This document shows, one piece after another, positions 1 to 64,000 of a DNA stretch of 64,000 nucleotides. Each line of letters starts with the position of its first letter. Within the stretch, counting starts at the first letter, position 1. Position numbers and translations under genes: made by a program. The notes under the pieces are model-generated. The model did not search any database and was not told where the DNA came from. It saw nothing but the letters and a program-made list of their open reading frames with translations. Source of the stretch: a virus. Where the stretch lies: positions 1 to 64,000 of the IMG/VR virus record IMGVR_UViG_3300035698_004199; one strand, written 5' to 3'.

Positions 1-71
1 AAATCACAGGGGAAATGGTGGTTGGTGGTAATCTAGTAGTGAAAGAAACCCCGCAGTCTGAAAAGAACTAA
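1..71 (+). CDS. C-terminal end of a hexapeptide beta-helix protein (partial)
   Basis: The window opens inside a reading frame that ends at TAA 69-71. Its last residues (ITGEMV.GG..V.. then TPQSEKN) match almost exactly the C-terminus of the complete hexapeptide-repeat protein that follows (EITGEMVIDG...TPQSEKN). It is therefore the tail of a tandem paralog whose body lies upstream of the window. Only about 22 residues are visible, so no function beyond shared family membership can be given. Confidence 0.75.
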   Translation, partial: ITGEMVVGGNLVVKETPQSEKN

Positions 72-116
72 ACATCAAACCCCTTTTTTTCTCTTGCTTC
101 TCTTGCTTCCCCTACT

Positions 117-187
117 CATTAGTTTTATTATCAGAATGCTTTTATTAGTTAGTGTTTTGTTTTTTACCCTTAAGGTGGAGTTTTACA
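117..187 (+). promoter_or_regulatory. Conserved 5' leader, copy 1
   Basis: About 71 nt of T-rich leader ends in the ribosome site AAGGTGGAG just before ATG 188. It aligns with few mismatches to 3551-3620, the leader of another small gene; both contain TTATCAGAAT and TTAGTTAGTGTTTT. The two downstream proteins share a peptide tag but are otherwise unrelated, so the leader probably carries a common promoter or translational control element. No clear sigma70 -35/-10 pair is visible, and a phage-specific promoter is possible. Confidence 0.5.
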
Positions 188-1123
188 ATGAGTGATCTAA
201 GAGATGCAGTTATCAAATTGGCAAAAGAGACTCCTGTTTTACGGAAGCATTTAGTACCTTTGATTAAGCAGGCTGCTCAACTTAAATATGAGCTAACTGA
301 TATTAGAAAAGGCAGACTTACTCGTATCAAGGCTTTAAGAAACCTTCCAGGTAGTGTTAAGATAGGAGACCTTGGTGGTTGGGTAGAGTCTGAAAAGAAT
401 TTAAGTCAAGCGGGTACCTGTTGGGTTTATGAGGATGCCTCAGTAAGTGGTGATGCACAAATTGCAGGTAGTGCTATAGTTTCTGATAACGCCCAAGTTT
501 TAGGTAATGCAGTTGTTTACCAAGAAGCTCAGATTTCTCGTTACGCCCAGGTTTATGGTAGTGCTGAAGTTTCCGGTAAAGCCAAAGTTTTTGGGGGTGC
601 CAAGGTTTATGATAATGCCTTGGTCTCTGGTAATGCCAAAGTCTATGACGATGCCGAGGTATTTAGTAATGCCGAGGTGTTTGGTAAAGCTCAGGTCTTT
701 GATTATGCCGAGGTGTTTGGTAAAGCTCAGGTATCTGACAATGCCGAGGTATTTGGTAAAGCCATAGTCTATGATAATGCCAAGGTATCTGACGATGCCA
801 AGGTATTAGGTAAAGCTCGGGTCTTTGATTATGCCGAGGTTAAAGACGAAGCCAAAGTTTTTGGGGGTGCCAAGGTCTTTGGCAATGCCGTAGTTCGTAG
901 CACTGCCTCTGTCTTTGACAACGCCAAGATATATGGTAGTGCATGGGTCCTTGGGAGGGCCAAGGTATCTGACAATGCCGAGGTATTTGGTAATGCCTTG
1001 GTCTATGATAAAGCCATAGTGTCTGGTAATGCCCATGTTTATGGCGTGGCTGAAATCACAGGGGAAATGGTGATTGATGGTAATCAATTAGTGTCTAAGA
1101 CGCCACAGTCTGAAAAGAACTAA
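188..1123 (+). CDS. Hexapeptide-repeat left-handed beta-helix protein with N-terminal KLA/PELR tag
   Basis: The start is ATG 188, preceded by AAGGTGGAG; a GTG at 152 lies in the leader and lacks a ribosome site. Residues 4-26 carry the shared tag (IKLAKETPVLRKHLVPL). Next comes a cap with GDLGGWVESE.NLSQ.G.CWVY, typical of phage and bacterial YdcK-like proteins. Residues about 80-300 are some 35 imperfect hexapeptides of the type (V/A)SGNAKVYDNA, expected to fold as a left-handed beta-helix. The family often trimerises, and enzyme activity is usually unproven. A tandem paralog lies just upstream. A surface or structural role is plausible but is inference. Antisense reading frames here come only from the repetitive codons. 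Confidence 0.8.
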   Translation: MSDLRDAVIKLAKETPVLRKHLVPLIKQAAQLKYELTDIRKGRLTRIKALRNLPGSVKIGDLGGWVESEKNLSQAGTCWVYEDASVSGDAQIAGSAIVSDNAQVLGNAVVYQEAQISRYAQVYGSAEVSGKAKVFGGAKVYDNALVSGNAKVYDDAEVFSNAEVFGKAQVFDYAEVFGKAQVSDNAEVFGKAIVYDNAKVSDDAKVLGKARVFDYAEVKDEAKVFGGAKVFGNAVVRSTASVFDNAKIYGSAWVLGRAKVSDNAEVFGNALVYDKAIVSGNAHVYGVAEITGEMVIDGNQLVSKTPQSEKN

Positions 1124-1135
1124 GGGGGGGGTTTC

Positions 1136-1903
1136 ATGACCACGTCCAAAAGACTTGCAAAACGTTATCTATCAGCACTTACTAAAGGGCGTAGTTTAGT
1201 ACAGGAACAGGACAGGTGGTATGTGGAAGGGGACTCTTGGAGTATCAAGGATCTTTTGAAAAGGCAAGGCTTTAGGTGGGATTCCCATTCAAAGCGTTGG
1301 TGGATCTCTGAAAGGCTTTATAAGACAAGAATTAAGGATGTACAAGAGCTGATCAGTCCAGATACAAGTAGTGTTGAGGCAGAAGATTTAGGTAAGGGCA
1401 TCAGGACTGAAGTTAAGCAAAACAGGGTTTATCTTGTGGGGCCTACTTTTGAGATCAAAGATGATTTGAAGAGATTAGGTTTCCGTTGGGATCCAGGAGC
1501 TAGGGCTTGGTACACAAAGCTATTAGATTGGTCAAGGGTGCGAAATCGTGTGCTTAATCTTGTGGATACTATTAAGACTCGCCAAGAGATTGAAAGAGAG
1601 AGATTGAAGCAAAAAAGAGATGAAGATGCTCAGTGGGAGCAAGATGAAGCAGACATCAGGGAACTTGATGATGATAATTATAATTATGAAAAATACCTAA
1701 AAAGTTGGGAGCAAGATGTTAAACAGACGCGCAGTCCTTCTACTAAGCAGATAAATTACGCTCTTTCATTGTTCCGTAAAACAACTATTGGGGAGTGGTC
1801 TGATATAGGCTATCAGCACATACCTTCAAGAGATGACTTGGAACGGACGACCTCAGCACAGGTTTCCCATATTATAGATTACTTGCAGGAGTACGCAGCT
1901 TGA
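1136..1903 (+). CDS. Protein with two DUF5710-like domains and RLAKRYL tag
   Basis: A 255-aa protein starting at ATG 1136 after a run of eight G. Residues 6-12 are the RLAKRYL tag shared with nearby genes. Two small domains follow (about 27-72 and 96-145), each with the pattern IKD.LKR.GFRWD....W...., like the DUF5710-type module (KD..K.LGARWD...K.WYV) often attached to DNA-processing proteins. A charged, probably coiled linker (about 146-200) leads to a C-terminal unit beginning STKQINYALSLF and ending with a helix, a small module also seen at the ends of replication-type proteins. The stop TGA overlaps the next ATG (TGATG), so the two genes are probably translationally coupled. The function is unknown; nucleic-acid binding is a guess from the family. 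Confidence 0.7.
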   Translation: MTTSKRLAKRYLSALTKGRSLVQEQDRWYVEGDSWSIKDLLKRQGFRWDSHSKRWWISERLYKTRIKDVQELISPDTSSVEAEDLGKGIRTEVKQNRVYLVGPTFEIKDDLKRLGFRWDPGARAWYTKLLDWSRVRNRVLNLVDTIKTRQEIERERLKQKRDEDAQWEQDEADIRELDDDNYNYEKYLKSWEQDVKQTRSPSTKQINYALSLFRKTTIGEWSDIGYQHIPSRDDLERTTSAQVSHIIDYLQEYAA

Positions 1904-3459
1904 TGTGTACCATCCAAAGACTTGCTTCTCGTTATCTATCAGCTGGGTTGACTCTTTTACATGATCACAATGTTGTGCGTGTAAAAGGGAACGCTTATCC
2001 CATCAAAGACGATTTGAAGAGATTGGGTTTCCGTTGGGATGGTAAAGAGTGGTTTATCCCTGAATCTTTATATCGTGTGAAAGAGCGGGCTATCAAGCAG
2101 TTAACAAACCCTCCAAGAAAATCTGAGAGCTTTTCTAATGGCGTGACAGCAATCCCAAAAGGTGATAGTATTTATGTTATGGGGAATGTCTTCTTTATCA
2201 AAGACGATTTGAAGAGATTGGGTTTCCGTTGGGATCCAGGAGCTAAGGCTTGGTTTGTGCGGGAGGACATGTGGGATCGCGTCAGGGGTGCTGTAGAGGT
2301 GCTTTCAAAAAAAGTACCTCCAAGGCTTGATGGCAGGGCAATACGGAAGCAGCGTAGAAATACTGTGGTGCCAGACTATGTGTATCCTATTTCAAAGACA
2401 GCCATTCCTTCTACCAAACAGCACAAACAGAACATAGAGAATGGCCGTGGTGTTGATCCCGGCGGTGATGCTGTTACTCTTGTTGAGTATGGAGAAGTAA
2501 CACCTGAATGGGCTATGAAAGTTATAGAGAAGCTAAAGGATCCTGATGCTGCTTTTGCTTTAGCAACACATGGCGGCTACGCCCCTAAAGAATGGGCTAT
2601 GAAGATTATAGAGAAGAGCCGTGTAGGTGACCCAGCAGACTTAGCTTTCAGGCTAGCTGTTGAGCTAGGTGCCTCTATGCAATGGGTTAAGCGGGTTGTT
2701 GAGAGAGTCAGAGTAGGCAACCCTGCAGCGATAGCAGACATGCTTTTACGTAGGGGGCAAGTTACAAAGGAATGGGCCATGAAAATTAAAGGAAGATCAC
2801 ACAGCAGTCAGCGTCTAGCATCCCGTTATTTAGAGTCCCTTCGGACAGCACGTCTGAATTTGGTACAAGACCATACTGTTGTGCGTATTGAGGGTGACAC
2901 ATATCCTATCAAGGATGATCTGAAAGACTTGGGTTTCCGTTGGGACCCATCAGTTAAACAGTGGGTAATCCCACAGCCTAGGTTTCACCTGAAAGAGCGT
3001 GTTATCAGGCAGCTAATAGAACCTCCCAAAAGACCTAGCTTTATGTCTGAGAAGTTGTCTGATGAAGTGACAGCGGTCCTTAGAGGCGATAATGTTCATC
3101 TTGTAGGAAACACTTTTCATGTCAAAGATAACTTGAAGAGGTTGGGTTTCCGTTGGGATGGTGGTGCTAAAGCTTGGTATGTTAAATTTGACAACTGGAA
3201 GCGAGTACAGGATGCTGTAGAGGCATTAATAAAAAGCACACCAACACCGAGCCGTGTGGTTAGTAGACCCAGTGGAGGTGGTGGTACGCAGAAGCAGATA
3301 AACTATGCTTTGAGGCTTTTAGAAAGGTTAGGTAGTCATGGGTGGCATGACTCTGATTGGGGGCAGGGCTCTCACATGCCTACAAGACGTGAAGTTGAGA
3401 ACATGTCTGGGCGTGACCTATCTGAGATGATTGATATGATGAGGGGCGAGTTTATATAG
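1903..3459 (+). CDS. Duplicated/fused protein with four DUF5710-like domains and two RLASRYL tags
   Basis: A 518-aa paralog of the preceding gene, starting at ATG 1903 inside the upstream stop (a TTG at 1900 is ignored). It reads as two such proteins joined. The first half is an RLASRYL tag (about 5-11) plus two IKDDLKRLGFRWD domains. A middle block (about 190-300) has short repeats built on EWAMKIIEK and DPA.LAF.LA. A second RLASRYL tag (near residue 302), two more DUF5710-like domains, a GGGG linker and the TQKQINYALRLL C-terminal module complete it. The internal tag suggests an in-frame fusion or tandem duplication. No catalytic motif is visible. Confidence 0.7.
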   Translation: MCTIQRLASRYLSAGLTLLHDHNVVRVKGNAYPIKDDLKRLGFRWDGKEWFIPESLYRVKERAIKQLTNPPRKSESFSNGVTAIPKGDSIYVMGNVFFIKDDLKRLGFRWDPGAKAWFVREDMWDRVRGAVEVLSKKVPPRLDGRAIRKQRRNTVVPDYVYPISKTAIPSTKQHKQNIENGRGVDPGGDAVTLVEYGEVTPEWAMKVIEKLKDPDAAFALATHGGYAPKEWAMKIIEKSRVGDPADLAFRLAVELGASMQWVKRVVERVRVGNPAAIADMLLRRGQVTKEWAMKIKGRSHSSQRLASRYLESLRTARLNLVQDHTVVRIEGDTYPIKDDLKDLGFRWDPSVKQWVIPQPRFHLKERVIRQLIEPPKRPSFMSEKLSDEVTAVLRGDNVHLVGNTFHVKDNLKRLGFRWDGGAKAWYVKFDNWKRVQDAVEALIKSTPTPSRVVSRPSGGGGTQKQINYALRLLERLGSHGWHDSDWGQGSHMPTRREVENMSGRDLSEMIDMMRGEFI

Positions 3460-3473
3460 GCGGGGAGATTCAC

Positions 3474-3550
3474 ACCGTTCATACAAACTTACGTAAAGTT
3501 ATGTATGTGGATTGGTTGCCCAACCCAACCCCAGAATCACATGGCACCCT
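3474..3550 (-). mobile_element. Solo right end of the TnpB element (77 bp)
   Basis: This is identical over 77 bp to 7541-7617, the tnpB stop-codon region plus right end of the intact element. It keeps the last few tnpB codons and stop, a GGTT-GCCC-AACC mini-hairpin and the bulged hairpin at 3480-3507 (CATACAAACTT / AAGTTATGTATG). Identity stops abruptly at both edges. The right edge abuts the conserved leader at 3551. It is a relic or stand-alone end of an IS200/IS605-type element, and possibly the 3' part of a guide RNA if transcribed leftward. Confidence 0.8.
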
Positions 3551-3620
3551 CGTTAGTTTTGTTATCAGAATCCTTTTAGTAGTTAGTGTTTTACTTTTTT
3601 GCCTTGAGGAGAATTTAAAA
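3551..3620 (+). promoter_or_regulatory. Conserved 5' leader, copy 2
   Basis: This is the second copy of the leader at 117-187, ending in the ribosome site GAGGAGA before ATG 3621. Its homology to copy 1 begins exactly where the 77-bp solo IS end stops, so the IS end inserted at the edge of the leader or replaced what lay upstream. Confidence 0.5.
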
Positions 3621-3932
3621 ATGGCATTTCACAGCACAAATTTTGGTTCCTTTTCCAGAGGACTTAGACCTTTTATAGACAAAGACGGGTATGTTCCAGA
3701 AGATGGAGATCGTCAGTCTCTGTTTATTTTTGAGGGCGAGCAGATGACAAACAGTGATTGGCGCTATTTTGTAATGAAGGCTGTAAGTGCTACTGAAGAG
3801 GCTGTGGAAGATCTTAAGCACTGGAGAAAAGGATCCGTTGACCTAAAAGACGCAGTTATCAAGTTGGCTAGAGAGAACCCTGAGTTGCGGAAGCATTTGG
3901 TTCCTCTAATTAGGCAGGCTAAAAAAGAGTAG
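3621..3932 (+). CDS. Small protein with C-terminal KLA/PELR tag
   Basis: A 103-aa protein starting at ATG 3621 with GAGGAGA upstream; the in-frame extension to 3501 runs through the IS end and leader and is not real. Residues 1-70 are unrecognised and slightly acidic. The last 30 residues hold the tag DAVIKLARENPELRKHLVPL, nearly identical to the N-terminal tag of the beta-helix protein at 188-1123. The tag is thus at the opposite end of an unrelated protein, which argues that it is a transferable targeting or binding peptide. Confidence 0.65.
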   Translation: MAFHSTNFGSFSRGLRPFIDKDGYVPEDGDRQSLFIFEGEQMTNSDWRYFVMKAVSATEEAVEDLKHWRKGSVDLKDAVIKLARENPELRKHLVPLIRQAKKE

Positions 3933-3940
3933 TCTACTAT

Positions 3941-4381
3941 ATGCCACGTAAACGCCGTAAAAACCCCTTCCCTTCAACATTATTTAAGAAAGCCTATTCT
4001 GAACCATCGCCCGATGGTTTGTGGTGGGTTTATGTCCTTGAATCCGTCAAACCCATACTAGCCCGTTCCTATGGGCACACCTATGTAGGTTCCACAAACA
4101 ACCCTGTGCGTCGCTACAAGCAGCATATGGGCGTTTTGCCCGGAGGTGCCAGAGCTACTAAGAGCCATAGGCCGTGGCGCATAGCAGCCATATTTGGGCC
4201 TTACAGCAACAGGTCTGAAGGTTGCAAGGCTGAGTATGCTCTAAAGAGGCGGCGGGGCTTAGGGCGTGTTAATTGGAAACCAGAAAACTCAATCTGGTGC
4301 AGGGGCTTAGGGATAGAGGACCCTCGTGTAGTAGAAGGACGCCGGTTGCTTGAGGGCTTTCAATCGTTAGACGCATTATAG
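3941..4381 (+). CDS. GIY-YIG endonuclease
   Basis: A 146-aa protein eight bases after the preceding stop. It has the GIY-YIG signature in SLX1/UvrC-like single-domain form: WVYVLES at 29-35, TYVGSTNNP..R..QH at 47-62 with the catalytic-type Arg, and a Glu at about 98 in KAEYALKRR as metal ligand. The N-terminus is basic (PRKRRKNPF). Such proteins are nicking or structure-specific DNA endonucleases; in phages they can be free-standing homing enzymes or repair/recombination nucleases. No intron is evident nearby, so homing into a tag-gene cluster is only a possibility. A terminator follows immediately. Confidence 0.85.
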   Translation: MPRKRRKNPFPSTLFKKAYSEPSPDGLWWVYVLESVKPILARSYGHTYVGSTNNPVRRYKQHMGVLPGGARATKSHRPWRIAAIFGPYSNRSEGCKAEYALKRRRGLGRVNWKPENSIWCRGLGIEDPRVVEGRRLLEGFQSLDAL

Positions 4382-4410
4382 AACACGGGAATCTAGGAAC
4401 GTGTTTTTTA
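4382..4410 (+). terminator. Rho-independent terminator after GIY-YIG gene
   Basis: The stem AACACG / CGTGTT closes a 12-nt loop and runs into TTTTTTA, directly after the stop codon at 4379-4381. Confidence 0.7.
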
Positions 4411-4427
4411 TTGAAGGAATTGTAAAT

Positions 4428-4580
4428 ATGAACGCTCTGAATAAACTGGCTGCTCGTTATCTTGAAGCATCAGGATTTGATAATATAAAGAACTACTTGA
4501 AGGATAAAGCAGACCAAAGGCTTGCCTCCCGTTATATGGAAGCAGCAGATAAGGCAGGCAGCAACTTTATACTTCGCTAA
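4428..4580 (+). CDS. 50-aa double-tag protein
   Basis: A small gene with ATG 4428 and stop TAA 4578-4580, preceded by TGAAGGAATT. The product is essentially two copies of the RLASRYL-type tag: LNKLAARYLEAS at residues 4-15 and QRLASRYMEAADKAGS near residues 30-45, joined by a short Lys-rich helix. It follows a terminator and precedes a virion-type gene. That a protein can consist almost only of the tag supports the tag being functional. Role unknown. Confidence 0.65.
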   Translation: MNALNKLAARYLEASGFDNIKNYLKDKADQRLASRYMEAADKAGSNFILR

Positions 4581-4590
4581 GGATTAAAAA

Positions 4591-5274
4591 ATGGCATTGA
4601 CCAGACAACAGTCAGTAGTTACTTTTTCCACTAATTCTGGTGGGCAGGAATACCTGTTTGATGTGCTGGTAGATTCTTTTGGGGCTGTCTCTGTAAGAAA
4701 TGTCAGGAGTCCTTTGGGGCTCATCATGGACCCGTACACTACAATGCCTAACATAGTAGTTACAGATATGCAAGAAGCCAAGCTTATGGTAGCCCAGCTT
4801 ATGTCTGAAACGACTGTTACATCCGGCACTATAACCTTTGCAGGAGAGACCAGCCAAACTCAGGCTATTGCTTCTGGGCTACTAAACAATACAAACTATA
4901 GAGTGGCTTACACCACTACGGATGGGATGCTCCTAAATACTACAGGGCAGACGACTACAGCTTTCACAGTGAATGCGGCGTCCGCTTATGGTACTGTTGC
5001 AGTCCCTATAACAGTAGATTATACCATATTAGTAGCTACACAGCAGACTAGTGGTTATAGTGGCACAGCTTCTATCATACAGGCAGATGCGGGTGCTTCA
5101 ACCGTAACCTTCCCTACGGCTATGGTTACAGAGAATTACAGTGTGGTTTTATCTCCGAACGGCTTTATGCCAGTTTATTTGAGTGCAAAGAGCAAGACGG
5201 GTTTTACAATTCAATTAGGCTATACCATGGAAGTTGGGGAAACCGCTACCGTGGGTTTTGATGTGTTTGTTTGA
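4591..5274 (+). CDS. Beta-rich virion surface or fibre-like protein
   Basis: A 227-aa protein rich in Thr, Ser, Val and Ala. After a short N-terminal part (1-85) it has two similar beta-sandwich-like segments, about 86-150 and 155-227. The second (AGASTVTFPTAM...SVVLSPNG...SKTGFTIQL) resembles the small C-terminal lectin-like domain (gp53/H-type lectin-like) of phage tail fibres. The start is ATG 4591 with CTAAGGA upstream. It is probably a decoration or receptor-binding protein; no catalytic motif is seen. The family assignment rests on pattern only. Confidence 0.55.
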   Translation: MALTRQQSVVTFSTNSGGQEYLFDVLVDSFGAVSVRNVRSPLGLIMDPYTTMPNIVVTDMQEAKLMVAQLMSETTVTSGTITFAGETSQTQAIASGLLNNTNYRVAYTTTDGMLLNTTGQTTTAFTVNAASAYGTVAVPITVDYTILVATQQTSGYSGTASIIQADAGASTVTFPTAMVTENYSVVLSPNGFMPVYLSAKSKTGFTIQLGYTMEVGETATVGFDVFV

Positions 5275-5293
5275 TTATAGAGGAGTGTACACC

Positions 5294-6808
5294 ATGGAAA
5301 AAGTATCTAGGACTGAGTTAGTCAAGTTGGCAAAAGAGATTCCTGAGATGCGGAAGCATTTAGTACCTTTACTAATGAGCAAGTCCGCTATGGAGTTTGA
5401 CACACCAGAAGCACTTAAGAAATATCTGAAAGAACACCCAGGGGCAGATAAGTCTTTACATAAGGTTAAGAAACAAGAAGCCCCAAAGAAGGTACCTGCT
5501 AAAGAAGTTCCGAAGGGAAAGTGGGGGCAAGACTTTAATGGTTCAGATGGTTATACAGGAGAGCGCCTGCCCAAAGATGCTATAGATGATATGACCCAAA
5601 TAGGGGGTGTTGAGTCCCAGGTTAATGATTGGGTTGAAAAACTTGGATGGCATGTGCCTATCGAAGCAGGAAAACAGTACATCCAGGAAACAGGTGCCTA
5701 CGACGAAGAGGAGCTAGAAGATAAGGACCAAGATTGGGTCAATGAATTCACACTGTGGCTTGCAGCTGGGGATCAGCGGAAGGAAGAACAGCAGGCGGAA
5801 GAAGGCTCCTATGAGAGCCCCTCAAAAAAAGCAACCTTACTTAAGTTGGCAAAAGAGATTCCTTCTTTGAGGGCATTGGTTGTTCCACTACTTAGGGAAG
5901 CATCTGATCCTAAGTATCAGAACTATGTGAAAAAGAAACGCGACAAGGGTGAGAAGCCTTTGGACCAGAAGGCTTGGGAAAGCAAGGTTTTGAACAAAGG
6001 CGTGAAAGACAAGCAGATCAATCTGCCTTTCAAACCCAAGAAAGAAGAAGTTCCTGAAAAGAAAGTTCCTGAAAAGAAGGTTCCCTCTGAGAAAGACAGT
6101 AAGACAGTCGCCCTGTCCCCAGCGGCTAACAAATCTTTGGTAAGTGCTTTGGAGGGTTTTAATACATCTGGTGCTTGGGAACATGTGATTAGTTTCGCTC
6201 TTTCTGGCAAACAACCCATTGAGAAGAAACATGCCCAGAAGGTGGTGGATGACATAGACTCCTATTTGGAGAATTGGGACAGTACAGCAAAGTCTTACGG
6301 TTGGTCAGCCAAGGATAAGAAGAATCTAATTAAGGCCAAAACTATTCTGGAAAAAGGTCTGGGGGGAAAGAAAGCCCCTGTAGAAGAGAAGAAACAGGAA
6401 GTGCCAAAGAAAGCCCCTGCAAAGAACAAACCTAAAACAACGGGCACGTGGAATAAATGGCTTGGAGGCAAGCAGAACCTTAACACGATAGCTATTAACA
6501 ACCAGCTTGAAAATACAGACATGGACGAAGTAAAGGAATTTGTAAAGTCTAAGCCTTGGCCCGCCAAAGGGAATATTTCAGATGCTCAGTTAATGCAGAA
6601 GTTCCTTCAGAATGCCACACCTGAAACCCGTGAGCGGATGAAAGGGCTTAGCCCCGTAGAATTCAAGGAAATTATGGCTGCTATCATGGATGATGAAGAA
6701 GGTAATGGCAAGAAAGCCTCTGATACTGTTCTCCGTTCTGCATTGATTAAACTGGCCCATGCTAATCCAGAACTGAGATCTCAGTTGCTGCCACTAATCA
6801 AAAGATAA
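5294..6808 (+). CDS. Lys/Glu/Pro-rich protein with three KLA/PELR tags
   Basis: A 504-aa protein starting at ATG 5294 with AGAGGAG upstream; the extension to 5234 overlaps the previous gene. Three tag copies lie at the N-terminus (VKLAKEIPEMRKHLVPL), near residue 180-203 (LKLAKEIPSLRALVVPL) and at the C-terminus (IKLAHANPELRSQLLPL). The tags divide the protein into two blocks. Each block has low-complexity linkers (KKVPEKKVPEKK and similar) around small helical domains. The N-terminal block also has FDTPEALKKYLKEHPGADK. The lysine-rich linkers suit a DNA-associated or scaffold-like internal virion protein, but this is inference. Confidence 0.65.
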   Translation: MEKVSRTELVKLAKEIPEMRKHLVPLLMSKSAMEFDTPEALKKYLKEHPGADKSLHKVKKQEAPKKVPAKEVPKGKWGQDFNGSDGYTGERLPKDAIDDMTQIGGVESQVNDWVEKLGWHVPIEAGKQYIQETGAYDEEELEDKDQDWVNEFTLWLAAGDQRKEEQQAEEGSYESPSKKATLLKLAKEIPSLRALVVPLLREASDPKYQNYVKKKRDKGEKPLDQKAWESKVLNKGVKDKQINLPFKPKKEEVPEKKVPEKKVPSEKDSKTVALSPAANKSLVSALEGFNTSGAWEHVISFALSGKQPIEKKHAQKVVDDIDSYLENWDSTAKSYGWSAKDKKNLIKAKTILEKGLGGKKAPVEEKKQEVPKKAPAKNKPKTTGTWNKWLGGKQNLNTIAINNQLENTDMDEVKEFVKSKPWPAKGNISDAQLMQKFLQNATPETRERMKGLSPVEFKEIMAAIMDDEEGNGKKASDTVLRSALIKLAHANPELRSQLLPLIKR

Positions 6809-6814
6809 GAAGTC

Positions 6815-7315
6815 TCAAGACTTTACAACGCCCAATATATTCAGCAGCTTTTCAGTGACCGCCCGTACTACAAAGTTTTTAGCAGCCTTCCGGCGTAACC
6901 GGGCTGGTACTTGAACTTTTAATTCATGTGTATTTGTTGTCCCGTAGCAAGCTACCAGAATAGCTACATAGACTTCACCTGGGATTGAGTCCTTAGGGTT
7001 TGCTGGGTCTACTTGGTTCAAGCTGCCTGTAATCCCTACGCTTATAAAGTCTATGGGTTTGGAAAGGTTGGTCCAAGCTGCATAAGCCATGGCATTTGCA
7101 GTCTCTTGTGAATAGACACTGTACTTGTCTATGGTGTCAGCAGGCACCCCAAACCGAATCTTAGAAAGGTTGCTGTAAGTGATGTGGCTTTCAGCCAATA
7201 CAAAGCTGGATCCAGGGATGTCAGTTATAGCAGAAGCCAAGGCCCCACCGGTGCAAGATTCTACTGTGTAAATCTGAAACCTGTATTTTCTCAAACCTGT
7301 AATAACTCTTTTCAT
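6815..7315 (-). CDS. pncC: PncC/CinA C-terminal-type nicotinamide-nucleotide amidohydrolase
   Basis: A 166-aa protein on the - strand. The second ATG (7315) is preferred because GGAGG sits just upstream, inside the codons of the longer form from 7333. Family motifs are clear: VESCTGG with the nucleophilic Ser at 20, PGSS.VL....TYSN..K...GVP.D.I, YSQETANAMA, and a GITGSL / PGEVYVAI core. The family deamidates nicotinamide mononucleotide to nicotinic acid mononucleotide in the pyridine nucleotide cycle. A phage copy suggests support of NAD recycling, for example after ligase use of NAD. It is convergent with the upstream + strand genes, and a 17-nt inverted repeat lies just upstream of its start. 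Confidence 0.88.
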   Translation of the reverse strand: MKRVITGLRKYRFQIYTVESCTGGALASAITDIPGSSFVLAESHITYSNLSKIRFGVPADTIDKYSVYSQETANAMAYAAWTNLSKPIDFISVGITGSLNQVDPANPKDSIPGEVYVAILVACYGTTNTHELKVQVPARLRRKAAKNFVVRAVTEKLLNILGVVKS

Positions 7316-7335
7316 CTTAAAGCCTCCGTTCATAC

Positions 7336-7389
7336 GAGTACACTACTCTAAAGTAGTAATGGATGATCCAAGTTTAGAGTAGAGTACTC
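7336..7389. promoter_or_regulatory. Large inverted repeat upstream of pncC-like gene
   Basis: The arms GAGTACaCTACTCTAAA (7336-7352) and TTTAGAGTAGaGTACTC (7373-7389) pair at 16 of 17 positions across a 20-nt loop. A second, competing palindrome (ACTAC-TCTAAA-GTAGT) lies inside the left arm and loop. No T-run follows on either strand, so an operator or a leader RNA structure is more likely than a terminator. Confidence 0.55.
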
Positions 7390-7422
7390 CAGTAAGTTTT
7401 TATATGAAAGGGGGCACCCATT

Positions 7423-7563
7423 TTGGATTCTTCAGATCAGTCTTATTTTTGGTTGTCGCACAAAGGGCAGTTAGTAGAACTAGTGGGGTTAGAGCTTGCT
7501 GCTTTGGATGCTATCCGTTCTGTTTTGGATCAAGGGCAAAACCGTTCATACAAACTTACGTAA
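7423..7563 (+). CDS. Possible small gene truncated by the TnpB element
   Basis: Frame TTG 7423 to TAA 7561 (46 aa) reads DSSDQSYFWLSHKGQLVELV then LELAALDAIRSVLDQGQ, which looks like a real helical protein. The overlapping frame from ATG 7404 is Cys/Phe-rich and unconvincing. AAGGGGG lies eight bases before the TTG. The last seven codons come from the IS right end starting at 7541, so the original 3' end was probably cut off by the insertion. No continuation is recognisable on the far side of the element. Function unknown. Confidence 0.35.
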   Translation: MDSSDQSYFWLSHKGQLVELVGLELAALDAIRSVLDQGQNRSYKLT

Positions 7564-7617
7564 AGTTATGTATGTGGATTGGTTGCCCAACCCAACCCCA
7601 GAATCACATGGCACCCT
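7541..7617 (-). ncRNA. Putative omega-RNA 3' scaffold / IS right end
   Basis: In TnpB systems the guide RNA is transcribed from the tnpB 3' end through the right end, and the adjacent flank acts as guide. Here the tnpB stop (7604-7606) lies inside this conserved 77-bp segment. The segment folds into a GGTT-GCCC-AACC hairpin and the bulged CATACAAACTT hairpin, and ends at 7541. The predicted guide would be the - strand just below 7541. Transcription is inferred, not seen. Confidence 0.5.
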
Positions 7618-8863
7618 TAAAAAATAAGAAATTACCATTACTGAGTTCTTGCTTCATTGAGATTTGCCTAACCAACCTAAATTGATCTGGTCTTACGACC
7701 CCTCCACAAGCGTTTAAAGTCTCCGGCAAACTGGCGGCGACTAAAATGTTTATAGAAGCATTGAGATCCGCGTTGATCTCAAAACCACAAGATTGACAGC
7801 TAAATTGAGCTTGGTTCTGTCTGTTTGCCTTTTCAGTGTGCCCACAAGACGAGCACCTTTGACTCGTATAGGCGGGGTTCACTGAAAGGATCTTACAGCC
7901 ATATAAGACTCCTTTATATTCAAGAAGCCTACGAAACTCACCCAATGAAGCGTCCAACATCACCCTGTTAAGCCCCCGCTTATGGGAACCTCCACCTTTA
8001 GTCATGTTCTTAATCTTCAAATCCTCAAGCACAATTAGACCGTGGCTTTTGGTCAACTGAGTTGAAGCTTTGTGCAAGTGATCCTTGCGAAGACTGCAAA
8101 CTTGACTATGTGTTTTTGCTAACAGAACCTTTACTTTCAATCTATTCCTCGATCCCTTTGTTTTTCTTGCTAAACTCCTTTGTAGCTTTTTTAGTTTTCT
8201 TTGGCTTTTAGCCAATGCCTTGGGGTTTTCAATAACTGTCCCATCAGATAGTGTAGCCAAACGAGAAACCCCCATGTCTAGACCTACTGCAGACAACCCA
8301 TTGCTAGAAATAGTCATTGCATCATCTGGACAGATTACTGAAACAAACCACCTATCATTTTGCTCAGACACTGTAATTTGTGCCGGTTTTCCAATAGATA
8401 GATAACCTCTTTCATTAGGCATTAGACGTACTTTGCCAATACGAGGTAGTTTTACAAAACACTCAGTTACAGTTATTGATCCTGAAAGTCTAAAACCACC
8501 AATCTTTAGTTTCTTGGATTTGAAACGGGGATATTTAGACCGGCCTTTAAGAAAACCTTTGAAAGCCACCTCTAAATCACGTAAGCCTTCATGCGGTGCA
8601 CATTTACTTACATCATACATCCAAGGGACTCCGCCAGTCTCTTTTGGCTGTTTCTTAAGTAGATTTAACTCACGGTGTAGAGAATAAGCATTCGGCCAAC
8701 CATCCCATTTTTTAGGTTTGTCAAGCAGCAGCCATTCTTGATAAGCTGCTTTGCAGCGTGACAAGCCCCAATTGTAGGCCCAACGGGACGCCCCTGCGTG
8801 TTGCCGCAAGGTTTCTTTTTGCCGTTTGGTGGACCGTAGTTCTACTTTGTGGGCCAGTTTCAC
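7604..8863 (-). CDS. tnpB: TnpB RNA-guided nuclease
   Basis: A 419-aa protein with GTG start at 8863 overlapping the TAG of the upstream small gene (TAGTG). An N-terminal helical/HTH region precedes a complete RuvC-type nuclease: Asp196 in GLDMG, Glu280 in IVLED and Asp366 in NADLN. It also has the zinc-finger pairs CSSC (337-340) and CQSC (356-359) and the family motif VNPAYTSQRC. All catalytic residues are present, so it is plausibly active as an RNA-guided DNA endonuclease that helps the element persist. The C-terminus runs slightly into the conserved right end. Length is normal for the family. Confidence 0.95.
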   Translation of the reverse strand: MKLAHKVELRSTKRQKETLRQHAGASRWAYNWGLSRCKAAYQEWLLLDKPKKWDGWPNAYSLHRELNLLKKQPKETGGVPWMYDVSKCAPHEGLRDLEVAFKGFLKGRSKYPRFKSKKLKIGGFRLSGSITVTECFVKLPRIGKVRLMPNERGYLSIGKPAQITVSEQNDRWFVSVICPDDAMTISSNGLSAVGLDMGVSRLATLSDGTVIENPKALAKSQRKLKKLQRSLARKTKGSRNRLKVKVLLAKTHSQVCSLRKDHLHKASTQLTKSHGLIVLEDLKIKNMTKGGGSHKRGLNRVMLDASLGEFRRLLEYKGVLYGCKILSVNPAYTSQRCSSCGHTEKANRQNQAQFSCQSCGFEINADLNASINILVAASLPETLNACGGVVRPDQFRLVRQISMKQELSNGNFLFFKGAM

Positions 8864-8997
8864 TAGTCTTTAGCCATCTCTTTTAGAACGATTGTTCGGA
8901 CTACTTGAGCTAATGAGCTGTGTCTTTTTTCAGCTTCCAATTTGAGCCAAGCAAGCATGTCAGGATGCAGGGTTACTTTAGTACTGATTTTTTTCAT
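8863..8997 (-). CDS. 44-aa ribbon-helix-helix protein in tnpB operon
   Basis: ATG 8997 with AGAAGGAG upstream; stop TAG 8865-8863 overlaps the tnpB GTG. The product begins MKKISTKVTLHPDMLAWL and continues with LEAEKRHSS and LAQVVRTIVLKEMA. This is a short beta strand followed by two helices, the pattern of Arc/CopG/MetJ-type ribbon-helix-helix DNA-binding proteins. Tight coupling suggests that it autoregulates the operon or binds the element ends. It is too short for most gene callers. The link to tnpB is seen; the regulatory role is inferred. Confidence 0.75.
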   Translation of the reverse strand: MKKISTKVTLHPDMLAWLKLEAEKRHSSLAQVVRTIVLKEMAKD

Positions 8998-9039
8998 GGG
9001 GGTACTCCTTCTACCAATTGGGAAATTATAGGCCCATTA

Positions 9040-9076
9040 TTGAGCTGCTAGTAGGGTGCCTGCTAGCAAGGTTCAA
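9040..9076. repeat. Imperfect hairpin, candidate left end of the TnpB element
   Basis: The arms TTGAGCTGCTAGTAGG and CCTGCTAGCAAGGTTCAA pair with one wobble and small bulges around a GTG loop. It lies between the small DNA-binding gene's ribosome site and the fibre gene's 3' end, where the element's left end should be. A terminator for the fibre gene is the alternative, but there is no T-run. Confidence 0.45.
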
Positions 9077-9115
9077 ATAAGCCTACACCTACTTTACCCA
9101 AGTTTTAGCGAACTG

Positions 9116-10831
9116 TTAGCAACCCTTTACATAAACATCAAAAGAGGCTCCTGTGGGTGTAATGGTTAGCTGACGTGTTGCAGACGAGTAGCTCAGTGTG
9201 ACATAATAGTTTCCAGAAGAGTCTACGGGCCAACCTTGAAGGGGTTGATTGCCCCTAGAGAGGACGCTATTGCCAACACGAGTAAGACTCTCAGTATCAT
9301 TAACAACACCTATAGCTAGGCTTGTAGGGCCTCCAGATTCAGTAATCTTAGAAACGGCTGGATTAGGATAAGTGCTTCCAAGTAAATCACCACCAGCGGC
9401 CCCGGTAGGCACTCTACTATCTGCTAACCTTGCATCCGTAGTGGTTACATAAGTGTTTAGAGCAGTTGGGGCACCAAAAGATCCCGCTAAAGCTGCTTTT
9501 TGATCAGAAGTAGGAATAAAAGTATGATTATAAGCCAATTCGTGTGCTGCTCGTTGTCCTGTAACAGTTGCAACCGCAACCCCGTTAATTTGTGCGACAG
9601 TGGGGTTTGGGTACGTGCTTCCAAGCAGATCACCACCAGCAGCACCAGAAGGAGCCCTGCTATCTGACATTCTCGCATCAGTGGTCGTAACAAAGGTGTT
9701 TCCCGCCCCGGGGGCACCAAAAGACCCCGCTAAAGCTGCTTTTTGATCAGAAGTAGGGATTAAAGTGTGGTTATAAGCCAATTCGTGAGCAGTTCGTTGT
9801 CCTGTGACAGTTGCGACTGCAACCCCGTTAATTTGTGCAACTGTGGGGTTTGGATAAGTACTTCCAAGCAGATCCCCTCCGGCAGCACCAGAAGGACTGC
9901 GTGGGTTGCTCATTCTCGCATCAGTGGTCGTAACAAAGGTGTTTCCAGCCCCCGGAGTACCGAAAGACCCCGCTAGTGCAGCTTTTTGATCAGAAGTAGG
10001 GATTAAAGTGTGGTTATAAGCCAATTCGTGTGCTGTTCGTTGCCCTGTGACAGTTGCGACTGCAACCCCGTTAATTTGTGCGACAGTGGGGTTTGGGTAA
10101 GTACTTCCAAGCAGATCACCACCAGCAGCACCAGAAGGAGCCCTGCCATTTGTCATTCTTGCGTCTGTGGACGTAACATAGGTGTTTGCAGCCCCCGGAG
10201 CACCAAAAGATCCCGCTAGTGCAGCCTTTTGATCTGAAGTAGGAATTAAAGTGTGATTATAGGTTAATTCGTGTGCAGTACGTTGCCCAGCAACAGTTGC
10301 AGCCGCAACTCCGCTTACAAAAGCTATAACAGGGTTTGGATAGGTGCTTCCAAGCAGATCCCCCCCAGCAGCTCCTACAGGAGCCCTGCCATTTGTCATT
10401 CTTGTGTCCGAGGAAGTTACATATGGATTTATTGCGCTCGGGGCACCGGAAGTTCCTGCTAAAGCAGCTTTTTGTACAGTAGACGGGATGTCTACATGTA
10501 GGTAGGCCACTTCGTGTGCTGCTCTTTGCCCTGCAACGGTTGCAGCAGCAACACCACCTACAAGGGCTACTGTTGGGGTGGGGTAATGCCCACTTAAGTC
10601 ACCAGCAGCAGCCCCAGTCGTGGGCCTGCTGTCTGTCATACGAGCATCGCTGTTTGTAACATACTTGTTAGCAGCACTGGGAGCACCATCAGTGCCAACC
10701 AGTGCACCCTTTTCGTTTGCACTTGGAAGTGTGGCATGGGCAAAGGCAGCTTCATGTGCTGTACGTTGTCCTGCAACAGCAGCAGTACCATCTATAAGAT
10801 CTACCGTAGGGTCTGGGTAAGCACCGCCCAA
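9116..10831 (-). CDS. Tail-fibre repeat protein, probably 5'-truncated
   Basis: 571 aa from TTG 10831, the only start-like codon in the open frame (which extends to 10876 and reads ADPAGPAGGD before the TTG). It has six tandem repeats of about 81 aa plus part of a seventh. Each repeat opens with GGDLLGSTYPNPTVA, a motif common in tail fibres and surface repeat proteins, and continues with GQRTAHELAYNHT..P, QKAALAGSFGAP and TDARM. A unique C-terminal domain of about 75 residues follows (GYYVTL-like beta strands). Collagen-like residues before the TTG and the lack of an ATG suggest that the N-terminal part is missing. It is opposite to the structural genes and could be a silent or exchangeable fibre cassette. 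Confidence 0.65.
   Translation of the reverse strand: MGGAYPDPTVDLIDGTAAVAGQRTAHEAAFAHATLPSANEKGALVGTDGAPSAANKYVTNSDARMTDSRPTTGAAAGDLSGHYPTPTVALVGGVAAATVAGQRAAHEVAYLHVDIPSTVQKAALAGTSGAPSAINPYVTSSDTRMTNGRAPVGAAGGDLLGSTYPNPVIAFVSGVAAATVAGQRTAHELTYNHTLIPTSDQKAALAGSFGAPGAANTYVTSTDARMTNGRAPSGAAGGDLLGSTYPNPTVAQINGVAVATVTGQRTAHELAYNHTLIPTSDQKAALAGSFGTPGAGNTFVTTTDARMSNPRSPSGAAGGDLLGSTYPNPTVAQINGVAVATVTGQRTAHELAYNHTLIPTSDQKAALAGSFGAPGAGNTFVTTTDARMSDSRAPSGAAGGDLLGSTYPNPTVAQINGVAVATVTGQRAAHELAYNHTFIPTSDQKAALAGSFGAPTALNTYVTTTDARLADSRVPTGAAGGDLLGSTYPNPAVSKITESGGPTSLAIGVVNDTESLTRVGNSVLSRGNQPLQGWPVDSSGNYYVTLSYSSATRQLTITPTGASFDVYVKGC
9116..10831 (-). repeat. Tandem 243-bp repeats in fibre gene
   Basis: Units of about 243 bp (81 codons) begin at each GGDLLGSTYPNP-type motif. 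Units 4 and 5 are nearly identical at the DNA level, which suggests recent unequal recombination. The outer units have diverged. Confidence 0.8.
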
Positions 10832-10952
10832 ATCACCACCAGCGGGGCCTGCAGGGTCAGCCCCCTTAAGAAACCCTTACCTAATAGCTAGATAAATATA
10901 AACAATATAAACAGCCGAGTCGGTTGATTAGTTATAGGAAAGCCTTTGTTGA

Positions 10953-10987
10953 GGTCCTATGGTTTCGCCTCTTTTTCCCATAGGGCC
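10953..10987 (+). promoter_or_regulatory. Leader stem-loop before 11010 gene
   Basis: GGTCCTATGG (10953-10962) pairs with CCATAGGGCC (10978-10987) with one G-T pair, around a 15-nt loop containing TTTTT. It lies 22 bases before ATG 11010. It begins the rightward neck/tail operon and could be a processing or regulatory hairpin, or a remnant end of the inserted fibre segment. Confidence 0.45.
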
Positions 10988-11009
10988 TCACTTTAAGAGG
11001 AGCTATTCT

Positions 11010-11228
11010 ATGGGATACAGACAATTATCAGACATACGGGTGTACGAGTATGTGCTAGAAGACGGCACAGTAGTCTGGTCTTTTACCAAATCACCGAATC
11101 TAGTAACACCGCCACAACGTATGTCCCTGCAAAACAAACACGGACTTCTTCTATCCTCCTTTATTGGAGGTCTTAGAAAAGAAGGCATGGCACTTTTACG
11201 CGGTGCTGAAGAAGATGATGTTGGGTAA
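11010..11228 (+). CDS. Small protein at the start of the neck operon
   Basis: A 72-aa protein with ATG 11010 and AAGAGGAG upstream; the in-frame extension to 10959 runs through the leader hairpin. It contains a short beta segment (YEYVLEDGTVVWSF) and a helix with an acidic C-terminus. The family is not recognised. Its position as first gene of the rightward structural block is the only functional clue. Confidence 0.6.
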   Translation: MGYRQLSDIRVYEYVLEDGTVVWSFTKSPNLVTPPQRMSLQNKHGLLLSSFIGGLRKEGMALLRGAEEDDVG

Positions 11229-11275
11229 TATAGAGTAGATTCTATTGTGGAATAAATTTAAAAAGGAGAACACAG

Positions 11276-11614
11276 ATGACTGACAAGATGCCCGAAGTAG
11301 CAGGTGAGACACCCCAGGATCCCAACATTGTGGGGACACTGAACGAAGAAGAAATGCAGACCTTGTTTGGTTTGCGGCAGCAGGGAAGCCAGATCACTAT
11401 GGAGATTGGTTCCTTGGAGCTTCGCAAGGCAAAGTTTTTGGGGGACATGGCCCGAGTGGAACAGAAGGGACAGGAACTTCTGCAATCCGTAGGAAAACGC
11501 TTGAATTTGGATGACCAGTCTTGGCAGGTATTGCCTGACGGTTGTATCCGAATGGTAGTTTTGGATACAGCTCCTGAAGCGGAGACTGCTAAGGAGACTG
11601 CGAAGGAAGGCTAG
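11276..11614 (+). CDS. Small helical protein before neck proteins
   Basis: A 112-aa protein with AAAAGGAG upstream of ATG 11276. Residues about 23-75 form a long amphipathic helix or coiled coil (MQTLFGLRQQGSQITMEIGS, then QKGQELLQSVGKRL). A short beta segment (WQVLPDGCIRMVVLD) and an Ala/Glu-rich end follow. The stop is directly followed by the next ATG. Many phages have a similar small helical gene beside head-tail joining proteins; the family itself is not recognised. Confidence 0.6.
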   Translation: MTDKMPEVAGETPQDPNIVGTLNEEEMQTLFGLRQQGSQITMEIGSLELRKAKFLGDMARVEQKGQELLQSVGKRLNLDDQSWQVLPDGCIRMVVLDTAPEAETAKETAKEG

Positions 11615-13027
11615 ATGACGCAAGGATGGGACCCCACTCCCGGACAGGTAATTTACCCACCTCAGAATGGTCAAGTGACTTCACCCTTTCAACAGGGTGT
11701 CCACGACATACACTGGGACAACCCGGCATTATTGGGGGGTAACTCTCAATTTGTCGTGGTTGGGGTGAATATCTATAGATCTGATGTTTCAGATCGGGGT
11801 CCCTTTTTTCGTATTAACTCAGTTCCTCTAGGTGGCAACTTTTTCCGCGATGCCACTACTAATGAATACATTTACAAAGAGTCTGTACGGTGGGATACTG
11901 CTTGGGTTGCCAAGGGGGATGCTGCTAATAGTCGTAAGTGGGTTTTTAGAACTACAAGGCCCATAGTCAAACAAATCCCGGAAGGCCCCTTTCAGGTGGT
12001 TACGAATGCCAACCAACCTTCGGACATAACATTATATATAGATGGTGTGCAGGTTCCTGTGGATAGTTTGTTTGGCCCCACGGGTGATGTGACTTTGATA
12101 AATGTGCCAACCTTTAATGGTGTTACTGAGAAAAACGATCCCGCAGCAATTCCAACAGCAGCCAGTGTAGTAGAAGTTTCTTACTGGACAAATAGGAATC
12201 AAGTACGGTCTGGCTTAGGCAGCAACTTATTTTATAGGTTGACTACTGTAGTCCTAGACAGTACAACACCCAGTGGTTATCGTGAGTCTGAACTTCAGAA
12301 CACCCCGGTATTGACTCTGGGGGACGTGGAGAAAATAGATTACATTTGGCGGGAAGCTATTAGAAGGAATCACTGGATTCTGCAACAGGGTGGCGAACGT
12401 GTGAATGTGTTTATTAGGCGTCTATCAGGAATACCTTGTTATTGTGGTAAAGACGCTGAAACATATGAATACAATAAGCAGCCCTCAAATAGATGTACAA
12501 TCTGTTTTGGAACTGGTTTCATTGGCGGGTATGAGGGCCCCTATACAGTTATAATAGGTCCCGACGATTCTGAACGTCGCATCTCACAAGGCCCTAATGG
12601 GCGTAGACAGGAACACACTTATGAAGTTTGGACCGGACCATCCCCTGTGATTACCCAGCGTGACTTTATAGTTAAACTGACTAATGAGCGTTACAGCGTA
12701 GGCCCTGTGCGAAGACCCTCTAATAGAGGCAATAGGCTGCAGCAACACTTTAACATAGCCTATCTGGATGAGCAAGATGTTCGGTATTCAGTGCCTATTG
12801 ACGGAACAGTAAATTATACTTGGCCTGAGACTCGGTATGGCCTCCGTCATTACCCCCCCACACCTGTTGATGGACAGCCAGCAACAACTCAGTGGGCTGT
12901 ACCAGAAGTTCCTCTCTATCCTGTAGGGGCTTCTGCTGAGATCCCTATGGAAACACAGAAGGCGGGCACGCCGGATGAAAAAGAACAAAGAGGCCGTACA
13001 CCGGCTTGGGAAAACCAAAACACATAA
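11615..13027 (+). CDS. Neck/head-tail structural protein with CxC...CxxC cluster
   Basis: A 470-aa, mostly beta protein starting at the base after the previous stop, so coupled. Residues about 25-230 contain an FN3-like strand pattern (VGVNIYRSD...). A short helix (DYIWREAIRRNHWILQQGGE) leads to a Cys cluster (IPCYCG then NRCTICFGTGFIGGY). The CxC...CxxCxGTGxxGGY pattern resembles phage neck or connector proteins with a DnaJ-like zinc knuckle. The C-terminal part (about 310-470) is beta-rich. Placement before an HK97 gp10-like gene supports a neck role. Confidence 0.6.
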   Translation: MTQGWDPTPGQVIYPPQNGQVTSPFQQGVHDIHWDNPALLGGNSQFVVVGVNIYRSDVSDRGPFFRINSVPLGGNFFRDATTNEYIYKESVRWDTAWVAKGDAANSRKWVFRTTRPIVKQIPEGPFQVVTNANQPSDITLYIDGVQVPVDSLFGPTGDVTLINVPTFNGVTEKNDPAAIPTAASVVEVSYWTNRNQVRSGLGSNLFYRLTTVVLDSTTPSGYRESELQNTPVLTLGDVEKIDYIWREAIRRNHWILQQGGERVNVFIRRLSGIPCYCGKDAETYEYNKQPSNRCTICFGTGFIGGYEGPYTVIIGPDDSERRISQGPNGRRQEHTYEVWTGPSPVITQRDFIVKLTNERYSVGPVRRPSNRGNRLQQHFNIAYLDEQDVRYSVPIDGTVNYTWPETRYGLRHYPPTPVDGQPATTQWAVPEVPLYPVGASAEIPMETQKAGTPDEKEQRGRTPAWENQNT

Positions 13028-13038
13028 GGAGGTTTTCA

Positions 13039-13302
13039 ATGGCAACTTTTTTTGTTTCAGATCGTGTTAGGCTGTCTACTGGTGTAGAGGCTGTGGTTGT
13101 TTTGTCAACTTCAGGACTTGTTGCTATGGATAAGCAAGGGGCTATCTATCCTGAATCGGATCTCCTTGATGCACAGCTTGCTCCTGCACCAAGATGCGTA
13201 ACAAATCCTTTCGGTCCTCCAAGAGGGCTTTCCAAGGTGACTGGATTTTCTGATTTTGATATTGCCGATGACGTAGATGCTTTGTCCGGCCCTTTACCTT
13301 AA
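13039..13302 (+). CDS. Small beta-barrel-like structural protein
   Basis: An 87-aa protein with TAAGGAGG before ATG 13039; the frame back to 13006 overlaps the upstream gene. Residues 4-45 look like a small SH3-like barrel (VSDRVRLSTGVEAVVV... QGAIYPESDL). The C-terminus is Pro/Asp-rich. The family is not recognised; a neck-associated role is inferred from position. Confidence 0.55.
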   Translation: MATFFVSDRVRLSTGVEAVVVLSTSGLVAMDKQGAIYPESDLLDAQLAPAPRCVTNPFGPPRGLSKVTGFSDFDIADDVDALSGPLP

Positions 13303-13309
13303 TAATGTT

Positions 13310-13915
13310 ATGATTATCGCCCCACGCATAAGAGCAGTTTTTGGAGGCCCGCTAAGTAGAAAAACCGAAGTGACCTTTACACCAGAGATGCTGGAAAAAG
13401 TGGGTGCTTGTTTAGTAGAGGCTTTGTCAAATGAGTCAAAGAAGTACTTTGCTAAGCGGGGGTGGGTTGGACACGACCCTATGGGAGGACCGCCAATTTG
13501 GGAGTCTTTCTCTTATAGGATACGAGGTAAGAGCACCCTGGAATTAACTTCTACTTTTTATGGTATGAAGGAACTTGCAGCAGGGGGTATCCCGGAACGC
13601 AAGATGACGTGGCTTACTCAGGAAGCAAAGGACAGGAATCCTTCTGAATACCCGTTAACAAAACAGGAACAAAAACTAGGTATGAAAAGAACGGGTAGAG
13701 TATCACAAGGTGATCGGATGCCCTTAATTGTGCCCATGAAAGGGACTGGTGGTATCGTGGTATTTAGGCAGGCCCCTTTAACAACGGGATCCGCTTGGGT
13801 TCATCCAGGTATTGCTAAGTTTACTTTTTTTGAGACTGCTTTAAGAAAGTGGCGGGGTGTTTGTGCTGAATTGATAGTCCAAGAAATGTTTGCCCAACTT
13901 TCAAGCGGCAAGTGA
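13310..13915 (+). CDS. HK97 gp10-like tail completion/neck protein
   Basis: A 201-aa protein. ATG 13310, eight bases after the upstream stop, is chosen for coupling; ATG 13277 would overlap the upstream gene by 26 bases and neither has a strong ribosome site. The helical N-terminal part (EMLEKVGACLVEAL), central beta strands and C-terminal SAWVHPGIAKFTFFETALRKW match the W.HPGI....F...A pattern of gp10/tail-completion proteins that cap the tail tube at the neck. It sits between neck and sheath genes as expected. Confidence 0.65.
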   Translation: MIIAPRIRAVFGGPLSRKTEVTFTPEMLEKVGACLVEALSNESKKYFAKRGWVGHDPMGGPPIWESFSYRIRGKSTLELTSTFYGMKELAAGGIPERKMTWLTQEAKDRNPSEYPLTKQEQKLGMKRTGRVSQGDRMPLIVPMKGTGGIVVFRQAPLTTGSAWVHPGIAKFTFFETALRKWRGVCAELIVQEMFAQLSSGK

Positions 13916-13925
13916 GGTAGTGAAT

Positions 13926-14486
13926 ATGAAAGAAGCAATTGTTAAGTGTCTCTGTGCTTTTCTAAAGTTAGCAGATCTAAACCTGGAACTAAAGCAAGGG
14001 GATGAAGTATCCTTGACTATGGGTGAGGTTATGAGTTCAAAAGACTTGAAGCGGGCTATTCGTTTCAGGGCTGTAACCATTACATATAGAAATGTATGTA
14101 AAGAACAGAGGCTCCCTTCTGAAGAAGTGAAGGCCCCTAAAGTGGTGCCACCCGTAATGAAGCCCCATCCCGTGGCAGCCCCTGTAAAAGCACCGGCAGT
14201 ACAACCACAGCCTTCAGTTATCCCAAACCTGGTACAGGAATTGAAAAAAGAAATGATGTCCGGGTTAAAGCAATTGTTACAAGAGCTGGCACCCCAAGTG
14301 ATTGCAGGCAAAACGACACAAGTTTCACAGGTTTCTCAGGATACTCCAATGTTTATTCCTAAAGGGATGGTGTCTAAGGACACTGCTTCTGTGAAAGTGA
14401 AAACAGAACAGTCTGATGGGGGCTCTTTGGATAATGCAGCTGCGGTTTTGAAGAAAGCCCGCAAGGGAGGTAAGAAAAATGACTAA
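13926..14486 (+). CDS. Neck/tail accessory protein with Pro-rich linker
   Basis: A 186-aa protein with ATG 13926 behind GAGGTAGTGAAT. The N-terminal domain (1-65) is helical/beta. A Pro/Ala/Val-rich linker (about 68-100) leads to a helix (LVQELKKEMMSGLKQLLQEL). The C-terminal segment (MFIPKGMVSKD...GGSLDNAAAVLKKARKGGKK) has a form common to uncharacterised phage structural proteins. The 3' end overlaps the actin-like gene by 8 bases (ATGACTAA). Function unknown. Confidence 0.55.
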   Translation: MKEAIVKCLCAFLKLADLNLELKQGDEVSLTMGEVMSSKDLKRAIRFRAVTITYRNVCKEQRLPSEEVKAPKVVPPVMKPHPVAAPVKAPAVQPQPSVIPNLVQELKKEMMSGLKQLLQELAPQVIAGKTTQVSQVSQDTPMFIPKGMVSKDTASVKVKTEQSDGGSLDNAAAVLKKARKGGKKND

Positions 14487-15492
14487 GGAAAAAACTTTGA
14501 CAGGATGCTCTATAGATGTGGGCACCATGAATTTTGTTTCTGCTCGTAGGACAGCCAATGGGATTGAGACTAAACGTATGCGGGACGTGTTTTTGGATCT
14601 CCCGGCTAATGCAAAGAAGATGCTCAAACTTTCAGGGACCTCTTTTGTAGACCGTGGTGATGAGGTGTTAATCCTTGGGGATGCTGCTATGGAGATGGCT
14701 AATGTTTTTGGTAGGGAGCCCAGACGGCCTCTGTCAGCAGGTATTATTTCAGCTTCAGAAGCAGACAGTCTTGAAGTGCTTGGACTGTTGGTCAAAAGTG
14801 TGTTGGGTGAGCCAAAGAAGAAAGGCGAGGTTTGTTACTTTTCTGTACCGGCTGCTCCTATAGACGATCCAGGAAAAGATATTGTTTATCACAAGGGTGT
14901 GTTTGAACGCATTATAAAGGAATGTGGGTACACACCGTTTGCAGGAAATGAGGCTATGGCACTCATCTATTCAGAGGCTGCAGCGGAAGGTTTCTCTGGA
15001 TTATCGTTGAGCTACGGGTGCGGAATGACCAACGCTGCACTTGCAATAAATACTATTGAGGGCTTGACTTTTGCAGTAGGACGGGGCGGTGACTTTATAG
15101 ATCGTGGGGCAGCCCAGTCTGTAGGGTCTACACAGGCTAGAGTATGTGCAATCAAAGAAGCGGGGTTTGATCTGAATAACCCAGATGGCCGTGTCCAGGA
15201 GGCCCTAGCTTTCTATTACAAGGCTCTTATAGAGTATACACTAGATAACATAGTAGCTCGCTTCAAGTCCATTGAAGGCCAGTTTGCGCTGTCTAAGCCC
15301 ATACCACTAATAATTTCAGGAGGTACGAGTTTGGCAGGTGGTTTTATGGAGTTCTTCGGTAAGGTGTTTGAGGAGCGTAGAAAGAAGTTTCCTATTGACA
15401 TATCTGAAATCAGGCAGGCTAACGAGCCACTAAATGCCGTGGCTTATGGGCTACTGGTTCAAGCAATGCAAGAAGGAGAAGATGATGACTGA
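14479..15492 (+). CDS. Actin/ParM-fold ATPase
   Basis: A 337-aa protein with the actin-superfamily layout. Phosphate-1 loop is IDVGTMNFV (12-20). Strand motif YFSVPAAP is at 120-127. Connect-1 is NEAMALIYSEAAA (157-169). Phosphate-2-like loop is LSLSYGCGMTNA (175-186). GGDFIDRGAA is at 203-212. The adenosine loop is IISGGTSLAGG (278-288). The usual Asp in phosphate-2 (D.G.GT) appears replaced by Ser, so ATPase activity may be altered. ParM/MreB-type relatives form filaments for DNA segregation or cell organisation. Here the gene overlaps neck genes on both sides, which is an odd setting. It could move virions or DNA, or act as an assembly factor. Confidence 0.75.
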   Translation: MTKEKTLTGCSIDVGTMNFVSARRTANGIETKRMRDVFLDLPANAKKMLKLSGTSFVDRGDEVLILGDAAMEMANVFGREPRRPLSAGIISASEADSLEVLGLLVKSVLGEPKKKGEVCYFSVPAAPIDDPGKDIVYHKGVFERIIKECGYTPFAGNEAMALIYSEAAAEGFSGLSLSYGCGMTNAALAINTIEGLTFAVGRGGDFIDRGAAQSVGSTQARVCAIKEAGFDLNNPDGRVQEALAFYYKALIEYTLDNIVARFKSIEGQFALSKPIPLIISGGTSLAGGFMEFFGKVFEERRKKFPIDISEIRQANEPLNAVAYGLLVQAMQEGEDDD

Positions 15493-15634
15493 AGAAATTA
15501 GAGACATTGAATTTGTAGCGCTTCCTAAAGGTCTGTGGGCTTTTGTTGAGAGAGAAGGGGTAGAAGCGTTCGAAATTGAGAAAAGAGACATACCCGTAAA
15601 AATTAGGTTTGTCAAACCTGCTGACACAGAATAA
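15485..15634 (+). CDS. Small 49-aa protein coupled to the actin-like gene
   Basis: ATG 15485 is chosen over ATG 15482 because AGGAG (15474-15478) then has correct spacing. It overlaps the end of the actin-like gene. The product is acidic with two beta-like segments (IEFVALPKGLWAFVEREG and VKIRFVKP). It could be a partner of the ATPase, but the family is not recognised. Confidence 0.55.
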   Translation: MTEEIRDIEFVALPKGLWAFVEREGVEAFEIEKRDIPVKIRFVKPADTE

Positions 15635-15654
15635 GACTAATAGGGAGGTGTCCC

Positions 15655-16854
15655 ATTTATTTCCGTTTAACAAGCGCATTGAAAAGAAGATTCATCCAAG
15701 AGCTGCGGAAGTACTGGATGTACCATCCGCAGTATCCAGACTTGGCAAATAACATCCAAGGGAAGTATTCTTTTCAAGAGAGGCCCTCTTATGGGATTAT
15801 TGTTAAAACGGGCAGCGGAACTAAAGTAGACCTATCTGCAGACAATTATGTGGGCACTGTAATTAGCCACACCTATCTGGCAAAAGTACAAAACTTCCCA
15901 GGGCAAGCTATAGAGTGGGTACGGGAAGATGCTATTGCAATTCAAAACAACAATAGTAACTTTCCATCCCCTCCAGGTATTTACTACATAACACTTACAC
16001 AAGACAGAGAGTTTTATGTAGACCGAATGTTGGATGCCCGTGGGGAGCAAGTAGTCATGTCTGATTCCACACACGGTGTTCTACTTAGTCCACCTATAGC
16101 GGGATCTATTCGATTGTATCAGGCTCCCTCTAACTATCAGTTAGTAGAAGGAACTGAGTACACACTAACCTTAGACGCAGCAGGGGATCCCACTGGTGAG
16201 ATTGCTTTGACAACACCCATACCTACCGGCTGGGTGTTAGTAGCGGACTATAGGCTAAATGGGGGGCAGGGCGGCCCTTATACAATCAACCCCAACTATG
16301 CTGATACAAAAGCTATCCCCGGTGTGGTTTTGGCTTTTGGGCGACGTAACCAGAAGGACGACCGGATGGCAGTGGTAGTAGAGCCTTATAGGCGGCCTAC
16401 AGCCCTTGAATACGGTGGCCAATGGGAAATGACTCTGGACTTTGATGTCACTTCTAGAGACTTAGACGCTCAGCAAGAGATAGCAGATTTTTCGGTTATG
16501 TATCTTTGGGGTGTTTTGCGATCTCAGTTGGCTTCTGAAGGTTTGGTTATTACAGATGTTTCACTGGGTGGCGAGTCTGAAGAAGTTTATGATGAGAATG
16601 GTGATGATTATTTTTACAATTCCAATTTTTCTGTTACTGTAACCACAGACTGGTCTATCCATGTACCGCTTGCAGTATTTGTCAGGGCGGTTTCACCTTT
16701 GCCACAAGACCAGCTGCGTTTACTCAGCATGCTACCGGATGACCAACTAGGGGCCGTCCAGAATAATATTACGATGCTGGAAAGCTTGGGACTACAAAGT
16801 ATGTCGGATCCTTATTTCAGCAACAGAACAGAAACTTTTGAAGCACTTAAATAA
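15655..16854 (+). CDS. Virion structural protein, probable ATT start
   Basis: About 399 aa. GGGAGGTG (15643-15650) is correctly spaced for ATT 15655, giving the N-terminus (I/M)YFRLTSALKRRFIQELRKYW. The only ordinary alternative, TTG 15679, has no ribosome site and cuts into this amphipathic segment. The segment NIQGKYSFQERPSYGIIVKTGS resembles a conserved structural protein of large phages. The rest is beta-rich (GGPYTINPNY, GGQWEMTLDFDVTSRD), with an acidic loop (about 305-320). Position between neck genes and sheath suggests a tail terminator or neck ring component. Confidence 0.65.
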   Translation: MYFRLTSALKRRFIQELRKYWMYHPQYPDLANNIQGKYSFQERPSYGIIVKTGSGTKVDLSADNYVGTVISHTYLAKVQNFPGQAIEWVREDAIAIQNNNSNFPSPPGIYYITLTQDREFYVDRMLDARGEQVVMSDSTHGVLLSPPIAGSIRLYQAPSNYQLVEGTEYTLTLDAAGDPTGEIALTTPIPTGWVLVADYRLNGGQGGPYTINPNYADTKAIPGVVLAFGRRNQKDDRMAVVVEPYRRPTALEYGGQWEMTLDFDVTSRDLDAQQEIADFSVMYLWGVLRSQLASEGLVITDVSLGGESEEVYDENGDDYFYNSNFSVTVTTDWSIHVPLAVFVRAVSPLPQDQLRLLSMLPDDQLGAVQNNITMLESLGLQSMSDPYFSNRTETFEALK

Positions 16855-16868
16855 AGGAGGCTGAATTT

Positions 16869-17309
16869 ATGCCACGGTATCAATATCAATGTAATTGCGG
16901 GGTGCTTTTTGAAGCAACAGCCTCTATGAAGGATCACAGTCAAACAAAGCCTTGTCCTGATTGTGGTGAGCAATCATCTAGAAAAATGCCTACAGATATT
17001 AACAGCACATTCAATCAGAGTATGGAAGGGATAGGCCCACAGAATACAGGGGTGTCACAGTTGGATGCTCATATAGATAGAGTGATAGGGCAGTCTGCAC
17101 AACAGAGCTGGTCTGAGATAGAAAAACGTGAGCGTGTCAAAAAAGAAATACTGGCTAAGAATCCTAATATTCCTGTATCACAACTATCAAGAAATCCAGA
17201 CGGATCTTATAGAATACTAAAGCCAGAAGAAAAGGCTGTGCAGGAAAGAGCCTTGAAAATTGACGCCCTAGCAGTTGAAAATCAGAAAAATAACCCCCCT
17301 CCTAATTAG
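16869..17309 (+). CDS. FmdB-type zinc-ribbon protein
   Basis: A 146-aa protein with AAAGGAGG upstream of ATG 16869. Residues 1-45 follow the FmdB/CxxC zinc-ribbon pattern (MPRYQYQCNCGVLFEA..SM then PCPDCG). The first pair is CNC rather than CxxC, which may weaken zinc binding. A Lys/Glu-rich helical tail follows, with SQLSRNPDGSYRILKP. Such ribbons are frequent beside phage structural genes; function is unproven. About 95 A/T-rich bases with no clear promoter separate it from the sheath gene. Confidence 0.75.
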   Translation: MPRYQYQCNCGVLFEATASMKDHSQTKPCPDCGEQSSRKMPTDINSTFNQSMEGIGPQNTGVSQLDAHIDRVIGQSAQQSWSEIEKRERVKKEILAKNPNIPVSQLSRNPDGSYRILKPEEKAVQERALKIDALAVENQKNNPPPN

Positions 17310-17421
17310 CATCCTTCGTTTTTCCCTTGATACTTTTGTTTTAATAGTGTGGCAGGTCTATCCGGTCACTATGAAAATGTGAAGATTTTTTGGGCTTTAA
17401 CCTATGTATGCGAGGTACTCA

Positions 17422-20400
17422 ATGGCCTTTTCTGGAAGAAACTATGCTCCTCCTGGTATTTATACCCAGACAAATTTTGAAAACCCTTTGGGCTCTGCTT
17501 TAGAAAGCCTCAAAATCCCTGTGATTATCGGGGAAGGAAATGAGGACCTTTTCCAACAGGATTTGGAAGTGGTTAGAGGTTCCTCTGCTTCAGTAGATCA
17601 GCAAGTCGTTCAGGAGGATCAGACCGGAAGGGCTGTTTTCTCTATAAGTGCTGCTGGGGTTGTAACTAGGACAGCGTTTGATGGTGTCTTGGACAAATTC
17701 CAAGTAGTGAACCGCCCTATAGTTACAGGTGATGGCACCGGAACAACCACACTTAGCAGAAATGATATTGTGGTGACTGTAAATGATGAGCCTGTTGTGG
17801 TTCGTGCTATTACAGGCAGTACCGGTATAATTCAGCTGGCACAGGCACCTGTAGCGGGTGACCTTGTTCGTTGTACCTATTTCTTTAACAGAACAGACAC
17901 TCTTGTGCTTGATGATGTTTCAGAACAGGTGCCGAACAGAATGGCAACAGTTCGGGCCGTACAGGGCTTGGCTGATGTGGATAGCCATCTTGCAGGGACA
18001 AGCACCTTGGACCTTCATGGTGATATCCTAAACCCAACTACAGGGGCAGTGGTTACTCCTGCTAACAACGTCTTGAATCTGGTTGTAGACGGTACTGCTA
18101 GGTCTATCACACTGTCGGCTAAAACCGATTATACAATGGCTCAGGTAGCTGCTGCGATAATTGCTGCTCAGGCAGGAACTTTGCTGGCCAGTACCTTTAA
18201 TAACAACTATGGCATGTCTGCTTTGATGCTGACAGCAACTAACAGTCTTATTGTTAAGGCTGGTAGTGCAAATGGTGACATAGGTCTTGCAGATAATTCT
18301 GCTGACAATCGTACCAGTACCTTTTATGTGTTTAATGGACCAATTGTGGACGGAACCGGTGGCGGCGTTATTACTACCGATCCTTCCCATGTAACCGTAA
18401 GGGTTGCAGGTCGCCAGGTAATACCTACTGCTGTTGATGGTAGTACAAGAGCTGTTACTTTGGCTCAAGCCCCCGCTGCGGGTGTTACTGTTACTATTCA
18501 GTACTACTGGAATACTTGGCAAGACACTTTTGATTACCTTGCTCACATAGGGGTAACAAGTGTAAGTCGCTGTGGGACAGTTCCTGGAAGTACAGACTAC
18601 ACTGAGGATGCTGATTTTATTCTACAGAATGACAGAATCATGTGGGGTACAGCGGCAACTACAGAAGCAGGACTGAATACTGTAGGTGCGACAACCTTTG
18701 ATACTGCCCAGATCTCAATGACCTTGGTAGACAACAGGGTGTTTATGTCTCCTTGCACGTCACTTTCAGGTTTGACATTCCAACTTCCGCTAAACCCAAC
18801 TTTGGGCAATGGGCGTGACACACCTCTGGGCTCTAGCCTTTTCCAGACTCTCAGCAATGGAAGGATTGACCTTCCTGTTAACCGCCCTGATGTGATTTGG
18901 GCTTACTGGGGATATAGTGTTCAGGATGCTCTTAACAGAGGCAAGGTTGAAGTTATTAAAGTTGAGGGTATTGTCATCACCCTGAGCGAAACGGTCCCTA
19001 CAGGGGCCACAGTTTATGCTACTGCATATTACAATCAATTGACAGACAGTACTTATACACTGGCTTGCATAACAGAAGGCCCTATGGGCACCGGACAGTA
19101 TGGCATAACAGATGCCAATGCTGATGATGTCTATGCTCCTTATATGGTAGCAGGCAGCAAGGGTGCTGGACTGACAGGTATTACAGTTGAGTTCCCCAGT
19201 GGATCTGAGCTGCTTCCTGACTTCAGGTTTGAAGCTGGTTCGGGCAGTCTGTTTGTAGGCCCCAAAGAAGAGATTGTAACTGTTCAATTGGAAGAACGGG
19301 ATGCAACTTTGGCTAAGTATGTTCTTCCGGGAACTGCACCCTATGTGTTTATCCCCAGTGAGTCAGATCACCTGAGGCTTACATTACGTGCTGCTGACGT
19401 GTTTACAGCCACAGGCTTGGACCTTGGGTCTCCTTCAGCAGTGGCAGCTCACTCGGAGGGCTTTTTCTCTACTCTAGTAGGGTCTGAAATTTCTTATACA
19501 GGTACTCTGGCTGGAACTGTAGGTCAGACATTCACTACTACAGCAACAGAAAACCTTACTCTTAAAATAGATGGTGTGACTGTTCCAGTAGTGATACCGC
19601 CTACTACAGGGTTTGACGCATCTGATATGGTGGAACGTATCAACGATAGTGCGAGTGGTCATCATGGTGTGCCTGTTGGGTTGGGTGGTGCAAGCACTAT
19701 TCTGTTGGCATCTATAGCGTCAACTGCAGATGATTATTATGTGGGTTGGAAAGTTGTAATAGGAAATGGAGGGGCTGTAGGTGTGGCAACCCAGGAGACC
19801 CGTACTATAACAGCTTATGCTGGTGGTGTTACTCAGATAGCAACGGTTGACGTTCCTTGGACGGGAACACCACCTACAACCGCTGACACTTACTACATTT
19901 ACAATCCTGAAACTGTAGCTGTTATGACAGGGGCCACTAAGTTTAATAGTTCTGTAGAGATTGACGCAAACGATTTCAATCTTTTGAACTTTATCTATAC
20001 AGGAGATACCAACACTACTACTGGACCACTGGTTGCTACAATCTCATCTGCTACTTATGGGTCAGCCGCTCTATTAGCAGCACAAGTTGAAACCCAACTT
20101 GTAACCGCTGTCTCTACTATTTTGGGAGCAAGCCCCGAATTTACAGGCCTGACGATTTTCTGTGCTGCAAACTCAGAAGGTCAACTTGAATTTTCCATGC
20201 AGTTGCCTGGTGATGATAGTGCTGGTATGCTTGAATTTGTGGAAGATGCAACTCCTGCCAAGGACTTTGCTATTCTGGCAGGTTTGAGTACCGGTGCAGC
20301 AACTAATAGCAGTCAGACCGCTCTAATACAGGGGCCTGTGGCTTGGGCTTATGAATGCCCCGATTCTACCCATCTCAAGATTTATGACCGTTTGATTATC

Positions 20401-22638
20401 CGTGGCAGACTTCTACCCGGTGCTAGTACAGCTTCTATGGCTGCTGATGACACAGTATCTAATTGTGGTATTACAGTCACAGTGGGTAATGCTGCTTTGA
20501 CAGGCTTGGAAACTGGAGACTACGGTGTGGCAGGTTCCGGTGCAGTAGTACACGCAGCTACTATGGCAGGTGCTGTTGGTTTTGCGGGTGGGCAAGATCC
20601 CACCACTATGCAACCCCTAATAACTTTCTATGATGGCACAGGAACACAGGCTGCAAACAACGTGTTTGACTTTGAAATTGACGGGACTCCTGTATCTGTT
20701 ACTTTTACTGCAGGAGCAAAGCTGTTTGGACCGCAGACTGATGGAGCATCAGTTCTGGGCCTGATAGAGACAGCATTGACAGTTGCAGGCACTTCTATTA
20801 GGCAAGAGGGTGCTGGTTGGCGTCTGCTTTCAGGCAAAACAGATGCTCTTTCAAAGATTGTTATTGGATCTGGTTCTGCTAATAATGTCCTTGGGGTTTC
20901 TTCTGGTGCAACAGCACTTAGAAGTCTTGTATCAGTTCGGACACTTGCTTCAGCACTTATGGCAAACAAGGACACTTCTTTTGCAGATTGGGTTTTTGAT
21001 TTTACAAATATACCCGCAGGTGACACCTTTGTAAAATGGGGTCTGGCTTCTGTGATACAGGATGCTGCAGGTGCTGACTATGTAATGATTCAGGACGCTC
21101 CTATTTTAATAGCATCCTTGGGGCCTGCTTCTATAGTAACCCTAACAGCCCCAACCGCACAAAGCGTGTTGCTCTATAATACAGGCATAACAGGCCTAGC
21201 TGGTGACGGTGCTGTAGGCGATCCTGCTCTAAATGGATACTTTATAACTTCAAGCGATACCACTGGATCAGGTTCTTCCGGCACATCAATTCTGAATGCT
21301 GGTACAGGTCAGGACGGAATTGTAGGCCAAACTTACCACGACGATGTTACTGGTCTAACCTTTACTATTCTGCCTAGAGGCTGGAGTACAGATCAGCAAG
21401 GCCCCTGGGTTTCATACCCAACGGGTGCTACCGCAACTTTCAACATTCGCTGCTCTACAACCTTTACTACAGGGAATACCCCGCTCAACGCCATTCCAGG
21501 CCTTGAGCTGAAGGTTGCTAACACTTACGGTGTTGCTGTAGATGATACTGCTATAGTGACTACCTTTGAAAGATCCGGTGAAGAGCCTGGTATTGGTGAT
21601 CTCTACTATGTGTCTTATGTTTACAGCAAACAGGATTACGGTACACAGCTTTACACTAAGTTTGCTTCCATTGAGGCTGCTTATGGTACAGCCACTCCTG
21701 ATAGCCCTGTAACACTGGCCTCTTGGATGGCACAATCTAACGGTGCTGTTCTGGTTGGTATCAAACAGGTTGAACGGGAAGAAGGCTATGCACAGGCAAG
21801 CCTGACAACTTATCGAGATGCTGTAACTGAACTGGAAGGGATGCTTCCTGGTTTTGTATCTGCGGATATCTTGGTACCCCTTAGAGGAGACAGCATTGAT
21901 CTTTACAAGTTCATAAAAGCCTCTTGTGCTAAAATGTCTAGCTACAGGTACAAAGCAGAACGTACTGCAATTTTAGGTCTGCCTATGGGATCTCTTCCCC
22001 AGACTGTAATTACTACAGCCCGGACTTTGGCTGACACTCGTATGCGCTTGGTTTATCCTGACATGGGTGTTATTAACACTCAGGATAATGTGGGAGTAAC
22101 CAAGGAATACATCATTGATGGTACTTATATAGCTGCTGCCCTTACAGGTTCTATTGTGAGCCCTAATGTAGACGTTGCGACACCTTGGACAGGCCGTAGG
22201 CTGGTAGGCTTCACACAGCTTGCTAGGACTCTTGATTCAGTAGAGATGAATCAGATTGCACAGAACGGTGTTATCATCCTTGAAGATAAGCCTCCTTATC
22301 TCAGGGTACGTCACGGTTTGACTACAGACATGACAAATACGCTTACCAAGTTGCCTACTATCATTATGATTGCAGACGAAGTACAGCGTCAGTCCCGTAA
22401 CACTCTGGATTCCTTTATCGGCGTCAAGTTTATTCCGGGTATTGCAAGTCAGGTAGAAGGCCGTTTGTCAATGCTGCTTAAATCACTGGTAGCTGCTCAG
22501 ATTATCTCTGCTTATACCGGCGTTACAACCACTACTTCGCCCGACGATCCCACACAGCTTGATATCTCAGCTTACTGGGTTCCGATCTTCCCGCTGCTCT
22601 ACATACAAATCACCTTCGGTGTCCGTTCCGCTATCTAA
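17422..22638 (+). CDS. Giant tail sheath protein
   Basis: 1738 aa from ATG 17422, which has GCGAGGT upstream; ATG 17404 lacks a ribosome site. The N-terminus (APPGIYTQTN...LKIPVIIGEG) and the last 350 residues (from about YGTQLYTKF at 1395 to YIQITFGVRSAI) match contractile-tail sheaths, including the conserved LVGFTQLARTLDSVEMNQIAQ / GV...RV.HGLTTD region. Typical sheaths have 400-700 residues. Here about 1000-1200 residues of beta-rich modules are inserted. Some are repeats (V.VNDEPV.....G...LAQAPVAGD). Others are hook- or flagellin-like (LVVDGTARSITL then TMAQVAAAI). They probably decorate the outside of the tail. Confidence 0.9.
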   Translation: MAFSGRNYAPPGIYTQTNFENPLGSALESLKIPVIIGEGNEDLFQQDLEVVRGSSASVDQQVVQEDQTGRAVFSISAAGVVTRTAFDGVLDKFQVVNRPIVTGDGTGTTTLSRNDIVVTVNDEPVVVRAITGSTGIIQLAQAPVAGDLVRCTYFFNRTDTLVLDDVSEQVPNRMATVRAVQGLADVDSHLAGTSTLDLHGDILNPTTGAVVTPANNVLNLVVDGTARSITLSAKTDYTMAQVAAAIIAAQAGTLLASTFNNNYGMSALMLTATNSLIVKAGSANGDIGLADNSADNRTSTFYVFNGPIVDGTGGGVITTDPSHVTVRVAGRQVIPTAVDGSTRAVTLAQAPAAGVTVTIQYYWNTWQDTFDYLAHIGVTSVSRCGTVPGSTDYTEDADFILQNDRIMWGTAATTEAGLNTVGATTFDTAQISMTLVDNRVFMSPCTSLSGLTFQLPLNPTLGNGRDTPLGSSLFQTLSNGRIDLPVNRPDVIWAYWGYSVQDALNRGKVEVIKVEGIVITLSETVPTGATVYATAYYNQLTDSTYTLACITEGPMGTGQYGITDANADDVYAPYMVAGSKGAGLTGITVEFPSGSELLPDFRFEAGSGSLFVGPKEEIVTVQLEERDATLAKYVLPGTAPYVFIPSESDHLRLTLRAADVFTATGLDLGSPSAVAAHSEGFFSTLVGSEISYTGTLAGTVGQTFTTTATENLTLKIDGVTVPVVIPPTTGFDASDMVERINDSASGHHGVPVGLGGASTILLASIASTADDYYVGWKVVIGNGGAVGVATQETRTITAYAGGVTQIATVDVPWTGTPPTTADTYYIYNPETVAVMTGATKFNSSVEIDANDFNLLNFIYTGDTNTTTGPLVATISSATYGSAALLAAQVETQLVTAVSTILGASPEFTGLTIFCAANSEGQLEFSMQLPGDDSAGMLEFVEDATPAKDFAILAGLSTGAATNSSQTALIQGPVAWAYECPDSTHLKIYDRLIIRGRLLPGASTASMAADDTVSNCGITVTVGNAALTGLETGDYGVAGSGAVVHAATMAGAVGFAGGQDPTTMQPLITFYDGTGTQAANNVFDFEIDGTPVSVTFTAGAKLFGPQTDGASVLGLIETALTVAGTSIRQEGAGWRLLSGKTDALSKIVIGSGSANNVLGVSSGATALRSLVSVRTLASALMANKDTSFADWVFDFTNIPAGDTFVKWGLASVIQDAAGADYVMIQDAPILIASLGPASIVTLTAPTAQSVLLYNTGITGLAGDGAVGDPALNGYFITSSDTTGSGSSGTSILNAGTGQDGIVGQTYHDDVTGLTFTILPRGWSTDQQGPWVSYPTGATATFNIRCSTTFTTGNTPLNAIPGLELKVANTYGVAVDDTAIVTTFERSGEEPGIGDLYYVSYVYSKQDYGTQLYTKFASIEAAYGTATPDSPVTLASWMAQSNGAVLVGIKQVEREEGYAQASLTTYRDAVTELEGMLPGFVSADILVPLRGDSIDLYKFIKASCAKMSSYRYKAERTAILGLPMGSLPQTVITTARTLADTRMRLVYPDMGVINTQDNVGVTKEYIIDGTYIAAALTGSIVSPNVDVATPWTGRRLVGFTQLARTLDSVEMNQIAQNGVIILEDKPPYLRVRHGLTTDMTNTLTKLPTIIMIADEVQRQSRNTLDSFIGVKFIPGIASQVEGRLSMLLKSLVAAQIISAYTGVTTTTSPDDPTQLDISAYWVPIFPLLYIQITFGVRSAI

Positions 22639-22656
22639 GCCTTTCACACATAACTT

Positions 22657-22690
22657 AAGAAATCCTCCTTTACAGGGGATTTCTTTGTAA
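22657..22690 (+). terminator. Terminator after sheath gene
   Basis: AAGAAATCC and GGATTTCTT form a 9-bp stem with an 11-nt loop, 19 bases after the sheath stop. The trailing T-run is short, so read-through may occur. Confidence 0.6.
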
Positions 22691-22707
22691 AAAGATTAAG
22701 ACACCTC

Positions 22708-22735
22708 TTGACAGTGGCGGTTTCATGGGTATATT
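22708..22735 (+). promoter_or_regulatory. Sigma70-like promoter for MerR/vWA cassette
   Basis: A perfect TTGACA (22708-22713) is followed after 16 bases by TATATT (22730-22735), 26 bases before ATG 22761 with TAGGAGG between. This is the clearest host-type promoter in the window. Confidence 0.7.
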
Positions 22736-22760
22736 AGATTGAGGTTAGGAGGACCGAATT

Positions 22761-23147
22761 ATGCAATACACAATGCAAGAGTTATCAGAGGCCGCGGGAG
22801 TTCCAGGCCGCACAATCCGTTATTACATTTCTGAAGGTTTGCTTCAGGGGCCCACTATGCTAGGGTCAAAAGCCAACTATACGGAAGAGCACCGGCAGAA
22901 ATTAGAAAAGATCAAAAAGCAAAAAGAGCAAGGCCAATCTTTACAAGAGATTCAATTTGCTCAGCTACAAGACTTTGGAATAGTTTTACCTGAACCAGTT
23001 TGTGGTTGCGTTTGGGAAGAATACCTTGTGGCAAACAATATGTGGTTTAGATTGAAGGTGGGTTGTTTACCCCCGCATAAGAAACGTCAGGTTTTGAAAA
23101 TCTTGGCTAAATTCATTAAGTCTATCAAAGAGGAGATTGACAAATGA
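22761..23147 (+). CDS. MerR-family transcription regulator
   Basis: 128 aa. The N-terminal winged helix-turn-helix (YTMQELSEAAGVPGRTIRYY then GLL) is a typical MerR DNA-binding domain, followed by the family helix (EEHRQKLEKIKKQKEQGQSL). The C-terminal part (about 75-128) has CGC and one further Cys (VGCLPP) and a basic helix but no known ligand domain. It has TAGGAGG before the ATG and its own promoter. ATGA overlap couples it to the VIT-vWA gene. It may regulate that promoter, since MerR proteins bind between -35 and -10 elements, although the 16-bp spacing is shorter than typical MerR targets. Confidence 0.8.
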   Translation: MQYTMQELSEAAGVPGRTIRYYISEGLLQGPTMLGSKANYTEEHRQKLEKIKKQKEQGQSLQEIQFAQLQDFGIVLPEPVCGCVWEEYLVANNMWFRLKVGCLPPHKKRQVLKILAKFIKSIKEEIDK

Positions 23148-25531
23148 AAACAGAAAGAACAGGGTTGTTTAATTCTAATGGTGGGGCTGTCCGTTTGGCA
23201 ATGGAACGTGTGGAACTGACAGGTCAAGTAGGACCTACAGGTGGCGTCCTAACCTTGTTGCACAGCTTCAAGTGTGCGGAAAAATCACCAATGGAAGCTG
23301 TTTATGTGTTCCAACTGCCCAGAGGTGGAGTGATTAGGCGTTTCAAAGTAAAGGGGGAAGACTTTGAAGTTGAATCCGAACTGAAACCCAAAGTAGAAGC
23401 ACGTGAAACATATGAGGCGGGCATTGAAGCAGGACACCAGTCTACATTGCTAGAGACAGGACCAGATGGTTTGATCTCTTTAATGGTGGGGCAAGTGCAG
23501 CCGGATGAATCTATTGTTGTAGCAGTAGAGCTTGTTTGTGGTGTTGAACTGCGGGATTCAGAATACAGGTTCCGGTTCCCATTGACTCTAGCACCCAACT
23601 ACCATTCAAATTCGACCAGTTACAATAGTTCCCAGGGCTTGAAGATAGAAATGCCAGCAAAGATTTTTGGGGATCTGTTGCTTCCTACTTGGGTTGACAC
23701 TAATAGTGAAACACATGAGATCCGTTGTAATCTTCGGGTGGCTGCTTTGGGCCAAATGGGGAAAGTTTCTTCCATCTCTCACAATATAGGTGTAACACCA
23801 AACTCAGACGGATCCGCAGATATTAGTTTGATGGTTGGAAGTCAAAAGGATTGTGATAGAGACTTTGTTCTGGACGTACAGACAAAGACATTAGCACCCT
23901 GCTTATTTGCAGATGAATCCTTGCTGGCCTTTAAAGAGCAAGAGCCCGGTAAGCCCCGGTGGCTTGTAAGCATCCCTGCTGAAACAATTCCTGCTCAAGA
24001 AGCGGCTAGTAGGGATGTCGTGTTTTTACTGGATCAATCCTACTCTATGAAAGGTTCTAGACTTAACCAAGCCAAAGCAGCTTTGAAGGCTTGTCTTTCT
24101 GCTCTGAATCCAACAGATAGGTTTGGGCTGCTCAGCTTTAATAATGTGGTAAAACAGTTTCATGACACTATGGCTAAAGCAACAGATACAAACAGAAAAA
24201 GGGCTGACAAGTTTCTAGAGGGGCTTATTGCGGATTCCGGTACAGGATTGTTAGAAGCTCTAGGTCAGGCAGTAGCATTGGCAGGGCATGATGGCGATAT
24301 CTTTTTGCTTACAGATGGGGAGGTTTACGAAACGGGTTCTATTATTCAAAACACAGCCCAAGCGGGATGTAAGGTACATGTTCTTGGGGTTGGAGACGCC
24401 TCTCAGGATCGTTTTCTAGCACAACTAGCTGCTAAAACAGGCGGTCTTCAGAAGATGGCAAACAGTAATGAAAACGTAGCAGAATCCGCTTTGGAATTGT
24501 TTTCTGCTGTTAAAAGCCCAAAGCAACAGAATGTAGTGGCAAAGGTTTTCGGTTCAGGAAAGCCTTTGTCTATCAAGGTAGGGCATGTATGGAGTGGTAG
24601 ACCTATATTGCTTAGAGATGAAAGCAATCAGGCATCCTTTATCCCTACTAAGGTAGAACTATCCTGGGGTGCAAAAGAAAAGACACAGGTCCTTTTGACA
24701 GAACAGAAGATCATGCCTGATGATGTGTTGGCTTTAGCATGGGCAGGGAAGCAGGTTGAAGATATGGAAGCAGCTTTAGACAGTGCAGCACAAGGCCCTG
24801 CATATGTAGCTCTCAATCGGAAACTGAAAGACTTGTCTATAAAGTATGGCTTGGCTTCCCGTGTCATGTCGCTGTGTGCTGTGATGAAACGTGTGGGTGA
24901 CATTGCAGGGGAAACTTCAAAGCAAGTGATTTGCCCTGTAAAAATGCCTTGGGATCGCAGTAAGACAGAGCTTATTTGTTGTGCTTGCAATTCTAGTATG
25001 GATTTCGCCCCAACGGTTACTTATCATCGGATTTGCAGCGGGGGTGATGCCTTGACAAATAGAGGCCTTCTCCCTATAGCACAGAATAGTAGTCGTTTCT
25101 GTGATATAGGGGGCGGTGGTAGCTGGGGCGGTGGCTGGGGCGGTGATGTTTCAGCAGCGAGTCTTCCAATGCTTGTAGAAGACTGTGATAGTTGCACACT
25201 TGAAGAGGACTGTTATAGTTCTTTGATTGACTATGTGGGATGTCTGCAGGCAGATGGTAGTGTACCTAATACAAATAGAGAAACCTCTGTACTCAAAACT
25301 TTGTTGCTGGCAATTCTGATCAAACAATCAAACCAAGCATTTATTTTTGCATCTCATATGAAAAAAATGCTGGTCTTTCTGAAAGCCAATCAAGATTTTA
25401 CTTGGGTTCCGGGAGTTGTATCCTTTTTGGAAAGCGATAAAAACCCGCACAGCCTTATAGATTGGGATGTTGAATATAAGACGGCACAAGTCATGACACC
25501 CGCATTAGAAAGCTACCTGCAACAGCTTTAG
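23144..25531 (+). CDS. VIT-vWA domain protein
   Basis: 795 aa. Residues about 10-150 form a VIT domain (AVYVFQLPRGGVIRRF, ARETYEAGI, LLETGPDGLISL). Residues about 290-455 form a von Willebrand A domain with an intact metal site: D297-Q-S299-Y-S301, a later Thr in DSGTGLLEAL, and Asp in LLTDGEV. Residues about 590-640 hold LKDLSIKYGLASRVMS, common after vWA in this family. A Cys pair (CCAC), a Gly/Trp-rich stretch (near 657-668) and a helical C-terminus follow. VIT-vWA proteins mediate metal-dependent protein contacts. In phage, between sheath and tube genes, the role is unknown; it looks like an inserted cassette rather than a tail part. Confidence 0.85.
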   Translation: MKTERTGLFNSNGGAVRLAMERVELTGQVGPTGGVLTLLHSFKCAEKSPMEAVYVFQLPRGGVIRRFKVKGEDFEVESELKPKVEARETYEAGIEAGHQSTLLETGPDGLISLMVGQVQPDESIVVAVELVCGVELRDSEYRFRFPLTLAPNYHSNSTSYNSSQGLKIEMPAKIFGDLLLPTWVDTNSETHEIRCNLRVAALGQMGKVSSISHNIGVTPNSDGSADISLMVGSQKDCDRDFVLDVQTKTLAPCLFADESLLAFKEQEPGKPRWLVSIPAETIPAQEAASRDVVFLLDQSYSMKGSRLNQAKAALKACLSALNPTDRFGLLSFNNVVKQFHDTMAKATDTNRKRADKFLEGLIADSGTGLLEALGQAVALAGHDGDIFLLTDGEVYETGSIIQNTAQAGCKVHVLGVGDASQDRFLAQLAAKTGGLQKMANSNENVAESALELFSAVKSPKQQNVVAKVFGSGKPLSIKVGHVWSGRPILLRDESNQASFIPTKVELSWGAKEKTQVLLTEQKIMPDDVLALAWAGKQVEDMEAALDSAAQGPAYVALNRKLKDLSIKYGLASRVMSLCAVMKRVGDIAGETSKQVICPVKMPWDRSKTELICCACNSSMDFAPTVTYHRICSGGDALTNRGLLPIAQNSSRFCDIGGGGSWGGGWGGDVSAASLPMLVEDCDSCTLEEDCYSSLIDYVGCLQADGSVPNTNRETSVLKTLLLAILIKQSNQAFIFASHMKKMLVFLKANQDFTWVPGVVSFLESDKNPHSLIDWDVEYKTAQVMTPALESYLQQL

Positions 25532-25547
25532 TCCGTTAATTCCTTTA

Positions 25548-25595
25548 TGCCCTCGCAATTTATGTAGTGGTTTTTTGAAATAAATTGCGAGGGCA
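25548..25595. promoter_or_regulatory. Perfect 16-bp inverted repeat after VIT-vWA gene
   Basis: TGCCCTCGCAATTTAT (25548-25563) and ATAAATTGCGAGGGCA (25580-25595) are perfectly complementary around a 16-nt loop rich in T. There is no T-run after the stem. It marks the 3' edge of the MerR/vWA cassette and could be a terminator-like RNA hairpin, an mRNA end protector, an operator or a recombination remnant. Confidence 0.6.
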
Positions 25596-25693
25596 CACAC
25601 CCACCATGAAAAATCAGAAACCCGTAAAGTCGTTTGTGAGCCTATAAGATACGGAAAGTGTGTGGTCTATAAACGACCTTGATGGAGGACAGT

Positions 25694-26500
25694 ATGCCAA
25701 ACCAAGACCTTAATAGTTCAACAACGGGTGTAGGGGGTTCATCTTACATTTATAACATGGGCACATCACCTGAGACCCGTGTAGCTGTGTCAACGAAAGT
25801 ACGCATTCTCACACCTCATTATGGGAACAATGAAGCCATGTCCCAAATGGGTGTTGTTTCACAGTTTTCTCCTAGTATGAGTAAAAGTGTGGAGCCTGTT
25901 CGTGGGGTGGGTTTTGGTGATACCATTGCAGAGAATGTACCATCAGTAACCGACCCTGTAAATGGAAGCTTTGAAAGAGCACTGCTCTATCTATGCAACC
26001 TATGGCAGGCTACTGGCTATGCTTCTGGTATTGATGGCCCTGTGCGTAGTTTAGCACACCACAGATGGCCCTTTGATATTGAACAGCAAATTGTCTTTTC
26101 AACTTTGGCTGATGCTGATCTTGGAGCAGAGAGTACTGGGGCTTCCGGTATTGGTGTACAAGGCGGTATGAAAGCAGTTTCCTTCCCACCGGTAACAGGC
26201 GTTACCAATAGCTTGGGTCACACTGCAGTTATTACTATTTACGAAGCATGCTGGTTTACGGATTGGAATACTTCTTTCGCACGTGATTCAGGAATGATTC
26301 TTGAAAGCGGGCAGATTATTGGAACTTCTGTACATGACTTTTCTTCTGTTTATGGAGAGTTCATGGCTTCAGGTAATGATCCCACAATCGGCCAGCTTGG
26401 ATCTTTAAGGTTCCTGAGTGATTCTATCCAGAATCCTGTAGGACAGGCTGGTGGCGGTGTTGGCGGCGGTGGTCAGAAACAGTCTTATGTGACTGTGTAA
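25694..26500 (+). CDS. Tail tube protein
   Basis: 268 aa from ATG 25694 with GGAGG upstream; the TTG at 25679 is ignored. Beta-rich with VSQFSPSMSKSVEPVRGVGFGD, PSVTDPVNGSFERALLYL and a HHRWPFDIEQQIVFS segment, a pattern of tube proteins in large phages, and a Gly-rich end. Its position after the sheath (with the cassette between) and before chaperone-position and tape-measure genes fits the inner tube. It should stack as hexameric rings inside the sheath. Confidence 0.7.
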   Translation: MPNQDLNSSTTGVGGSSYIYNMGTSPETRVAVSTKVRILTPHYGNNEAMSQMGVVSQFSPSMSKSVEPVRGVGFGDTIAENVPSVTDPVNGSFERALLYLCNLWQATGYASGIDGPVRSLAHHRWPFDIEQQIVFSTLADADLGAESTGASGIGVQGGMKAVSFPPVTGVTNSLGHTAVITIYEACWFTDWNTSFARDSGMILESGQIIGTSVHDFSSVYGEFMASGNDPTIGQLGSLRFLSDSIQNPVGQAGGGVGGGGQKQSYVTV

Positions 26501-26690
26501 ACGGTGGACGGCCCCAGAGGCTTGTTAAAATATAGATTTAGCTTAATGTAATTCAGAAATTTCTTGTTGCGCTTCGTGTCCCCCTTTTGGGTGGTAAGAT
26601 AAACATGTAAATGGGAAGATACGCACAGATCCTTTGTCCTACCTTTTAGTACTCTGCGGCTTCCCCATAATTATTATAGAGGAAGCAAAC
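26501..26690 (+). other. 190-base intergenic spacer
   Basis: A/T-rich spacer between tube and chaperone-position genes. No convincing sigma70 promoter, terminator or RNA gene is seen. It and the 5' region of the tube gene both contain AAGATACG (near 25627 and 26617), which might be part of a phage-specific promoter. Confidence 0.4.
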
Positions 26691-27890
26691 ATGCAAATCA
26701 CACTTAGTTCATTACAACAGGCTTTGGCTCCGATGGAAGAACTTGGTCAGGGAGAAGTCACATTCCCTTGTAACAAGCTTAACATCACCCTTCGAATCAC
26801 TACTCCAGAACAGGAAGTGGAGATCAAAAGGTTTTCTGGGGGGGCTCTTTCAGGGGGTGAAGAAGAAGAGTCTGTTACTTCTACTTCAGATTATCTTGAG
26901 AGGTTTAAGCTGGCAACCCTATCCTATGCCATTGTTGCTATTGATGCTTTAGATCTTAGGCATGTTGAGTGGGTAGAGACAGATGAGAAACTTTCAAACG
27001 GTAACAATATAAAAATTGCTAAGGCTGCTGCCATACAAAGCATTATCACAAAATGGACGGGGACAGCCCGTTCAGCAGTATTCCGTAAGTACGGAGAACT
27101 TACAGCTAAGGTTGAACGAGAAGCTGAAAATGCTATTGAGTTTGAACCTTCTGATTTAGCAACTGAGATTGAACGTCTGGAAAATAGACTGGTGCTTCTA
27201 AAAGAAGAACAGAAAAAACTGACTCCTGCTTTGGGGACGGATGTTTCCCGGCTAACAGTAGCAATGGTATCAGAGGAAAAACAAAGTCAGCAGGCCCTCC
27301 ACAAACAAATGGATCAGTTAGTAGACATGCGTTTGGGAGGCCAAGAGGAAGTGCAAGAGGAAGCATTAGAGCAGGTACAGCCCCCAATAAGTAACTTCCC
27401 TAAGATGGTCCCTCCAGTAGCTCAAACAGCACCCCCAATAGTTCAGACTCCTGTGCAAGCGGTTACACAGCCTACACAAACCGCCCAGAAGCCACAACAG
27501 CCTGTGTATGAGTCCTTTGTAGACACTTCAGACAGAGACTCTATGGAAGCATCAATGGAAGCTGAGAACAAGCGGTTATGGAAGGCTCGTCAAGATGCGG
27601 GAATTGGTTTAGCACCGGCACCCCAACCTACTACACGTAGAGCACCTCATTTGGACGCCCTTGAAACTGCTCAGGGAGTAGCGTCTGATTTATCAGAAGA
27701 GGAGCTGGCCTTTACAGCGGCCCGTGCAGTGAGAAAAGAAACTGCAGATGGTGTGGAAGTCTATCAGATGCCTACTGAAAAAATTGGGGCAGACAACCCT
27801 CCAGTAATTAAAACAGGAACACCAAAAGTTAATCCTGTCAATCAAAGTAGTAATAACCCAAGATTTCGCAACCCCAACAATATGAAGTAG
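26691..27890 (+). CDS. Tail-assembly-chaperone-position protein
   Basis: 399 aa from ATG 26691 with AGAGGAAG upstream; the frame back to 26634 lacks a ribosome site. The N-terminal part (1-160) is a mixed domain with KLATLSYAIVAIDALDLRHVEW. Then come a coiled coil (LATEIERLENRLVLLKEEQK), a Pro/Gln/Thr-rich linker (about 235-290) and a polar C-terminus. It and the next gene lie between tube and tape measure, where phages keep two chaperone genes often joined by frameshifting. Here a stop and 12 bases separate the genes. The role is inferred from position. Confidence 0.55.
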   Translation: MQITLSSLQQALAPMEELGQGEVTFPCNKLNITLRITTPEQEVEIKRFSGGALSGGEEEESVTSTSDYLERFKLATLSYAIVAIDALDLRHVEWVETDEKLSNGNNIKIAKAAAIQSIITKWTGTARSAVFRKYGELTAKVEREAENAIEFEPSDLATEIERLENRLVLLKEEQKKLTPALGTDVSRLTVAMVSEEKQSQQALHKQMDQLVDMRLGGQEEVQEEALEQVQPPISNFPKMVPPVAQTAPPIVQTPVQAVTQPTQTAQKPQQPVYESFVDTSDRDSMEASMEAENKRLWKARQDAGIGLAPAPQPTTRRAPHLDALETAQGVASDLSEEELAFTAARAVRKETADGVEVYQMPTEKIGADNPPVIKTGTPKVNPVNQSSNNPRFRNPNNMK

Positions 27891-27902
27891 GGGGGCCACC
27901 CC

Positions 27903-29114
27903 TTGACGGACACCACACTACCTATAACTACACCAGAACAAAGGGCACCCTATTATTCTGATGTAGAGGCCCTTATTAACCCAGGGTTTCTAACACATTC
28001 AGTGGTGGTGGGCGGCGTTCAAATGTCCTTCAGGTCTTTGGGGCCCGGTGACATCTTTCTTCTACAAGCTCGTGTAGGCCAAAACAAAGATGATAGTACT
28101 TGGAAGCTGTGGACCATAGCATCTTCTATATGGCTTCTGGATGGCTTTGTGCTGTTAGGTGATGCCCATGCAACTCCCTATATCAAAAAGAGTCTGGAGA
28201 GGCTTCCTAAAACGGTTAAAGACACATTGTTTAGTTTGGTGTTGGGGCTTTTTAGTCGCCAACAAGTTGCCGCTACTTCAGTGGAATCTTTCAGCTATGA
28301 AAACAGCTCCCGTTATCTATGGAAAACTTTTGCAGAACATGTGCCTACGGCACACGCAGGTTTGGTGGGTACTGAAACTTTAGGGACTAACCACGCCCAG
28401 CGTATGTGGACTTTCTATAATGAGATGGAAGACCGGAGGATCAAGGATGAGACTGCTTGGGAGGGGTTCAAACTTGTAGCATCTGCCACTGCTGGTAAGG
28501 GTATCCAAAAGATTGATCAGCGAGATAGGGAGCAACGTGAAAAGGAAAAAGAACGCAGGCAAGTAGTTCAGGATAAGTTTTACTATACGAAGCTGGGTTA
28601 TGATATTCCTGATGAGGCCCCGCTAGAAAGTAAACTAACAGGCCGCCATGCTAAAACGGTAGAGGATCTATCTTCTGAAATGCGTAACTGGGTGTCTGGC
28701 CAAGAGGACTTCCATGATCAGATTGTTCGTGAATACAAAGAACGGGTGACAGCACAGTATGAAGCAGAGCAAAAAGCCCGTGTTGACCGAGCTGAAGCAT
28801 TCCATAAGAAAATTGCTGAATCCGAATTAGGTTTACAGCCTACAACAAACATGGTGGGTTATTCCAGTACACAGCTACAAGAATTACTAGGCACCCGTAA
28901 GCATGGTGCTGGTGGTCGTTTCCTACCTTCTGAAGTGCCCATAGTTCAAGATAGCCTCTATAATAAGTTCTTAAAGAGAGCCCCAAGTTCGGGGTTGCTA
29001 CAAGTTTCAGGGGATAAGATGGAAGTGGTAGGCGGCCCTACAGGTCCTGTAAAGGATTTAACAGCTTTGATTTCAGAACGTAAGGTTCCGTTTAGCTCTG
29101 AAGAGGATAGTTAA
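27903..29114 (+). CDS. Second tail-assembly-chaperone-position protein
   Basis: 403 aa with TTG start 27903 after AGGGGGG. The N-terminal region (1-190) is compact and helical (FRSLGPGDIFLLQARVG then WTIASSIWLLDG). The middle (about 195-310) is strongly charged and probably coiled (QREKEKERRQVVQDK, EAEQKARVDRAEAFHKK). The C-terminus is polar. The stop overlaps the tape-measure ATG (TAATG). Similar genes in T4-like and other myophages help load the tape measure; here that is inferred from position. Confidence 0.55.
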   Translation: MTDTTLPITTPEQRAPYYSDVEALINPGFLTHSVVVGGVQMSFRSLGPGDIFLLQARVGQNKDDSTWKLWTIASSIWLLDGFVLLGDAHATPYIKKSLERLPKTVKDTLFSLVLGLFSRQQVAATSVESFSYENSSRYLWKTFAEHVPTAHAGLVGTETLGTNHAQRMWTFYNEMEDRRIKDETAWEGFKLVASATAGKGIQKIDQRDREQREKEKERRQVVQDKFYYTKLGYDIPDEAPLESKLTGRHAKTVEDLSSEMRNWVSGQEDFHDQIVREYKERVTAQYEAEQKARVDRAEAFHKKIAESELGLQPTTNMVGYSSTQLQELLGTRKHGAGGRFLPSEVPIVQDSLYNKFLKRAPSSGLLQVSGDKMEVVGGPTGPVKDLTALISERKVPFSSEEDS

Positions 29115-32100
29115 TGGCTACGAATAACACAGTATTAGATGTATTGCTCAGAGCGGATACAGGAGAGTTTAAGAAAGACATAGCTAGTGTAGCTACAGAC
29201 TATATCACAACTATGTCGCGGGGGTTAGCACAGGCAAACCTTAAGATACTGAAGGATCGGTCTAGTCAATTAGAGAGAGATACGCAGAAAATAAAGGCTT
29301 TGGAGAGTCGGCTGACTGGTACAAGTTTATCCTCAGAATTACGTGCTAGGCTGGAGAATGAAAAGAAGGTTGCTCTAGCCGCTAAAAAACTATCAGAAGA
29401 AGATTTTAAGAAACATATAGCACAAGAGAAAAAGCTTACCTCAATCCGTAAAAAAGATTTTCAGAAGGTTGCGGGGGCTAAAGAAACAAGTCAGTATCAT
29501 GCAGCAGCAGGTGCTGCTATTGGAGCAGGGATCGGAGAGGCTTTTTCAGACATTACTTCAAAAGACCTAACCCGTATGATCCAGGGGCCGATTAATAAAA
29601 TGGGTTCCTTGTTGGAAAAAGCCGGAGAGGGGTTAATGAAAAAAGCCCCTGAAGGAAGTGTTGGCGGGCTCATGTCAGGTACAGGAAAGATGCTTGCTAC
29701 TTTAGGCCCCGCTATTGCTGCAATAGGTGCTATAGCAGGAGCTTTCACGGTATTATTGGGCATTGTTTTCATGGCTGACTCTAAAACCAAAGAGTACAAC
29801 AAAACCTTGCTGGACTCTGGAATTGCTGGGGCTGATGTTGCAAGGAAGACCTCGCAAGTAACAGCTTCTTTTACAGAGATGCACAAGGCATTTAGCAACA
29901 CAGATCTCACAAAAAACTGGAGTATTCTAGTTAAAGACCAGATACAACTATTAGGGGCATTTGCGGATGCGGGTGTGCCCATAGCAGAATTTCAACGTGG
30001 TGTTAGTGGTGCTGCAGCCCAGATGAAAACCTTAACGGAAGCTACAAAGGTTGCTGTAGTCTATTCTAAGCTGCTGGGATTGTCTTCACAGGAGATTGCA
30101 ACCACCACAGCAATTTATATGTCTGAATTAGGTATGTCACTGCAAGGGGTGCAAGAAAGGTTCTCTGCTATCGCACAGGCCGCCGAATCTTCTGGCTTTA
30201 GTACCAAGCGGTTCATGTCCATGTTAATCCAGGCAACTTCTTCAATGAGTATGTATAACGTGCGGCTGGAAGAGGCTGCTGGGCTTTTGACCGACTTAGG
30301 GCAGATCTTGGGACAGCGTATGGGGGCCGATGCTTTGGGCAAGATGCTTCAAGGCATGAAGGGTGCTTCTACACAGGATTTGATCAAGCGTATCAAAGTT
30401 ACGGGTAAAGGCAGGTTCGCTGAAAACGCTCAGATAGGTGCGACGGCTCAAACTGGTGAGTTTATGCGGAAAGCTCAAGATCAAAAGGGTGCTGTAGGGA
30501 TGCTAAGGGCCGCTGGTATTGATACAGAAGGGACTGATACTGATATTGCAAAACAGTTTGCAAAACTAAGTAATAAGGAGAGGGGGTCATTAGTAGCTGA
30601 AATCCGTAGTTTGAAGCCCGGCTTAGCCACAGCTTTACTGACAGCTATTGATTCTTCCCAGGCATTCAATGGGACAGTGGGGAGTTTGGCTACAGCTGCA
30701 AGAGCTTTAGGCCCAGCAGCAAACATGCTTTTAGATTACGCTCAAATTGAAGGTGCCCCAGGCGGTGGCCCATTAGAAAAGTTAAATCTAAACAACGAAA
30801 GAACTATGATGGCTTTGGAAAACATTACAGGTAAGTCGGCAGAGGACATTCATGTAATGCGACGGATTTGGGATGAGTTTTCTGCTAGGGATCGTGAGAT
30901 TGCAGCATATCAGGAGAAGATCAAGGGGGGGGTTTCTTCAGGGGACACCGCCGCTTTTAAAGCCCTTTCTCATGCTTGGGGTATTGAGGTAGATGAAATC
31001 TCAGGACAGCTCTATAAGGTTGTGGGTGATAACAGGGTGGCTATTGAAAATGGTATAAAAACTCTTATCACATCTACAGGGGACGCTATAGTGAAGGGTG
31101 CCTTACCTGAAAAGGTGTCTGAAGATTTGGAACGTGCCCGAGAAATTTCAGATAATACCCGTGATATCAGTCAGTTCCTAGAATCTACTGTAGAGCAACT
31201 GTTAACGGATATTTCTTTAACTGTTCGGGATATTTTGGGGTACTTGCCCGGGGGCCAAGAAAAAGCAGTTGCTAGGGAACTCCAAAAAAAAGAGGTTGCT
31301 ATTGCAACTTCTAAAATTAAAGAAAAAACCGCTTTTGTAAGCCAAGCAAGACAATCTGTCTTAGGATCTAATACTTATGATTTAGAAAAGGAGAATGCCT
31401 TGACAAAGGCTCAAAAGGAATTGGAGGGAGCTAAGCGGGAACTTCAAACAGCTAAAGAAACTTATACAGAGTTGATTAGCTCAAGTAAAGGCGTGCTTCC
31501 GAAAGGTGGTGCAAACGCAGCTGAGATTGTAGCCAATGCTAAAGCAAATATTGCTCACAGGAATCTGTCTCCTGAAGGCCAACAGGCAGTCTCAACTGCT
31601 GTGACAGCAAAGACTACACACTTACGTCGCAACTACCCACATGGTGTACACGGTTCTTATTTTCCTGAAGGTATGGAGTCCGATAATTTTGCTGACATCC
31701 CAAAAGCAACTAGGCAAGCTATTGATGAACAAACTAAAATAGAAACAGGAGTGAGTCAATCAATTTTTGAAAAAGAAAAGCAAGATGATAAAACAGCTGC
31801 TGATAAAGCTAGTAAGGCTCAACTTGAGAATTTTAAAACAGCCCTAGAGTTTCAGAGCCGAAAAGAAAAAGAAGCAGCTCTCAGGGCCATTCTTGCTGGC
31901 AGCGGCATCTCAGAAAAAGGCGTTAATACTCCTGGACTTTTAGATATGATCACTTCAGGTGCTCCGTTATCTGCTGAAATGCAAAAGGTACTCCCCGAGA
32001 TTTTGCCCACACTAGAGAACGCTGGTATTCATCGTGGTGCCCCCATGGCCAATGACTTAGTAATGCAAGTAGGGGCCAACGGCGTAAAATTTGCACAGCG

Positions 32101-32263
32101 AGTAGACCCCGGTGATGTGGGTGTGTTCTCAAAACCAGGGGGTGCGATAGCACAAGCGGGAAGGGGTTCCTCAAGCGGGGGCGTAACAAACTTCCATCTT
32201 TATGGTGAAGGCATCAGCAATATGAAAATGATTGAACGTGCTTCAGAGGCAGGGCTGATCTAA
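29114..32263 (+). CDS. Tail tape measure protein
   Basis: 1049 aa, TAATG-coupled at both ends. The N-terminal 130 residues are coiled and Lys-rich (DVLLRADTGEFKKDIASV, a common tape-measure opening). A hydrophobic helix (about 190-222, GPAIAAIGAIAGAFTVLLGI) could insert in the host membrane. Long Ala/Gln-rich helices fill most of the rest, with coils near 700-780. No lysozyme or peptidase motif is seen here. By the usual 1.5 angstrom per residue, the tail would be about 150-160 nm. It sits between chaperone-position genes and tube-end/hub genes as expected. Confidence 0.85.
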   Translation: MATNNTVLDVLLRADTGEFKKDIASVATDYITTMSRGLAQANLKILKDRSSQLERDTQKIKALESRLTGTSLSSELRARLENEKKVALAAKKLSEEDFKKHIAQEKKLTSIRKKDFQKVAGAKETSQYHAAAGAAIGAGIGEAFSDITSKDLTRMIQGPINKMGSLLEKAGEGLMKKAPEGSVGGLMSGTGKMLATLGPAIAAIGAIAGAFTVLLGIVFMADSKTKEYNKTLLDSGIAGADVARKTSQVTASFTEMHKAFSNTDLTKNWSILVKDQIQLLGAFADAGVPIAEFQRGVSGAAAQMKTLTEATKVAVVYSKLLGLSSQEIATTTAIYMSELGMSLQGVQERFSAIAQAAESSGFSTKRFMSMLIQATSSMSMYNVRLEEAAGLLTDLGQILGQRMGADALGKMLQGMKGASTQDLIKRIKVTGKGRFAENAQIGATAQTGEFMRKAQDQKGAVGMLRAAGIDTEGTDTDIAKQFAKLSNKERGSLVAEIRSLKPGLATALLTAIDSSQAFNGTVGSLATAARALGPAANMLLDYAQIEGAPGGGPLEKLNLNNERTMMALENITGKSAEDIHVMRRIWDEFSARDREIAAYQEKIKGGVSSGDTAAFKALSHAWGIEVDEISGQLYKVVGDNRVAIENGIKTLITSTGDAIVKGALPEKVSEDLERAREISDNTRDISQFLESTVEQLLTDISLTVRDILGYLPGGQEKAVARELQKKEVAIATSKIKEKTAFVSQARQSVLGSNTYDLEKENALTKAQKELEGAKRELQTAKETYTELISSSKGVLPKGGANAAEIVANAKANIAHRNLSPEGQQAVSTAVTAKTTHLRRNYPHGVHGSYFPEGMESDNFADIPKATRQAIDEQTKIETGVSQSIFEKEKQDDKTAADKASKAQLENFKTALEFQSRKEKEAALRAILAGSGISEKGVNTPGLLDMITSGAPLSAEMQKVLPEILPTLENAGIHRGAPMANDLVMQVGANGVKFAQRVDPGDVGVFSKPGGAIAQAGRGSSSGGVTNFHLYGEGISNMKMIERASEAGLI

Positions 32264-32967
32264 TGGCATTAGGCACAGCAAGAACTAGAACCCCCATCTT
32301 TAAGTCGGCTTTTAAGTCCGCTCAGGATGAGTTTGATCCTAATCTTGCAAAACGCCCCTTTGTGTTTGATATCTTGGGGCCCGACATGGAGACCAGCATT
32401 CTACCTGAATCCTTGAAGATGGTTTTGCATGTACCGCCACAGTCTATCTCTTTCAATTATGCCAAGCAGATTGAAAGGATACAAACTAGAGGTGGCTTTG
32501 TAGAACAGCACTGGGGAGAAGGAGTCCGTAGTTTTGATCTCAGTATGGTTACAGGTGGCTTTATGCGGCTCTATTCTGGAATGTCTAACATTACAGGTGG
32601 TACAGGGGCCTTTGATGCGGGCGGTTCCCGTAGGGAGACAATCGCTTATGATAAGTACCTAGACCTTCTAGCCCTGTTCCATAACAATGGCAGCATTTAT
32701 GATAACACAGGGAAGATTGTATTCCAGGGTGCTATCAAAGTAACTTTTGATGGTGGTATCTATCTAGGGTGGTTTGACTCTTTTGGTGTGCTGGAAGATG
32801 CTACACGTCCTTATTTATTTACACTTACAACAAAGTTTACTGTAAGTCAAGAACTACTGAGATTCAGGTCTACACCAACTCGGACTACTGGTACTACTGG
32901 AACAACAGCAAAAGACTTTGGATCTACTATTGAAGGTTTCTTAGATCAGACTGGAGGCAATGGCTAA
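32263..32967 (+). CDS. Tube-end/baseplate hub-associated protein A
   Basis: 234 aa, TAATG overlaps on both sides. The core (about 50-200) reads LHVPPQSISFNYAKQIER, EQHWGEG...LSMVTGGFM, FHNNGSIYD..GK and IYLGWFDSFG. The same core recurs in the C-terminal half of the next gene, so the two are paralogous domains. Position after tape measure suggests a tail-tube initiator or hub-adaptor ring. The C-terminus is Thr-rich. Confidence 0.6.
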   Translation: MALGTARTRTPIFKSAFKSAQDEFDPNLAKRPFVFDILGPDMETSILPESLKMVLHVPPQSISFNYAKQIERIQTRGGFVEQHWGEGVRSFDLSMVTGGFMRLYSGMSNITGGTGAFDAGGSRRETIAYDKYLDLLALFHNNGSIYDNTGKIVFQGAIKVTFDGGIYLGWFDSFGVLEDATRPYLFTLTTKFTVSQELLRFRSTPTRTTGTTGTTAKDFGSTIEGFLDQTGGNG

Positions 32968-34664
32968 TGGGTGTGTCTGGTGGAATTATTAAAATAGGTC
33001 CCTTAAAGCTTGGTTACCAAGTCAATACGGGTTCTGGAGAATCCTCTGGAATCAGTTTTGGCCCTACAGATGGTGGTGTGTTTGCAAAGGTCACTATGCC
33101 ACAGCAATCTCAAGTGGACACTTTTGGTGGTTTAGATGCCACACCTATTATCTCAGACCCTACAACGACTACTTATCAATTTGCTGCACAGTGGGACTCG
33201 CCACCAGAAGTACCTGTAGCTACCCTACCTGAAGTCTTACCACCTCCCCAAGTACAAGCACCTAAAACCCGTAAAACTCCAGTGAGTCCAAAACCAGTTA
33301 CAGGAAGTGGTTCAGAAAGCACTCCTGACACAGTACCAGGACCCGCTATCCCTGCATTCGTTGCAGCACCCCCTGTAACTTCCAACACAGGCTCCCTAAC
33401 AGACTTACAGCAGACATTCCAGGGAACGCCTTTGTCAAAGCTTGAAGGGGCTGACAAGGCAGCACGTCGTGCTGCAAATTACAATGAGAATCGTGGGCAG
33501 CAAATAGAACAAGCAGTTTCAAACCCCCCGGTACCCAGAGACTTCATAGCCTTGCAGACAGGCCCTGAATTTAGTGCCGAGCATGAGGCCCCAACTGCCC
33601 GTGCAATATCAATGGCAGACCCTCTACTACGTAAGTTATCACCGTTCTTAATTCAGCTAGAGCCACCTTTGGTTTTTGGTGATGATGGTGGGTTTTTAAA
33701 CAAGGATAATAATTCAATCCCAGTAGATACTTATGGACGTGCTGCTGGTGGTTTCCGTGGTTATGACACAGCAAGAGCTTCTGTTGCTCAGTCTGTATTG
33801 GCTACTGGGGTCAATGGCCAAGTTAGTTCAATGCAGGAGTTTATCAATGTGAACGGGGGGAAGGCTGCAAAATCCAAAACTAGTTCAGCTCCTTCTACAA
33901 ATGGATCCCGCTTAGGAGAACCTGCTGTTGCAGATCTGTTGGCAGCGGTAGACGTGGCTTGGCAGCTTTCTGCTATTATGCAGGCCCCGCCGCTAGTACT
34001 GTTGATCAACCCTGCAAGTTTACAGTTGTCTTTTAACAAAGTACAGCAGTTTCAGGAACGTACACGCTATGGGTATCTCTTCCATGCTTGGGGAGAGGAA
34101 CAGCCTCGGCTACAAGTCACAGCTAATTGTGGTGCTTTCATGTCTGCGGGGCGTGGTGTTCAGTATGCCAGTAAGCGGGACTCAGCGTCATGGCAGAACT
34201 TGATGACGGCTTTCCAGTTCTACAAGAATAACGGTTACATATATGATACTATTGGGAAGTCTAATGCTCATCATTTTGTAGGTGCTTTATCTATCCATTA
34301 TGATCATTGGATTTATTATGGGCATTTTGATAGTTTTAGCTGGTCACATGACTCAACTAATGAGTTGGGTGGGGTAGGGTTTGAAACGAGCTTTGTGGTA
34401 TCTGCTATGGTAGACACGGCACCACAACCTTTTGTGGTTACTCCGATGAAGTCTCCAACACCTAGTGCTAGTGACCCCCGGTATCAAGGTATGAGAAACA
34501 GGGCGCAAAATGTTCCGGGTGAGATATCTGTGGGGTCTTTATTTACTCCTGTGGGTTCCTCTCAGGCCCCCTCGGGTTTTCAGAATTTCGCTTCGGTAAT
34601 TGGTCCGGGGGAAAGATCAGTAAATGTAGCTCCAGCTGGTAAGGCTGGAGCATTTAGATTGTAG
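32967..34664 (+). CDS. Tube-end/baseplate hub-associated protein B
   Basis: 565 aa. The N-terminal half is Pro/Thr-rich and probably extended (about 70-150). The C-terminal half (about 330-490) repeats the core of the preceding protein: LLINPASLQLSFNKVQQFQE, FHAWGEEQPRLQV, FYKNNGYIYD..GK and IYYGHFDSFSW. It is probably a longer paralog that attaches extra parts through its N-terminus. A GCTCCAGC/GCTGGAGC hairpin (34629-34651) lies inside its last codons. Confidence 0.6.
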   Translation: MGVSGGIIKIGPLKLGYQVNTGSGESSGISFGPTDGGVFAKVTMPQQSQVDTFGGLDATPIISDPTTTTYQFAAQWDSPPEVPVATLPEVLPPPQVQAPKTRKTPVSPKPVTGSGSESTPDTVPGPAIPAFVAAPPVTSNTGSLTDLQQTFQGTPLSKLEGADKAARRAANYNENRGQQIEQAVSNPPVPRDFIALQTGPEFSAEHEAPTARAISMADPLLRKLSPFLIQLEPPLVFGDDGGFLNKDNNSIPVDTYGRAAGGFRGYDTARASVAQSVLATGVNGQVSSMQEFINVNGGKAAKSKTSSAPSTNGSRLGEPAVADLLAAVDVAWQLSAIMQAPPLVLLINPASLQLSFNKVQQFQERTRYGYLFHAWGEEQPRLQVTANCGAFMSAGRGVQYASKRDSASWQNLMTAFQFYKNNGYIYDTIGKSNAHHFVGALSIHYDHWIYYGHFDSFSWSHDSTNELGGVGFETSFVVSAMVDTAPQPFVVTPMKSPTPSASDPRYQGMRNRAQNVPGEISVGSLFTPVGSSQAPSGFQNFASVIGPGERSVNVAPAGKAGAFRL

Positions 34665-34671
34665 GTTTGTA

Positions 34672-37600
34672 ATGGGACTAACACAACGGCCATATATAGG
34701 TACTTGGAGTATGGGGCAGAGAAAAGTTCTGCAACAGACCCCTGATGCTTTAGTTTACATAAACGGGGATATCTCAATCCCAGGCTGTGCCCGTTGTAAC
34801 AGTCGTATCAACATCCAGAACTTTGTAACATCTGTTTCAGTGGATGCTGGGACAACAGCCACTTCAGCTTCAGCCAGTATATCACTTTCAGTTCCAGTAC
34901 ATCATTTAGATTCCTTTGTTCGGGATGCTCAGTTTATCTTGCACCCAGGGCTTGAAATCCATATTTATCAGCGCGGCTATTTTGCCGTTAAAGGTTTGTA
35001 CGACAACCTGCCTGTAAGTACAACAAAGGAAGCTACCCAGGAGACTTCTTTTGCTACAGTAACTTCACAGAAGGCACCTCCCAGTAGTAATTCAGAGTAC
35101 ACACCTGAAAAACTGTTTGGGCGACATTATACTAATGCATCCCCTGACATTCAGGCTAATATGAAGACATTGATTCCAAATATTCAAACAATGGACCAGT
35201 ACTTTCAATCTGTATATGGTGGCGGGGCGCATGTAGTAGTCACCAGTTCCTATAGGACTCCCGAGACAAATGAAACTACTGGGGGTGCGGATAAGAGCAA
35301 GCATCTGCAGGGGAAGGCCATAGACTTTAATGTGGAGTTTGAAAACGGTAGTGCTTTACGCAGGGAAGAAGTTTGGGCGGGATTGCAGAAGCTTCGTGCT
35401 GAAAGCTATATTCAAAAGGGTGGGATCGGTTTTTATGGCCCCCAACAGGATGGTGTGTTAGTTGGAGAACAGATTTATCGTGATGGTACGTCAACAGATA
35501 ATATACATTATGATAATGCGGATGGTGGGGACAGAGATTGGTTGTGGTTTACTTCAGATAGAGAAGGCGTGCCCGCTCAAAGAACCAGTCCAAATAGTAC
35601 TAATGCACCGATATTGCAGAAAACTTTAGATAGAGTAAACGCAGAAGACATGCCCTCTTCTGTACTATCCTACAACCAGCAGACCGGTACCCAAGAGGTT
35701 TATGCTGAAGTTACAACAACGGATGGAGTTGTACAAGCACAAGTAGGCAGTAACATATTGACTGAAATGGGTCTTACAGACATGGACCTAGAGAACATGC
35801 TGGCCTATCCTTACTATCAAACTTTTCACGGGGTAGTGACTGCTGTAGCAACAACTTGGTCTGCAGGTAATCAGAATATTACATTGTCTTGCAGCTCTAT
35901 ACTGCATTTCTGGCAATACCATAAAATGTCTACCAATGCAGCATTGTACGGTGTTAAGCCCACTAATTCTAAAGTTAAGTCCTCTGCTGTAGGGCATAAC
36001 TTTACGGGCATGCACCCTTACGAAATTATGTATGCCTTACATACAGACACAGCAGGTGCTGCTGGTGGTATTGCTTGGCACCTTTCACAAAAGACAAATC
36101 AACAGGCTCGTTATCAAGGGCAAGACCTTTGGGGCATTAACCTGAAGTACTGGGAGCGTCGTTTTGGACAACGTGAGATCAAGCTCCGATTACATGGAGC
36201 TACCGGAGAGATTTTCAATGCAGCACAAGCAGCATTTTTATCACGGTTATCGGGAAATGAACTGACTACTCTTTTGAGGCATCGTTTTAACACACCTGAA
36301 AACAAAAGAAGGGCTGTGAGCATTCTGTCCCAAGCAAGACTGTTGGGCTTGACAGGGGAAAAGAAAGACGTTTTTGCGGGTGTTGGAGCACTGACTTCGG
36401 GTCTCTCAAGACCTGATGCTAACAACGAAATCAACTTGGCTGAAATGCAGGCTTTTGTTACTAATATAGCACAGTGGGGGCAATACCAACTTTTTGAATC
36501 CACGTATGCTTCTAAACTGGACATAGCAGAACAAGTCTGTCAAGTAACTGGTTTTGAATTCTATCAAGATGTAGATGGGGACTTTGTGTTTAAGCCTCCT
36601 ATGTACAACCTCGACACCTCAGGCAGTAGGGTTTACCGAATAGAAGACATTGACATCATCTCTATTAACTTTGATGAAAAAGAACCTCTGTATACTTACT
36701 GCACCGTAAAGGGTTCTCAAATTAAGAACACCCAAGGGACAGGTCTGGAAAGCGAATGGGGTGTGCAAGGACAGTACATAGACTACAGGTTAGTAGCTCA
36801 GTATGGGTGGCGTCCTTTAGATTTTTCGTGTGCTTATTTTAATGACCCCAAGAGTATGTTTTTCGCGGCTATTAACAGACTAGACATTATGAATGCACCT
36901 GTGAAAACGGCAACCGTAACTATTCCTGAGCGGCCTGAGATTCGTCCAGGGTATCCTGTCTACATTCCTTACCTGGACTGCTTTTACTATTGCAATAGTT
37001 TTGCACATAGTCATCAGGTGGGCGGTCAATGTACGACAGTACTACAGTTGATTGCTAAGCGTGCAAAATTCTTTGCTCCCGGAGATCCTAATAAAGTCAA
37101 CGAGGGTGTGGGTGCTATAAACCTAGCATACACAGCTTTACCGGCTACCCCTTTACAGGTTCAAGACTTGGATGGGCGTAGCAGGCTTTCAGGGTTCCCA
37201 AATGTAGTCATGGCTCTGGATCCTAATTTGATTAGCCCGAGTTTTTTCTTGATCGGGGCTGATGTTGAAAGTATGGATACGGAAGAATCTTGGCGTGGTC
37301 TTTTCCAGATGGCAGTAGATATGAAGGTCCTAACGAAACATGAAGAGGAACCTGGTAAGTATACAATGTCGCAAGATGCAACTTCAGATGTAGTTTTTTG
37401 GTTTCCTGAGGACGCCCGTTCTGCGGCCCCCGCCGGTGCCAAAGATGTAAACAAACTAATGGCTGAGTATTCTGAACAGCAGACAGATTATGAAGAGGGT
37501 TTGAAAAAAACTCAGGCGAAAATAAACAAGGCTGCTACAAAGATTTTTAGTAATGCTGCACAGCTAAATGCAATTAAAGGGTCTAAAGCTGAAGCCAGTG

Positions 37601-39615
37601 CAAAAACTCTCGCTAAGCTGCAAGCAGATGTGAATGCAGGAAAGGCTGACTTGGTTAATCTGCAAGAACAGTTGCGTAGAGAGCAGGCTACTTTATCTAC
37701 TAGGCAGGAAACCGGAGATGCCGGGGCCCTCTACAAACTAATTCGTATTGTTGGGGAACGTTTTTTTGTGGATCCTAAAATGAGTTCCACATACAAGGAT
37801 TTGAATTCTACGTCCTCTTTGTTAGAGATACTAGGCGATAAAAAAGCGATCATGACTAATGGGAGTCTTCCTGGTTCTTATAGATATTACTCTGCTTCTC
37901 ATCCTAATAAAGAACAACAAGGGCAGCCTGTTTTGAAAATCACAAAGACTCGCAGCCAGCGAACCCGTGATAAGATCCCACCACTACTAGATCCGCAAAC
38001 TACATCTAAAGTGCTGACATATTCTGAGATTCAGAATACTTCAACTAAGTCAGGTGGGAAGCCGCCTCAATCTGAACTGGTTAAAAAGAGGCCTATATGG
38101 GGCATGAAGATTTTAACAGCAAGAGAACCTAAGGGGGAGATTGTTCCCACAAGCGATATTAGGCAAATGTCTTTTTCTGTGTGTCAAATTACAATGACTC
38201 GGGGTAGGTCCTCCTCAATAAAGGGTTCCCATTCCAAGAGTGGTATTGGTTTACAGAGTGCTTTGTTCAAGACTCTAAAGAAGAAAGTCCAGAATGCTGG
38301 GCTTACAGACGTACCTGCAACCTTCCTTAAATCAGTGACGGACACACTAAACACCAATATTACAACTGCGGTGGCTGCAGCTGCTGAAGTGTTACAAACA
38401 AACTACCCCTTTGGATCTGTCACACCCCCAACGGCAATAGCTTTGAAGGGCGGTTCCTGGGATGCTACTAAACCGCTATCTGGCTATAAGTTAGCAGACA
38501 ACACAAATGCTACAGTAGTACTGTTTCAGGGTTCCGACACTGTTAATTCAAGGACTGTTTGGCAACAGGCCATGCGAGATGCCAGTAAACAGATTGCGTC
38601 CTCTGTAGGTGCTTTACAGACCGCTTGGGTAGGCAGCCTTCCACCGGGAGACTCTGGTAAAGCCTTAAATGTTTTTTTGAAAACATTTAATAGCTTACAA
38701 GGTGTCTCTGATAAAGCCACTTCGAAAACTGTAAGAGGGGAACAAGCCGGTAAAACAGAGTTCATCTATCCTCCAGTCCTGCCTGTATCAGATGCTCTGG
38801 GGTATGAAGTTGTGGGTTCTTATGCTTATGGCAGAGGTATTTCAATAGATAGTGATGGTGTCTTTGATGTTTTGCACAAGCTAGACCCTTTGAGCATGCT
38901 TACTCGAAAAGAAGTTGAGGAGATTGTTGATGTGTTGGTTGGTGGGAAGGGTTTGTGGGTTGACTTACCTGTAGCGGACGGCCCTAAGTCCTCAAATGGT
39001 GTGGCTTCTACAGTGCGTGTGCAGTTAGACAATACAGCAGCTAAAACGTATCTTGAAGGAAACCTACTCAAAACACTAAGAGGCCAAGCAACAGACTCAC
39101 AACTTATAGATTTAGGCTGGGCTAAAAAAGATGGTGACATACTGTCTTTGAATCTGCAAAATATTTGGGTGGACAAGAAAACTGATGGTATTCAAAAAAT
39201 CCCCATTAACAACGCAGGATACTCAATAGCTGATATCAGTGCAGGTTTGAGCACTCAAATATGTACTTGTAAAGCAGCCGAAGCTGATGTTACTTTAGAG
39301 TTAGCGGGGCAGCTTGAATACGTAAATGTTTCAGGAACACCCTATTCAAGTGGTGGGACCCTTCCAGCAGCATTAGGAGAGCCGGGCACGGATGAGATCA
39401 CAGACCTTTTAATGAACAGGTCAATGTCAACATCCCTAAATTGGCAGATGTCTCAAGAGGCTTTGAGAGGGACAGCCCCAGACAGTGACAGCACCTCCTT
39501 GATAACTGCAATAACGGGGACCGCACAGGCTTTTGATAATTGGAAAAAACAACTTGAATCTGGAAAAAAGACTATTTCAACTCAGGCTAAAAAACTGAAG
39601 AACCCTTTGTGGTAA
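34672..39615 (+). CDS. Giant baseplate hub protein with M15-type peptidase
   Basis: 1647 aa from ATG 34672. The N-terminal beta domain (about 1-120) and the region about 360-800 read as a hub (T4 gp27/VgrG-like position). An inserted domain (about 140-300) is a D-Ala-D-Ala carboxypeptidase-like M15 peptidase: SSYRTPETN, H211 in SKHLQGKAIDF with D218, and H279 in NIHYDN are the metal-binding set. It would cut peptidoglycan during tail penetration. Residues about 930-1010 are coiled coil, and the C-terminal 600 residues are unrecognised. The gene lies between tube-end and spike genes. Confidence 0.75.
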   Translation: MGLTQRPYIGTWSMGQRKVLQQTPDALVYINGDISIPGCARCNSRINIQNFVTSVSVDAGTTATSASASISLSVPVHHLDSFVRDAQFILHPGLEIHIYQRGYFAVKGLYDNLPVSTTKEATQETSFATVTSQKAPPSSNSEYTPEKLFGRHYTNASPDIQANMKTLIPNIQTMDQYFQSVYGGGAHVVVTSSYRTPETNETTGGADKSKHLQGKAIDFNVEFENGSALRREEVWAGLQKLRAESYIQKGGIGFYGPQQDGVLVGEQIYRDGTSTDNIHYDNADGGDRDWLWFTSDREGVPAQRTSPNSTNAPILQKTLDRVNAEDMPSSVLSYNQQTGTQEVYAEVTTTDGVVQAQVGSNILTEMGLTDMDLENMLAYPYYQTFHGVVTAVATTWSAGNQNITLSCSSILHFWQYHKMSTNAALYGVKPTNSKVKSSAVGHNFTGMHPYEIMYALHTDTAGAAGGIAWHLSQKTNQQARYQGQDLWGINLKYWERRFGQREIKLRLHGATGEIFNAAQAAFLSRLSGNELTTLLRHRFNTPENKRRAVSILSQARLLGLTGEKKDVFAGVGALTSGLSRPDANNEINLAEMQAFVTNIAQWGQYQLFESTYASKLDIAEQVCQVTGFEFYQDVDGDFVFKPPMYNLDTSGSRVYRIEDIDIISINFDEKEPLYTYCTVKGSQIKNTQGTGLESEWGVQGQYIDYRLVAQYGWRPLDFSCAYFNDPKSMFFAAINRLDIMNAPVKTATVTIPERPEIRPGYPVYIPYLDCFYYCNSFAHSHQVGGQCTTVLQLIAKRAKFFAPGDPNKVNEGVGAINLAYTALPATPLQVQDLDGRSRLSGFPNVVMALDPNLISPSFFLIGADVESMDTEESWRGLFQMAVDMKVLTKHEEEPGKYTMSQDATSDVVFWFPEDARSAAPAGAKDVNKLMAEYSEQQTDYEEGLKKTQAKINKAATKIFSNAAQLNAIKGSKAEASAKTLAKLQADVNAGKADLVNLQEQLRREQATLSTRQETGDAGALYKLIRIVGERFFVDPKMSSTYKDLNSTSSLLEILGDKKAIMTNGSLPGSYRYYSASHPNKEQQGQPVLKITKTRSQRTRDKIPPLLDPQTTSKVLTYSEIQNTSTKSGGKPPQSELVKKRPIWGMKILTAREPKGEIVPTSDIRQMSFSVCQITMTRGRSSSIKGSHSKSGIGLQSALFKTLKKKVQNAGLTDVPATFLKSVTDTLNTNITTAVAAAAEVLQTNYPFGSVTPPTAIALKGGSWDATKPLSGYKLADNTNATVVLFQGSDTVNSRTVWQQAMRDASKQIASSVGALQTAWVGSLPPGDSGKALNVFLKTFNSLQGVSDKATSKTVRGEQAGKTEFIYPPVLPVSDALGYEVVGSYAYGRGISIDSDGVFDVLHKLDPLSMLTRKEVEEIVDVLVGGKGLWVDLPVADGPKSSNGVASTVRVQLDNTAAKTYLEGNLLKTLRGQATDSQLIDLGWAKKDGDILSLNLQNIWVDKKTDGIQKIPINNAGYSIADISAGLSTQICTCKAAEADVTLELAGQLEYVNVSGTPYSSGGTLPAALGEPGTDEITDLLMNRSMSTSLNWQMSQEALRGTAPDSDSTSLITAITGTAQAFDNWKKQLESGKKTISTQAKKLKNPLW

Positions 39616-39623
39616 GGTGAAAT

Positions 39624-42035
39624 ATGAACGCAAGAAGACCAGGAGGCACACCCATTGTTACCCGGGGCATGTTAATGTCCTCGACCTTAAAAGCCAAAAA
39701 AACAGGTGAACGTCTCAATATAGACGCAGGTACAACTCTGGGCATAGCAAAAGTTCTCAATGTAGACTATGAAGGACACTTAGTTACACTTCAAACAGTA
39801 ATGGGTGCACAACGCTATAACAGAGTGCCTGTTCCTATGACATTCCCAGGGGCCGGTGCACGTTATTTTTTAGGTGCTATGCCTCAAATTGGAGATATTT
39901 GTGTTATCGGCTGGATGGCACAGGATGTTAGCCCCACTGATCCAAATGGCGGTGCGAAGACACCCATTATTTTATCGTGGCTTCTTCCAGGGGTTTGGCC
40001 GGGAAGAGAATGGCTTACAACTTCTGAAACAGAAGAGTCTGAGTATGACCCTACACCAGGAGATCAAAAGTTTTTTGAGGGCGACTTTGAAAAGATTCGA
40101 CATAAACTAAGGCATATCCAACCCGGGAACATTGTAGCATCATCTGCACAAGGATCTGATCTAGTACTTGATGAGGGGGTTACCTTAGCTAACCGTAGGG
40201 GCAATGAGTTTCGCTTAAGGGATCAGGACCAAGCGGCCCTACTTCGCTCACTACAGTTTTTCCAAGCTCTTGCAGGGGTTCGTGGCTACTCAGGCATGGT
40301 ACAACGAGATGCTACCTTCCTGCCAACCACAATGGTTTCAGATGGCCTAAAGTGGGATAGCGGCTGGCAAGCACTTCAGGGCGTACCTTTTCCAGAAAGC
40401 CTGCAGTTCGAAGACCCAAAAGCCCCAGACGGCTATTTAACACCCAACGCTAACCTAGCCAAAGATATTACAAGTGACGGTAGTGGTAGAAGCTTTCTAG
40501 CAGAAGACGCATACTTAGATCCCTACAAGTTTCTTCAGTATGGCGGCTTCCTGACAGATGAAGGCTTTGTGGTTGATGAGAAACATCAATCGGATGCTGT
40601 TTATGGCGGCAAGAACCTTTACAGGATAGCTTCTCAGTCTACTGACAATGCTGTTATAGATTCAAACGCAAAGACCCTCACAGAAATACGCTGGGAAGTG
40701 AGCCATACTTCAGATGGGTGCTTGCCAGTAACAGAACAAACAGATATGCTGGATGCGGATAGAATACCAGAAGCGGATCCCAACACAGCCACGGGCGTGC
40801 TGCCTCCTAACATGCCCTTTATAGAATGGGTGTTAGGCAGCGTAGTGGGAAACAATCCTTTTACAGCTGCGGGTAGACAACAGTATGCACTTCCTCTAAA
40901 AGCTGTTATCTTTGACGGTGACGTGCCTAACCCCCGAATGGAGTCAGTCCAAGTATCTTATTTAGGATCTGGAGTATCTCCTACACCTCTTTACGATCAT
41001 GCAGCAACTTTATTCAGACTCACCCCCCCAAATGGTGGTGTACCCGGATCTTTTTGGTCACTGAACAAACAAGGACAGATGCGGGCTTTCTTGGGCGGCG
41101 ATGCTAAAGGTAACTCTTTAGAGGCTTATCTAGCGGGTGGTTTGAAATTAGGTGTGGGTGGACGCTTCCAACTTCTTTTAGATGGGCATATAGAATTAGG
41201 GACTACAAGTAAAGCCAGTATGGATTTGACTTCTGCGGAAGGCTGTGTGAAAATTTATGGCGGCGGTCCTGCACAAGATCACGAAGCACAGGTATCTGCA
41301 ACTCTTGGGACAGGGCGTGGCTCCGGGGACTTGCCTGCTGTAGACATAGGGGCCAAAACAAACATTCGTATCAAGGCTGAGAAGCAAGTCCTGGTTAAAG
41401 GCAGCGAGGTTGAACTTAATGCAACTTCCGTGCATCTATTAGGACATGAGGAGTTGACATTAGATGGCGTTAAGAAAACAGCTATCACCACAGAGAAGTA
41501 TCAGTTAGCAGTAAACGGGCAGGCCCAAGAGTCTTATAGTGGCCCTAAGTATTTACTGCCTACAAACTTCCCGTTGCATGAAAGAACATACGCTCCTATT
41601 ATGCCAGGCTTTGTATCTGAAAAGGTTACTTATGTTATGGGCGATAGAGAAGAACAGTTCTGGCTTGGCAATCACAAGACGACAGTGCTAATAGGTAACT
41701 TGAGCTATGAAACGCTGCTAGGCTTCTGGAAAGCCCGTGCCATGACTTCGCAGATTAGTATGGGTGTCTCAGGCATAGCAGCAACAGCAGCCATAGGGAC
41801 AGTAACCTTGACTGCTACAGCGGGGGCTGCAACAATGAGTGGTTTGGCATCAGCCAGTTTGATAGCAACTGGGGGTGTAGCTACTGTTAGAGGATCCGCA
41901 GGCGTTTATCTCGGAGGGCCTATCTTTGGACCTGATATGGGCCCTATCGTTACTTCCGGTTCCCTTGAGCCCCTCACAGGGCTGCCTTTCGGGACGTGGG
42001 CCATTGGAGCTAAAGGACATATAGTAGGAGCTTAG
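39624..42035 (+). CDS. Baseplate central spike, OB-fold plus beta-helix
   Basis: 803 aa, AAGGTGA before ATG 39624. Residues about 35-115 form an OB-like domain (EGHLVTLQTVMG, FPGAGARYFLGAMPQIGDICVIGW) as in gp5/gpV spikes. Residues about 470-620 (LLLDGHIELGTTSKASMDLT, VLVKGSEVELNATSVHLLG) and the end (SMGVSGIAATAAIGTVTLTA) have the alternating short strands of a trimeric beta-helix needle. No lysozyme domain is seen, consistent with a peptidase already in the hub. It is followed by a small Gly/Ala-rich gene rather than a PAAR tip gene. Confidence 0.7.
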   Translation: MNARRPGGTPIVTRGMLMSSTLKAKKTGERLNIDAGTTLGIAKVLNVDYEGHLVTLQTVMGAQRYNRVPVPMTFPGAGARYFLGAMPQIGDICVIGWMAQDVSPTDPNGGAKTPIILSWLLPGVWPGREWLTTSETEESEYDPTPGDQKFFEGDFEKIRHKLRHIQPGNIVASSAQGSDLVLDEGVTLANRRGNEFRLRDQDQAALLRSLQFFQALAGVRGYSGMVQRDATFLPTTMVSDGLKWDSGWQALQGVPFPESLQFEDPKAPDGYLTPNANLAKDITSDGSGRSFLAEDAYLDPYKFLQYGGFLTDEGFVVDEKHQSDAVYGGKNLYRIASQSTDNAVIDSNAKTLTEIRWEVSHTSDGCLPVTEQTDMLDADRIPEADPNTATGVLPPNMPFIEWVLGSVVGNNPFTAAGRQQYALPLKAVIFDGDVPNPRMESVQVSYLGSGVSPTPLYDHAATLFRLTPPNGGVPGSFWSLNKQGQMRAFLGGDAKGNSLEAYLAGGLKLGVGGRFQLLLDGHIELGTTSKASMDLTSAEGCVKIYGGGPAQDHEAQVSATLGTGRGSGDLPAVDIGAKTNIRIKAEKQVLVKGSEVELNATSVHLLGHEELTLDGVKKTAITTEKYQLAVNGQAQESYSGPKYLLPTNFPLHERTYAPIMPGFVSEKVTYVMGDREEQFWLGNHKTTVLIGNLSYETLLGFWKARAMTSQISMGVSGIAATAAIGTVTLTATAGAATMSGLASASLIATGGVATVRGSAGVYLGGPIFGPDMGPIVTSGSLEPLTGLPFGTWAIGAKGHIVGA

Positions 42036-42038
42036 TTT

Positions 42039-42647
42039 ATGGCATTAACACCAGCAACTTTATATCAGGCGTTGTCACAGAATCGGATGGCAGGTACACA
42101 TCCTTTTTTAGGCGTCACGTTTGATTCTCTTGCTTGGGGTATTGCTAATGGTGTCAGCCAGTGGGGTTTAGCACAACCTAATAACTTAGGGCTACTTGGT
42201 GTGTCCTCCGGCCTGTCAGGGGCGGGGGCAGTTAATCCTGCTACAAGTAAACTAATAGTGCCTCCAGCGGCCTCAGTTTTAATAGCGGCCCTATCAGGAG
42301 CGGGTTTAGTAGGGCCTTTAATGCCGTCTTTAGCGACAACAATTGCTTTGGGGCTCTCACAAGGTTTTAGTTTATCGGGGTGGTACACTGGTACTTCCGC
42401 TGGAGTAGGTATAGGGACAGATATTTCTAAGGTGGTTGTGGCAAACCCGGCTACTTTGATTGGTATGTTAAATATAACTTTAGCAGCATCCATGGGAAAG
42501 GGGCCCTCGCAGCCCATGTTGTCGGTAGGGTTAGGTAATGGAATTGCAGCATTGCTGCTTTTAGGTACCGGAGTTGCAACAGTGACCGGCTCTACAACGG
42601 CTCCTGTGATTACAACGGTCGGGGTTACAACTTCAATGGTGGTGTGA
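42039..42647 (+). CDS. Gly/Ala/Val-rich small baseplate protein
   Basis: A 202-aa protein of low charge, with ATG 42039 four bases after the spike stop. It is mostly small and hydrophobic residues (SSGLSGAGAVNP, ASVLIAALSGAGLVG, GNGIAALLLLGTGVA), suggesting tightly packed sheets or membrane contact. The stop TGA is adjacent to the next ATG. Family unknown; by position it could cap or assist the spike. Confidence 0.55.
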   Translation: MALTPATLYQALSQNRMAGTHPFLGVTFDSLAWGIANGVSQWGLAQPNNLGLLGVSSGLSGAGAVNPATSKLIVPPAASVLIAALSGAGLVGPLMPSLATTIALGLSQGFSLSGWYTGTSAGVGIGTDISKVVVANPATLIGMLNITLAASMGKGPSQPMLSVGLGNGIAALLLLGTGVATVTGSTTAPVITTVGVTTSMVV

Positions 42648-45600
42648 ATGGGCTTTGATTTTCCAGGATATGTGCTCCGCAGTATTAATATTGCTTCCAG
42701 TAATGCAACTGATTCTGGGGAGCCTGATACAGGAGTGGTGAGAGATCCTCGTCCTGTGCCACCCTCTTACACTTTAGATTCAAAAAGTGTACCCCCTTTA
42801 GGAGCACCTCCTGCTTTCGTTGATCCTTTTGCAGATCAATATAGAGCTGCAGTGTTGGATGCTCCCGGTACAACCCCGCAAGAATATCTTGTATGGGCAC
42901 AGAATACAGGAAGCTTAGCTCTGATAGAGGATCCTGATTGGTGGCTTGAATGTGGCACAGGAAAGTTTTCGGAGGGCACACTTACAGTCATTGATGCCTT
43001 AGCACAACCGGAAGACCCCGCTATTGAGGACGGTGCTGATAGAGTTATTGTATCTGATGATGGCAATAGGTCCCTGGGTAGAATTACACATCTTGTAGTT
43101 GCTCGGGGGGATGTGGCTTATGATGATGGGGGGTGGGTAAACCAGAACATTCCTTCATTTGGGCGAAAGGGGGGTGAGCCCTATCTTGTGTTGGATATAG
43201 CAATTGAGGACCAGAACCCCGTGTCAGGTGTTGTAGCTTTAACAGATGCACAATTAACATCTTTGGGCGGAGGCCTTTCTCATTTGCGTGGTGACAGGAT
43301 TATTACAGTTCGGTATACAATAGCGTCTATAAGATTCTGGTGGACCCGAAATGATCGTTATGAAACACGCTTTGGCTGGAATCAAAGTACCAGACGATGG
43401 GAGCCTTACAAGGGATCTACTGTAAAGAATCTGGGCACTATTTTATTTGACCAGACATACCAGCTAGAGCCTAAGATCCGAAACTTACCTTGGGGGGCTT
43501 ACCTGCCAGGAGACTCCCTAGTACCCGATTCTTATTCAATGGTACGTGTGGGAACAACCCCCGGTGCAGGCAGCACTCCATTAGACAACATACAGGTACG
43601 TTTGGATTCAGAGATCGCGGACTTTGATTTTTCATCGCACACAACTCTTAATGGGGTGTTAGGCCAAACAACAGGCATCCTCAAGCTGAGCCCAACTTTT
43701 GTAAAACTAAATGCAGGCAGTTCTATATGGTATGCCCCCAAGTCATTTACACAGAAGGCAGATGGGATAGTTGGCGGCATGCGCTTAGCAGATGCAAGTC
43801 CGCTTTACATAGCACCTATTCCGGGGCCTACAGACAGGCCAATTATTCAATTTGGAAACAGAGCGCCCTTGACAGTAATCCTTATGGATACCGATGCCTT
43901 AGTAACTTTAGCAGCCCCTGCCTCAGGAACAGTTTTGGTTTCTTTGTCCACAGGCCGTCTACGTTTCTGCCCTACAGATTTAGATGTGGCAGTTCCCACG
44001 TCAACACTTTTCAGTAAACATTATTTAGGTGAACAGGTGTTCTATAATGGGGTGTCTTTGAATCAAGAGCCCCAGCCAACAAAACTACCTGCATACTTAT
44101 TGAATAGTATGGGTGGTCAAGGCACTGCTTCCATAGATACTATTCTTTATATCCCAGATGCTGTGGGTTTGCCACTAGATCTTGCTCAAGACAGAAAAGG
44201 TCTGGGCATATCAGGCATTATAGACGCCCCTGATGGCACCGGAGCCTTACCGGCACGGGAAGGTGTGGATGCGTGTATAAGGCCCGGAGGGGATACTGTA
44301 GGGGCTTTGGCAACGGGACGTGTAAGGCAGATCCCTGATGATGTGGGGGACACCATCTTATTCTCACGTGCGGGTGCCATAGAGACAATTCAAGAAGTAG
44401 ACTTAGCTAGTGACATTGCTACTGTTATAGGAAAACGTAAGAGCCCTGCAAAGGGTACTGCCATAGTGGCCAGAGAAAAAAGTACTTATGGTTCGGCTGT
44501 GCTTCTAAGTAAAAAAGACAGGCAACAGATTGGGGATGAGTCTGTTTATTTCGTACAGGCAACACTAACCCCAGCGGTCTATACAGAAGAAGCAAAAATC
44601 TATTCACGGAACAGAGATATTTTCCGTTTTGATGGTACTGAAACCATTTACTTTGCGATTGATGGGGATGCGTTTACATGGAACCCTGCAGCACTTTTGA
44701 TAGCACTCCCAAGCCAGGATTATTACACTGCTGAAGAGGTTGCACTATCTATTCAAAACGATACAACACCACCACTACCAGCAAGCTCTTGTGTAGCTCA
44801 AAGTGGCAGGATTGTTTTGATAGGTGCTGCTGATGTTGAAATAGGTTTTGGTACAAACCAGATGAAGGATTTATCTGGTTGTGCGGTTTTGGGATTTCTT
44901 CCAGGTTGGCAGGCCCATGTAGGATCTGGTAACTGGCTTCCCGATTCGGGGGCTGCTGTAGGTTTGTATAGAAGCCCCTTAAATGTGAATAGGGAAAACA
45001 GCACTCCAGATTATGCAGCAACAGCAAGAATAGAGGATCTGTTGTTGGATAGTGACATTCAAGCTAACCCCTATTATTTCCTAAGTCAAAAGCCTTTGCA
45101 AGATATTGCTGGGTTTGATGAGAACATCTTTTTTGCATTGCAGGCTATCGTGACGGATGGGGATACTACAACCATCATTAATAGGCCCTTGCAGCACTTT
45201 GAAGATATTGTACATCGGTTTGGGCAAGGTAAGTTTGATTGGATTGCGGGACAAGCAGTTGCAGAAGCACTAGACAAGACAACTACAACATTGAACTTCG
45301 GCGTGCCGAGTTTAGTAGAGGAGTCTTTTCTGGGTGTTTCAAGTATTGCTGCGGGTCTCTATATATCATCAGATGGTGGTGCTTTTAGTTTCCAAGATCC
45401 GGATAGTGATTTTATAATGCCCAACTCAGGGCTTTCAGGTACCGCTACTTTAATAGAAAGATTTGGACAACTGCTTGGGTCCGGTGCCCAGGGGTTTGTC
45501 GCAGAAGGTCTTAACACCCTACTAGATGCCACTGCTCATTTTCAGTCAGGTGCTCATTTTCAACAAACGCTGAAAGAGGGCTGTAGGGTGAAAATCCTCT

Positions 45601-48600
45601 CAGGAGACAATGCTGGATCTTACCTGGTGACTGCTATTCTATCTGAGACTACATTAACAGTGGACATCCCGTTCCAAACCAGTAACTTCTTACCCCTTCA
45701 GTGGGAGATTTATGAGGGCTACCCGGACAGTGCATATGACCCTGCTTTGATTGCGGACGTTTCTTTTAAGGAGTTCAATCATATTCAAGATGAACCCTTT
45801 AAGATTCGGATGCTTCAAGATACAGGGATTGTACCAGTATCCGTATCAGCTCAGTCGGCAGATCGTTTGATAGCAGATGTAACTGAAGCACAAAACAGAC
45901 CTGTAGGGCTACGTTTTGGTTTAGTAGCACCCACAGCGGCAGTAACAGCCACTTTGAGTTACTTAACCAAGGTAAAGCTGGGATTGCTTGCAAACGGGAC
46001 ACTAATTGTACCAGACACCAGTTCTCTGCGTTTTGCAGGCGGCTTCTTCTCTATTCAGATAGGAACACAGAACTTTGTGCCTGTTGGGGTGACTTCTTTT
46101 AGTTCTAACCCTGTAACTGTCGAATACTTGACACAAGACGACCCTTCAGCGGCTTCTTTCACCCCAAAGGGCAGTTTGAAGTTCAGTTCAACGCTTCTCA
46201 GCACACAAGCAGCTTCCCAGGTCTATTATGTGGAGGATTTCCTTGATCCTGCATTATTGGCAGCTAACACAGCAGAATACAGAGATAACGGGCAGATAAA
46301 CCTATCTTCTGCTGATATAGCTCTGTTTGCAGGGACTAAACTGTATTTTGTGCAGCAAATGGTAACTGAAGGCAAAAAAGACGTTGCGATCAGCCCTATG
46401 CTCGGAGCTTTTTCCTTTAATGGTCCTGTACCCAAGAATTCTGTCATTGAAGCAGAATATTGGCGGGCAGACATGGAAGGCCGCAAAACAGGTGACATGG
46501 TTACAGAGACATTACCTGTATTTATCAGAAGAGAGGTTACAACCCTTGACTCACCCCGTGTTTACAAGTTTAACACTATTGGCTACAATATAGACCAAAG
46601 AATCATACCTTCTGTTTGGATCGGGGCTACACTTCAAAACTTTGGGTCGGAAGATTGTGTTGTAGACTATCCAGCATCTTGGAATGGGTCTGGGCGTATT
46701 ACTTTTCTTAAAACTGTGGATGCTACTGTAGTCCAGGTAAACTATGCGGTGTTTGAAGCACAAGGTGGAGAGCGTGCTTTTGAAGCCAGCCAGAAGAACA
46801 TATACCGCCCCCCATTCTTTATCAAAGCTAATCAGAGTCAGTTTGGTCTTCGCGGAGACCGGACTGGTGAGTTCCAGGTAGGACAGATGCTTCGATTCGG
46901 GGAGGACTGCTTTTACATAAAGAGTTTGTTGTATTATCCTGCAACTGCTACCGGAGGGGACATAACTGCTGTAGGTATCTACCCCCCTACAATAACAGAA
47001 GAGGGCAGTAGGTCCCCAGGTAATGACGTGCTGGCACTTATTACAGATAGGCCTGTCACTCCCATTATTGATCCAGATGGCACTAGTCCGATAGCAACAA
47101 CAGCAGCTACAGGGTTCTTTTCAACTATAGATTTAGACACCTTTCCTTTTGAATCTGTTTCCAGGGGACAGAAAGTTATTGTGTTCCAAGGGAACCTTCT
47201 GTCTTTTGCGGTAGCAGGACATCTATTAGAATTAGGTGGGTGCCCTTATACGATAGCAAGTGCTGAGTTGACCACTGATGGTGCTAAAACAAAGGTGACA
47301 GTTACAGGCGGCTTCCTCAAGGGTTTTGCTGTTGGGGACAACCCAACAGTATTGATGTCCTATAGACCTGTATACCCACCTGAGACACGTGACTTTTTGG
47401 GTGTAGGCCCAGTATTGGATTCTGAACCTGTAGAGGTTGTGCTTTTCGGTGAGACAGATGTTACAGGCACAGCGTTGCCTGGACGTACCTTGATCCCTGA
47501 AGTAGAGTACAAGCTGGATTATGACTCGGGAGTTGTGCAGTTATTAGCACCTGTTCAAGAGCCTTTTGATGTAGATCAGAAGTTGTTGCTGTCTTTTACA
47601 AGGTTACGCAGTCTGCAGCCTTATATGCAAAATCAAGTGTTAGTGACCCCTCGTTATTGGGCAGACTTTTATTATGCAAAAGCACCTGATGTTGAAAATG
47701 GTATTTTGGGGGGATCCTTAGTTGGCACCTATACATATTATTCCCCGGACTCCTTCTATTTTAGGGCTGTCAAACTAACTCAGTATATGGGAGAGGTTGC
47801 ACAGGATGCAATCAAAGAGATTCAGTCTAAGCAAGTTGCTGGTGGTGCATCTCTAATTTCAGCTGGTGGTACAGCAAACTGGGAACAGGGGCGTATGGGC
47901 CTAAGGGCAGTAGGTAAGAATCTTTTAGATATTGATAGGGCGGCAAGGTCTTTCCTTGAGTTCTACAATCAATCTGTGGAATCCTTTGAGCAGATTCTTG
48001 AAACCATTTCAGGCGGCTTTATAGGTGATACAGATGGCAAGTTCCGTTTTTGGATAGGACACGATAGAGAGTATCCAACACCTGGATATGATGATGCTAT
48101 CGCAGGGATTCTACAACACCGTTTAGTGTGGAATGATGTTTTTAATGCCGATTTAGAAGATCCTATTTTCTGTCAAACAGGTGATTGGCTTGTTAAACCC
48201 AAGTCCGCAGATATCACAGATGCTCAAATTTCTGGAGTGTTCATACCAGTTGACCAGCTGGAAACTCTAAAAACACAACAAAGAGGTTTGATCTGGAATG
48301 ATATTGATGACACGGTACTTACTCAAATGGGGAAACCTGTAATTAAGCGGCTGCCCTATGGTCTGTATATAGCACTTAAAGCCAAGGGTGTTTATAAACA
48401 AATGGGTGAAAGCCACGATTTGTCAAGGCTTTTCCCCACTCAATCAGAAGCCTTCTTGCGGCTATACCCCGGAGCGGGGGCTGATATAGATACGGGCACA
48501 AACACAGGGACTTATACATATGGTCGGGTGGTTGACAATGCTTGGGCAAAGACTACTAATCAGCAGATAGGTCAGCTCGGCAATCCTGTCTTGGGGGACA

Positions 48601-51600
48601 TCACAACCGTTAAGTCTGCTGAAATGAAGCAGCGGCGAGCAAGAGCGCGTGTGTGGGGTTACTTCCCTAATGGTATTCCTGCGGGGATCTTCTCCAGCCC
48701 TGTGACAGCACCATGTGTGGTTGCAACACCTCTATTATTAAGAGACTTGCCTATAGACCCAGAGACAGGTTATCCAGACGCTACATTCTTTTTATCAGAA
48801 GGTGGTGACCTTGCGGATCTGGTAGCAGGGGATCCTGAGCTAGCGGTCCCTGGGTTTGCAGTAGGAGACCAGATTAGTTGGGGTAAACCAAGCGGTACGA
48901 TTGTAGGTGCTGTTTCTCCAGTTGCAGCTACTTTTTGGGGCCTTCCGAGTTATTTAGGGGTGTTTGTAAAAGCCATTCTAGACGGATGCGTTTTAACTTT
49001 TGAGGACAGTGACGGTAATGCGATAACAACACCTGAGAACTTATTAATGGGGGTGGTTCCCGCACATGATTATCCTCTGGAAGAAGGTGACTCTGTATTT
49101 GTGATACCTTCTATGGGATCAGCAGGGCTTTCGTCAACCACTTTGGCAGCTAACCCTACCTTTGAAGATCTTTCTGCGATGGCAGCACAGCTAGACTCAT
49201 TCAGATCTGGTTTTGATCTTAATGTGAAAGAGGATGGCCGCTTACTTGATATGACATTCCCATCAAGATACGATCCTTTTCCTTTTGCGATCAAAGAATT
49301 TATGGGCCAAAACCCACCGGCACCTATGTCAGCACTTGAAGGGCTTGTTGAGTTCCGCAACGATGACCAGAACCCATTATTGATACCTGCATTGATAGGT
49401 GCTTGGACAAATGACTCAGGGGACTATACAGTTCCTTATTTAAGAACAGGGAACACTGAGATAGAACGTTTTGGTGAGATTATGCTTGGGGTGTCAGAAG
49501 CCTTCAATGCACAATCAGTTGGTCCAGCACCCATTCTTGCAGTTTATCCCGATGAGATCTTAGCTGAAGATGGCGTAGTGCTTGCTTCTACAGTAGTACC
49601 TTCTGTAACAACTGATCCTGCAGCATTGTTGACAGCAGTAGACATGCTTCCGGTCCCTGATCTGGGGGTGGGTCCGATACGTTCTTATGACATGCTTCTT
49701 GTTCAGACGCCTCTATCAGGAACTTCCAAGTTTACTGAGGAGCCTGCTGGCACAGAGACTCTTGGACCCCATGGTATTTTATCTGTAGGTTCTGTAGAAG
49801 AACTTTCCCCTACAGAATGGAAAGTTGAACCGCCCCGGTTTGTAACAGCCACTAATATTAGTAGTGCTGATGCCATTAGATATAAGCTTGATAACGCCAT
49901 GGTTTTTGTAGACGGTATATACCCTCCTGACCCACAAGTAGTGCCACCACCCGGTGTGGTTATATCTGAGGGTGCTGGTTTTGGGGGTACCATATTAGAC
50001 TTTATTTCTATTACAGGCCCCTCTATAACCCTAAATGATGGTTCTTTATTCGATGTTGGTGGCCTAAATACTTTAATTGCTAATGGCGTGCCTATCACAA
50101 TTAGAATGTTCTGTAGGCCAGACCCCAACATTCTTTATGGGCCTCCTGGAGGAGTGCCAGATCCACCACCTAAGGTCGGCGGAGAAGAAGTTTTTAGGCT
50201 ACGTATCACAGGGACTACGGTTGAAACCTGGACGTACCAAGGCTTATATAATACTGTTGTTGTAGGTCCACCATGTGTGTTTCGGGCTACCCATCAGTTG
50301 TTCATCCCTGCTTTTGGGTTACTTCCTTGGGGGCCTGGTGTTGGGGCCAAAAATGAATGGTTCCTGCCTTATTCGTCAGTGGGTGCAGACCACACTATGC
50401 TTTATGGCTTAGAGTTTGCTTTTGATATTGATGCTACTGCAACAGAATCAAATAGTGCTTGGATTGATGATGACCGTTTGACTTTCCATGAAGTCTGTGA
50501 TTTGAGCTGGGCTCAAGCACGCGGAACAGTTCATAGTCTCCCTCCGAATTTAAGTCTGGAGACCCAGCTAACTGTTACGGAAGTAGAAGCAGGTAGAGAA
50601 GGTGTGACTACTTACTGGTCATCAATCAATGAAGGCATAAACGGTTACAGCGGGGCTGCTCCAATACCTTTGACTTTCATACCAGCAGCCCCCGGCGGCC
50701 CTGTAGGTGTGTTTACTCCTGTAGCTGGTGTTGTCCTAGAGCATGGTGACCTCAAGGCGGCTGCCTTTGAGGGGTACGACAACATGCCTTTGGCAGCAAC
50801 AGATGTTATTTTCTCAGGTGTACCTTCTTGTGATTATCCTACTGGGGGATCTGATAAAATTTGTGAAGGCTACGGGTTTACAGGTAGTCAGTACAACGCT
50901 TTATTAAGTACTTCGGACACTGAAAGCCTAGACAATAGACTGGCATATCCTGTTATTGCCTTAGGTGCAGGTGCAGTAAGTAGTATTGTAAAAGGTGACG
51001 TTCTTGCAATCACAGCTTCTAATGATTCAGATCATATAGCTACAGTACACGCAGGCACATATCTTGTCAGGCATGCTGTAGAAGCCACTCCAGCTACGGA
51101 TTTTTACAGGGAAGTCAGCCCACAAGCTACATTGGGACAAACTTCGGATTGGGTAAAAACGACATTCCCCGAAGTGGTAAGCTATGATCCTATCACAGAT
51201 ATAATGATAATCTCACATTTAGCACCTGCACCACAGGGGCCCTTAGTTGGAACTGTCAACTCAGGCTTTATGCCTGATACTGCGGGTGTTTCACGTCTTT
51301 ACTTTCTCAGGTCAATTCCAGACTTGAATTCTGCTGATGCAGCTACTTACCGGCGATCTATTTTAAGTGCTGAATACACAGCTATTTCAGAAGTGAGTGG
51401 CCAAGGCGTTTTCACACTAACAGACTATCAGTATGCAGATGGGACAGCGCTACCTACTACAGCAGACTTCGCTGCTTTGATAGCTGCTGGGGTGTCTGTG
51501 TCAGGGATGTCATACCTAGCAGTACAGGTTGGCGGCGATGTATATGGGCTTCCTAATAATAATTGTGTTGGCTACGATCACCCTGTTTCACCAGGCTTGG

Positions 51601-54600
51601 ATGAAACAGTGTATGGTTTTAGAAGATTGACGTTAGCACCGCAGATAGGACTGTCTACAGCAACAGCTTTGGTTTTTAGTGTGGGTGGTGCTTTTGATGG
51701 TGCCATAGCAAGAGTGGCTGCCCCGGATGTTATCATCCCAATGGCTGCTACCCCAGCTTCTGCTTATCAGTTTGTAACAGATGAGGACACTGAAGTTTAT
51801 CACTGGGTTACAAATACCTTAGACACTATAAACGTAACTCCTGATCTTTGGCGTACTTTGAACATCCCATCAGGATCTTACGGTGCTACAGTAATTTATA
51901 CTCCAGGTGTTTTTGAAGGGCCGTCATGTTTGCTTCCTGGAACACAATCAAGTCTATTGGGCCCTAGCGATATTGAATTCTTAATGGTAGCTGGCGGCGG
52001 TGGTGGTGGTGGTCGTTTAGCCGGTGGTGGCGGAGCTGGTGGTGTTCTAACAGGAAGATATGAAGTGGCACCTAGTGCATCCTATCCTATTGTAATTGGT
52101 GCTGGTGGTGCAGGTGGTGTGTCAAAGTGGAATGCTGTTCCTCTCTCAGATAAAATGGGGCATACAGGCGGTAATTCAACTGCCTTTGGTTTGACTGCTT
52201 TTGGTGGTGGTGGTGGTGCTGAGAGTCTAACTCCGGCAAACCGCGATGGCCTTGCTGGCGGCTCAGGTGGTGGCTCAGCCAACTTTGGACTTGTTGGTGT
52301 TGGTGTGGTGGGTCAAGGCTACGATGGGGGCGGCGGCGTCGTTAACTATGGTGGTGGCGGTGGTGGTGCTAGTGAAGTTGGTGGTGATTCGGGAGCAGTC
52401 TGGCATACCGCCGGAGCTGGTGGGGATGGCATAGAATCATCTATATCAGGCACTGCCACTTATTATGCAGGTGGTGGCGGTGGTGGTGTGTATGAGGGTG
52501 CTGGTAGACTTGTAGGATCCGGTGGTGCAGGTGGTGGTGGTGCAGGTGGTGAACACTATACACTCGCCACAAAAGATGCGGCGTCTGGAACAGCCAACAC
52601 AGGCGGCGGCGGTGGTGGTGCAGGGTATAACAACCCTTTTCAAGCTAGTGAGAATAATGAAGTTGGTGGTGCTGGTGGTTCGGGAATTGTTATAGTCCGC
52701 TATCTGGGTGTCCCGCGTGCAACTGGTGGCCTTATCGTAACTGCTGGTGGCTATACTACACATACTTTTCTAGCGAATGGTACTTTTGCTGTAGATCCCA
52801 TTGCTGCTGCAGTGGAAAATGGTTTTTGGGCACAGTCTGGTGTTTTCCTAGAGCCTTCATATCCAAGGACGCCTCTGAATCTAACCCCAGCAGTCAGTCA
52901 TGAAAGAGTGGTAGACGCAGACCATGACCTTACAGACCCTACAGGGGTTTCAGACTTAGAACGTGAGACAGGAATGCGAGACAGTGACACTTACAGAGTG
53001 AGCGGCTCCGTAGCTGATGTGCCTGAAGAAGCACAGTTCTCTGTAAGGCGCATTCGTCGGTTCCATGATGTTGGGCTGCCAAGTGATAACTTAATGCCCC
53101 TAAGGTACGCCTATGAAATCCGAAGAGGTATTATCACAGATCTGACAGTACTACCTAGTTCTGGGAATAAAATAGAAGCCAGAAGTTTCACCATGAACTG
53201 GGAGGCTATTAAACCAGCCTTGGCCCCCAAAGCCAATGATGTTTGGAATGATGGCATCACTTATCAAGGCACTAATTTAGGAGACTTCTTAGATGTTGAT
53301 GTAAATGTCCACCCTGGAGATCTTTTCCGGTTGCTGGACTCTAATGGCAACTGTTTGGAAGAAGTTCCTATCCAGGCAGTAGCAGGCCGTGATACTTTAA
53401 TTCTAGCAGCCCCGGGTCTCCAGTGGTATAACACAGCCTTGGGAGACATCCGTTTTGAAATCTGGTTGCGTAGAGCCCCAGTGCCACATGAACAGTCTAA
53501 TGAGCAGCTTCTATCCTTAGTAATGGATAGAGAAGTGCTCCGCACAGATGCAACTTGGGGTGCTGCCACAGAAAGTGGGGGTTATGCTTCAGTAGTTAAT
53601 CAACTCTCAGACGACACGCTTACAGAATCTTTTGCTGTTTCGGGTGTTAGGGTGGGCGATATTGTTATTGTAGATCCCATAGGAGATATCCCACAAGATA
53701 TAGCAGGCTTGCCTACTGCTTTGGAACACAGTTCCAGACCTTTGGGGGATGATGCTGTAGTGGAAAGAAACGTTGCGGGGGTTTATGTTGCGGGTGGCCC
53801 AAGTTCTCTTGATGACAACAGAGGCTTCTATAGAGTAACAGGACTTAATGATGCTGCTCCCACACCTTATATAGAGGTTGATCCTGTAAACACTTATGCA
53901 GGTGACACAACCTCGCCCGTAGTTTTTGCTCAAACAGATCCAGATCGTGCTTATGCTGTTTACCCAACTATTCATGGTTCCGCTCTTACTACAGGTGAGG
54001 AAGGACAGATGGACCTAAGGCCTACAGAAGCCCGCAACCCTGCAGACGGCAGTTTTAAGACCAACTCCTTAGGTGTAAGTGTTAAGTCCATTGGACCTTT
54101 TTCCTATAAGGTTTATAGGCCTTCTGCGGTATTCTCAGATGAGACTATTGATCTTATTTTGATGACTCGGGAACGCACACTATCTCTTATAGACTTGATT
54201 CGGAATACAGAACGGAACAAGAGCGGCAGCTACTTTGTTTTCCAGCGGGATACCCATCTTTATGAACTGGGTGATTCAACAAATCCAGATGTGGGTTTGG
54301 GTTTTGCTTCAAATGCTTTCCTGAGAAGCATAGTAGGCAGGGTAGACATTATGCCCTATGCAAATACATCAAGCTGCTTGTCCTTATTGGATCGTCGTTT
54401 TTGGATTCTGGACACACAATTAGATTCTCTTACTTTTGATTCAGGTTTGAAAATGAAACGCTTGGGGCCAGGTGAAACTCCTTATACAGAGTACAGCACT
54501 GCAATTGGTGGTGTGGTTAGACCGGTGCTGCCTGATTTAGTAGACGAAGTTCTTGATCAGACAGAAAGACTTCGTGCGGTAAGATATGTATGGCTAGCCT

Positions 54601-54722
54601 ATAGAACACATACAGTGTTAGGTACATTAGCTGCTTTGAATACTTATGACCAGGAACTGCCCAAAAGGATAAAAGATCAAAAGGATTTTTTATTGAAACA
54701 GGCAGTCTTGGAAGGAGTCTAA
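42648..54722 (+). CDS. Giant 4024-aa baseplate/fibre protein with glycine-rich adhesin module
   Basis: A single open frame of over 12 kb with ATG 42648 next to the upstream TGA. Most is beta-rich with many similar-looking sandwich segments (V..SV....D..T..L.Y pattern). Residues about 3108-3385 are a glycine-rich module: FLMVAGGGGGGGRLAGGGG, SYPIVIGAGGAGG, later GSGIVIVRYLG, and GGYTTHTFLANGTFAV at its end. This resembles glycine-rich receptor-binding modules of phage adhesins and marine surface proteins. The C-terminal 600 residues are again structural and helical near the end (RAVRYVWLAYRTHTVLGTL). It is probably a baseplate-wedge scaffold that also displays a receptor-binding domain; the role is inferred. 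Confidence 0.7.
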   Translation: MGFDFPGYVLRSINIASSNATDSGEPDTGVVRDPRPVPPSYTLDSKSVPPLGAPPAFVDPFADQYRAAVLDAPGTTPQEYLVWAQNTGSLALIEDPDWWLECGTGKFSEGTLTVIDALAQPEDPAIEDGADRVIVSDDGNRSLGRITHLVVARGDVAYDDGGWVNQNIPSFGRKGGEPYLVLDIAIEDQNPVSGVVALTDAQLTSLGGGLSHLRGDRIITVRYTIASIRFWWTRNDRYETRFGWNQSTRRWEPYKGSTVKNLGTILFDQTYQLEPKIRNLPWGAYLPGDSLVPDSYSMVRVGTTPGAGSTPLDNIQVRLDSEIADFDFSSHTTLNGVLGQTTGILKLSPTFVKLNAGSSIWYAPKSFTQKADGIVGGMRLADASPLYIAPIPGPTDRPIIQFGNRAPLTVILMDTDALVTLAAPASGTVLVSLSTGRLRFCPTDLDVAVPTSTLFSKHYLGEQVFYNGVSLNQEPQPTKLPAYLLNSMGGQGTASIDTILYIPDAVGLPLDLAQDRKGLGISGIIDAPDGTGALPAREGVDACIRPGGDTVGALATGRVRQIPDDVGDTILFSRAGAIETIQEVDLASDIATVIGKRKSPAKGTAIVAREKSTYGSAVLLSKKDRQQIGDESVYFVQATLTPAVYTEEAKIYSRNRDIFRFDGTETIYFAIDGDAFTWNPAALLIALPSQDYYTAEEVALSIQNDTTPPLPASSCVAQSGRIVLIGAADVEIGFGTNQMKDLSGCAVLGFLPGWQAHVGSGNWLPDSGAAVGLYRSPLNVNRENSTPDYAATARIEDLLLDSDIQANPYYFLSQKPLQDIAGFDENIFFALQAIVTDGDTTTIINRPLQHFEDIVHRFGQGKFDWIAGQAVAEALDKTTTTLNFGVPSLVEESFLGVSSIAAGLYISSDGGAFSFQDPDSDFIMPNSGLSGTATLIERFGQLLGSGAQGFVAEGLNTLLDATAHFQSGAHFQQTLKEGCRVKILSGDNAGSYLVTAILSETTLTVDIPFQTSNFLPLQWEIYEGYPDSAYDPALIADVSFKEFNHIQDEPFKIRMLQDTGIVPVSVSAQSADRLIADVTEAQNRPVGLRFGLVAPTAAVTATLSYLTKVKLGLLANGTLIVPDTSSLRFAGGFFSIQIGTQNFVPVGVTSFSSNPVTVEYLTQDDPSAASFTPKGSLKFSSTLLSTQAASQVYYVEDFLDPALLAANTAEYRDNGQINLSSADIALFAGTKLYFVQQMVTEGKKDVAISPMLGAFSFNGPVPKNSVIEAEYWRADMEGRKTGDMVTETLPVFIRREVTTLDSPRVYKFNTIGYNIDQRIIPSVWIGATLQNFGSEDCVVDYPASWNGSGRITFLKTVDATVVQVNYAVFEAQGGERAFEASQKNIYRPPFFIKANQSQFGLRGDRTGEFQVGQMLRFGEDCFYIKSLLYYPATATGGDITAVGIYPPTITEEGSRSPGNDVLALITDRPVTPIIDPDGTSPIATTAATGFFSTIDLDTFPFESVSRGQKVIVFQGNLLSFAVAGHLLELGGCPYTIASAELTTDGAKTKVTVTGGFLKGFAVGDNPTVLMSYRPVYPPETRDFLGVGPVLDSEPVEVVLFGETDVTGTALPGRTLIPEVEYKLDYDSGVVQLLAPVQEPFDVDQKLLLSFTRLRSLQPYMQNQVLVTPRYWADFYYAKAPDVENGILGGSLVGTYTYYSPDSFYFRAVKLTQYMGEVAQDAIKEIQSKQVAGGASLISAGGTANWEQGRMGLRAVGKNLLDIDRAARSFLEFYNQSVESFEQILETISGGFIGDTDGKFRFWIGHDREYPTPGYDDAIAGILQHRLVWNDVFNADLEDPIFCQTGDWLVKPKSADITDAQISGVFIPVDQLETLKTQQRGLIWNDIDDTVLTQMGKPVIKRLPYGLYIALKAKGVYKQMGESHDLSRLFPTQSEAFLRLYPGAGADIDTGTNTGTYTYGRVVDNAWAKTTNQQIGQLGNPVLGDITTVKSAEMKQRRARARVWGYFPNGIPAGIFSSPVTAPCVVATPLLLRDLPIDPETGYPDATFFLSEGGDLADLVAGDPELAVPGFAVGDQISWGKPSGTIVGAVSPVAATFWGLPSYLGVFVKAILDGCVLTFEDSDGNAITTPENLLMGVVPAHDYPLEEGDSVFVIPSMGSAGLSSTTLAANPTFEDLSAMAAQLDSFRSGFDLNVKEDGRLLDMTFPSRYDPFPFAIKEFMGQNPPAPMSALEGLVEFRNDDQNPLLIPALIGAWTNDSGDYTVPYLRTGNTEIERFGEIMLGVSEAFNAQSVGPAPILAVYPDEILAEDGVVLASTVVPSVTTDPAALLTAVDMLPVPDLGVGPIRSYDMLLVQTPLSGTSKFTEEPAGTETLGPHGILSVGSVEELSPTEWKVEPPRFVTATNISSADAIRYKLDNAMVFVDGIYPPDPQVVPPPGVVISEGAGFGGTILDFISITGPSITLNDGSLFDVGGLNTLIANGVPITIRMFCRPDPNILYGPPGGVPDPPPKVGGEEVFRLRITGTTVETWTYQGLYNTVVVGPPCVFRATHQLFIPAFGLLPWGPGVGAKNEWFLPYSSVGADHTMLYGLEFAFDIDATATESNSAWIDDDRLTFHEVCDLSWAQARGTVHSLPPNLSLETQLTVTEVEAGREGVTTYWSSINEGINGYSGAAPIPLTFIPAAPGGPVGVFTPVAGVVLEHGDLKAAAFEGYDNMPLAATDVIFSGVPSCDYPTGGSDKICEGYGFTGSQYNALLSTSDTESLDNRLAYPVIALGAGAVSSIVKGDVLAITASNDSDHIATVHAGTYLVRHAVEATPATDFYREVSPQATLGQTSDWVKTTFPEVVSYDPITDIMIISHLAPAPQGPLVGTVNSGFMPDTAGVSRLYFLRSIPDLNSADAATYRRSILSAEYTAISEVSGQGVFTLTDYQYADGTALPTTADFAALIAAGVSVSGMSYLAVQVGGDVYGLPNNNCVGYDHPVSPGLDETVYGFRRLTLAPQIGLSTATALVFSVGGAFDGAIARVAAPDVIIPMAATPASAYQFVTDEDTEVYHWVTNTLDTINVTPDLWRTLNIPSGSYGATVIYTPGVFEGPSCLLPGTQSSLLGPSDIEFLMVAGGGGGGGRLAGGGGAGGVLTGRYEVAPSASYPIVIGAGGAGGVSKWNAVPLSDKMGHTGGNSTAFGLTAFGGGGGAESLTPANRDGLAGGSGGGSANFGLVGVGVVGQGYDGGGGVVNYGGGGGGASEVGGDSGAVWHTAGAGGDGIESSISGTATYYAGGGGGGVYEGAGRLVGSGGAGGGGAGGEHYTLATKDAASGTANTGGGGGGAGYNNPFQASENNEVGGAGGSGIVIVRYLGVPRATGGLIVTAGGYTTHTFLANGTFAVDPIAAAVENGFWAQSGVFLEPSYPRTPLNLTPAVSHERVVDADHDLTDPTGVSDLERETGMRDSDTYRVSGSVADVPEEAQFSVRRIRRFHDVGLPSDNLMPLRYAYEIRRGIITDLTVLPSSGNKIEARSFTMNWEAIKPALAPKANDVWNDGITYQGTNLGDFLDVDVNVHPGDLFRLLDSNGNCLEEVPIQAVAGRDTLILAAPGLQWYNTALGDIRFEIWLRRAPVPHEQSNEQLLSLVMDREVLRTDATWGAATESGGYASVVNQLSDDTLTESFAVSGVRVGDIVIVDPIGDIPQDIAGLPTALEHSSRPLGDDAVVERNVAGVYVAGGPSSLDDNRGFYRVTGLNDAAPTPYIEVDPVNTYAGDTTSPVVFAQTDPDRAYAVYPTIHGSALTTGEEGQMDLRPTEARNPADGSFKTNSLGVSVKSIGPFSYKVYRPSAVFSDETIDLILMTRERTLSLIDLIRNTERNKSGSYFVFQRDTHLYELGDSTNPDVGLGFASNAFLRSIVGRVDIMPYANTSSCLSLLDRRFWILDTQLDSLTFDSGLKMKRLGPGETPYTEYSTAIGGVVRPVLPDLVDEVLDQTERLRAVRYVWLAYRTHTVLGTLAALNTYDQELPKRIKDQKDFLLKQAVLEGV

Positions 54723-54723
54723 A

Positions 54724-54942
54724 ATGAAAACAGTAGAAGAATTGATAGCTGAAGCGGGCTTGCAAATTAATACTTGGGGTGAGATCCCTGAACACACAGC
54801 ATCTTTGGAGCCTATGGCAGACTATCAGTCTTCGTTAAATAAGCTAAAGGACTTGTTAGAGGGCTTGATAGCACAAGATCAGGTGGCAGTAGCAAGGTTG
54901 CAAGAACAGATGGCTAAACTCAAATATGGTGGGGGGTCATAA
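54724..54942 (+). CDS. Small helical baseplate-associated protein
   Basis: A 72-aa protein starting two bases after the giant gene's stop, overlapping the next ATG (TAATG). Mainly one long helix (QSSLNKLKDLLEGLIAQDQ then RLQEQMAKL). GGAGTCT before the start lies in the upstream gene. It is probably a small linker or chaperone; family unknown. Confidence 0.55.
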   Translation: MKTVEELIAEAGLQINTWGEIPEHTASLEPMADYQSSLNKLKDLLEGLIAQDQVAVARLQEQMAKLKYGGGS

Positions 54943-57806
54943 TGGCTGATTCTTGGGGCACAATCACATTTGAGATTCCAGACTTTCTGGAATCTGCCAG
55001 GGATAAGATCAATAACATTGCTGAGTTCCTAGTGGCTGTGTTAGACATTGCTTTGCTAGCTCTTAATTTTGTAAAGACTTTTCTTACAGGGTTCCTGGAT
55101 CCTATTGCAGGGTTAGTAGCAGCACTAGTGGAAGAACTTAACAAGCTGTTGCGGGACTTGCGGCAACTGGGTATGTATTTAGCGGGTGACTGGAAGCTAT
55201 TATCAGAGCCTAAAAATCTGGTAGGAGGCTTTCCTGCTTACGAAAAAAGGATGATTGCAAGATTAACAGACCGAACAGATCCAAGTAGGCCGGATGTATC
55301 AGCAGCAACTTCTGTGTACAGCTTGTTCCTCTATACCTCAGTAGACCTTTCAGAGTATAGAAGGCTGGTTGAGGCCATTCGACAGATACTAGCCTTCCTT
55401 AAACAGGTTCCTAATTTGAGTAGCGGTTTTCAGACCCCGTATATTACTGAGGTGTCTTACGGGGCTTCTGCTGCAAGTGTAGCAGACTTTGATCAGCTGG
55501 GAAAGTTCTTTGACAGCAGCCCACAAGCCCCTGCAGTAGCTTTAGTAAAATGGAAAATTGACTCAGGGCGTCAAGACGAGCCTTTCTTTCCAGGCTTTGC
55601 AGTACCTCCGGGTGGTTTTGTAGTAACAGTATCAACAATTTCAGATGGGATCCCAATTGTTTATGATAGGCCTAGAGAGGGAGACACACTACAAGCAAAA
55701 GGTTCGTCTGATGTAGTAGCACAACCCAGGGAGTACGGACCTGTTAGATTGAGTACCGGCCAGCCCTTCATACTGCATGGTGGGGACTCAATGTTAGACA
55801 CCATCCCTACAGAGTTTACATACAACAATGGCATAGATGATGGAGTCTTGAAAGACGGAATCTCCAGGATTTACGGGACTGTAGGCCGTGTCTCAAGGCA
55901 GGTTCCTATAGAACAACTTAAAGCTGGTGACACCTATTTGTTGCAGCGTGCCTTTTATGTTTCTCCAGAAGCCGTGGGTATGGCTTTTATGACAGGGGAA
56001 TACTCAATACTGTTAGATGGTACAGACATGCCACACGATGCTCATGTAGACGTACAAGCAGACGGCACCTTGAAAATAATTGATGACGGGCCTGCTGCAA
56101 ATCTATATGTTCGGGTGGCATCCTGTAAAAAACTTGTATCCGAAAAAGAAGCCTTTAAGTATAAACTTTCCAAAGCCACTTTGAAGGTTACGGGGCAGCC
56201 AGTTGAAGTAGGTACACTAGACCCAACTGTTAATGGTGCAATTACAGATATCGGTGCTTTTTCTGTACCCCAGCAGGTGGTTTTCCCGAATGCTAACACA
56301 AAAAAGTACATGGAGGCTCTTAAGATAGCTCTGCTGGTGTTAGTGCTGAGTCGCCCTGACCTAAAACCTTTGGACTCACTACAGAGCACTCTTTCTGAAG
56401 ATATTTATGAAAAAATACAGAGTAACAAACTTATTGTTGAAGGTGTAGCTTTAGAGCGTTGCGGTTTGGAAGATTTGCAGCACTTGACTGGGATAGTTTA
56501 TGACCAGAAGGTTACTTATCAAAAAGCAATGGCTTTGTTTGAAACTTCTCCGTTGGACTTCAGAACTGATTTGTTGCAACGCATTGAGATAGCAGCTCAC
56601 GATATTTACACGAAAACAGGACCAAGACCAGAAATTGAGGCTTTTGTTGTGCAGAGTACCGAGAGGCTTAGGAATGCCACTTGGTTAAATGTTTTAGATG
56701 CTACCCATATCACTTATGGGATTGGTTATGAAGAAGCTGATCAGTTAGATCAAACACTATGGGAATCCTTGTCCGTTAATAATATTTTAGTAGGTGTTGC
56801 CAGGAATCCCTTGTGTGCTGTGGGACAAGAGGAACAGGGGCGTGCTGTTATGTGGAATGCCCGTATTACTGAGGACCGCCTTCCGCAGATGCAATCAGGT
56901 CTATTGGACGCTACAGATCCTGCTTGGACTGCTGCTACTGCGACATGGTTGGTTCCTGCTGATGAGGCAGAGGCTTTTCTAAGCGAGTGCCCTACAGGGT
57001 TAAAACCTATTTTTGAGAAAAGTCGCCAATTGGATGGAAGCATTCAAGTCAGTCCCGAGCTTCAAAACACTTTGGGTAGGTATTCTATACAAAATAAAGT
57101 TATAGGGTCAGCAGACATGTCTCCGGTTTTGTTTTTCGGGCCTAGACTTGATTTATCTCCCCAAAAGATCCTTTACTGTAGGTCCCTGTTTGCAAACTTT
57201 GAAGATGGTATTCTATTCCAGGAAGCAGCTATCGCTTTGCAGATTGCAGGGGCCGCTATTCGTAGATCCCTGAAGGACGGTGAATGGCTCTATGTTAGGT
57301 TTTTTGATTCCTTTTCCAACATAGAAGACTTCCTAGCTATGATAGCTAACTGGGTAGAGGCCCTACAGAAGTCACTTCAATCTATTGTAGACACCATAAA
57401 AAAGTATATTGAGTTTCTACAGGCCCGTATTGTGGAACTACAGCAGCTTATCAGACGTATCAATGCGTTATTACAAAACATGCTGGGCTTTGCTTTTCAG
57501 ATCCCAAAGATGTCTGCCTTGGTGCTTCTAAACTCACATGGTACTGACGGTGTGCTTCGGGATTTGATCTCTGCCCAGAACAAACCTATGGACTCACCGC
57601 TTGCTTATGGTGGAGGGGTTACTATGGTAGTGCCACTAATGCCTGCCATTATCCCGGCTGCCTTGCCTTTTCTACAGGCTTTAATAGTACCTCAATCTGG
57701 ATCTCCACTTCCAGGTGAAACGATGGCAGCAGACTCATCTCAATTAGTGGGTATTACGGGGGTGCCTGTTGTACCTCCTGTCTCACCTGAACCGGATGTT
57801 TTGTAA
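54942..57806 (+). CDS. Large baseplate protein with hydrophobic N-terminal helices
   Basis: 954 aa. Residues about 20-80 hold long amphipathic/hydrophobic helices (FLVAVLDIALLALNFVKTFL, VAALVEELNKLLRDL). The centre (about 160-400) is beta-rich, with a Pro-rich, Asp-rich section. Residues about 780-850 are long helices (LQKSLQSIVDTIKKYIEF, RIVELQQLIRRINALLQNM). The arrangement resembles a coiled arm of a baseplate wedge. No known catalytic motif. Position between the giant protein and the gp25-like gene supports a wedge role. Confidence 0.6.
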   Translation: MADSWGTITFEIPDFLESARDKINNIAEFLVAVLDIALLALNFVKTFLTGFLDPIAGLVAALVEELNKLLRDLRQLGMYLAGDWKLLSEPKNLVGGFPAYEKRMIARLTDRTDPSRPDVSAATSVYSLFLYTSVDLSEYRRLVEAIRQILAFLKQVPNLSSGFQTPYITEVSYGASAASVADFDQLGKFFDSSPQAPAVALVKWKIDSGRQDEPFFPGFAVPPGGFVVTVSTISDGIPIVYDRPREGDTLQAKGSSDVVAQPREYGPVRLSTGQPFILHGGDSMLDTIPTEFTYNNGIDDGVLKDGISRIYGTVGRVSRQVPIEQLKAGDTYLLQRAFYVSPEAVGMAFMTGEYSILLDGTDMPHDAHVDVQADGTLKIIDDGPAANLYVRVASCKKLVSEKEAFKYKLSKATLKVTGQPVEVGTLDPTVNGAITDIGAFSVPQQVVFPNANTKKYMEALKIALLVLVLSRPDLKPLDSLQSTLSEDIYEKIQSNKLIVEGVALERCGLEDLQHLTGIVYDQKVTYQKAMALFETSPLDFRTDLLQRIEIAAHDIYTKTGPRPEIEAFVVQSTERLRNATWLNVLDATHITYGIGYEEADQLDQTLWESLSVNNILVGVARNPLCAVGQEEQGRAVMWNARITEDRLPQMQSGLLDATDPAWTAATATWLVPADEAEAFLSECPTGLKPIFEKSRQLDGSIQVSPELQNTLGRYSIQNKVIGSADMSPVLFFGPRLDLSPQKILYCRSLFANFEDGILFQEAAIALQIAGAAIRRSLKDGEWLYVRFFDSFSNIEDFLAMIANWVEALQKSLQSIVDTIKKYIEFLQARIVELQQLIRRINALLQNMLGFAFQIPKMSALVLLNSHGTDGVLRDLISAQNKPMDSPLAYGGGVTMVVPLMPAIIPAALPFLQALIVPQSGSPLPGETMAADSSQLVGITGVPVVPPVSPEPDVL

Positions 57807-57818
57807 CGGAGAATTACT

Positions 57819-58697
57819 ATGGCTACTTTTGCAAAACTAGGTGTTTGGCCTATAGGTTACTTCAGAGCCTTCTCAAGTTGGCTCCTTAAAAACCGTAGGG
57901 ACGTTGCCCGAAGGATCGCAGTACTCAATGCTGAGATTGAAAGAATAGGTTTTATTCGTGTGGAGTATGCCACATCTGAAGATGGTACTAAAAGAACAGA
58001 ACAGCGAGTGGGTCTATCTGTAACACACAGCTCATCACTAGGCAAGTTATTGCGTGCTTACATAGCGAATGGTGGGGACCCTCTGGCCATTTCACCCTTT
58101 ATGTATCCTGAAACAACTGAGTTGTTTGGGGGTAGCACAGAAACAGATGCAGAATCAATTGAAGACTATCCTCATGGGGGCATAATAGCACCTATCACAG
58201 CGGCCCCTAATGAACCTCTGTCCTCTGATGTGGCTACTGGGTATGAAGGGCACCCCGGGGGCTTTGTTCGCTCAGACGGCTATTACCCAGCCCGTCAAGG
58301 GGGGCGTATCAGTCCAGGAGCTTATGACCATGATGCTATTGTAAAAACCATGCACCAGATGCGTAGCTGGGCAAACCAAGATATGAAGGAACGCCTACAA
58401 GATTTAGAATGGCGTATCATCAAACTATGTGATCTGCGTGAGCAGTTGACCAAGGAACGGGATGAAACTTTAGTACAAGCGTTTGGGGATGCTCTAGATG
58501 GTGTGGCACCTTTTGATGAAACACGCTTTGACAGAGATTATATGATACAGAACTTAATACAGGAAATGTATATCTTATTGTACGACACGGATGCTTCAGG
58601 CGCAACAACCTTTGCTGTCCGCCCAGAAGCAGCACTGCTTGAATTCACCTTCCCGGACAGACCCTCTGAAGTGGGCAGGGATATGCTTGGTGGTTAG
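57819..58697 (+). CDS. Baseplate/tail structural protein
   Basis: 292 aa with ACGGAGA before ATG 57819. The N-terminus is a helix with basic residues (WLLKNRRDVARRIAVLNAEIE). The middle (about 95-170) is Gly/Pro-rich and probably extended. The C-terminal half has helices (MKERLQDLEWRIIKLCDLRE). Family not recognised. A small terminator-like hairpin follows. Confidence 0.55.
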   Translation: MATFAKLGVWPIGYFRAFSSWLLKNRRDVARRIAVLNAEIERIGFIRVEYATSEDGTKRTEQRVGLSVTHSSSLGKLLRAYIANGGDPLAISPFMYPETTELFGGSTETDAESIEDYPHGGIIAPITAAPNEPLSSDVATGYEGHPGGFVRSDGYYPARQGGRISPGAYDHDAIVKTMHQMRSWANQDMKERLQDLEWRIIKLCDLREQLTKERDETLVQAFGDALDGVAPFDETRFDRDYMIQNLIQEMYILLYDTDASGATTFAVRPEAALLEFTFPDRPSEVGRDMLGG

Positions 58698-58699
58698 CT

Positions 58700-58721
58700 G
58701 GCCTATAATAAGGCCTTCTTT
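58700..58721 (+). terminator. Weak terminator-like hairpin
   Basis: GGCCT (58700-58704) and AGGCC (58711-58715) form a 5-bp stem followed by TTCTTT. It lies just after the 292-aa gene and before the gp25-like gene; it may attenuate transcription rather than end it. Confidence 0.4.
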
Positions 58722-58738
58722 AGAGGGTGGAGGCAGAA

Positions 58739-59848
58739 GTGGCTGTAGATTTTCAACTAGGTTGGTCGTGTCCGCATTTAACTATTGGGGAAGTGGTTCC
58801 TCTTGCAACAGATCGCCGCACTTTAACTACTAAACAACCAATTGCGGGGCAGGGTGCAGTACAGCTTTTAGTTAATGATGATGCTTATATCCCACAAGGC
58901 GGTCTTTACTCTTCTGCTGTTTTGACAAGTCGTTTGTCTGGTCCTTATGATTTAGGGCCGGGGGCAGACTCTTTTACAATCACAACGTCAAGAGGCACCC
59001 AAACCTATAATTTCAATCTAGACAGGGCCACTCGGTACACTGCAGAACAAGTAGTGAAGCTTTTTACCAAGGCTAATATGGCAGTAGTTTATTCTAGTAA
59101 TAATAATGGTCACTTAATACTTACAGACTCAAATGCGATAGGTTCTGATTCTTTTGTAAGTGTCTCAGGGACAGCAGCTGCAGTTCTAGGGTTTGGCGAT
59201 TCAGATACCAATGAATACCAAAGAAGGGCACAAGGCGCACAGTTGTATCCCGGATGGGTTTTATTTACACCCCTTAATCAGCTTGACACAATACCAAACC
59301 ACAGAGTTTTACGTTTCGTATCCCCTGTGCGAGGAAACCCTATATTCAAATTGACATATACAGTAACACCTCAAAGGTGTCTACGCTGTGGTGGAAGCAA
59401 TATAGAAAATGACATACGGTTTGCAAGCAATGGCCAAAGCTTGATGATTCAGGATGAGGATCTGCTCTATCAAGCAGCCCTCAAGATTTTGCTTACGGAT
59501 AAAGGTTCAAACCCTTATCATCCTTGGTATGGATCTGAGATCAAGTCTCGTATTGGCGCAAAGGCTATTTCTGGTGTGACTACACTACTAAATGAGGATG
59601 TCCGTAGGTCCCTGTTAAGACTACAAGATCTACAAACATCACAGGCTAAGTATCAAGAAGTTACATACAAAGAACGGCTATATGCAATCTTAAATGTGGA
59701 GGTCAAACAGCACGAACAAGATCCTACTGTATTTTTGGTAGAAGTGACTGTTCAGAACGCTTCCTCTGAGCCTATTAACATTTCTATTGTCTATGCAGTC
59801 CCCTCGACGGTAGCTTTAATGGGATCAAATGGCCTTTTTTTGGCCTGA
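58739..59848 (+). CDS. gp25-like baseplate wedge protein with extra N-terminal domain
   Basis: 369 aa. GTG 58739 is chosen over GTG 58727 because GGAGG (58729-58733) is correctly spaced for it. Residues about 225-365 fit the gp25/GPW wedge family: DEDLLYQAALKILLTDKGSNP.H.WYGS, IGAKA, DVRRSLLRLQDLQ, and closing strands ending AVPS. A CLRCGG pair (near 210) may bind zinc. The N-terminal about 200 residues are an added beta domain (ADSFTITTSRGTQTYNFNL, hook-like). T4 gp25 is about 130 residues, so this one is fused to an adaptor domain. Confidence 0.75.
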   Translation: MAVDFQLGWSCPHLTIGEVVPLATDRRTLTTKQPIAGQGAVQLLVNDDAYIPQGGLYSSAVLTSRLSGPYDLGPGADSFTITTSRGTQTYNFNLDRATRYTAEQVVKLFTKANMAVVYSSNNNGHLILTDSNAIGSDSFVSVSGTAAAVLGFGDSDTNEYQRRAQGAQLYPGWVLFTPLNQLDTIPNHRVLRFVSPVRGNPIFKLTYTVTPQRCLRCGGSNIENDIRFASNGQSLMIQDEDLLYQAALKILLTDKGSNPYHPWYGSEIKSRIGAKAISGVTTLLNEDVRRSLLRLQDLQTSQAKYQEVTYKERLYAILNVEVKQHEQDPTVFLVEVTVQNASSEPINISIVYAVPSTVALMGSNGLFLA

Positions 59849-59870
59849 GAGTGATTGATAAGGAGTGGCT

Positions 59871-62800
59871 ATGGCGATAACCCCTAAATTTCTTGGCCCC
59901 GACGGTCTTTACCGGGAGCGATATATATTTACTACAGACTCCCCCTATAGGTTTTTCCATGGGCAGATGGATTCAGATACTATTGACATGCAAGTATCTA
60001 TTCGTGGTGGCGGCCAGACTTCTAATCCTGACTACATTCTTTTTGAAGGAACAACTTTTACTGTCCCAAACCCGTCTGCTTTTCCAGATGGACTTCAATT
60101 ATTACAAGGCTCTAATAATATTCAGGTTCGTTCTGTTCTATCTAATGGCCAAACAACAGATTTTGGAACTATTGATGCCAACCTGTCTTTGGAACGTAAC
60201 ACTAAGGCATTGACAGCACCACCTTCTGGATTCTTTATTGAACGGAAGGATCAGACTGTCCGTCTAGTAATTACAGGGTTAGAGGATACAGATGTTCAAG
60301 GCTACAATGTTTATGCGTCTACTTCACCCGGCGGTGGCTTGGTAGGCTACAAGAGAATAAATCTTGCGTTGCTGACAACATCTTTAGCAGAAGAGATAAC
60401 ATCACAGTTGGGAACACTAACTGTGGATTCTGCTGTACCCCTAGATGGGGATGGTTCTCCTGTTACAGACCCTCTACTATTCAAAGTTGTGGGTGTGCAG
60501 ATGGATGTTGCGGGAAATGTGCTGCAACAAGACTTTGATGAAAACCTACAGATACCGGAAACAGTCACACAGTTCAGAACTACAATGCTTATATCCTCTG
60601 TGTCTTCAACGCAACGCTACGAGTTTATTCATAATAGACAAGCACTGCCTACAGACACAGAATACCCAGCAATTCCGTATAGCGAGTTTTTGGCAATTCC
60701 TGAAACAGATCCGCTGTACTACACGGTGACGGCTGTATACTATATAGATGGTGTTGAGTACGAGTCTGCTTTGTCGCAAGAGGTTTCAGGATCTCCACTG
60801 ATAGTTACTCCAAGTATTGCAGATCTGCCTACTGTATCCAGACAACAGATTGTTAGGGACACTTCTTTAACAATCTTCAGGTCACACCCGGAAGCGGATA
60901 CAAAACCAGGTTCTTACCTCAGGGATACCTTTGTAGATCCTTTTGCTACAGAAGCAGAGCGTGTTCGCTTCGTGATTAGCTTTTTGCAATCGGCACAGAG
61001 TTTTACAACACTACTGGCAATAGACGACCCCAGTAGTTCAAGGTCTTCTCTACCAGTTACGCAATCGGCTTACAAGCTGGCTCTAAAACAAGCGTTCTTT
61101 CTTCAGGACAATCAATCTGTTCAAAACTTGATAGACAATGCTTTTGATCAGCTGGCCTCCCGCCGTGGGGTTGTGCGACTTACAGGGCAGCGTGCTAGAG
61201 GCGAAGCAACTTTTTTCCTGACAACACGCCCAACTTCAACTTATGTGGTACCTATTGGCACAACTATTTCTGGTGGCGGCATAGAGTTTAGGACAACTTC
61301 TGCAGCCAGAATCTCTGCTTCAGGGGTTGGTGTAAATTATGACCCCTCAACAGGGCGTTGGTCTACTAATGCTTATATAGAAGCCTCAGATGCAGGCACA
61401 GGCGGTAATCTGTCAGCTAATCAGATCAGATCCCTGGGTGTTAATTTAGCAGGGCTTCAAGTTACAAATACGAGTGCGACCTTTGGGGGCAAGTCTTCCG
61501 AGTCAAACTATGACCTTGCAGTTAGATCGGATGGTTTACTTGCAGGGGTAGACTCAGGTACTTATCGTGGCTGCATGACAAAAGCTGCTAGTGTAGGCGG
61601 TGTGGAACAAGTTAATGTAGTGGACGCAGGACACCCCTTAATGATGCGTGATCTGGATGCTGATACTGGTAAGCACTGGGGCGGCAAAGTGGATGTGTGG
61701 GTGCGTGGGGACAGCCCAGCAACACTAACAGACACCTTCGCATTCTCTTTTGAAACTGTGATAGCAGGACAGTTTGAGCCGGTGGGTGCAATTACAGACT
61801 TGTTGTTCAGAACTACCGACAGCAGAGTGTCAGCAGAAAACCCAATAATAGAAATGCTTGAGCTTCCTGATTGGGGTTATGAGTTCACAGTAGATTCAAA
61901 TGATGGTTCTGGTCCACGTCCAATGAGCCTTACAGGAGCAACTCTAGTTGGTTATGACGGCGTGCAGCTATCCACTTTGTATAATGACCCCACACTTCTA
62001 CGGATTACAGACCAGTTCTCAGGAACCTTCCGTTTCCGTACAAGTAATAAACATGTCTTTGATAGACAGCCTGTTGACCAGATCAATTCCTTTTATCAGG
62101 TATCCAGTACAGGAGTTCAGGTTATTGTGCCTGAAGAAGGCTACAAGCTTTTCCACCCAAACGATCCACTAGACTTAGGCATGTCTACTTTAGCAGGTGA
62201 TTATATCCAGGTAGTAGAGCCCACTGACGGAACTATTATCCCAGACATCCCTTCTGGAGTGCCTATTGTTATAACAGGGGAAGAACACGTTATTTTATCT
62301 GGTCCTGAATATCTATTGGCATTGGGTATTAACAAGTATACAGTCCACATCTATAACAGAGACCGTACCGTTGAATACAGGGGCCCCTACCATCCTGGAA
62401 CTGCAGCCCGTGACTACACCTTTGTAAATGAGGACGGGGAGATCCCGCTGGCATTTAGTTTGGTAACAGGTTCCAGTATCACAAGTGGTATGACTATAGT
62501 AGTAGACTATCAGCACGATGAAAACTATTTTGTAGAATATCAGACAAACGGTATTGTGCAAGCAGTTCAAACAGTTGTGGATGATACAAGGCATGCAACG
62601 GCTGATGTTTTGGCTAAGGAAGCTTTGGCAGTAGGTGTGGATATCAAAGGCACTATTGTTATGCTCAGGAACCAAGATGTTGGAGTGCTAGACGGACGTA
62701 TCCGAACCGCTTTGGGCAGAACCTTCGGGGCATTGTCTTTAGGGCAGCCTGCTCGGCAAAGTGATGTCATCCAAACTATTGAAGCAGTACAAGGTGTCTC

Positions 62801-63374
62801 TTATGTGGTAGTGCCACTAAACCGTTTGGCAAGACAAAATGACTCTACAGTAGTGCGGGAAACTGTTTTTACTACTGAGTCAGGAACAGACTGGGAACAG
62901 CTCCCGGATGCCACAGGCTGGAACACTTCAGCAGTTAAAGTATTTATCCTGAAAAACGCTCTTGTAAATCTCACTAAAGATGGTGGTGGTGATTACAATG
63001 ATTTTAGAGGTGTCTTCTTAAATGACGTACCACTTACTATTGTAGATAACCCTCCAGCAGCCAGCGGCACACCACTTAAAGGAAACGCAAGCACAGCATT
63101 CATTATTGGTAGTGACGGTATGAGTATACCTAACTACACAGGGGCTACAGCAAACAGAGTTTTGGTAGCCTTGTCTAACACAGCAGATGTTCCAATTCCT
63201 TCGGACGGTACCTTTACAGTAACCTATTTGAGTTATGAAGACCCCGAGGACCTATCCCAAACGGTTCTTAACATTGAGCCGGGGCCCACTGAATATCTGG
63301 TGTTAGGTGACCTTGAGTTCACTTATGATGAAGATTTAGACTTTACAGCTTTGGTTTCTGGCAGAAGGACCTAA
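59871..63374 (+). CDS. Baseplate J-like wedge protein (T4 gp6/P2 gpJ type)
   Basis: 1167 aa from ATG 59871 with AAGGAG upstream; GTG 59865 is too close to the ribosome site. The N-terminal third has beta domains with FN3-like segments (about 110-310). Residues about 430-640 match baseplate J: GQRARGEATFFLT, PIGTTISGGGIEFRT, GGNLSANQIRS, ESNYDLAVR and the GGVEQVNVVDAGHPLM segment. The C-terminal part is beta-rich with a gpJ-like end. It follows the gp25-like gene and precedes the gpI-position gene, the standard wedge gene order. Confidence 0.8.
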   Translation: MAITPKFLGPDGLYRERYIFTTDSPYRFFHGQMDSDTIDMQVSIRGGGQTSNPDYILFEGTTFTVPNPSAFPDGLQLLQGSNNIQVRSVLSNGQTTDFGTIDANLSLERNTKALTAPPSGFFIERKDQTVRLVITGLEDTDVQGYNVYASTSPGGGLVGYKRINLALLTTSLAEEITSQLGTLTVDSAVPLDGDGSPVTDPLLFKVVGVQMDVAGNVLQQDFDENLQIPETVTQFRTTMLISSVSSTQRYEFIHNRQALPTDTEYPAIPYSEFLAIPETDPLYYTVTAVYYIDGVEYESALSQEVSGSPLIVTPSIADLPTVSRQQIVRDTSLTIFRSHPEADTKPGSYLRDTFVDPFATEAERVRFVISFLQSAQSFTTLLAIDDPSSSRSSLPVTQSAYKLALKQAFFLQDNQSVQNLIDNAFDQLASRRGVVRLTGQRARGEATFFLTTRPTSTYVVPIGTTISGGGIEFRTTSAARISASGVGVNYDPSTGRWSTNAYIEASDAGTGGNLSANQIRSLGVNLAGLQVTNTSATFGGKSSESNYDLAVRSDGLLAGVDSGTYRGCMTKAASVGGVEQVNVVDAGHPLMMRDLDADTGKHWGGKVDVWVRGDSPATLTDTFAFSFETVIAGQFEPVGAITDLLFRTTDSRVSAENPIIEMLELPDWGYEFTVDSNDGSGPRPMSLTGATLVGYDGVQLSTLYNDPTLLRITDQFSGTFRFRTSNKHVFDRQPVDQINSFYQVSSTGVQVIVPEEGYKLFHPNDPLDLGMSTLAGDYIQVVEPTDGTIIPDIPSGVPIVITGEEHVILSGPEYLLALGINKYTVHIYNRDRTVEYRGPYHPGTAARDYTFVNEDGEIPLAFSLVTGSSITSGMTIVVDYQHDENYFVEYQTNGIVQAVQTVVDDTRHATADVLAKEALAVGVDIKGTIVMLRNQDVGVLDGRIRTALGRTFGALSLGQPARQSDVIQTIEAVQGVSYVVVPLNRLARQNDSTVVRETVFTTESGTDWEQLPDATGWNTSAVKVFILKNALVNLTKDGGGDYNDFRGVFLNDVPLTIVDNPPAASGTPLKGNASTAFIIGSDGMSIPNYTGATANRVLVALSNTADVPIPSDGTFTVTYLSYEDPEDLSQTVLNIEPGPTEYLVLGDLEFTYDEDLDFTALVSGRRT

Positions 63375-63375
63375 C

Positions 63376-64000
63376 ATGACAGATACTCCCAAAAGTAAAA
63401 ACTTACTGCCTAACCTGTTGACTCAGAATCCATCTGCTTGGGAACAGGACAGTCAAGACAGAAAAACCAAGGTACAGGCCCAAGTTGATACTATCATGGG
63501 AGTTTTTAAGCAGTTACTTCCCAGTAACTATATCAGTCAGACCAAAGGCCCTTTCTATTTAACACAGTTTGAATCTGCTGCAGAGCAGATTGCAGAATTC
63601 CAAATCACAGCTCAGGAAGTCTTTGCAGATTCCTTTTACGATTACACGAGACCAGAAGTACTTTATCAGATTCTGGGTGATTTGGTATTTCCAGATGCTT
63701 CAGAATATGGCTACCCTGAGATTGAAGGCGATCTGACATACAGAACCTTCCTACAGCGAATGGTATTTCTTCTGCTTCAAGGGGCTACTACACCCGCACA
63801 AAAAGCTGGTGTGGAACTTCTAACCACAGCTACCGTTGAGGTAATGGAGCGTGGTATTGAGGCAAGGAATTTAATAGTCAAAGATCCAGCGACAGGGAAG
63901 TACAAAACAACTTCAGCTTGGGGCCTAGAGGATGTATTTACTTTTGAGATCAATGTCAGTCAGGCAAACGGCACGGTGACGATTGGGGGTGTAGACATTC
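63376..64000 (+). CDS. gpI-position baseplate protein (5' part, runs off the window)
   Basis: ATG 63376 follows the upstream stop by one base and the frame stays open to the end (208 codons). It begins TDTPKSKNLLPNLLTQNPSA and has a helical N-terminal region (VDTIMGVFKQLLPSNYI, AEQIAEFQITAQEVF). A segment EGDLTYRTFLQRMVFLLLQG resembles the helical start of tail proteins found right after baseplate J genes. The identity is inferred from position and fold-like pattern, not from a clear motif. Confidence 0.65.
   Translation, partial: MTDTPKSKNLLPNLLTQNPSAWEQDSQDRKTKVQAQVDTIMGVFKQLLPSNYISQTKGPFYLTQFESAAEQIAEFQITAQEVFADSFYDYTRPEVLYQILGDLVFPDASEYGYPEIEGDLTYRTFLQRMVFLLLQGATTPAQKAGVELLTTATVEVMERGIEARNLIVKDPATGKYKTTSAWGLEDVFTFEINVSQANGTVTIGGVDI

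Follow-up and report, generated by a model that had tools for sequence, protein, structure and literature searches.

What does a short basic peptide do when it recurs on the proteins of one viral gene cluster? The question is raised by the window, a 64-kb stretch that opens a 74-kb virus record: after a cluster of tagged genes at 1-6.8 kb come first a transposon and then a long same-strand tail/baseplate module. The original prediction reported a tag, RLA.RYL, in five copies, and translation of the window DNA recovers all five (RLAKRYL, RLASRYL twice, KLAARYL and RLASRYM), where 0.035 matches would be expected by chance in the 47 called genes. Strictly, three of the five fit RLA.RYL; KLAARYL and RLASRYM, both in a 50-aa product, deviate. 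No sixth copy was found in the window or the remainder of the 74-kb record. The copies and the genes that hold or adjoin them are as follows.

1136-1903, plus strand: 255-aa protein with N-terminal RLAKRYL, two DUF5710-like units and a C-terminal helical region (open reading frame; PF18974 match)
1151-1171, plus strand: tag copy 1, RLAKRYL, N-terminal in the 255-aa protein (translation)
1903-3459, plus strand: 518-aa protein, built as tag and two DUF5710 units, linker, then tag, two DUF5710 units and a C-terminal domain (open reading frame; PF18974)
1918-1938, plus strand: tag copy 2, RLASRYL, N-terminal in the 518-aa protein (translation)
2812-2832, plus strand: tag copy 3, RLASRYL, internal in the 518-aa protein, at the head of the second duplicated unit (translation)
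4428-4580, plus strand: 50-aa protein, tag-linker-tag, with two predicted helices and no globular domain (Shine-Dalgarno sequence, codon usage, model)
4443-4463, plus strand: tag copy 4, KLAARYL, in the 50-aa product (translation)
4518-4538, plus strand: tag copy 5, RLASRYM, in the 50-aa product (translation)
4591-5274, plus strand: 227-aa untagged protein (the 4591 family), downstream of the 50-aa gene

Matches to the DUF5710 profile (PF18974) reach 31.7 and 51.8 bits, above the curated cut-off of 26.5, and the 518-aa gene begins at an ATG (1903) that overlaps the stop codon of the gene upstream (TGATG). Within the 518-aa protein, the two halves share 56% identity across 145 aa (68% in DNA), and judged by this likeness the protein is an internal duplication of a unit made of the tag and two DUF5710-like repeats. 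Thus, the internal copy that had been described exists at 2812, but it is really the N-terminal tag of the second unit. Modelling of the 255-aa protein places a low-confidence helix (residues 3-16, pLDDT below 50) in front of confidently predicted beta-alpha folded units, as expected of an appendage. A structure search with this model matched nothing significant, and direct homologue searches found no close homologues of the 50-aa, 255-aa and 518-aa products.

Profiling of RLA-type sites yields the consensus [AS]x[RK][VLI]AxR[YFHW]Lx[AS], of which, on sequence comparison, the window tag is a local form: a nine-residue basic, amphipathic helical peptide that recurs in no fewer than seven further phage contigs, all of them large (107-536 kb). 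The profile was scanned over the window record, LR745208 (an uncultured 485-kb phage reached, like many other contigs, through a second tag of the cluster, KLA/PELR), G001 (536 kb, the window's nearest relative), G002 (436 kb) and G004 (249 kb), the last three being largely held out, as they gave only 20-kb pieces to profile building. The original prediction depended on the motif recurring beyond chance in related phages, and it does so: the five genomes or records contain 45 matches, where shuffled proteins give about 0.4 and reversed ones 0. The profile matched none of 428 control genes, drawn from parts of phage G, phiKZ, Tunturi_5, Myrna and LR745206, so that the tag is absent from the examined parts of the cultured relatives Tunturi_5, phage G and Myrna; all tagged phages that we found are uncultured. 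Three further contigs reached through the tag alone, G009, G010 and G011, hold 5, 4 and 2 profile matches, respectively. They surfaced from nucleotide patterns for the heptapeptide run over all viral contigs, a search whose matches were mostly chance, in wrong frames or in unrelated families. Capsid, RNase-R-like (RNB) and PhoH proteins appeared as carriers in the first profile run and were discarded as false matches, the motif there sitting inside folds, and matches where a topoisomerase-like domain begins (VAAKYQxKKKV) may have been inherited with that domain instead of being independent tags. The tag strings matched nothing in the papers searched, a set outside which preprints and most subscription papers lie.

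The proteins that carry the tag are otherwise unrelated, and it sits at their N-termini, C-termini and domain borders. Recognised carriers include ART-PolyVal (ADP-ribosyltransferase), HAD_SAK, Peptidase_C39_2 (C39-like), InPase (pyrophosphatase) and 2'-5' RNA ligase domains, together with HExxH proteins (zinc peptidases), a weak ferritin-like match and many proteins without annotation. ART, metallopeptidase and InPase domains are among those listed for virion-packaged polyvalent proteins that are thought to be injected (PMC5512222). Once recognised false matches are removed, 26 of 42 tags lie within 45 residues of a terminus, where 12.6 would be expected; as called, 13 are N-terminal, 13 C-terminal and 16 internal, some of the last being an artefact of start sites called too far upstream. 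Of 28 tagged genes, 25 lie on the major coding strand, a modest bias since that strand carries 61-72% of coding. The tags have a mean charge of +2.7 and a hydrophobic moment of 0.70 (0.30 in random stretches). Two Ferritin/Dps-like proteins (G001:506984-507478 and L058:10408-10854), of which one carries a tag, RVASRYMK, at its C-terminus and the other lies near the capsid gene, could be DNA-binding head cargo.

Such placement might also be expected if the peptide were a helical cap or linker that had spread as genes duplicated and domains were shuffled, with no dedicated partner. Duplication does explain the window's internal copy, and long multi-domain proteins carry copies at their domain borders, but the carriers are unrelated to one another, identical side chains recur at both ends and the tag is wholly absent from the control phages, and we regard this explanation as improbable.

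The second tag of the cluster, KLA/PELR, is carried by three neighbouring genes.

188-1123, plus strand: beta-solenoid (YdcK-repeat) protein with an N-terminal KLA tag
3501-3932, plus strand: protein with a C-terminal KLA/PELR tag; ATG 3621 has the better Shine-Dalgarno sequence
5294-6808, plus strand: protein with three KLA/PELR tags and a YLKEHPGADKS module

Both tags are basic and helical, occur N-terminally, C-terminally or internally, lie in the same cluster and can be followed by YLKEHPxAD. They differ in that KLA/PELR spans about 25 residues around a conserved proline; its core, RLA..xPxLR..LLPLL, is not matched by the RLA-type tag, which lacks the proline/PELR part. The view that the two are distinct yet share a cluster is therefore borne out, and the RLA-type tag recurs across related huge phages. 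KLA is absent from the RLA-tagged G009 and G010; for G009, a 416-kb phage whose capsid protein is 84% identical to that of LR745208, the search included G001, G002, G007 and G019 as positive controls. Many phages encode both tags, and the protein L036:3556-4536 combines them. In the window, L043, L045 and L167 the YLKEHPxAD module comes after KLA; in a single case, G011, it comes after the RLA-type tag. The two tags are thus separable, and the same module behind either suggests that they are interchangeable labels of one address rather than of two destinations. Of the earlier idea that two addressing signals coexist, the coexistence stands, whereas the address would appear to be shared.

The surroundings of these genes show traces of rearrangement. 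Window positions 1-71 are an 85% identical second copy of the end of the beta-solenoid gene (1053-1123), which seems to have been tandemly duplicated, and a 61-bp leader before two KLA-tagged genes (115-175 and 3548-3608, 85% identical) may represent either a common promoter or a remnant of duplication. A perfect 77-bp duplicate occurs at 3474-3550 and 7541-7617; since the second copy adjoins a transposase gene (7604-8863), the first may be a left-over transposon end amid the tagged genes. Beyond the cluster, on the minus strand, lie a frame at 6815-7333 that by eye resembles the CinA C-terminal (NMN amidase) family and a 571-aa, probably fibre-like protein with long near-identical repeats (GAAGGDLLGSTYPNPTVAQINGVAVATV...) at 9116-10831. 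Within the tail module, the protein at 14479-15492 (plus strand) matches Volactin (PF25216, E 1.2e-67), an actin-like family, and has a 65% identical homologue in LR745208.

Where tagged genes lie relative to head genes bears more directly on function. The capsid, protease and portal genes take their names from homologues in Tunturi_5 and phage G. All five genomes that have both portal and head protease genes (LR745208, G001, G002, G004 and G009) place a tagged gene between the two, with the qualification that the G002 scores are about 17, slightly below the cut of 18 used elsewhere, and that the scored G001 site is the topoisomerase-like one, with more tag-like sites visible by eye. In T4, this portal-protease interval is occupied by small core genes. 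G009 and G010, found via the tag alone, encode the same capsid family. The tag is not carried by the capsid, protease, portal or scaffold-like proteins themselves; the scaffold-like protein, which adjoins the capsid gene, has a net charge of -41 to -62. Also beside the capsid gene, in LR745208, is a 1229-aa frame (L024:14525-18214) that by eye resembles repeated homing-endonuclease-type segments together with a methylase-like part.

Proximity to the capsid gene itself is variable. Tagged genes within 20 kb of it number 4 of 6 in G001 and 4 of 14 in LR745208; many in LR745208 are distant from head genes, as are those of G002 except one near the other contig end. This scatter would suit a tag that addresses another intracellular assembly, such as a replication compartment, a membrane or a protein hub, and not the virion, and nucleus-forming jumbo phages are known to import proteins selectively into a compartment (PMC8191949). 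We consider this unlikely, since the recognised cargo is of the injected-effector type and not replication enzymes, and the portal-protease interval holds a tagged gene in every genome in which it could be located. Import into a phage nucleus in particular gained no support: a phmmer search with the phiKZ shell protein, gp54 (chimallin), found no relative in four tagged genomes, a search that distant homologues could escape.

By analogy with the T4 and P1 signals, we favor, with somewhat better than even confidence, the reading that the tag is a capsid-loading label in a lineage of huge phages. It would mark unrelated proteins for incorporation into the prohead, possibly by binding the acidic scaffold-like protein encoded next to the capsid gene, a partner proposed from its charge, and the marked proteins would ride in the virion and probably be delivered to the next host with the DNA. 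KLA/PELR would be a second label into the same route, and any later cleavage of the tag would be a further, presumed step. A head-protease homologue is encoded; behind the tag, no constant motif resembling the T4 or SPN3US cleavage sites is seen. The motif, its recurrence and modular placement, the kinds of cargo, the links to one capsid lineage and to the portal-protease slot, and the absence from controls are observed here. A broader proposition is more tentative, and we would put it a little short of even: within one capsid lineage, huge phages would share a modular system of two or more interchangeable helical labels, placed at either protein end or at domain junctions, by which a varying set of effector enzymes is loaded into the head.

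Several known systems resemble this arrangement. In T4, a short N-terminal peptide sends IPIII, IPII, IPI and Alt to the prohead core (PMC9026906). Like the tag, that capsid-targeting sequence is a short segment common to otherwise unrelated proteins; the tag differs in being also C-terminal and internal, with several copies in some proteins. Because it is not restricted to the N-terminus, the tag as tested falls outside the T4 capsid-targeting family in the strict sense, and it is proposed to work like a member. To our knowledge no sequence match links the two. The N-terminal 30 residues of P1 DarB suffice to bring a reporter to the capsid (PMC9024508); that signal concerns one protein, with no shared short motif reported in the sections consulted, whereas the tag is found on many. 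Polyvalent proteins of phages and conjugative elements have the same ART-PolyVal, metallopeptidase and InPase domains, but the part of their description consulted notes no common short tag (PMC5512222), and many tagged proteins have only one or two domains. For the inner head proteins of SPN3US and phiKZ, N-terminal segments are inferred to target ejection proteins (PMC5694885). These phages are giant too, but their propeptides mostly have at least 100 residues and are cleaved; the phiKZ stretches examined contain no match to the tag.

Cleavage in these systems raises another explanation, namely that the tag is a processing or turnover signal cut by a head or host protease. The T4 capsid-targeting peptides are themselves cleaved (PMC9026906), and the tag is located at termini and domain borders. 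Yet no invariant cleavage residue is present, the conserved positions fitting a single helical face plus two basic residues, and several tags end their protein, so that cutting there would remove almost nothing. We give this explanation little weight and return to loading as the favored function.

It remains to place the 50-aa protein. Its gene has a Shine-Dalgarno sequence (AAGGA) 9 nt upstream of the ATG at 4428 and a codon score of 0.20 per codon (real genes: mean 0.19, sd 0.08), which no wrong-frame stretch attains. With a good ribosome binding site and gene-like codon usage, it looks truly coding and is very probably expressed. A single-sequence model gives helices at residues 3-15 and 17-42 (mean pLDDT 74). 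The claim that the protein is made almost only of the tag proved overstated, as the two copies span about 20 of its 50 residues. In six relatives that have the 4591 family, a protein of about 104 aa with a tag-like N-terminus (e.g., MARSVARRWV) is encoded upstream of it: directly in G001, LR745208, L046 and L052, one gene further upstream in G002, and recognisable among overlapping gene calls in G004. The slot directly before the 4591 gene is thus filled by the 50-aa gene in the window and by the ~104-aa gene in four relatives; the products share no homology apart from the tag.

Given these upstream genes in six relatives, the 50-aa protein is just as likely to be tag-only cargo, a core component or a remnant as the linker or competitor first suggested. 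Under the loading model it would most simply be a small tag-only core component, or else a shortened form of the relatives' ~104-aa tagged protein. That it is a decayed, functionless remnant of that gene is possible but rather doubtful: the identical place upstream of the 4591 family, the tag-like start of the ~104-aa genes and the failure of searches to find a homologue of the 50-aa product itself would all agree with decay, but the Shine-Dalgarno sequence is intact, codon usage is gene-like, start and stop are clean, and simple decay would not predict a second full copy of the tag.

If the tag is a loading signal, the proteins that huge, mostly uncultured phages bring into their hosts could be listed from sequence only, many of them otherwise without annotation, and if the label system holds true, which proteins an uncultured phage injects could be predicted from its labels alone. 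Capsid targeting would then widen from the N-terminal peptide of T4 and P1 to a short motif at either end of a protein, and the tag would offer a small handle on how large capsids select their contents.

What the first reader, a model, noticed from the sequence alone, without database searches (positions are those of the whole stretch)
22657..25595. MerR plus VIT-vWA cassette with its own promoter between sheath and tube
Sheath and tube genes are normally neighbours. Here a terminator, a near-consensus sigma70 promoter, a MerR regulator and a VIT-vWA protein with intact metal site, ended by a perfect 16-bp inverted repeat, separate them. This is the layout of a moron, a self-contained accessory cassette. 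vWA proteins often act in conflict and stress systems, so host takeover, superinfection exclusion or defence are possible. I know of no described MerR/VIT-vWA pair of this kind.
Basis: partly seen in the sequence, partly recalled or inferred. Interest (0 to 1): 0.8.

Follow-up and report, generated by a model that had tools for sequence, protein, structure and literature searches.

The report
Phage-borne MerR and VIT-vWA gene pair
Between two tail genes of a giant phage sits a small self-regulated two-gene unit, shared with free-living bacteria, that makes a predicted intracellular protein-binding hub like human VWA5A; it has been inherited and repeatedly lost in one phage lineage, so it is probably an accessory gene for manipulating the host, but its task is unknown.

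Summary
In a 74-kb phage fragment, a MerR regulator (22761-23147) and a VIT-vWA protein with intact metal site (23144-25531, 4-bp overlap) separate tail sheath from tube, behind an 11/12 sigma70 promoter. The pair is not unique. It sits in the same gap in about 17 related phage lineages, never one gene without the other, and as an operon in Hydrogenedentota chromosomes and Pseudomonadota genomes and plasmids. The sheath-tube gap is an insertion hotspot (131 bp to 9.1 kb). The pair was gained once at the base of one phage clade, inherited vertically, and lost or decayed several times: accessory, yet under purifying selection. New here: the promoter itself is conserved. It is TTGACA[G/C]T plus TATAAT at 16-18 bp; in bacteria the -35 lies in a dyad, TTGACA-C-TGTCAA. 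In 68 Hydrogenedentota genomes the strict form occurs only in front of this pair. I infer that the MerR protein represses its own operon. The product has the architecture of intracellular VWA5A/Vwa1 proteins (ITIH-like core, disordered loop, helical C-terminal domain). Defence, superinfection exclusion and host takeover remain untested; a MoxR-vWA tail chaperone is unlikely. The 16-bp hairpin is real but not conserved.

The parts
17404..22638 (+). Tail sheath gene (1744 aa), upstream boundary
   Evidence: tblastn to annotated sheaths, E 5e-167 to 1e-48 for the best
22657..22686 (+). Weak terminator-like hairpin after the sheath gene
   Evidence: not above shuffled expectation
22708..22735 (+). 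Sigma70-type promoter TTGACA-16-TATATT; TTGACAGTGGC is the conserved -35/probable MerR operator core
   Evidence: 11/12; conserved upstream of merR in 22 of 29 pairs against 0.6% background; TTGACAGTGGC found in 144 loci only at this promoter
22761..23147 (+). MerR-type regulator (128 aa): winged HTH plus small beta-hairpin/long-helix C-terminal part; probable autorepressor
   Evidence: Pfam E 1.7e-14; AlphaFold pLDDT 91.5; HTH matches CadR, PbrR, CvkR, HiNmlR
23144..25531 (+). VIT-vWA protein (795 aa): ITIH-like VIT/hybrid/vWA core (20-597), disordered loop (598-690), helical C-terminal domain (688-763); MIDAS D297, S299, S301, T367, D391
25548..25595 (.). 16-bp perfect inverted repeat with 16-nt loop, role unknown, not conserved
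25694..26500 (+). Tail tube-like virion protein, downstream boundary
   Evidence: 62-68% identical to the same gene in most pair-bearing relatives, 55% in one; position next to the sheath

Best explanation
It is an accessory (moron-like) two-gene operon, related to an operon of free-living bacteria, resident in the sheath-tube insertion hotspot of one clade of large myoviruses. A host-type sigma70 promoter drives it. The MerR protein binds the TTGACA-centred site over the -35 box and represses the operon until an unknown cue or protein partner releases it (inferred). The VIT-vWA product stays in the cytoplasm and works as a metal-dependent (MIDAS) protein-binding hub of the VWA5A/Vwa1 kind, possibly held inactive by its C-terminal domain, binding a host or competitor component during infection (inferred). 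Shown by sequence: gene pair, promoter conservation, domain architecture, ancestry, losses, selection. Not shown: DNA binding, expression timing, target, benefit.
For: Pair conserved and always together in the sheath-tube gap; no VIT-vWA elsewhere in the no-pair phages searched, records up to 497 kb. One gain inside a 21-genome clade plus losses: 6 changes on the tree against 13 in shuffles; VIT distances follow tail-gene distances (Mantel r 0.87, p 0.0002). Decayed copies in L072/L074 and L083/L084, each seen in two metagenomes. Purifying selection: VIT dN/dS about 0.16-0.27, MerR 0.20-0.29 where measurable. MIDAS kept in all intact copies. Conserved promoter/dyad; strict form found 5 times in 68 genomes, all before this pair, reversed control 0. 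Spacers of 16-18 bp, not the 19-20 bp of metal-responsive MerR activators (general knowledge). Bacterial operons. Structure, matching the VWA5A/Vwa1 architecture described in PMC10539598.
Against: In phages the right half of the dyad is mostly degraded (TTGACAGTGGC) or replaced by direct GACAGT repeats, so the operator assignment is weaker there than in bacteria. Three of 18 phage copies lack the exact core (L063, L105, L006). Long vertical retention (one gain) is more than a typical moron shows. No 3' insulation of the tube gene is evident. No target or phenotype is known.
Confidence: 0.55

Rival explanations
1. Virion-assembly factor: the vWA protein is a tail-assembly co-chaperone or structural part, which is why it sits between sheath and tube.
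For: Fixed position in the tail operon in all carriers; MoxR-vWA pairs are proposed for virion assembly in jumbo phages, citing a MoxR-vWA system required for the Acidianus two-tailed virus tail (PMC7824862); ATV ORF892 is a weak fold match.
Against: No MoxR (AAA_3) in the window's record or in the 435, 142 and 109 kb relatives. Several close relatives lack or have lost it with tail genes in place. Bacterial chromosomes carry the operon with no phage structural genes around. It has its own conserved sigma70 promoter and regulator.
Confidence: 0.15
2. Anti-competitor device: superinfection exclusion or anti-phage defence, with MerR restraining a harmful VIT-vWA effector.
For: Tight pairing with a putative autorepressor; decayed copies lose VIT-vWA while MerR stays open; MerR HTH resembles mad1 of the MADS defence system; MerR-type CvkR represses a CAST system (PMC9938897); one plasmid copy lies near an AbiEii-like gene and a DNA methyltransferase.
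Against: No nuclease, NADase, pore or other effector domain in the VIT-vWA protein; no PADLOC match for it; the bacterial neighbourhoods inspected by eye are ordinary chromosome, not defence islands.
Confidence: 0.2
3. Regulated stress or housekeeping protein of bacteria picked up by the phage with no conflict role, for example a scaffold that stabilises the host cell during long infection.
For: Bacterial homologues on chromosomes in ordinary contexts; VWA5A/Vwa1 relatives are intracellular interaction hubs, Vwa1 acting with an F-box protein (PMC10539598).
Against: No stress regulon evidence; patchy distribution even in bacteria (10 of 68 genomes).
Confidence: 0.2
4. Neutral passenger in an insertion hotspot.
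For: The gap holds many unrelated inserts and the pair is lost repeatedly.
Against: dN/dS well below 1 for both genes, conserved promoter and MIDAS.
Confidence: 0.04

Closest known systems
MerR + 'VIT and VWA domain-containing protein' operons of bacteria (Massilia sp. H6 NRS07_RS20095/RS20090; Aquabacterium olei DEH84_RS17505/RS17500; Hydrogenedentota)
   Same: Same gene order, overlapping or near-touching frames, MIDAS, and TTGACA promoter/dyad in Hydrogenedentota and Massilia
   Different: Not in a phage tail operon; Pseudomonadota proteins are distant (24-29% identity) and on a separate long branch. I found no paper describing the pair
Intracellular VIT-vWFA proteins VWA5A/BCSC-1 and Dictyostelium Vwa1 (PMC10539598)
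   Same: VIT, hybrid and vWA core, helices, disordered loop, helical C-terminal domain, no evident signal peptide
   Different: Eukaryotic, not paired with a MerR regulator; binding partners unknown here
Inter-alpha-trypsin inhibitor heavy chain 1 (PDB 6FPY)
   Same: Best solved structural match over the core (E 1e-32)
   Different: Secreted and linked to matrix; 13-14% identity
CvkR, MerR-type repressor of type V-K CAST (PMC9938897)
   Same: MerR-type repressor of an accessory module, short palindrome with one central base, no metal cysteine sensor
   Different: Represses cas12k and tnsB; different C-terminal domains; motif AnnACATnATGTnnT
MoxR-vWA chaperone pairs of jumbo phages (PMC7824862)
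   Same: vWA protein in large phages
   Different: No MoxR here; VIT domain instead of peptidase
VIT-vWA proteins of giant eukaryotic viruses (Terrestrivirus, Fadolivirus, Tupanvirus)
   Same: Only near full-length structural matches among viral models (TM about 0.55-0.60)
   Different: Viruses of eukaryotes; MerR partner not looked for there

Membership tests
Moron (accessory phage cassette) | Own promoter | tested here: met
   Conserved promoter
Moron (accessory phage cassette) | Own terminator insulating it from flanking genes | tested here: inconclusive
   Weak 5' hairpin; 3' hairpin lacks a T-tract and is not conserved
Moron (accessory phage cassette) | Absent from close relatives at the same site | tested here: met
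   34 of 50 sheath-tube gaps lack it, including sisters inside the carrier clade
Moron (accessory phage cassette) | Dispensable for lytic growth | not testable with these tools
   Several losses and two decayed lineages suggest it
Moron (accessory phage cassette) | Expressed independently of late genes | not testable with these tools
   Needs transcriptomics
Intracellular VIT-vWFA (VWA5A/Vwa1-like) | VIT + vWA with MIDAS | tested here: met
Intracellular VIT-vWFA (VWA5A/Vwa1-like) | ITIH-like fold including hybrid domain | tested here: met
Intracellular VIT-vWFA (VWA5A/Vwa1-like) | Disordered loop then helical C-terminal domain | tested here: met
   Residues 598-690 pLDDT under 50, helices 688-763; homology of this domain to VWA5A not tested
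Intracellular VIT-vWFA (VWA5A/Vwa1-like) | No signal peptide | tested here: met
   N-terminus MKTERTGLFNSNGGAVRLAM read by eye; no predictor was run
Marine sortase-target protein TIGR03788 | Score above the curated cut-off | tested here: not met
   226 bits against a cut-off of 552
MerR family | MerR winged HTH | tested here: met
Metal-responsive MerR activators | 19-20 bp promoter spacer and C-terminal metal cysteines | tested here: not met
   Spacer 16-18 bp; cysteines of the window protein not conserved in the alignment; equivalog cut-offs not reached
MoxR-vWA chaperone | Partner MoxR ATPase | tested here: not met
MADS defence system | The other mad genes present beside mad1 | tested here: inconclusive
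   Only the MerR HTH matches mad1; the neighbours were scanned with Pfam, not PADLOC, and are tail, hypothetical and mobile-element proteins

The most novel reading that the evidence does not exclude
MerR-VIT-vWA is an undescribed, widespread two-gene prokaryotic module, autorepressed at a dedicated dyad promoter, whose VWA5A-like hub works in biological conflict; one lineage of giant phages has domesticated it as a host-control or superinfection-exclusion device.
Probability: 0.25. Interest if true: 0.75.

Novelty: new variant of a known kind. Interest (0 to 1): 0.5.

Why it matters
No match to this VIT-vWA protein was found in PHROGs (nothing below E 0.06), in 50,697 annotated phage genomes, or near full length among phage proteins of BFVD. 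The pair gives a compact, testable prokaryotic relative of a poorly understood eukaryotic family (VWA5A, PARP4, ITIH). It comes with a regulator and a predicted single-target operator that can be tested quickly by gel shift, and it marks the sheath-tube gap as an insertion hotspot in these phages.

Tried and rejected
Single-protein scans for VIT-vWA in viral contigs and in annotated phages found nothing; profile and neighbour searches were needed. PHROGs and PADLOC gave no useful family. Free movement of the cassette between phages rejected by the single-gain tree and the distance correlation. MoxR-vWA chaperone rejected. Metal-sensor MerR rejected. The 3' inverted repeat as a conserved boundary rejected. 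A phage-wide TTGACAGT promoter class rejected for the window: 4 matches against 3.1 expected, only this one intergenic. Rhodobacterales and Pseudomonadota samples held few close relatives (1 of 101, 2 of 398). The MerR tree was too weak to use.

Full report
OBSERVATION. The window is part of a 74,291-bp phage record. Sheath 17404-22638, MerR 22761-23147 and VIT-vWA 23144-25531 overlap by ATGA, then comes the tube-like gene at 25694-26500. Domain matches are strong. The promoter TTGACA-16-TATATT (22708-22735) is the best of 13 promoter-like sites in 6 kb. The upstream hairpin is weak. The 16-bp perfect inverted repeat is real but not followed by T residues and not found as such in relatives.

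SAME PAIR ELSEWHERE. Eleven sheath relatives and eleven VIT-vWA relatives came from viral contigs. Every VIT-vWA locus had MerR directly upstream, and the tube gene downstream wherever the contig reached that far. A tube-profile scan gave 423 relatives, of which the best 80 were kept. Fifty distinct sheath-tube gaps could be measured: 16 with the pair (counting decayed copies), 34 without; MerR and VIT-vWA were never found apart. Gap length runs from 131 bp to 9.1 kb. Other inserts include a ROS/MucR-type protein, DNA methyltransferases, PLD-like, HD, calcineurin-like and AAA proteins. No-pair phages, with records up to 497 kb, have no VIT-vWA elsewhere, though the records may be incomplete.

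CORE OR ACCESSORY. On the tail-gene tree the pair lies inside one 21-member clade (support 98); 6 changes suffice against 13 in shuffles, that is, one gain and several losses. Two lineages keep MerR but have a VIT-vWA gene that lost its vWA or nearly all of its core; each was seen in two metagenomes. VIT-vWA distances follow tail-gene distances (Mantel r 0.87, p 0.0002). dN/dS is 0.16-0.19 for VIT-vWA in the closest phage comparisons and 0.20 for MerR in the one measurable phage comparison. So it is dispensable, old, vertically inherited and selected.

BACTERIA. Ten of 68 Hydrogenedentota genomes have close relatives. MerR sits directly upstream wherever enough sequence is available. The same pair is annotated on plasmids of Aquabacterium olei and Massilia sp. 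H6 and occurs in another Pseudomonadota genome. Phage proteins form one group (92/97) next to the Hydrogenedentota group (98/97); the direction of transfer is not resolved.

PROMOTER. TTGACA followed by G/C and T occurs just upstream of merR in 22 of 29 pairs, against 0.6% of background windows; one more (L051) shows it by direct reading. Spacing to the -10 is 16-18 bp. In Hydrogenedentota the site is a dyad, TTGACACTGTCAA, over the -35. Among 68 genomes the strict dyad-promoter pattern has five exact matches, all in front of this pair; the reversed control has none. The phage form TTGACAGTGGC appears in 144 fetched loci only at this promoter. Inference: MerR is a local autorepressor. Comparable MerR-type repressors with short palindromes exist (CvkR, PMC9938897). 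The binding itself is not shown.

STRUCTURE. MerR: pLDDT 91.5, winged HTH, then a beta-hairpin and long helix; only the HTH region aligns well with CadR, PbrR, CvkR and HiNmlR. VIT-vWA: confident core, disordered 598-690, helical C-terminal domain. Best PDB match ITIH1. Near full-length viral matches only in giant viruses of eukaryotes. The architecture is that of VWA5A/Vwa1, for which a CTD-mediated autoinhibition of the vWA domain has been proposed from models (PMC10539598). MIDAS residues are kept in all intact copies.

FUNCTION. I favour an accessory, repressor-controlled intracellular binding hub used against or within the host. A tail chaperone role is unlikely without MoxR and given the losses. 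A defence or exclusion role is possible but untested.

LIMITS. Phage records are metagenomic fragments. Loci were the best-scoring 80 of 423, so frequencies describe the nearest relatives only. The MerR tree is unresolved. Homology of the C-terminal domain to that of VWA5A was judged by architecture, not by a direct test. Tail sheath comes from annotation of relatives; 'tube' is by position.

Noticed in passing
window 14479-15489: Strong Pfam Volactin match (actin-fold family, E 1.2e-67) in the tail gene region of a phage.
   Followed up: no
window 6815-11674, - strand: A minus-strand island in the structural region with a CinA-domain protein, a TnpB (OrfB_IS605/Cas12f1-like) and a second HTH_OrfB protein; an imperfect 17-bp inverted repeat lies at 7336-7389.
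   Followed up: no
window 17404-22638: Sheath of 1744 aa against 579 aa in phage G; only about the last 390 residues align with phage G, so the sheath carries a very large extra region.
   Followed up: no
L063 6480-7205; L081 6657-7343; L088 6545-7273: MerR is fused to an N-terminal T5orf172/MUG113 (GIY-YIG-like) domain (Pfam for L081; L063 and L088 by sequence likeness). L081/L082 VIT-vWA are 77% identical but their MerR only 35%, as if the regulator had been swapped.
   Followed up: partly
L072 7093-8247; L083 8630-8959: Decayed VIT-vWA genes beside an open MerR reading frame with a TTGACA promoter.
   Followed up: partly
L002 14994-15566: In LR745208 the sheath-tube gap encodes a protein with a signal-like N-terminus and a HELGHALGLQH zinc-protease motif, no Pfam match.
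   Followed up: no
L054 7413-8342 and L055 6970-7899: A conserved open frame (MSNSFL..., with ankyrin-like repeats in L054) follows the bacterial VIT-vWA gene on the same strand in two related Hydrogenedentota genomes.
   Followed up: no
window 42648-54722: A single 4024-aa open reading frame in the tail/baseplate region.
   Followed up: no
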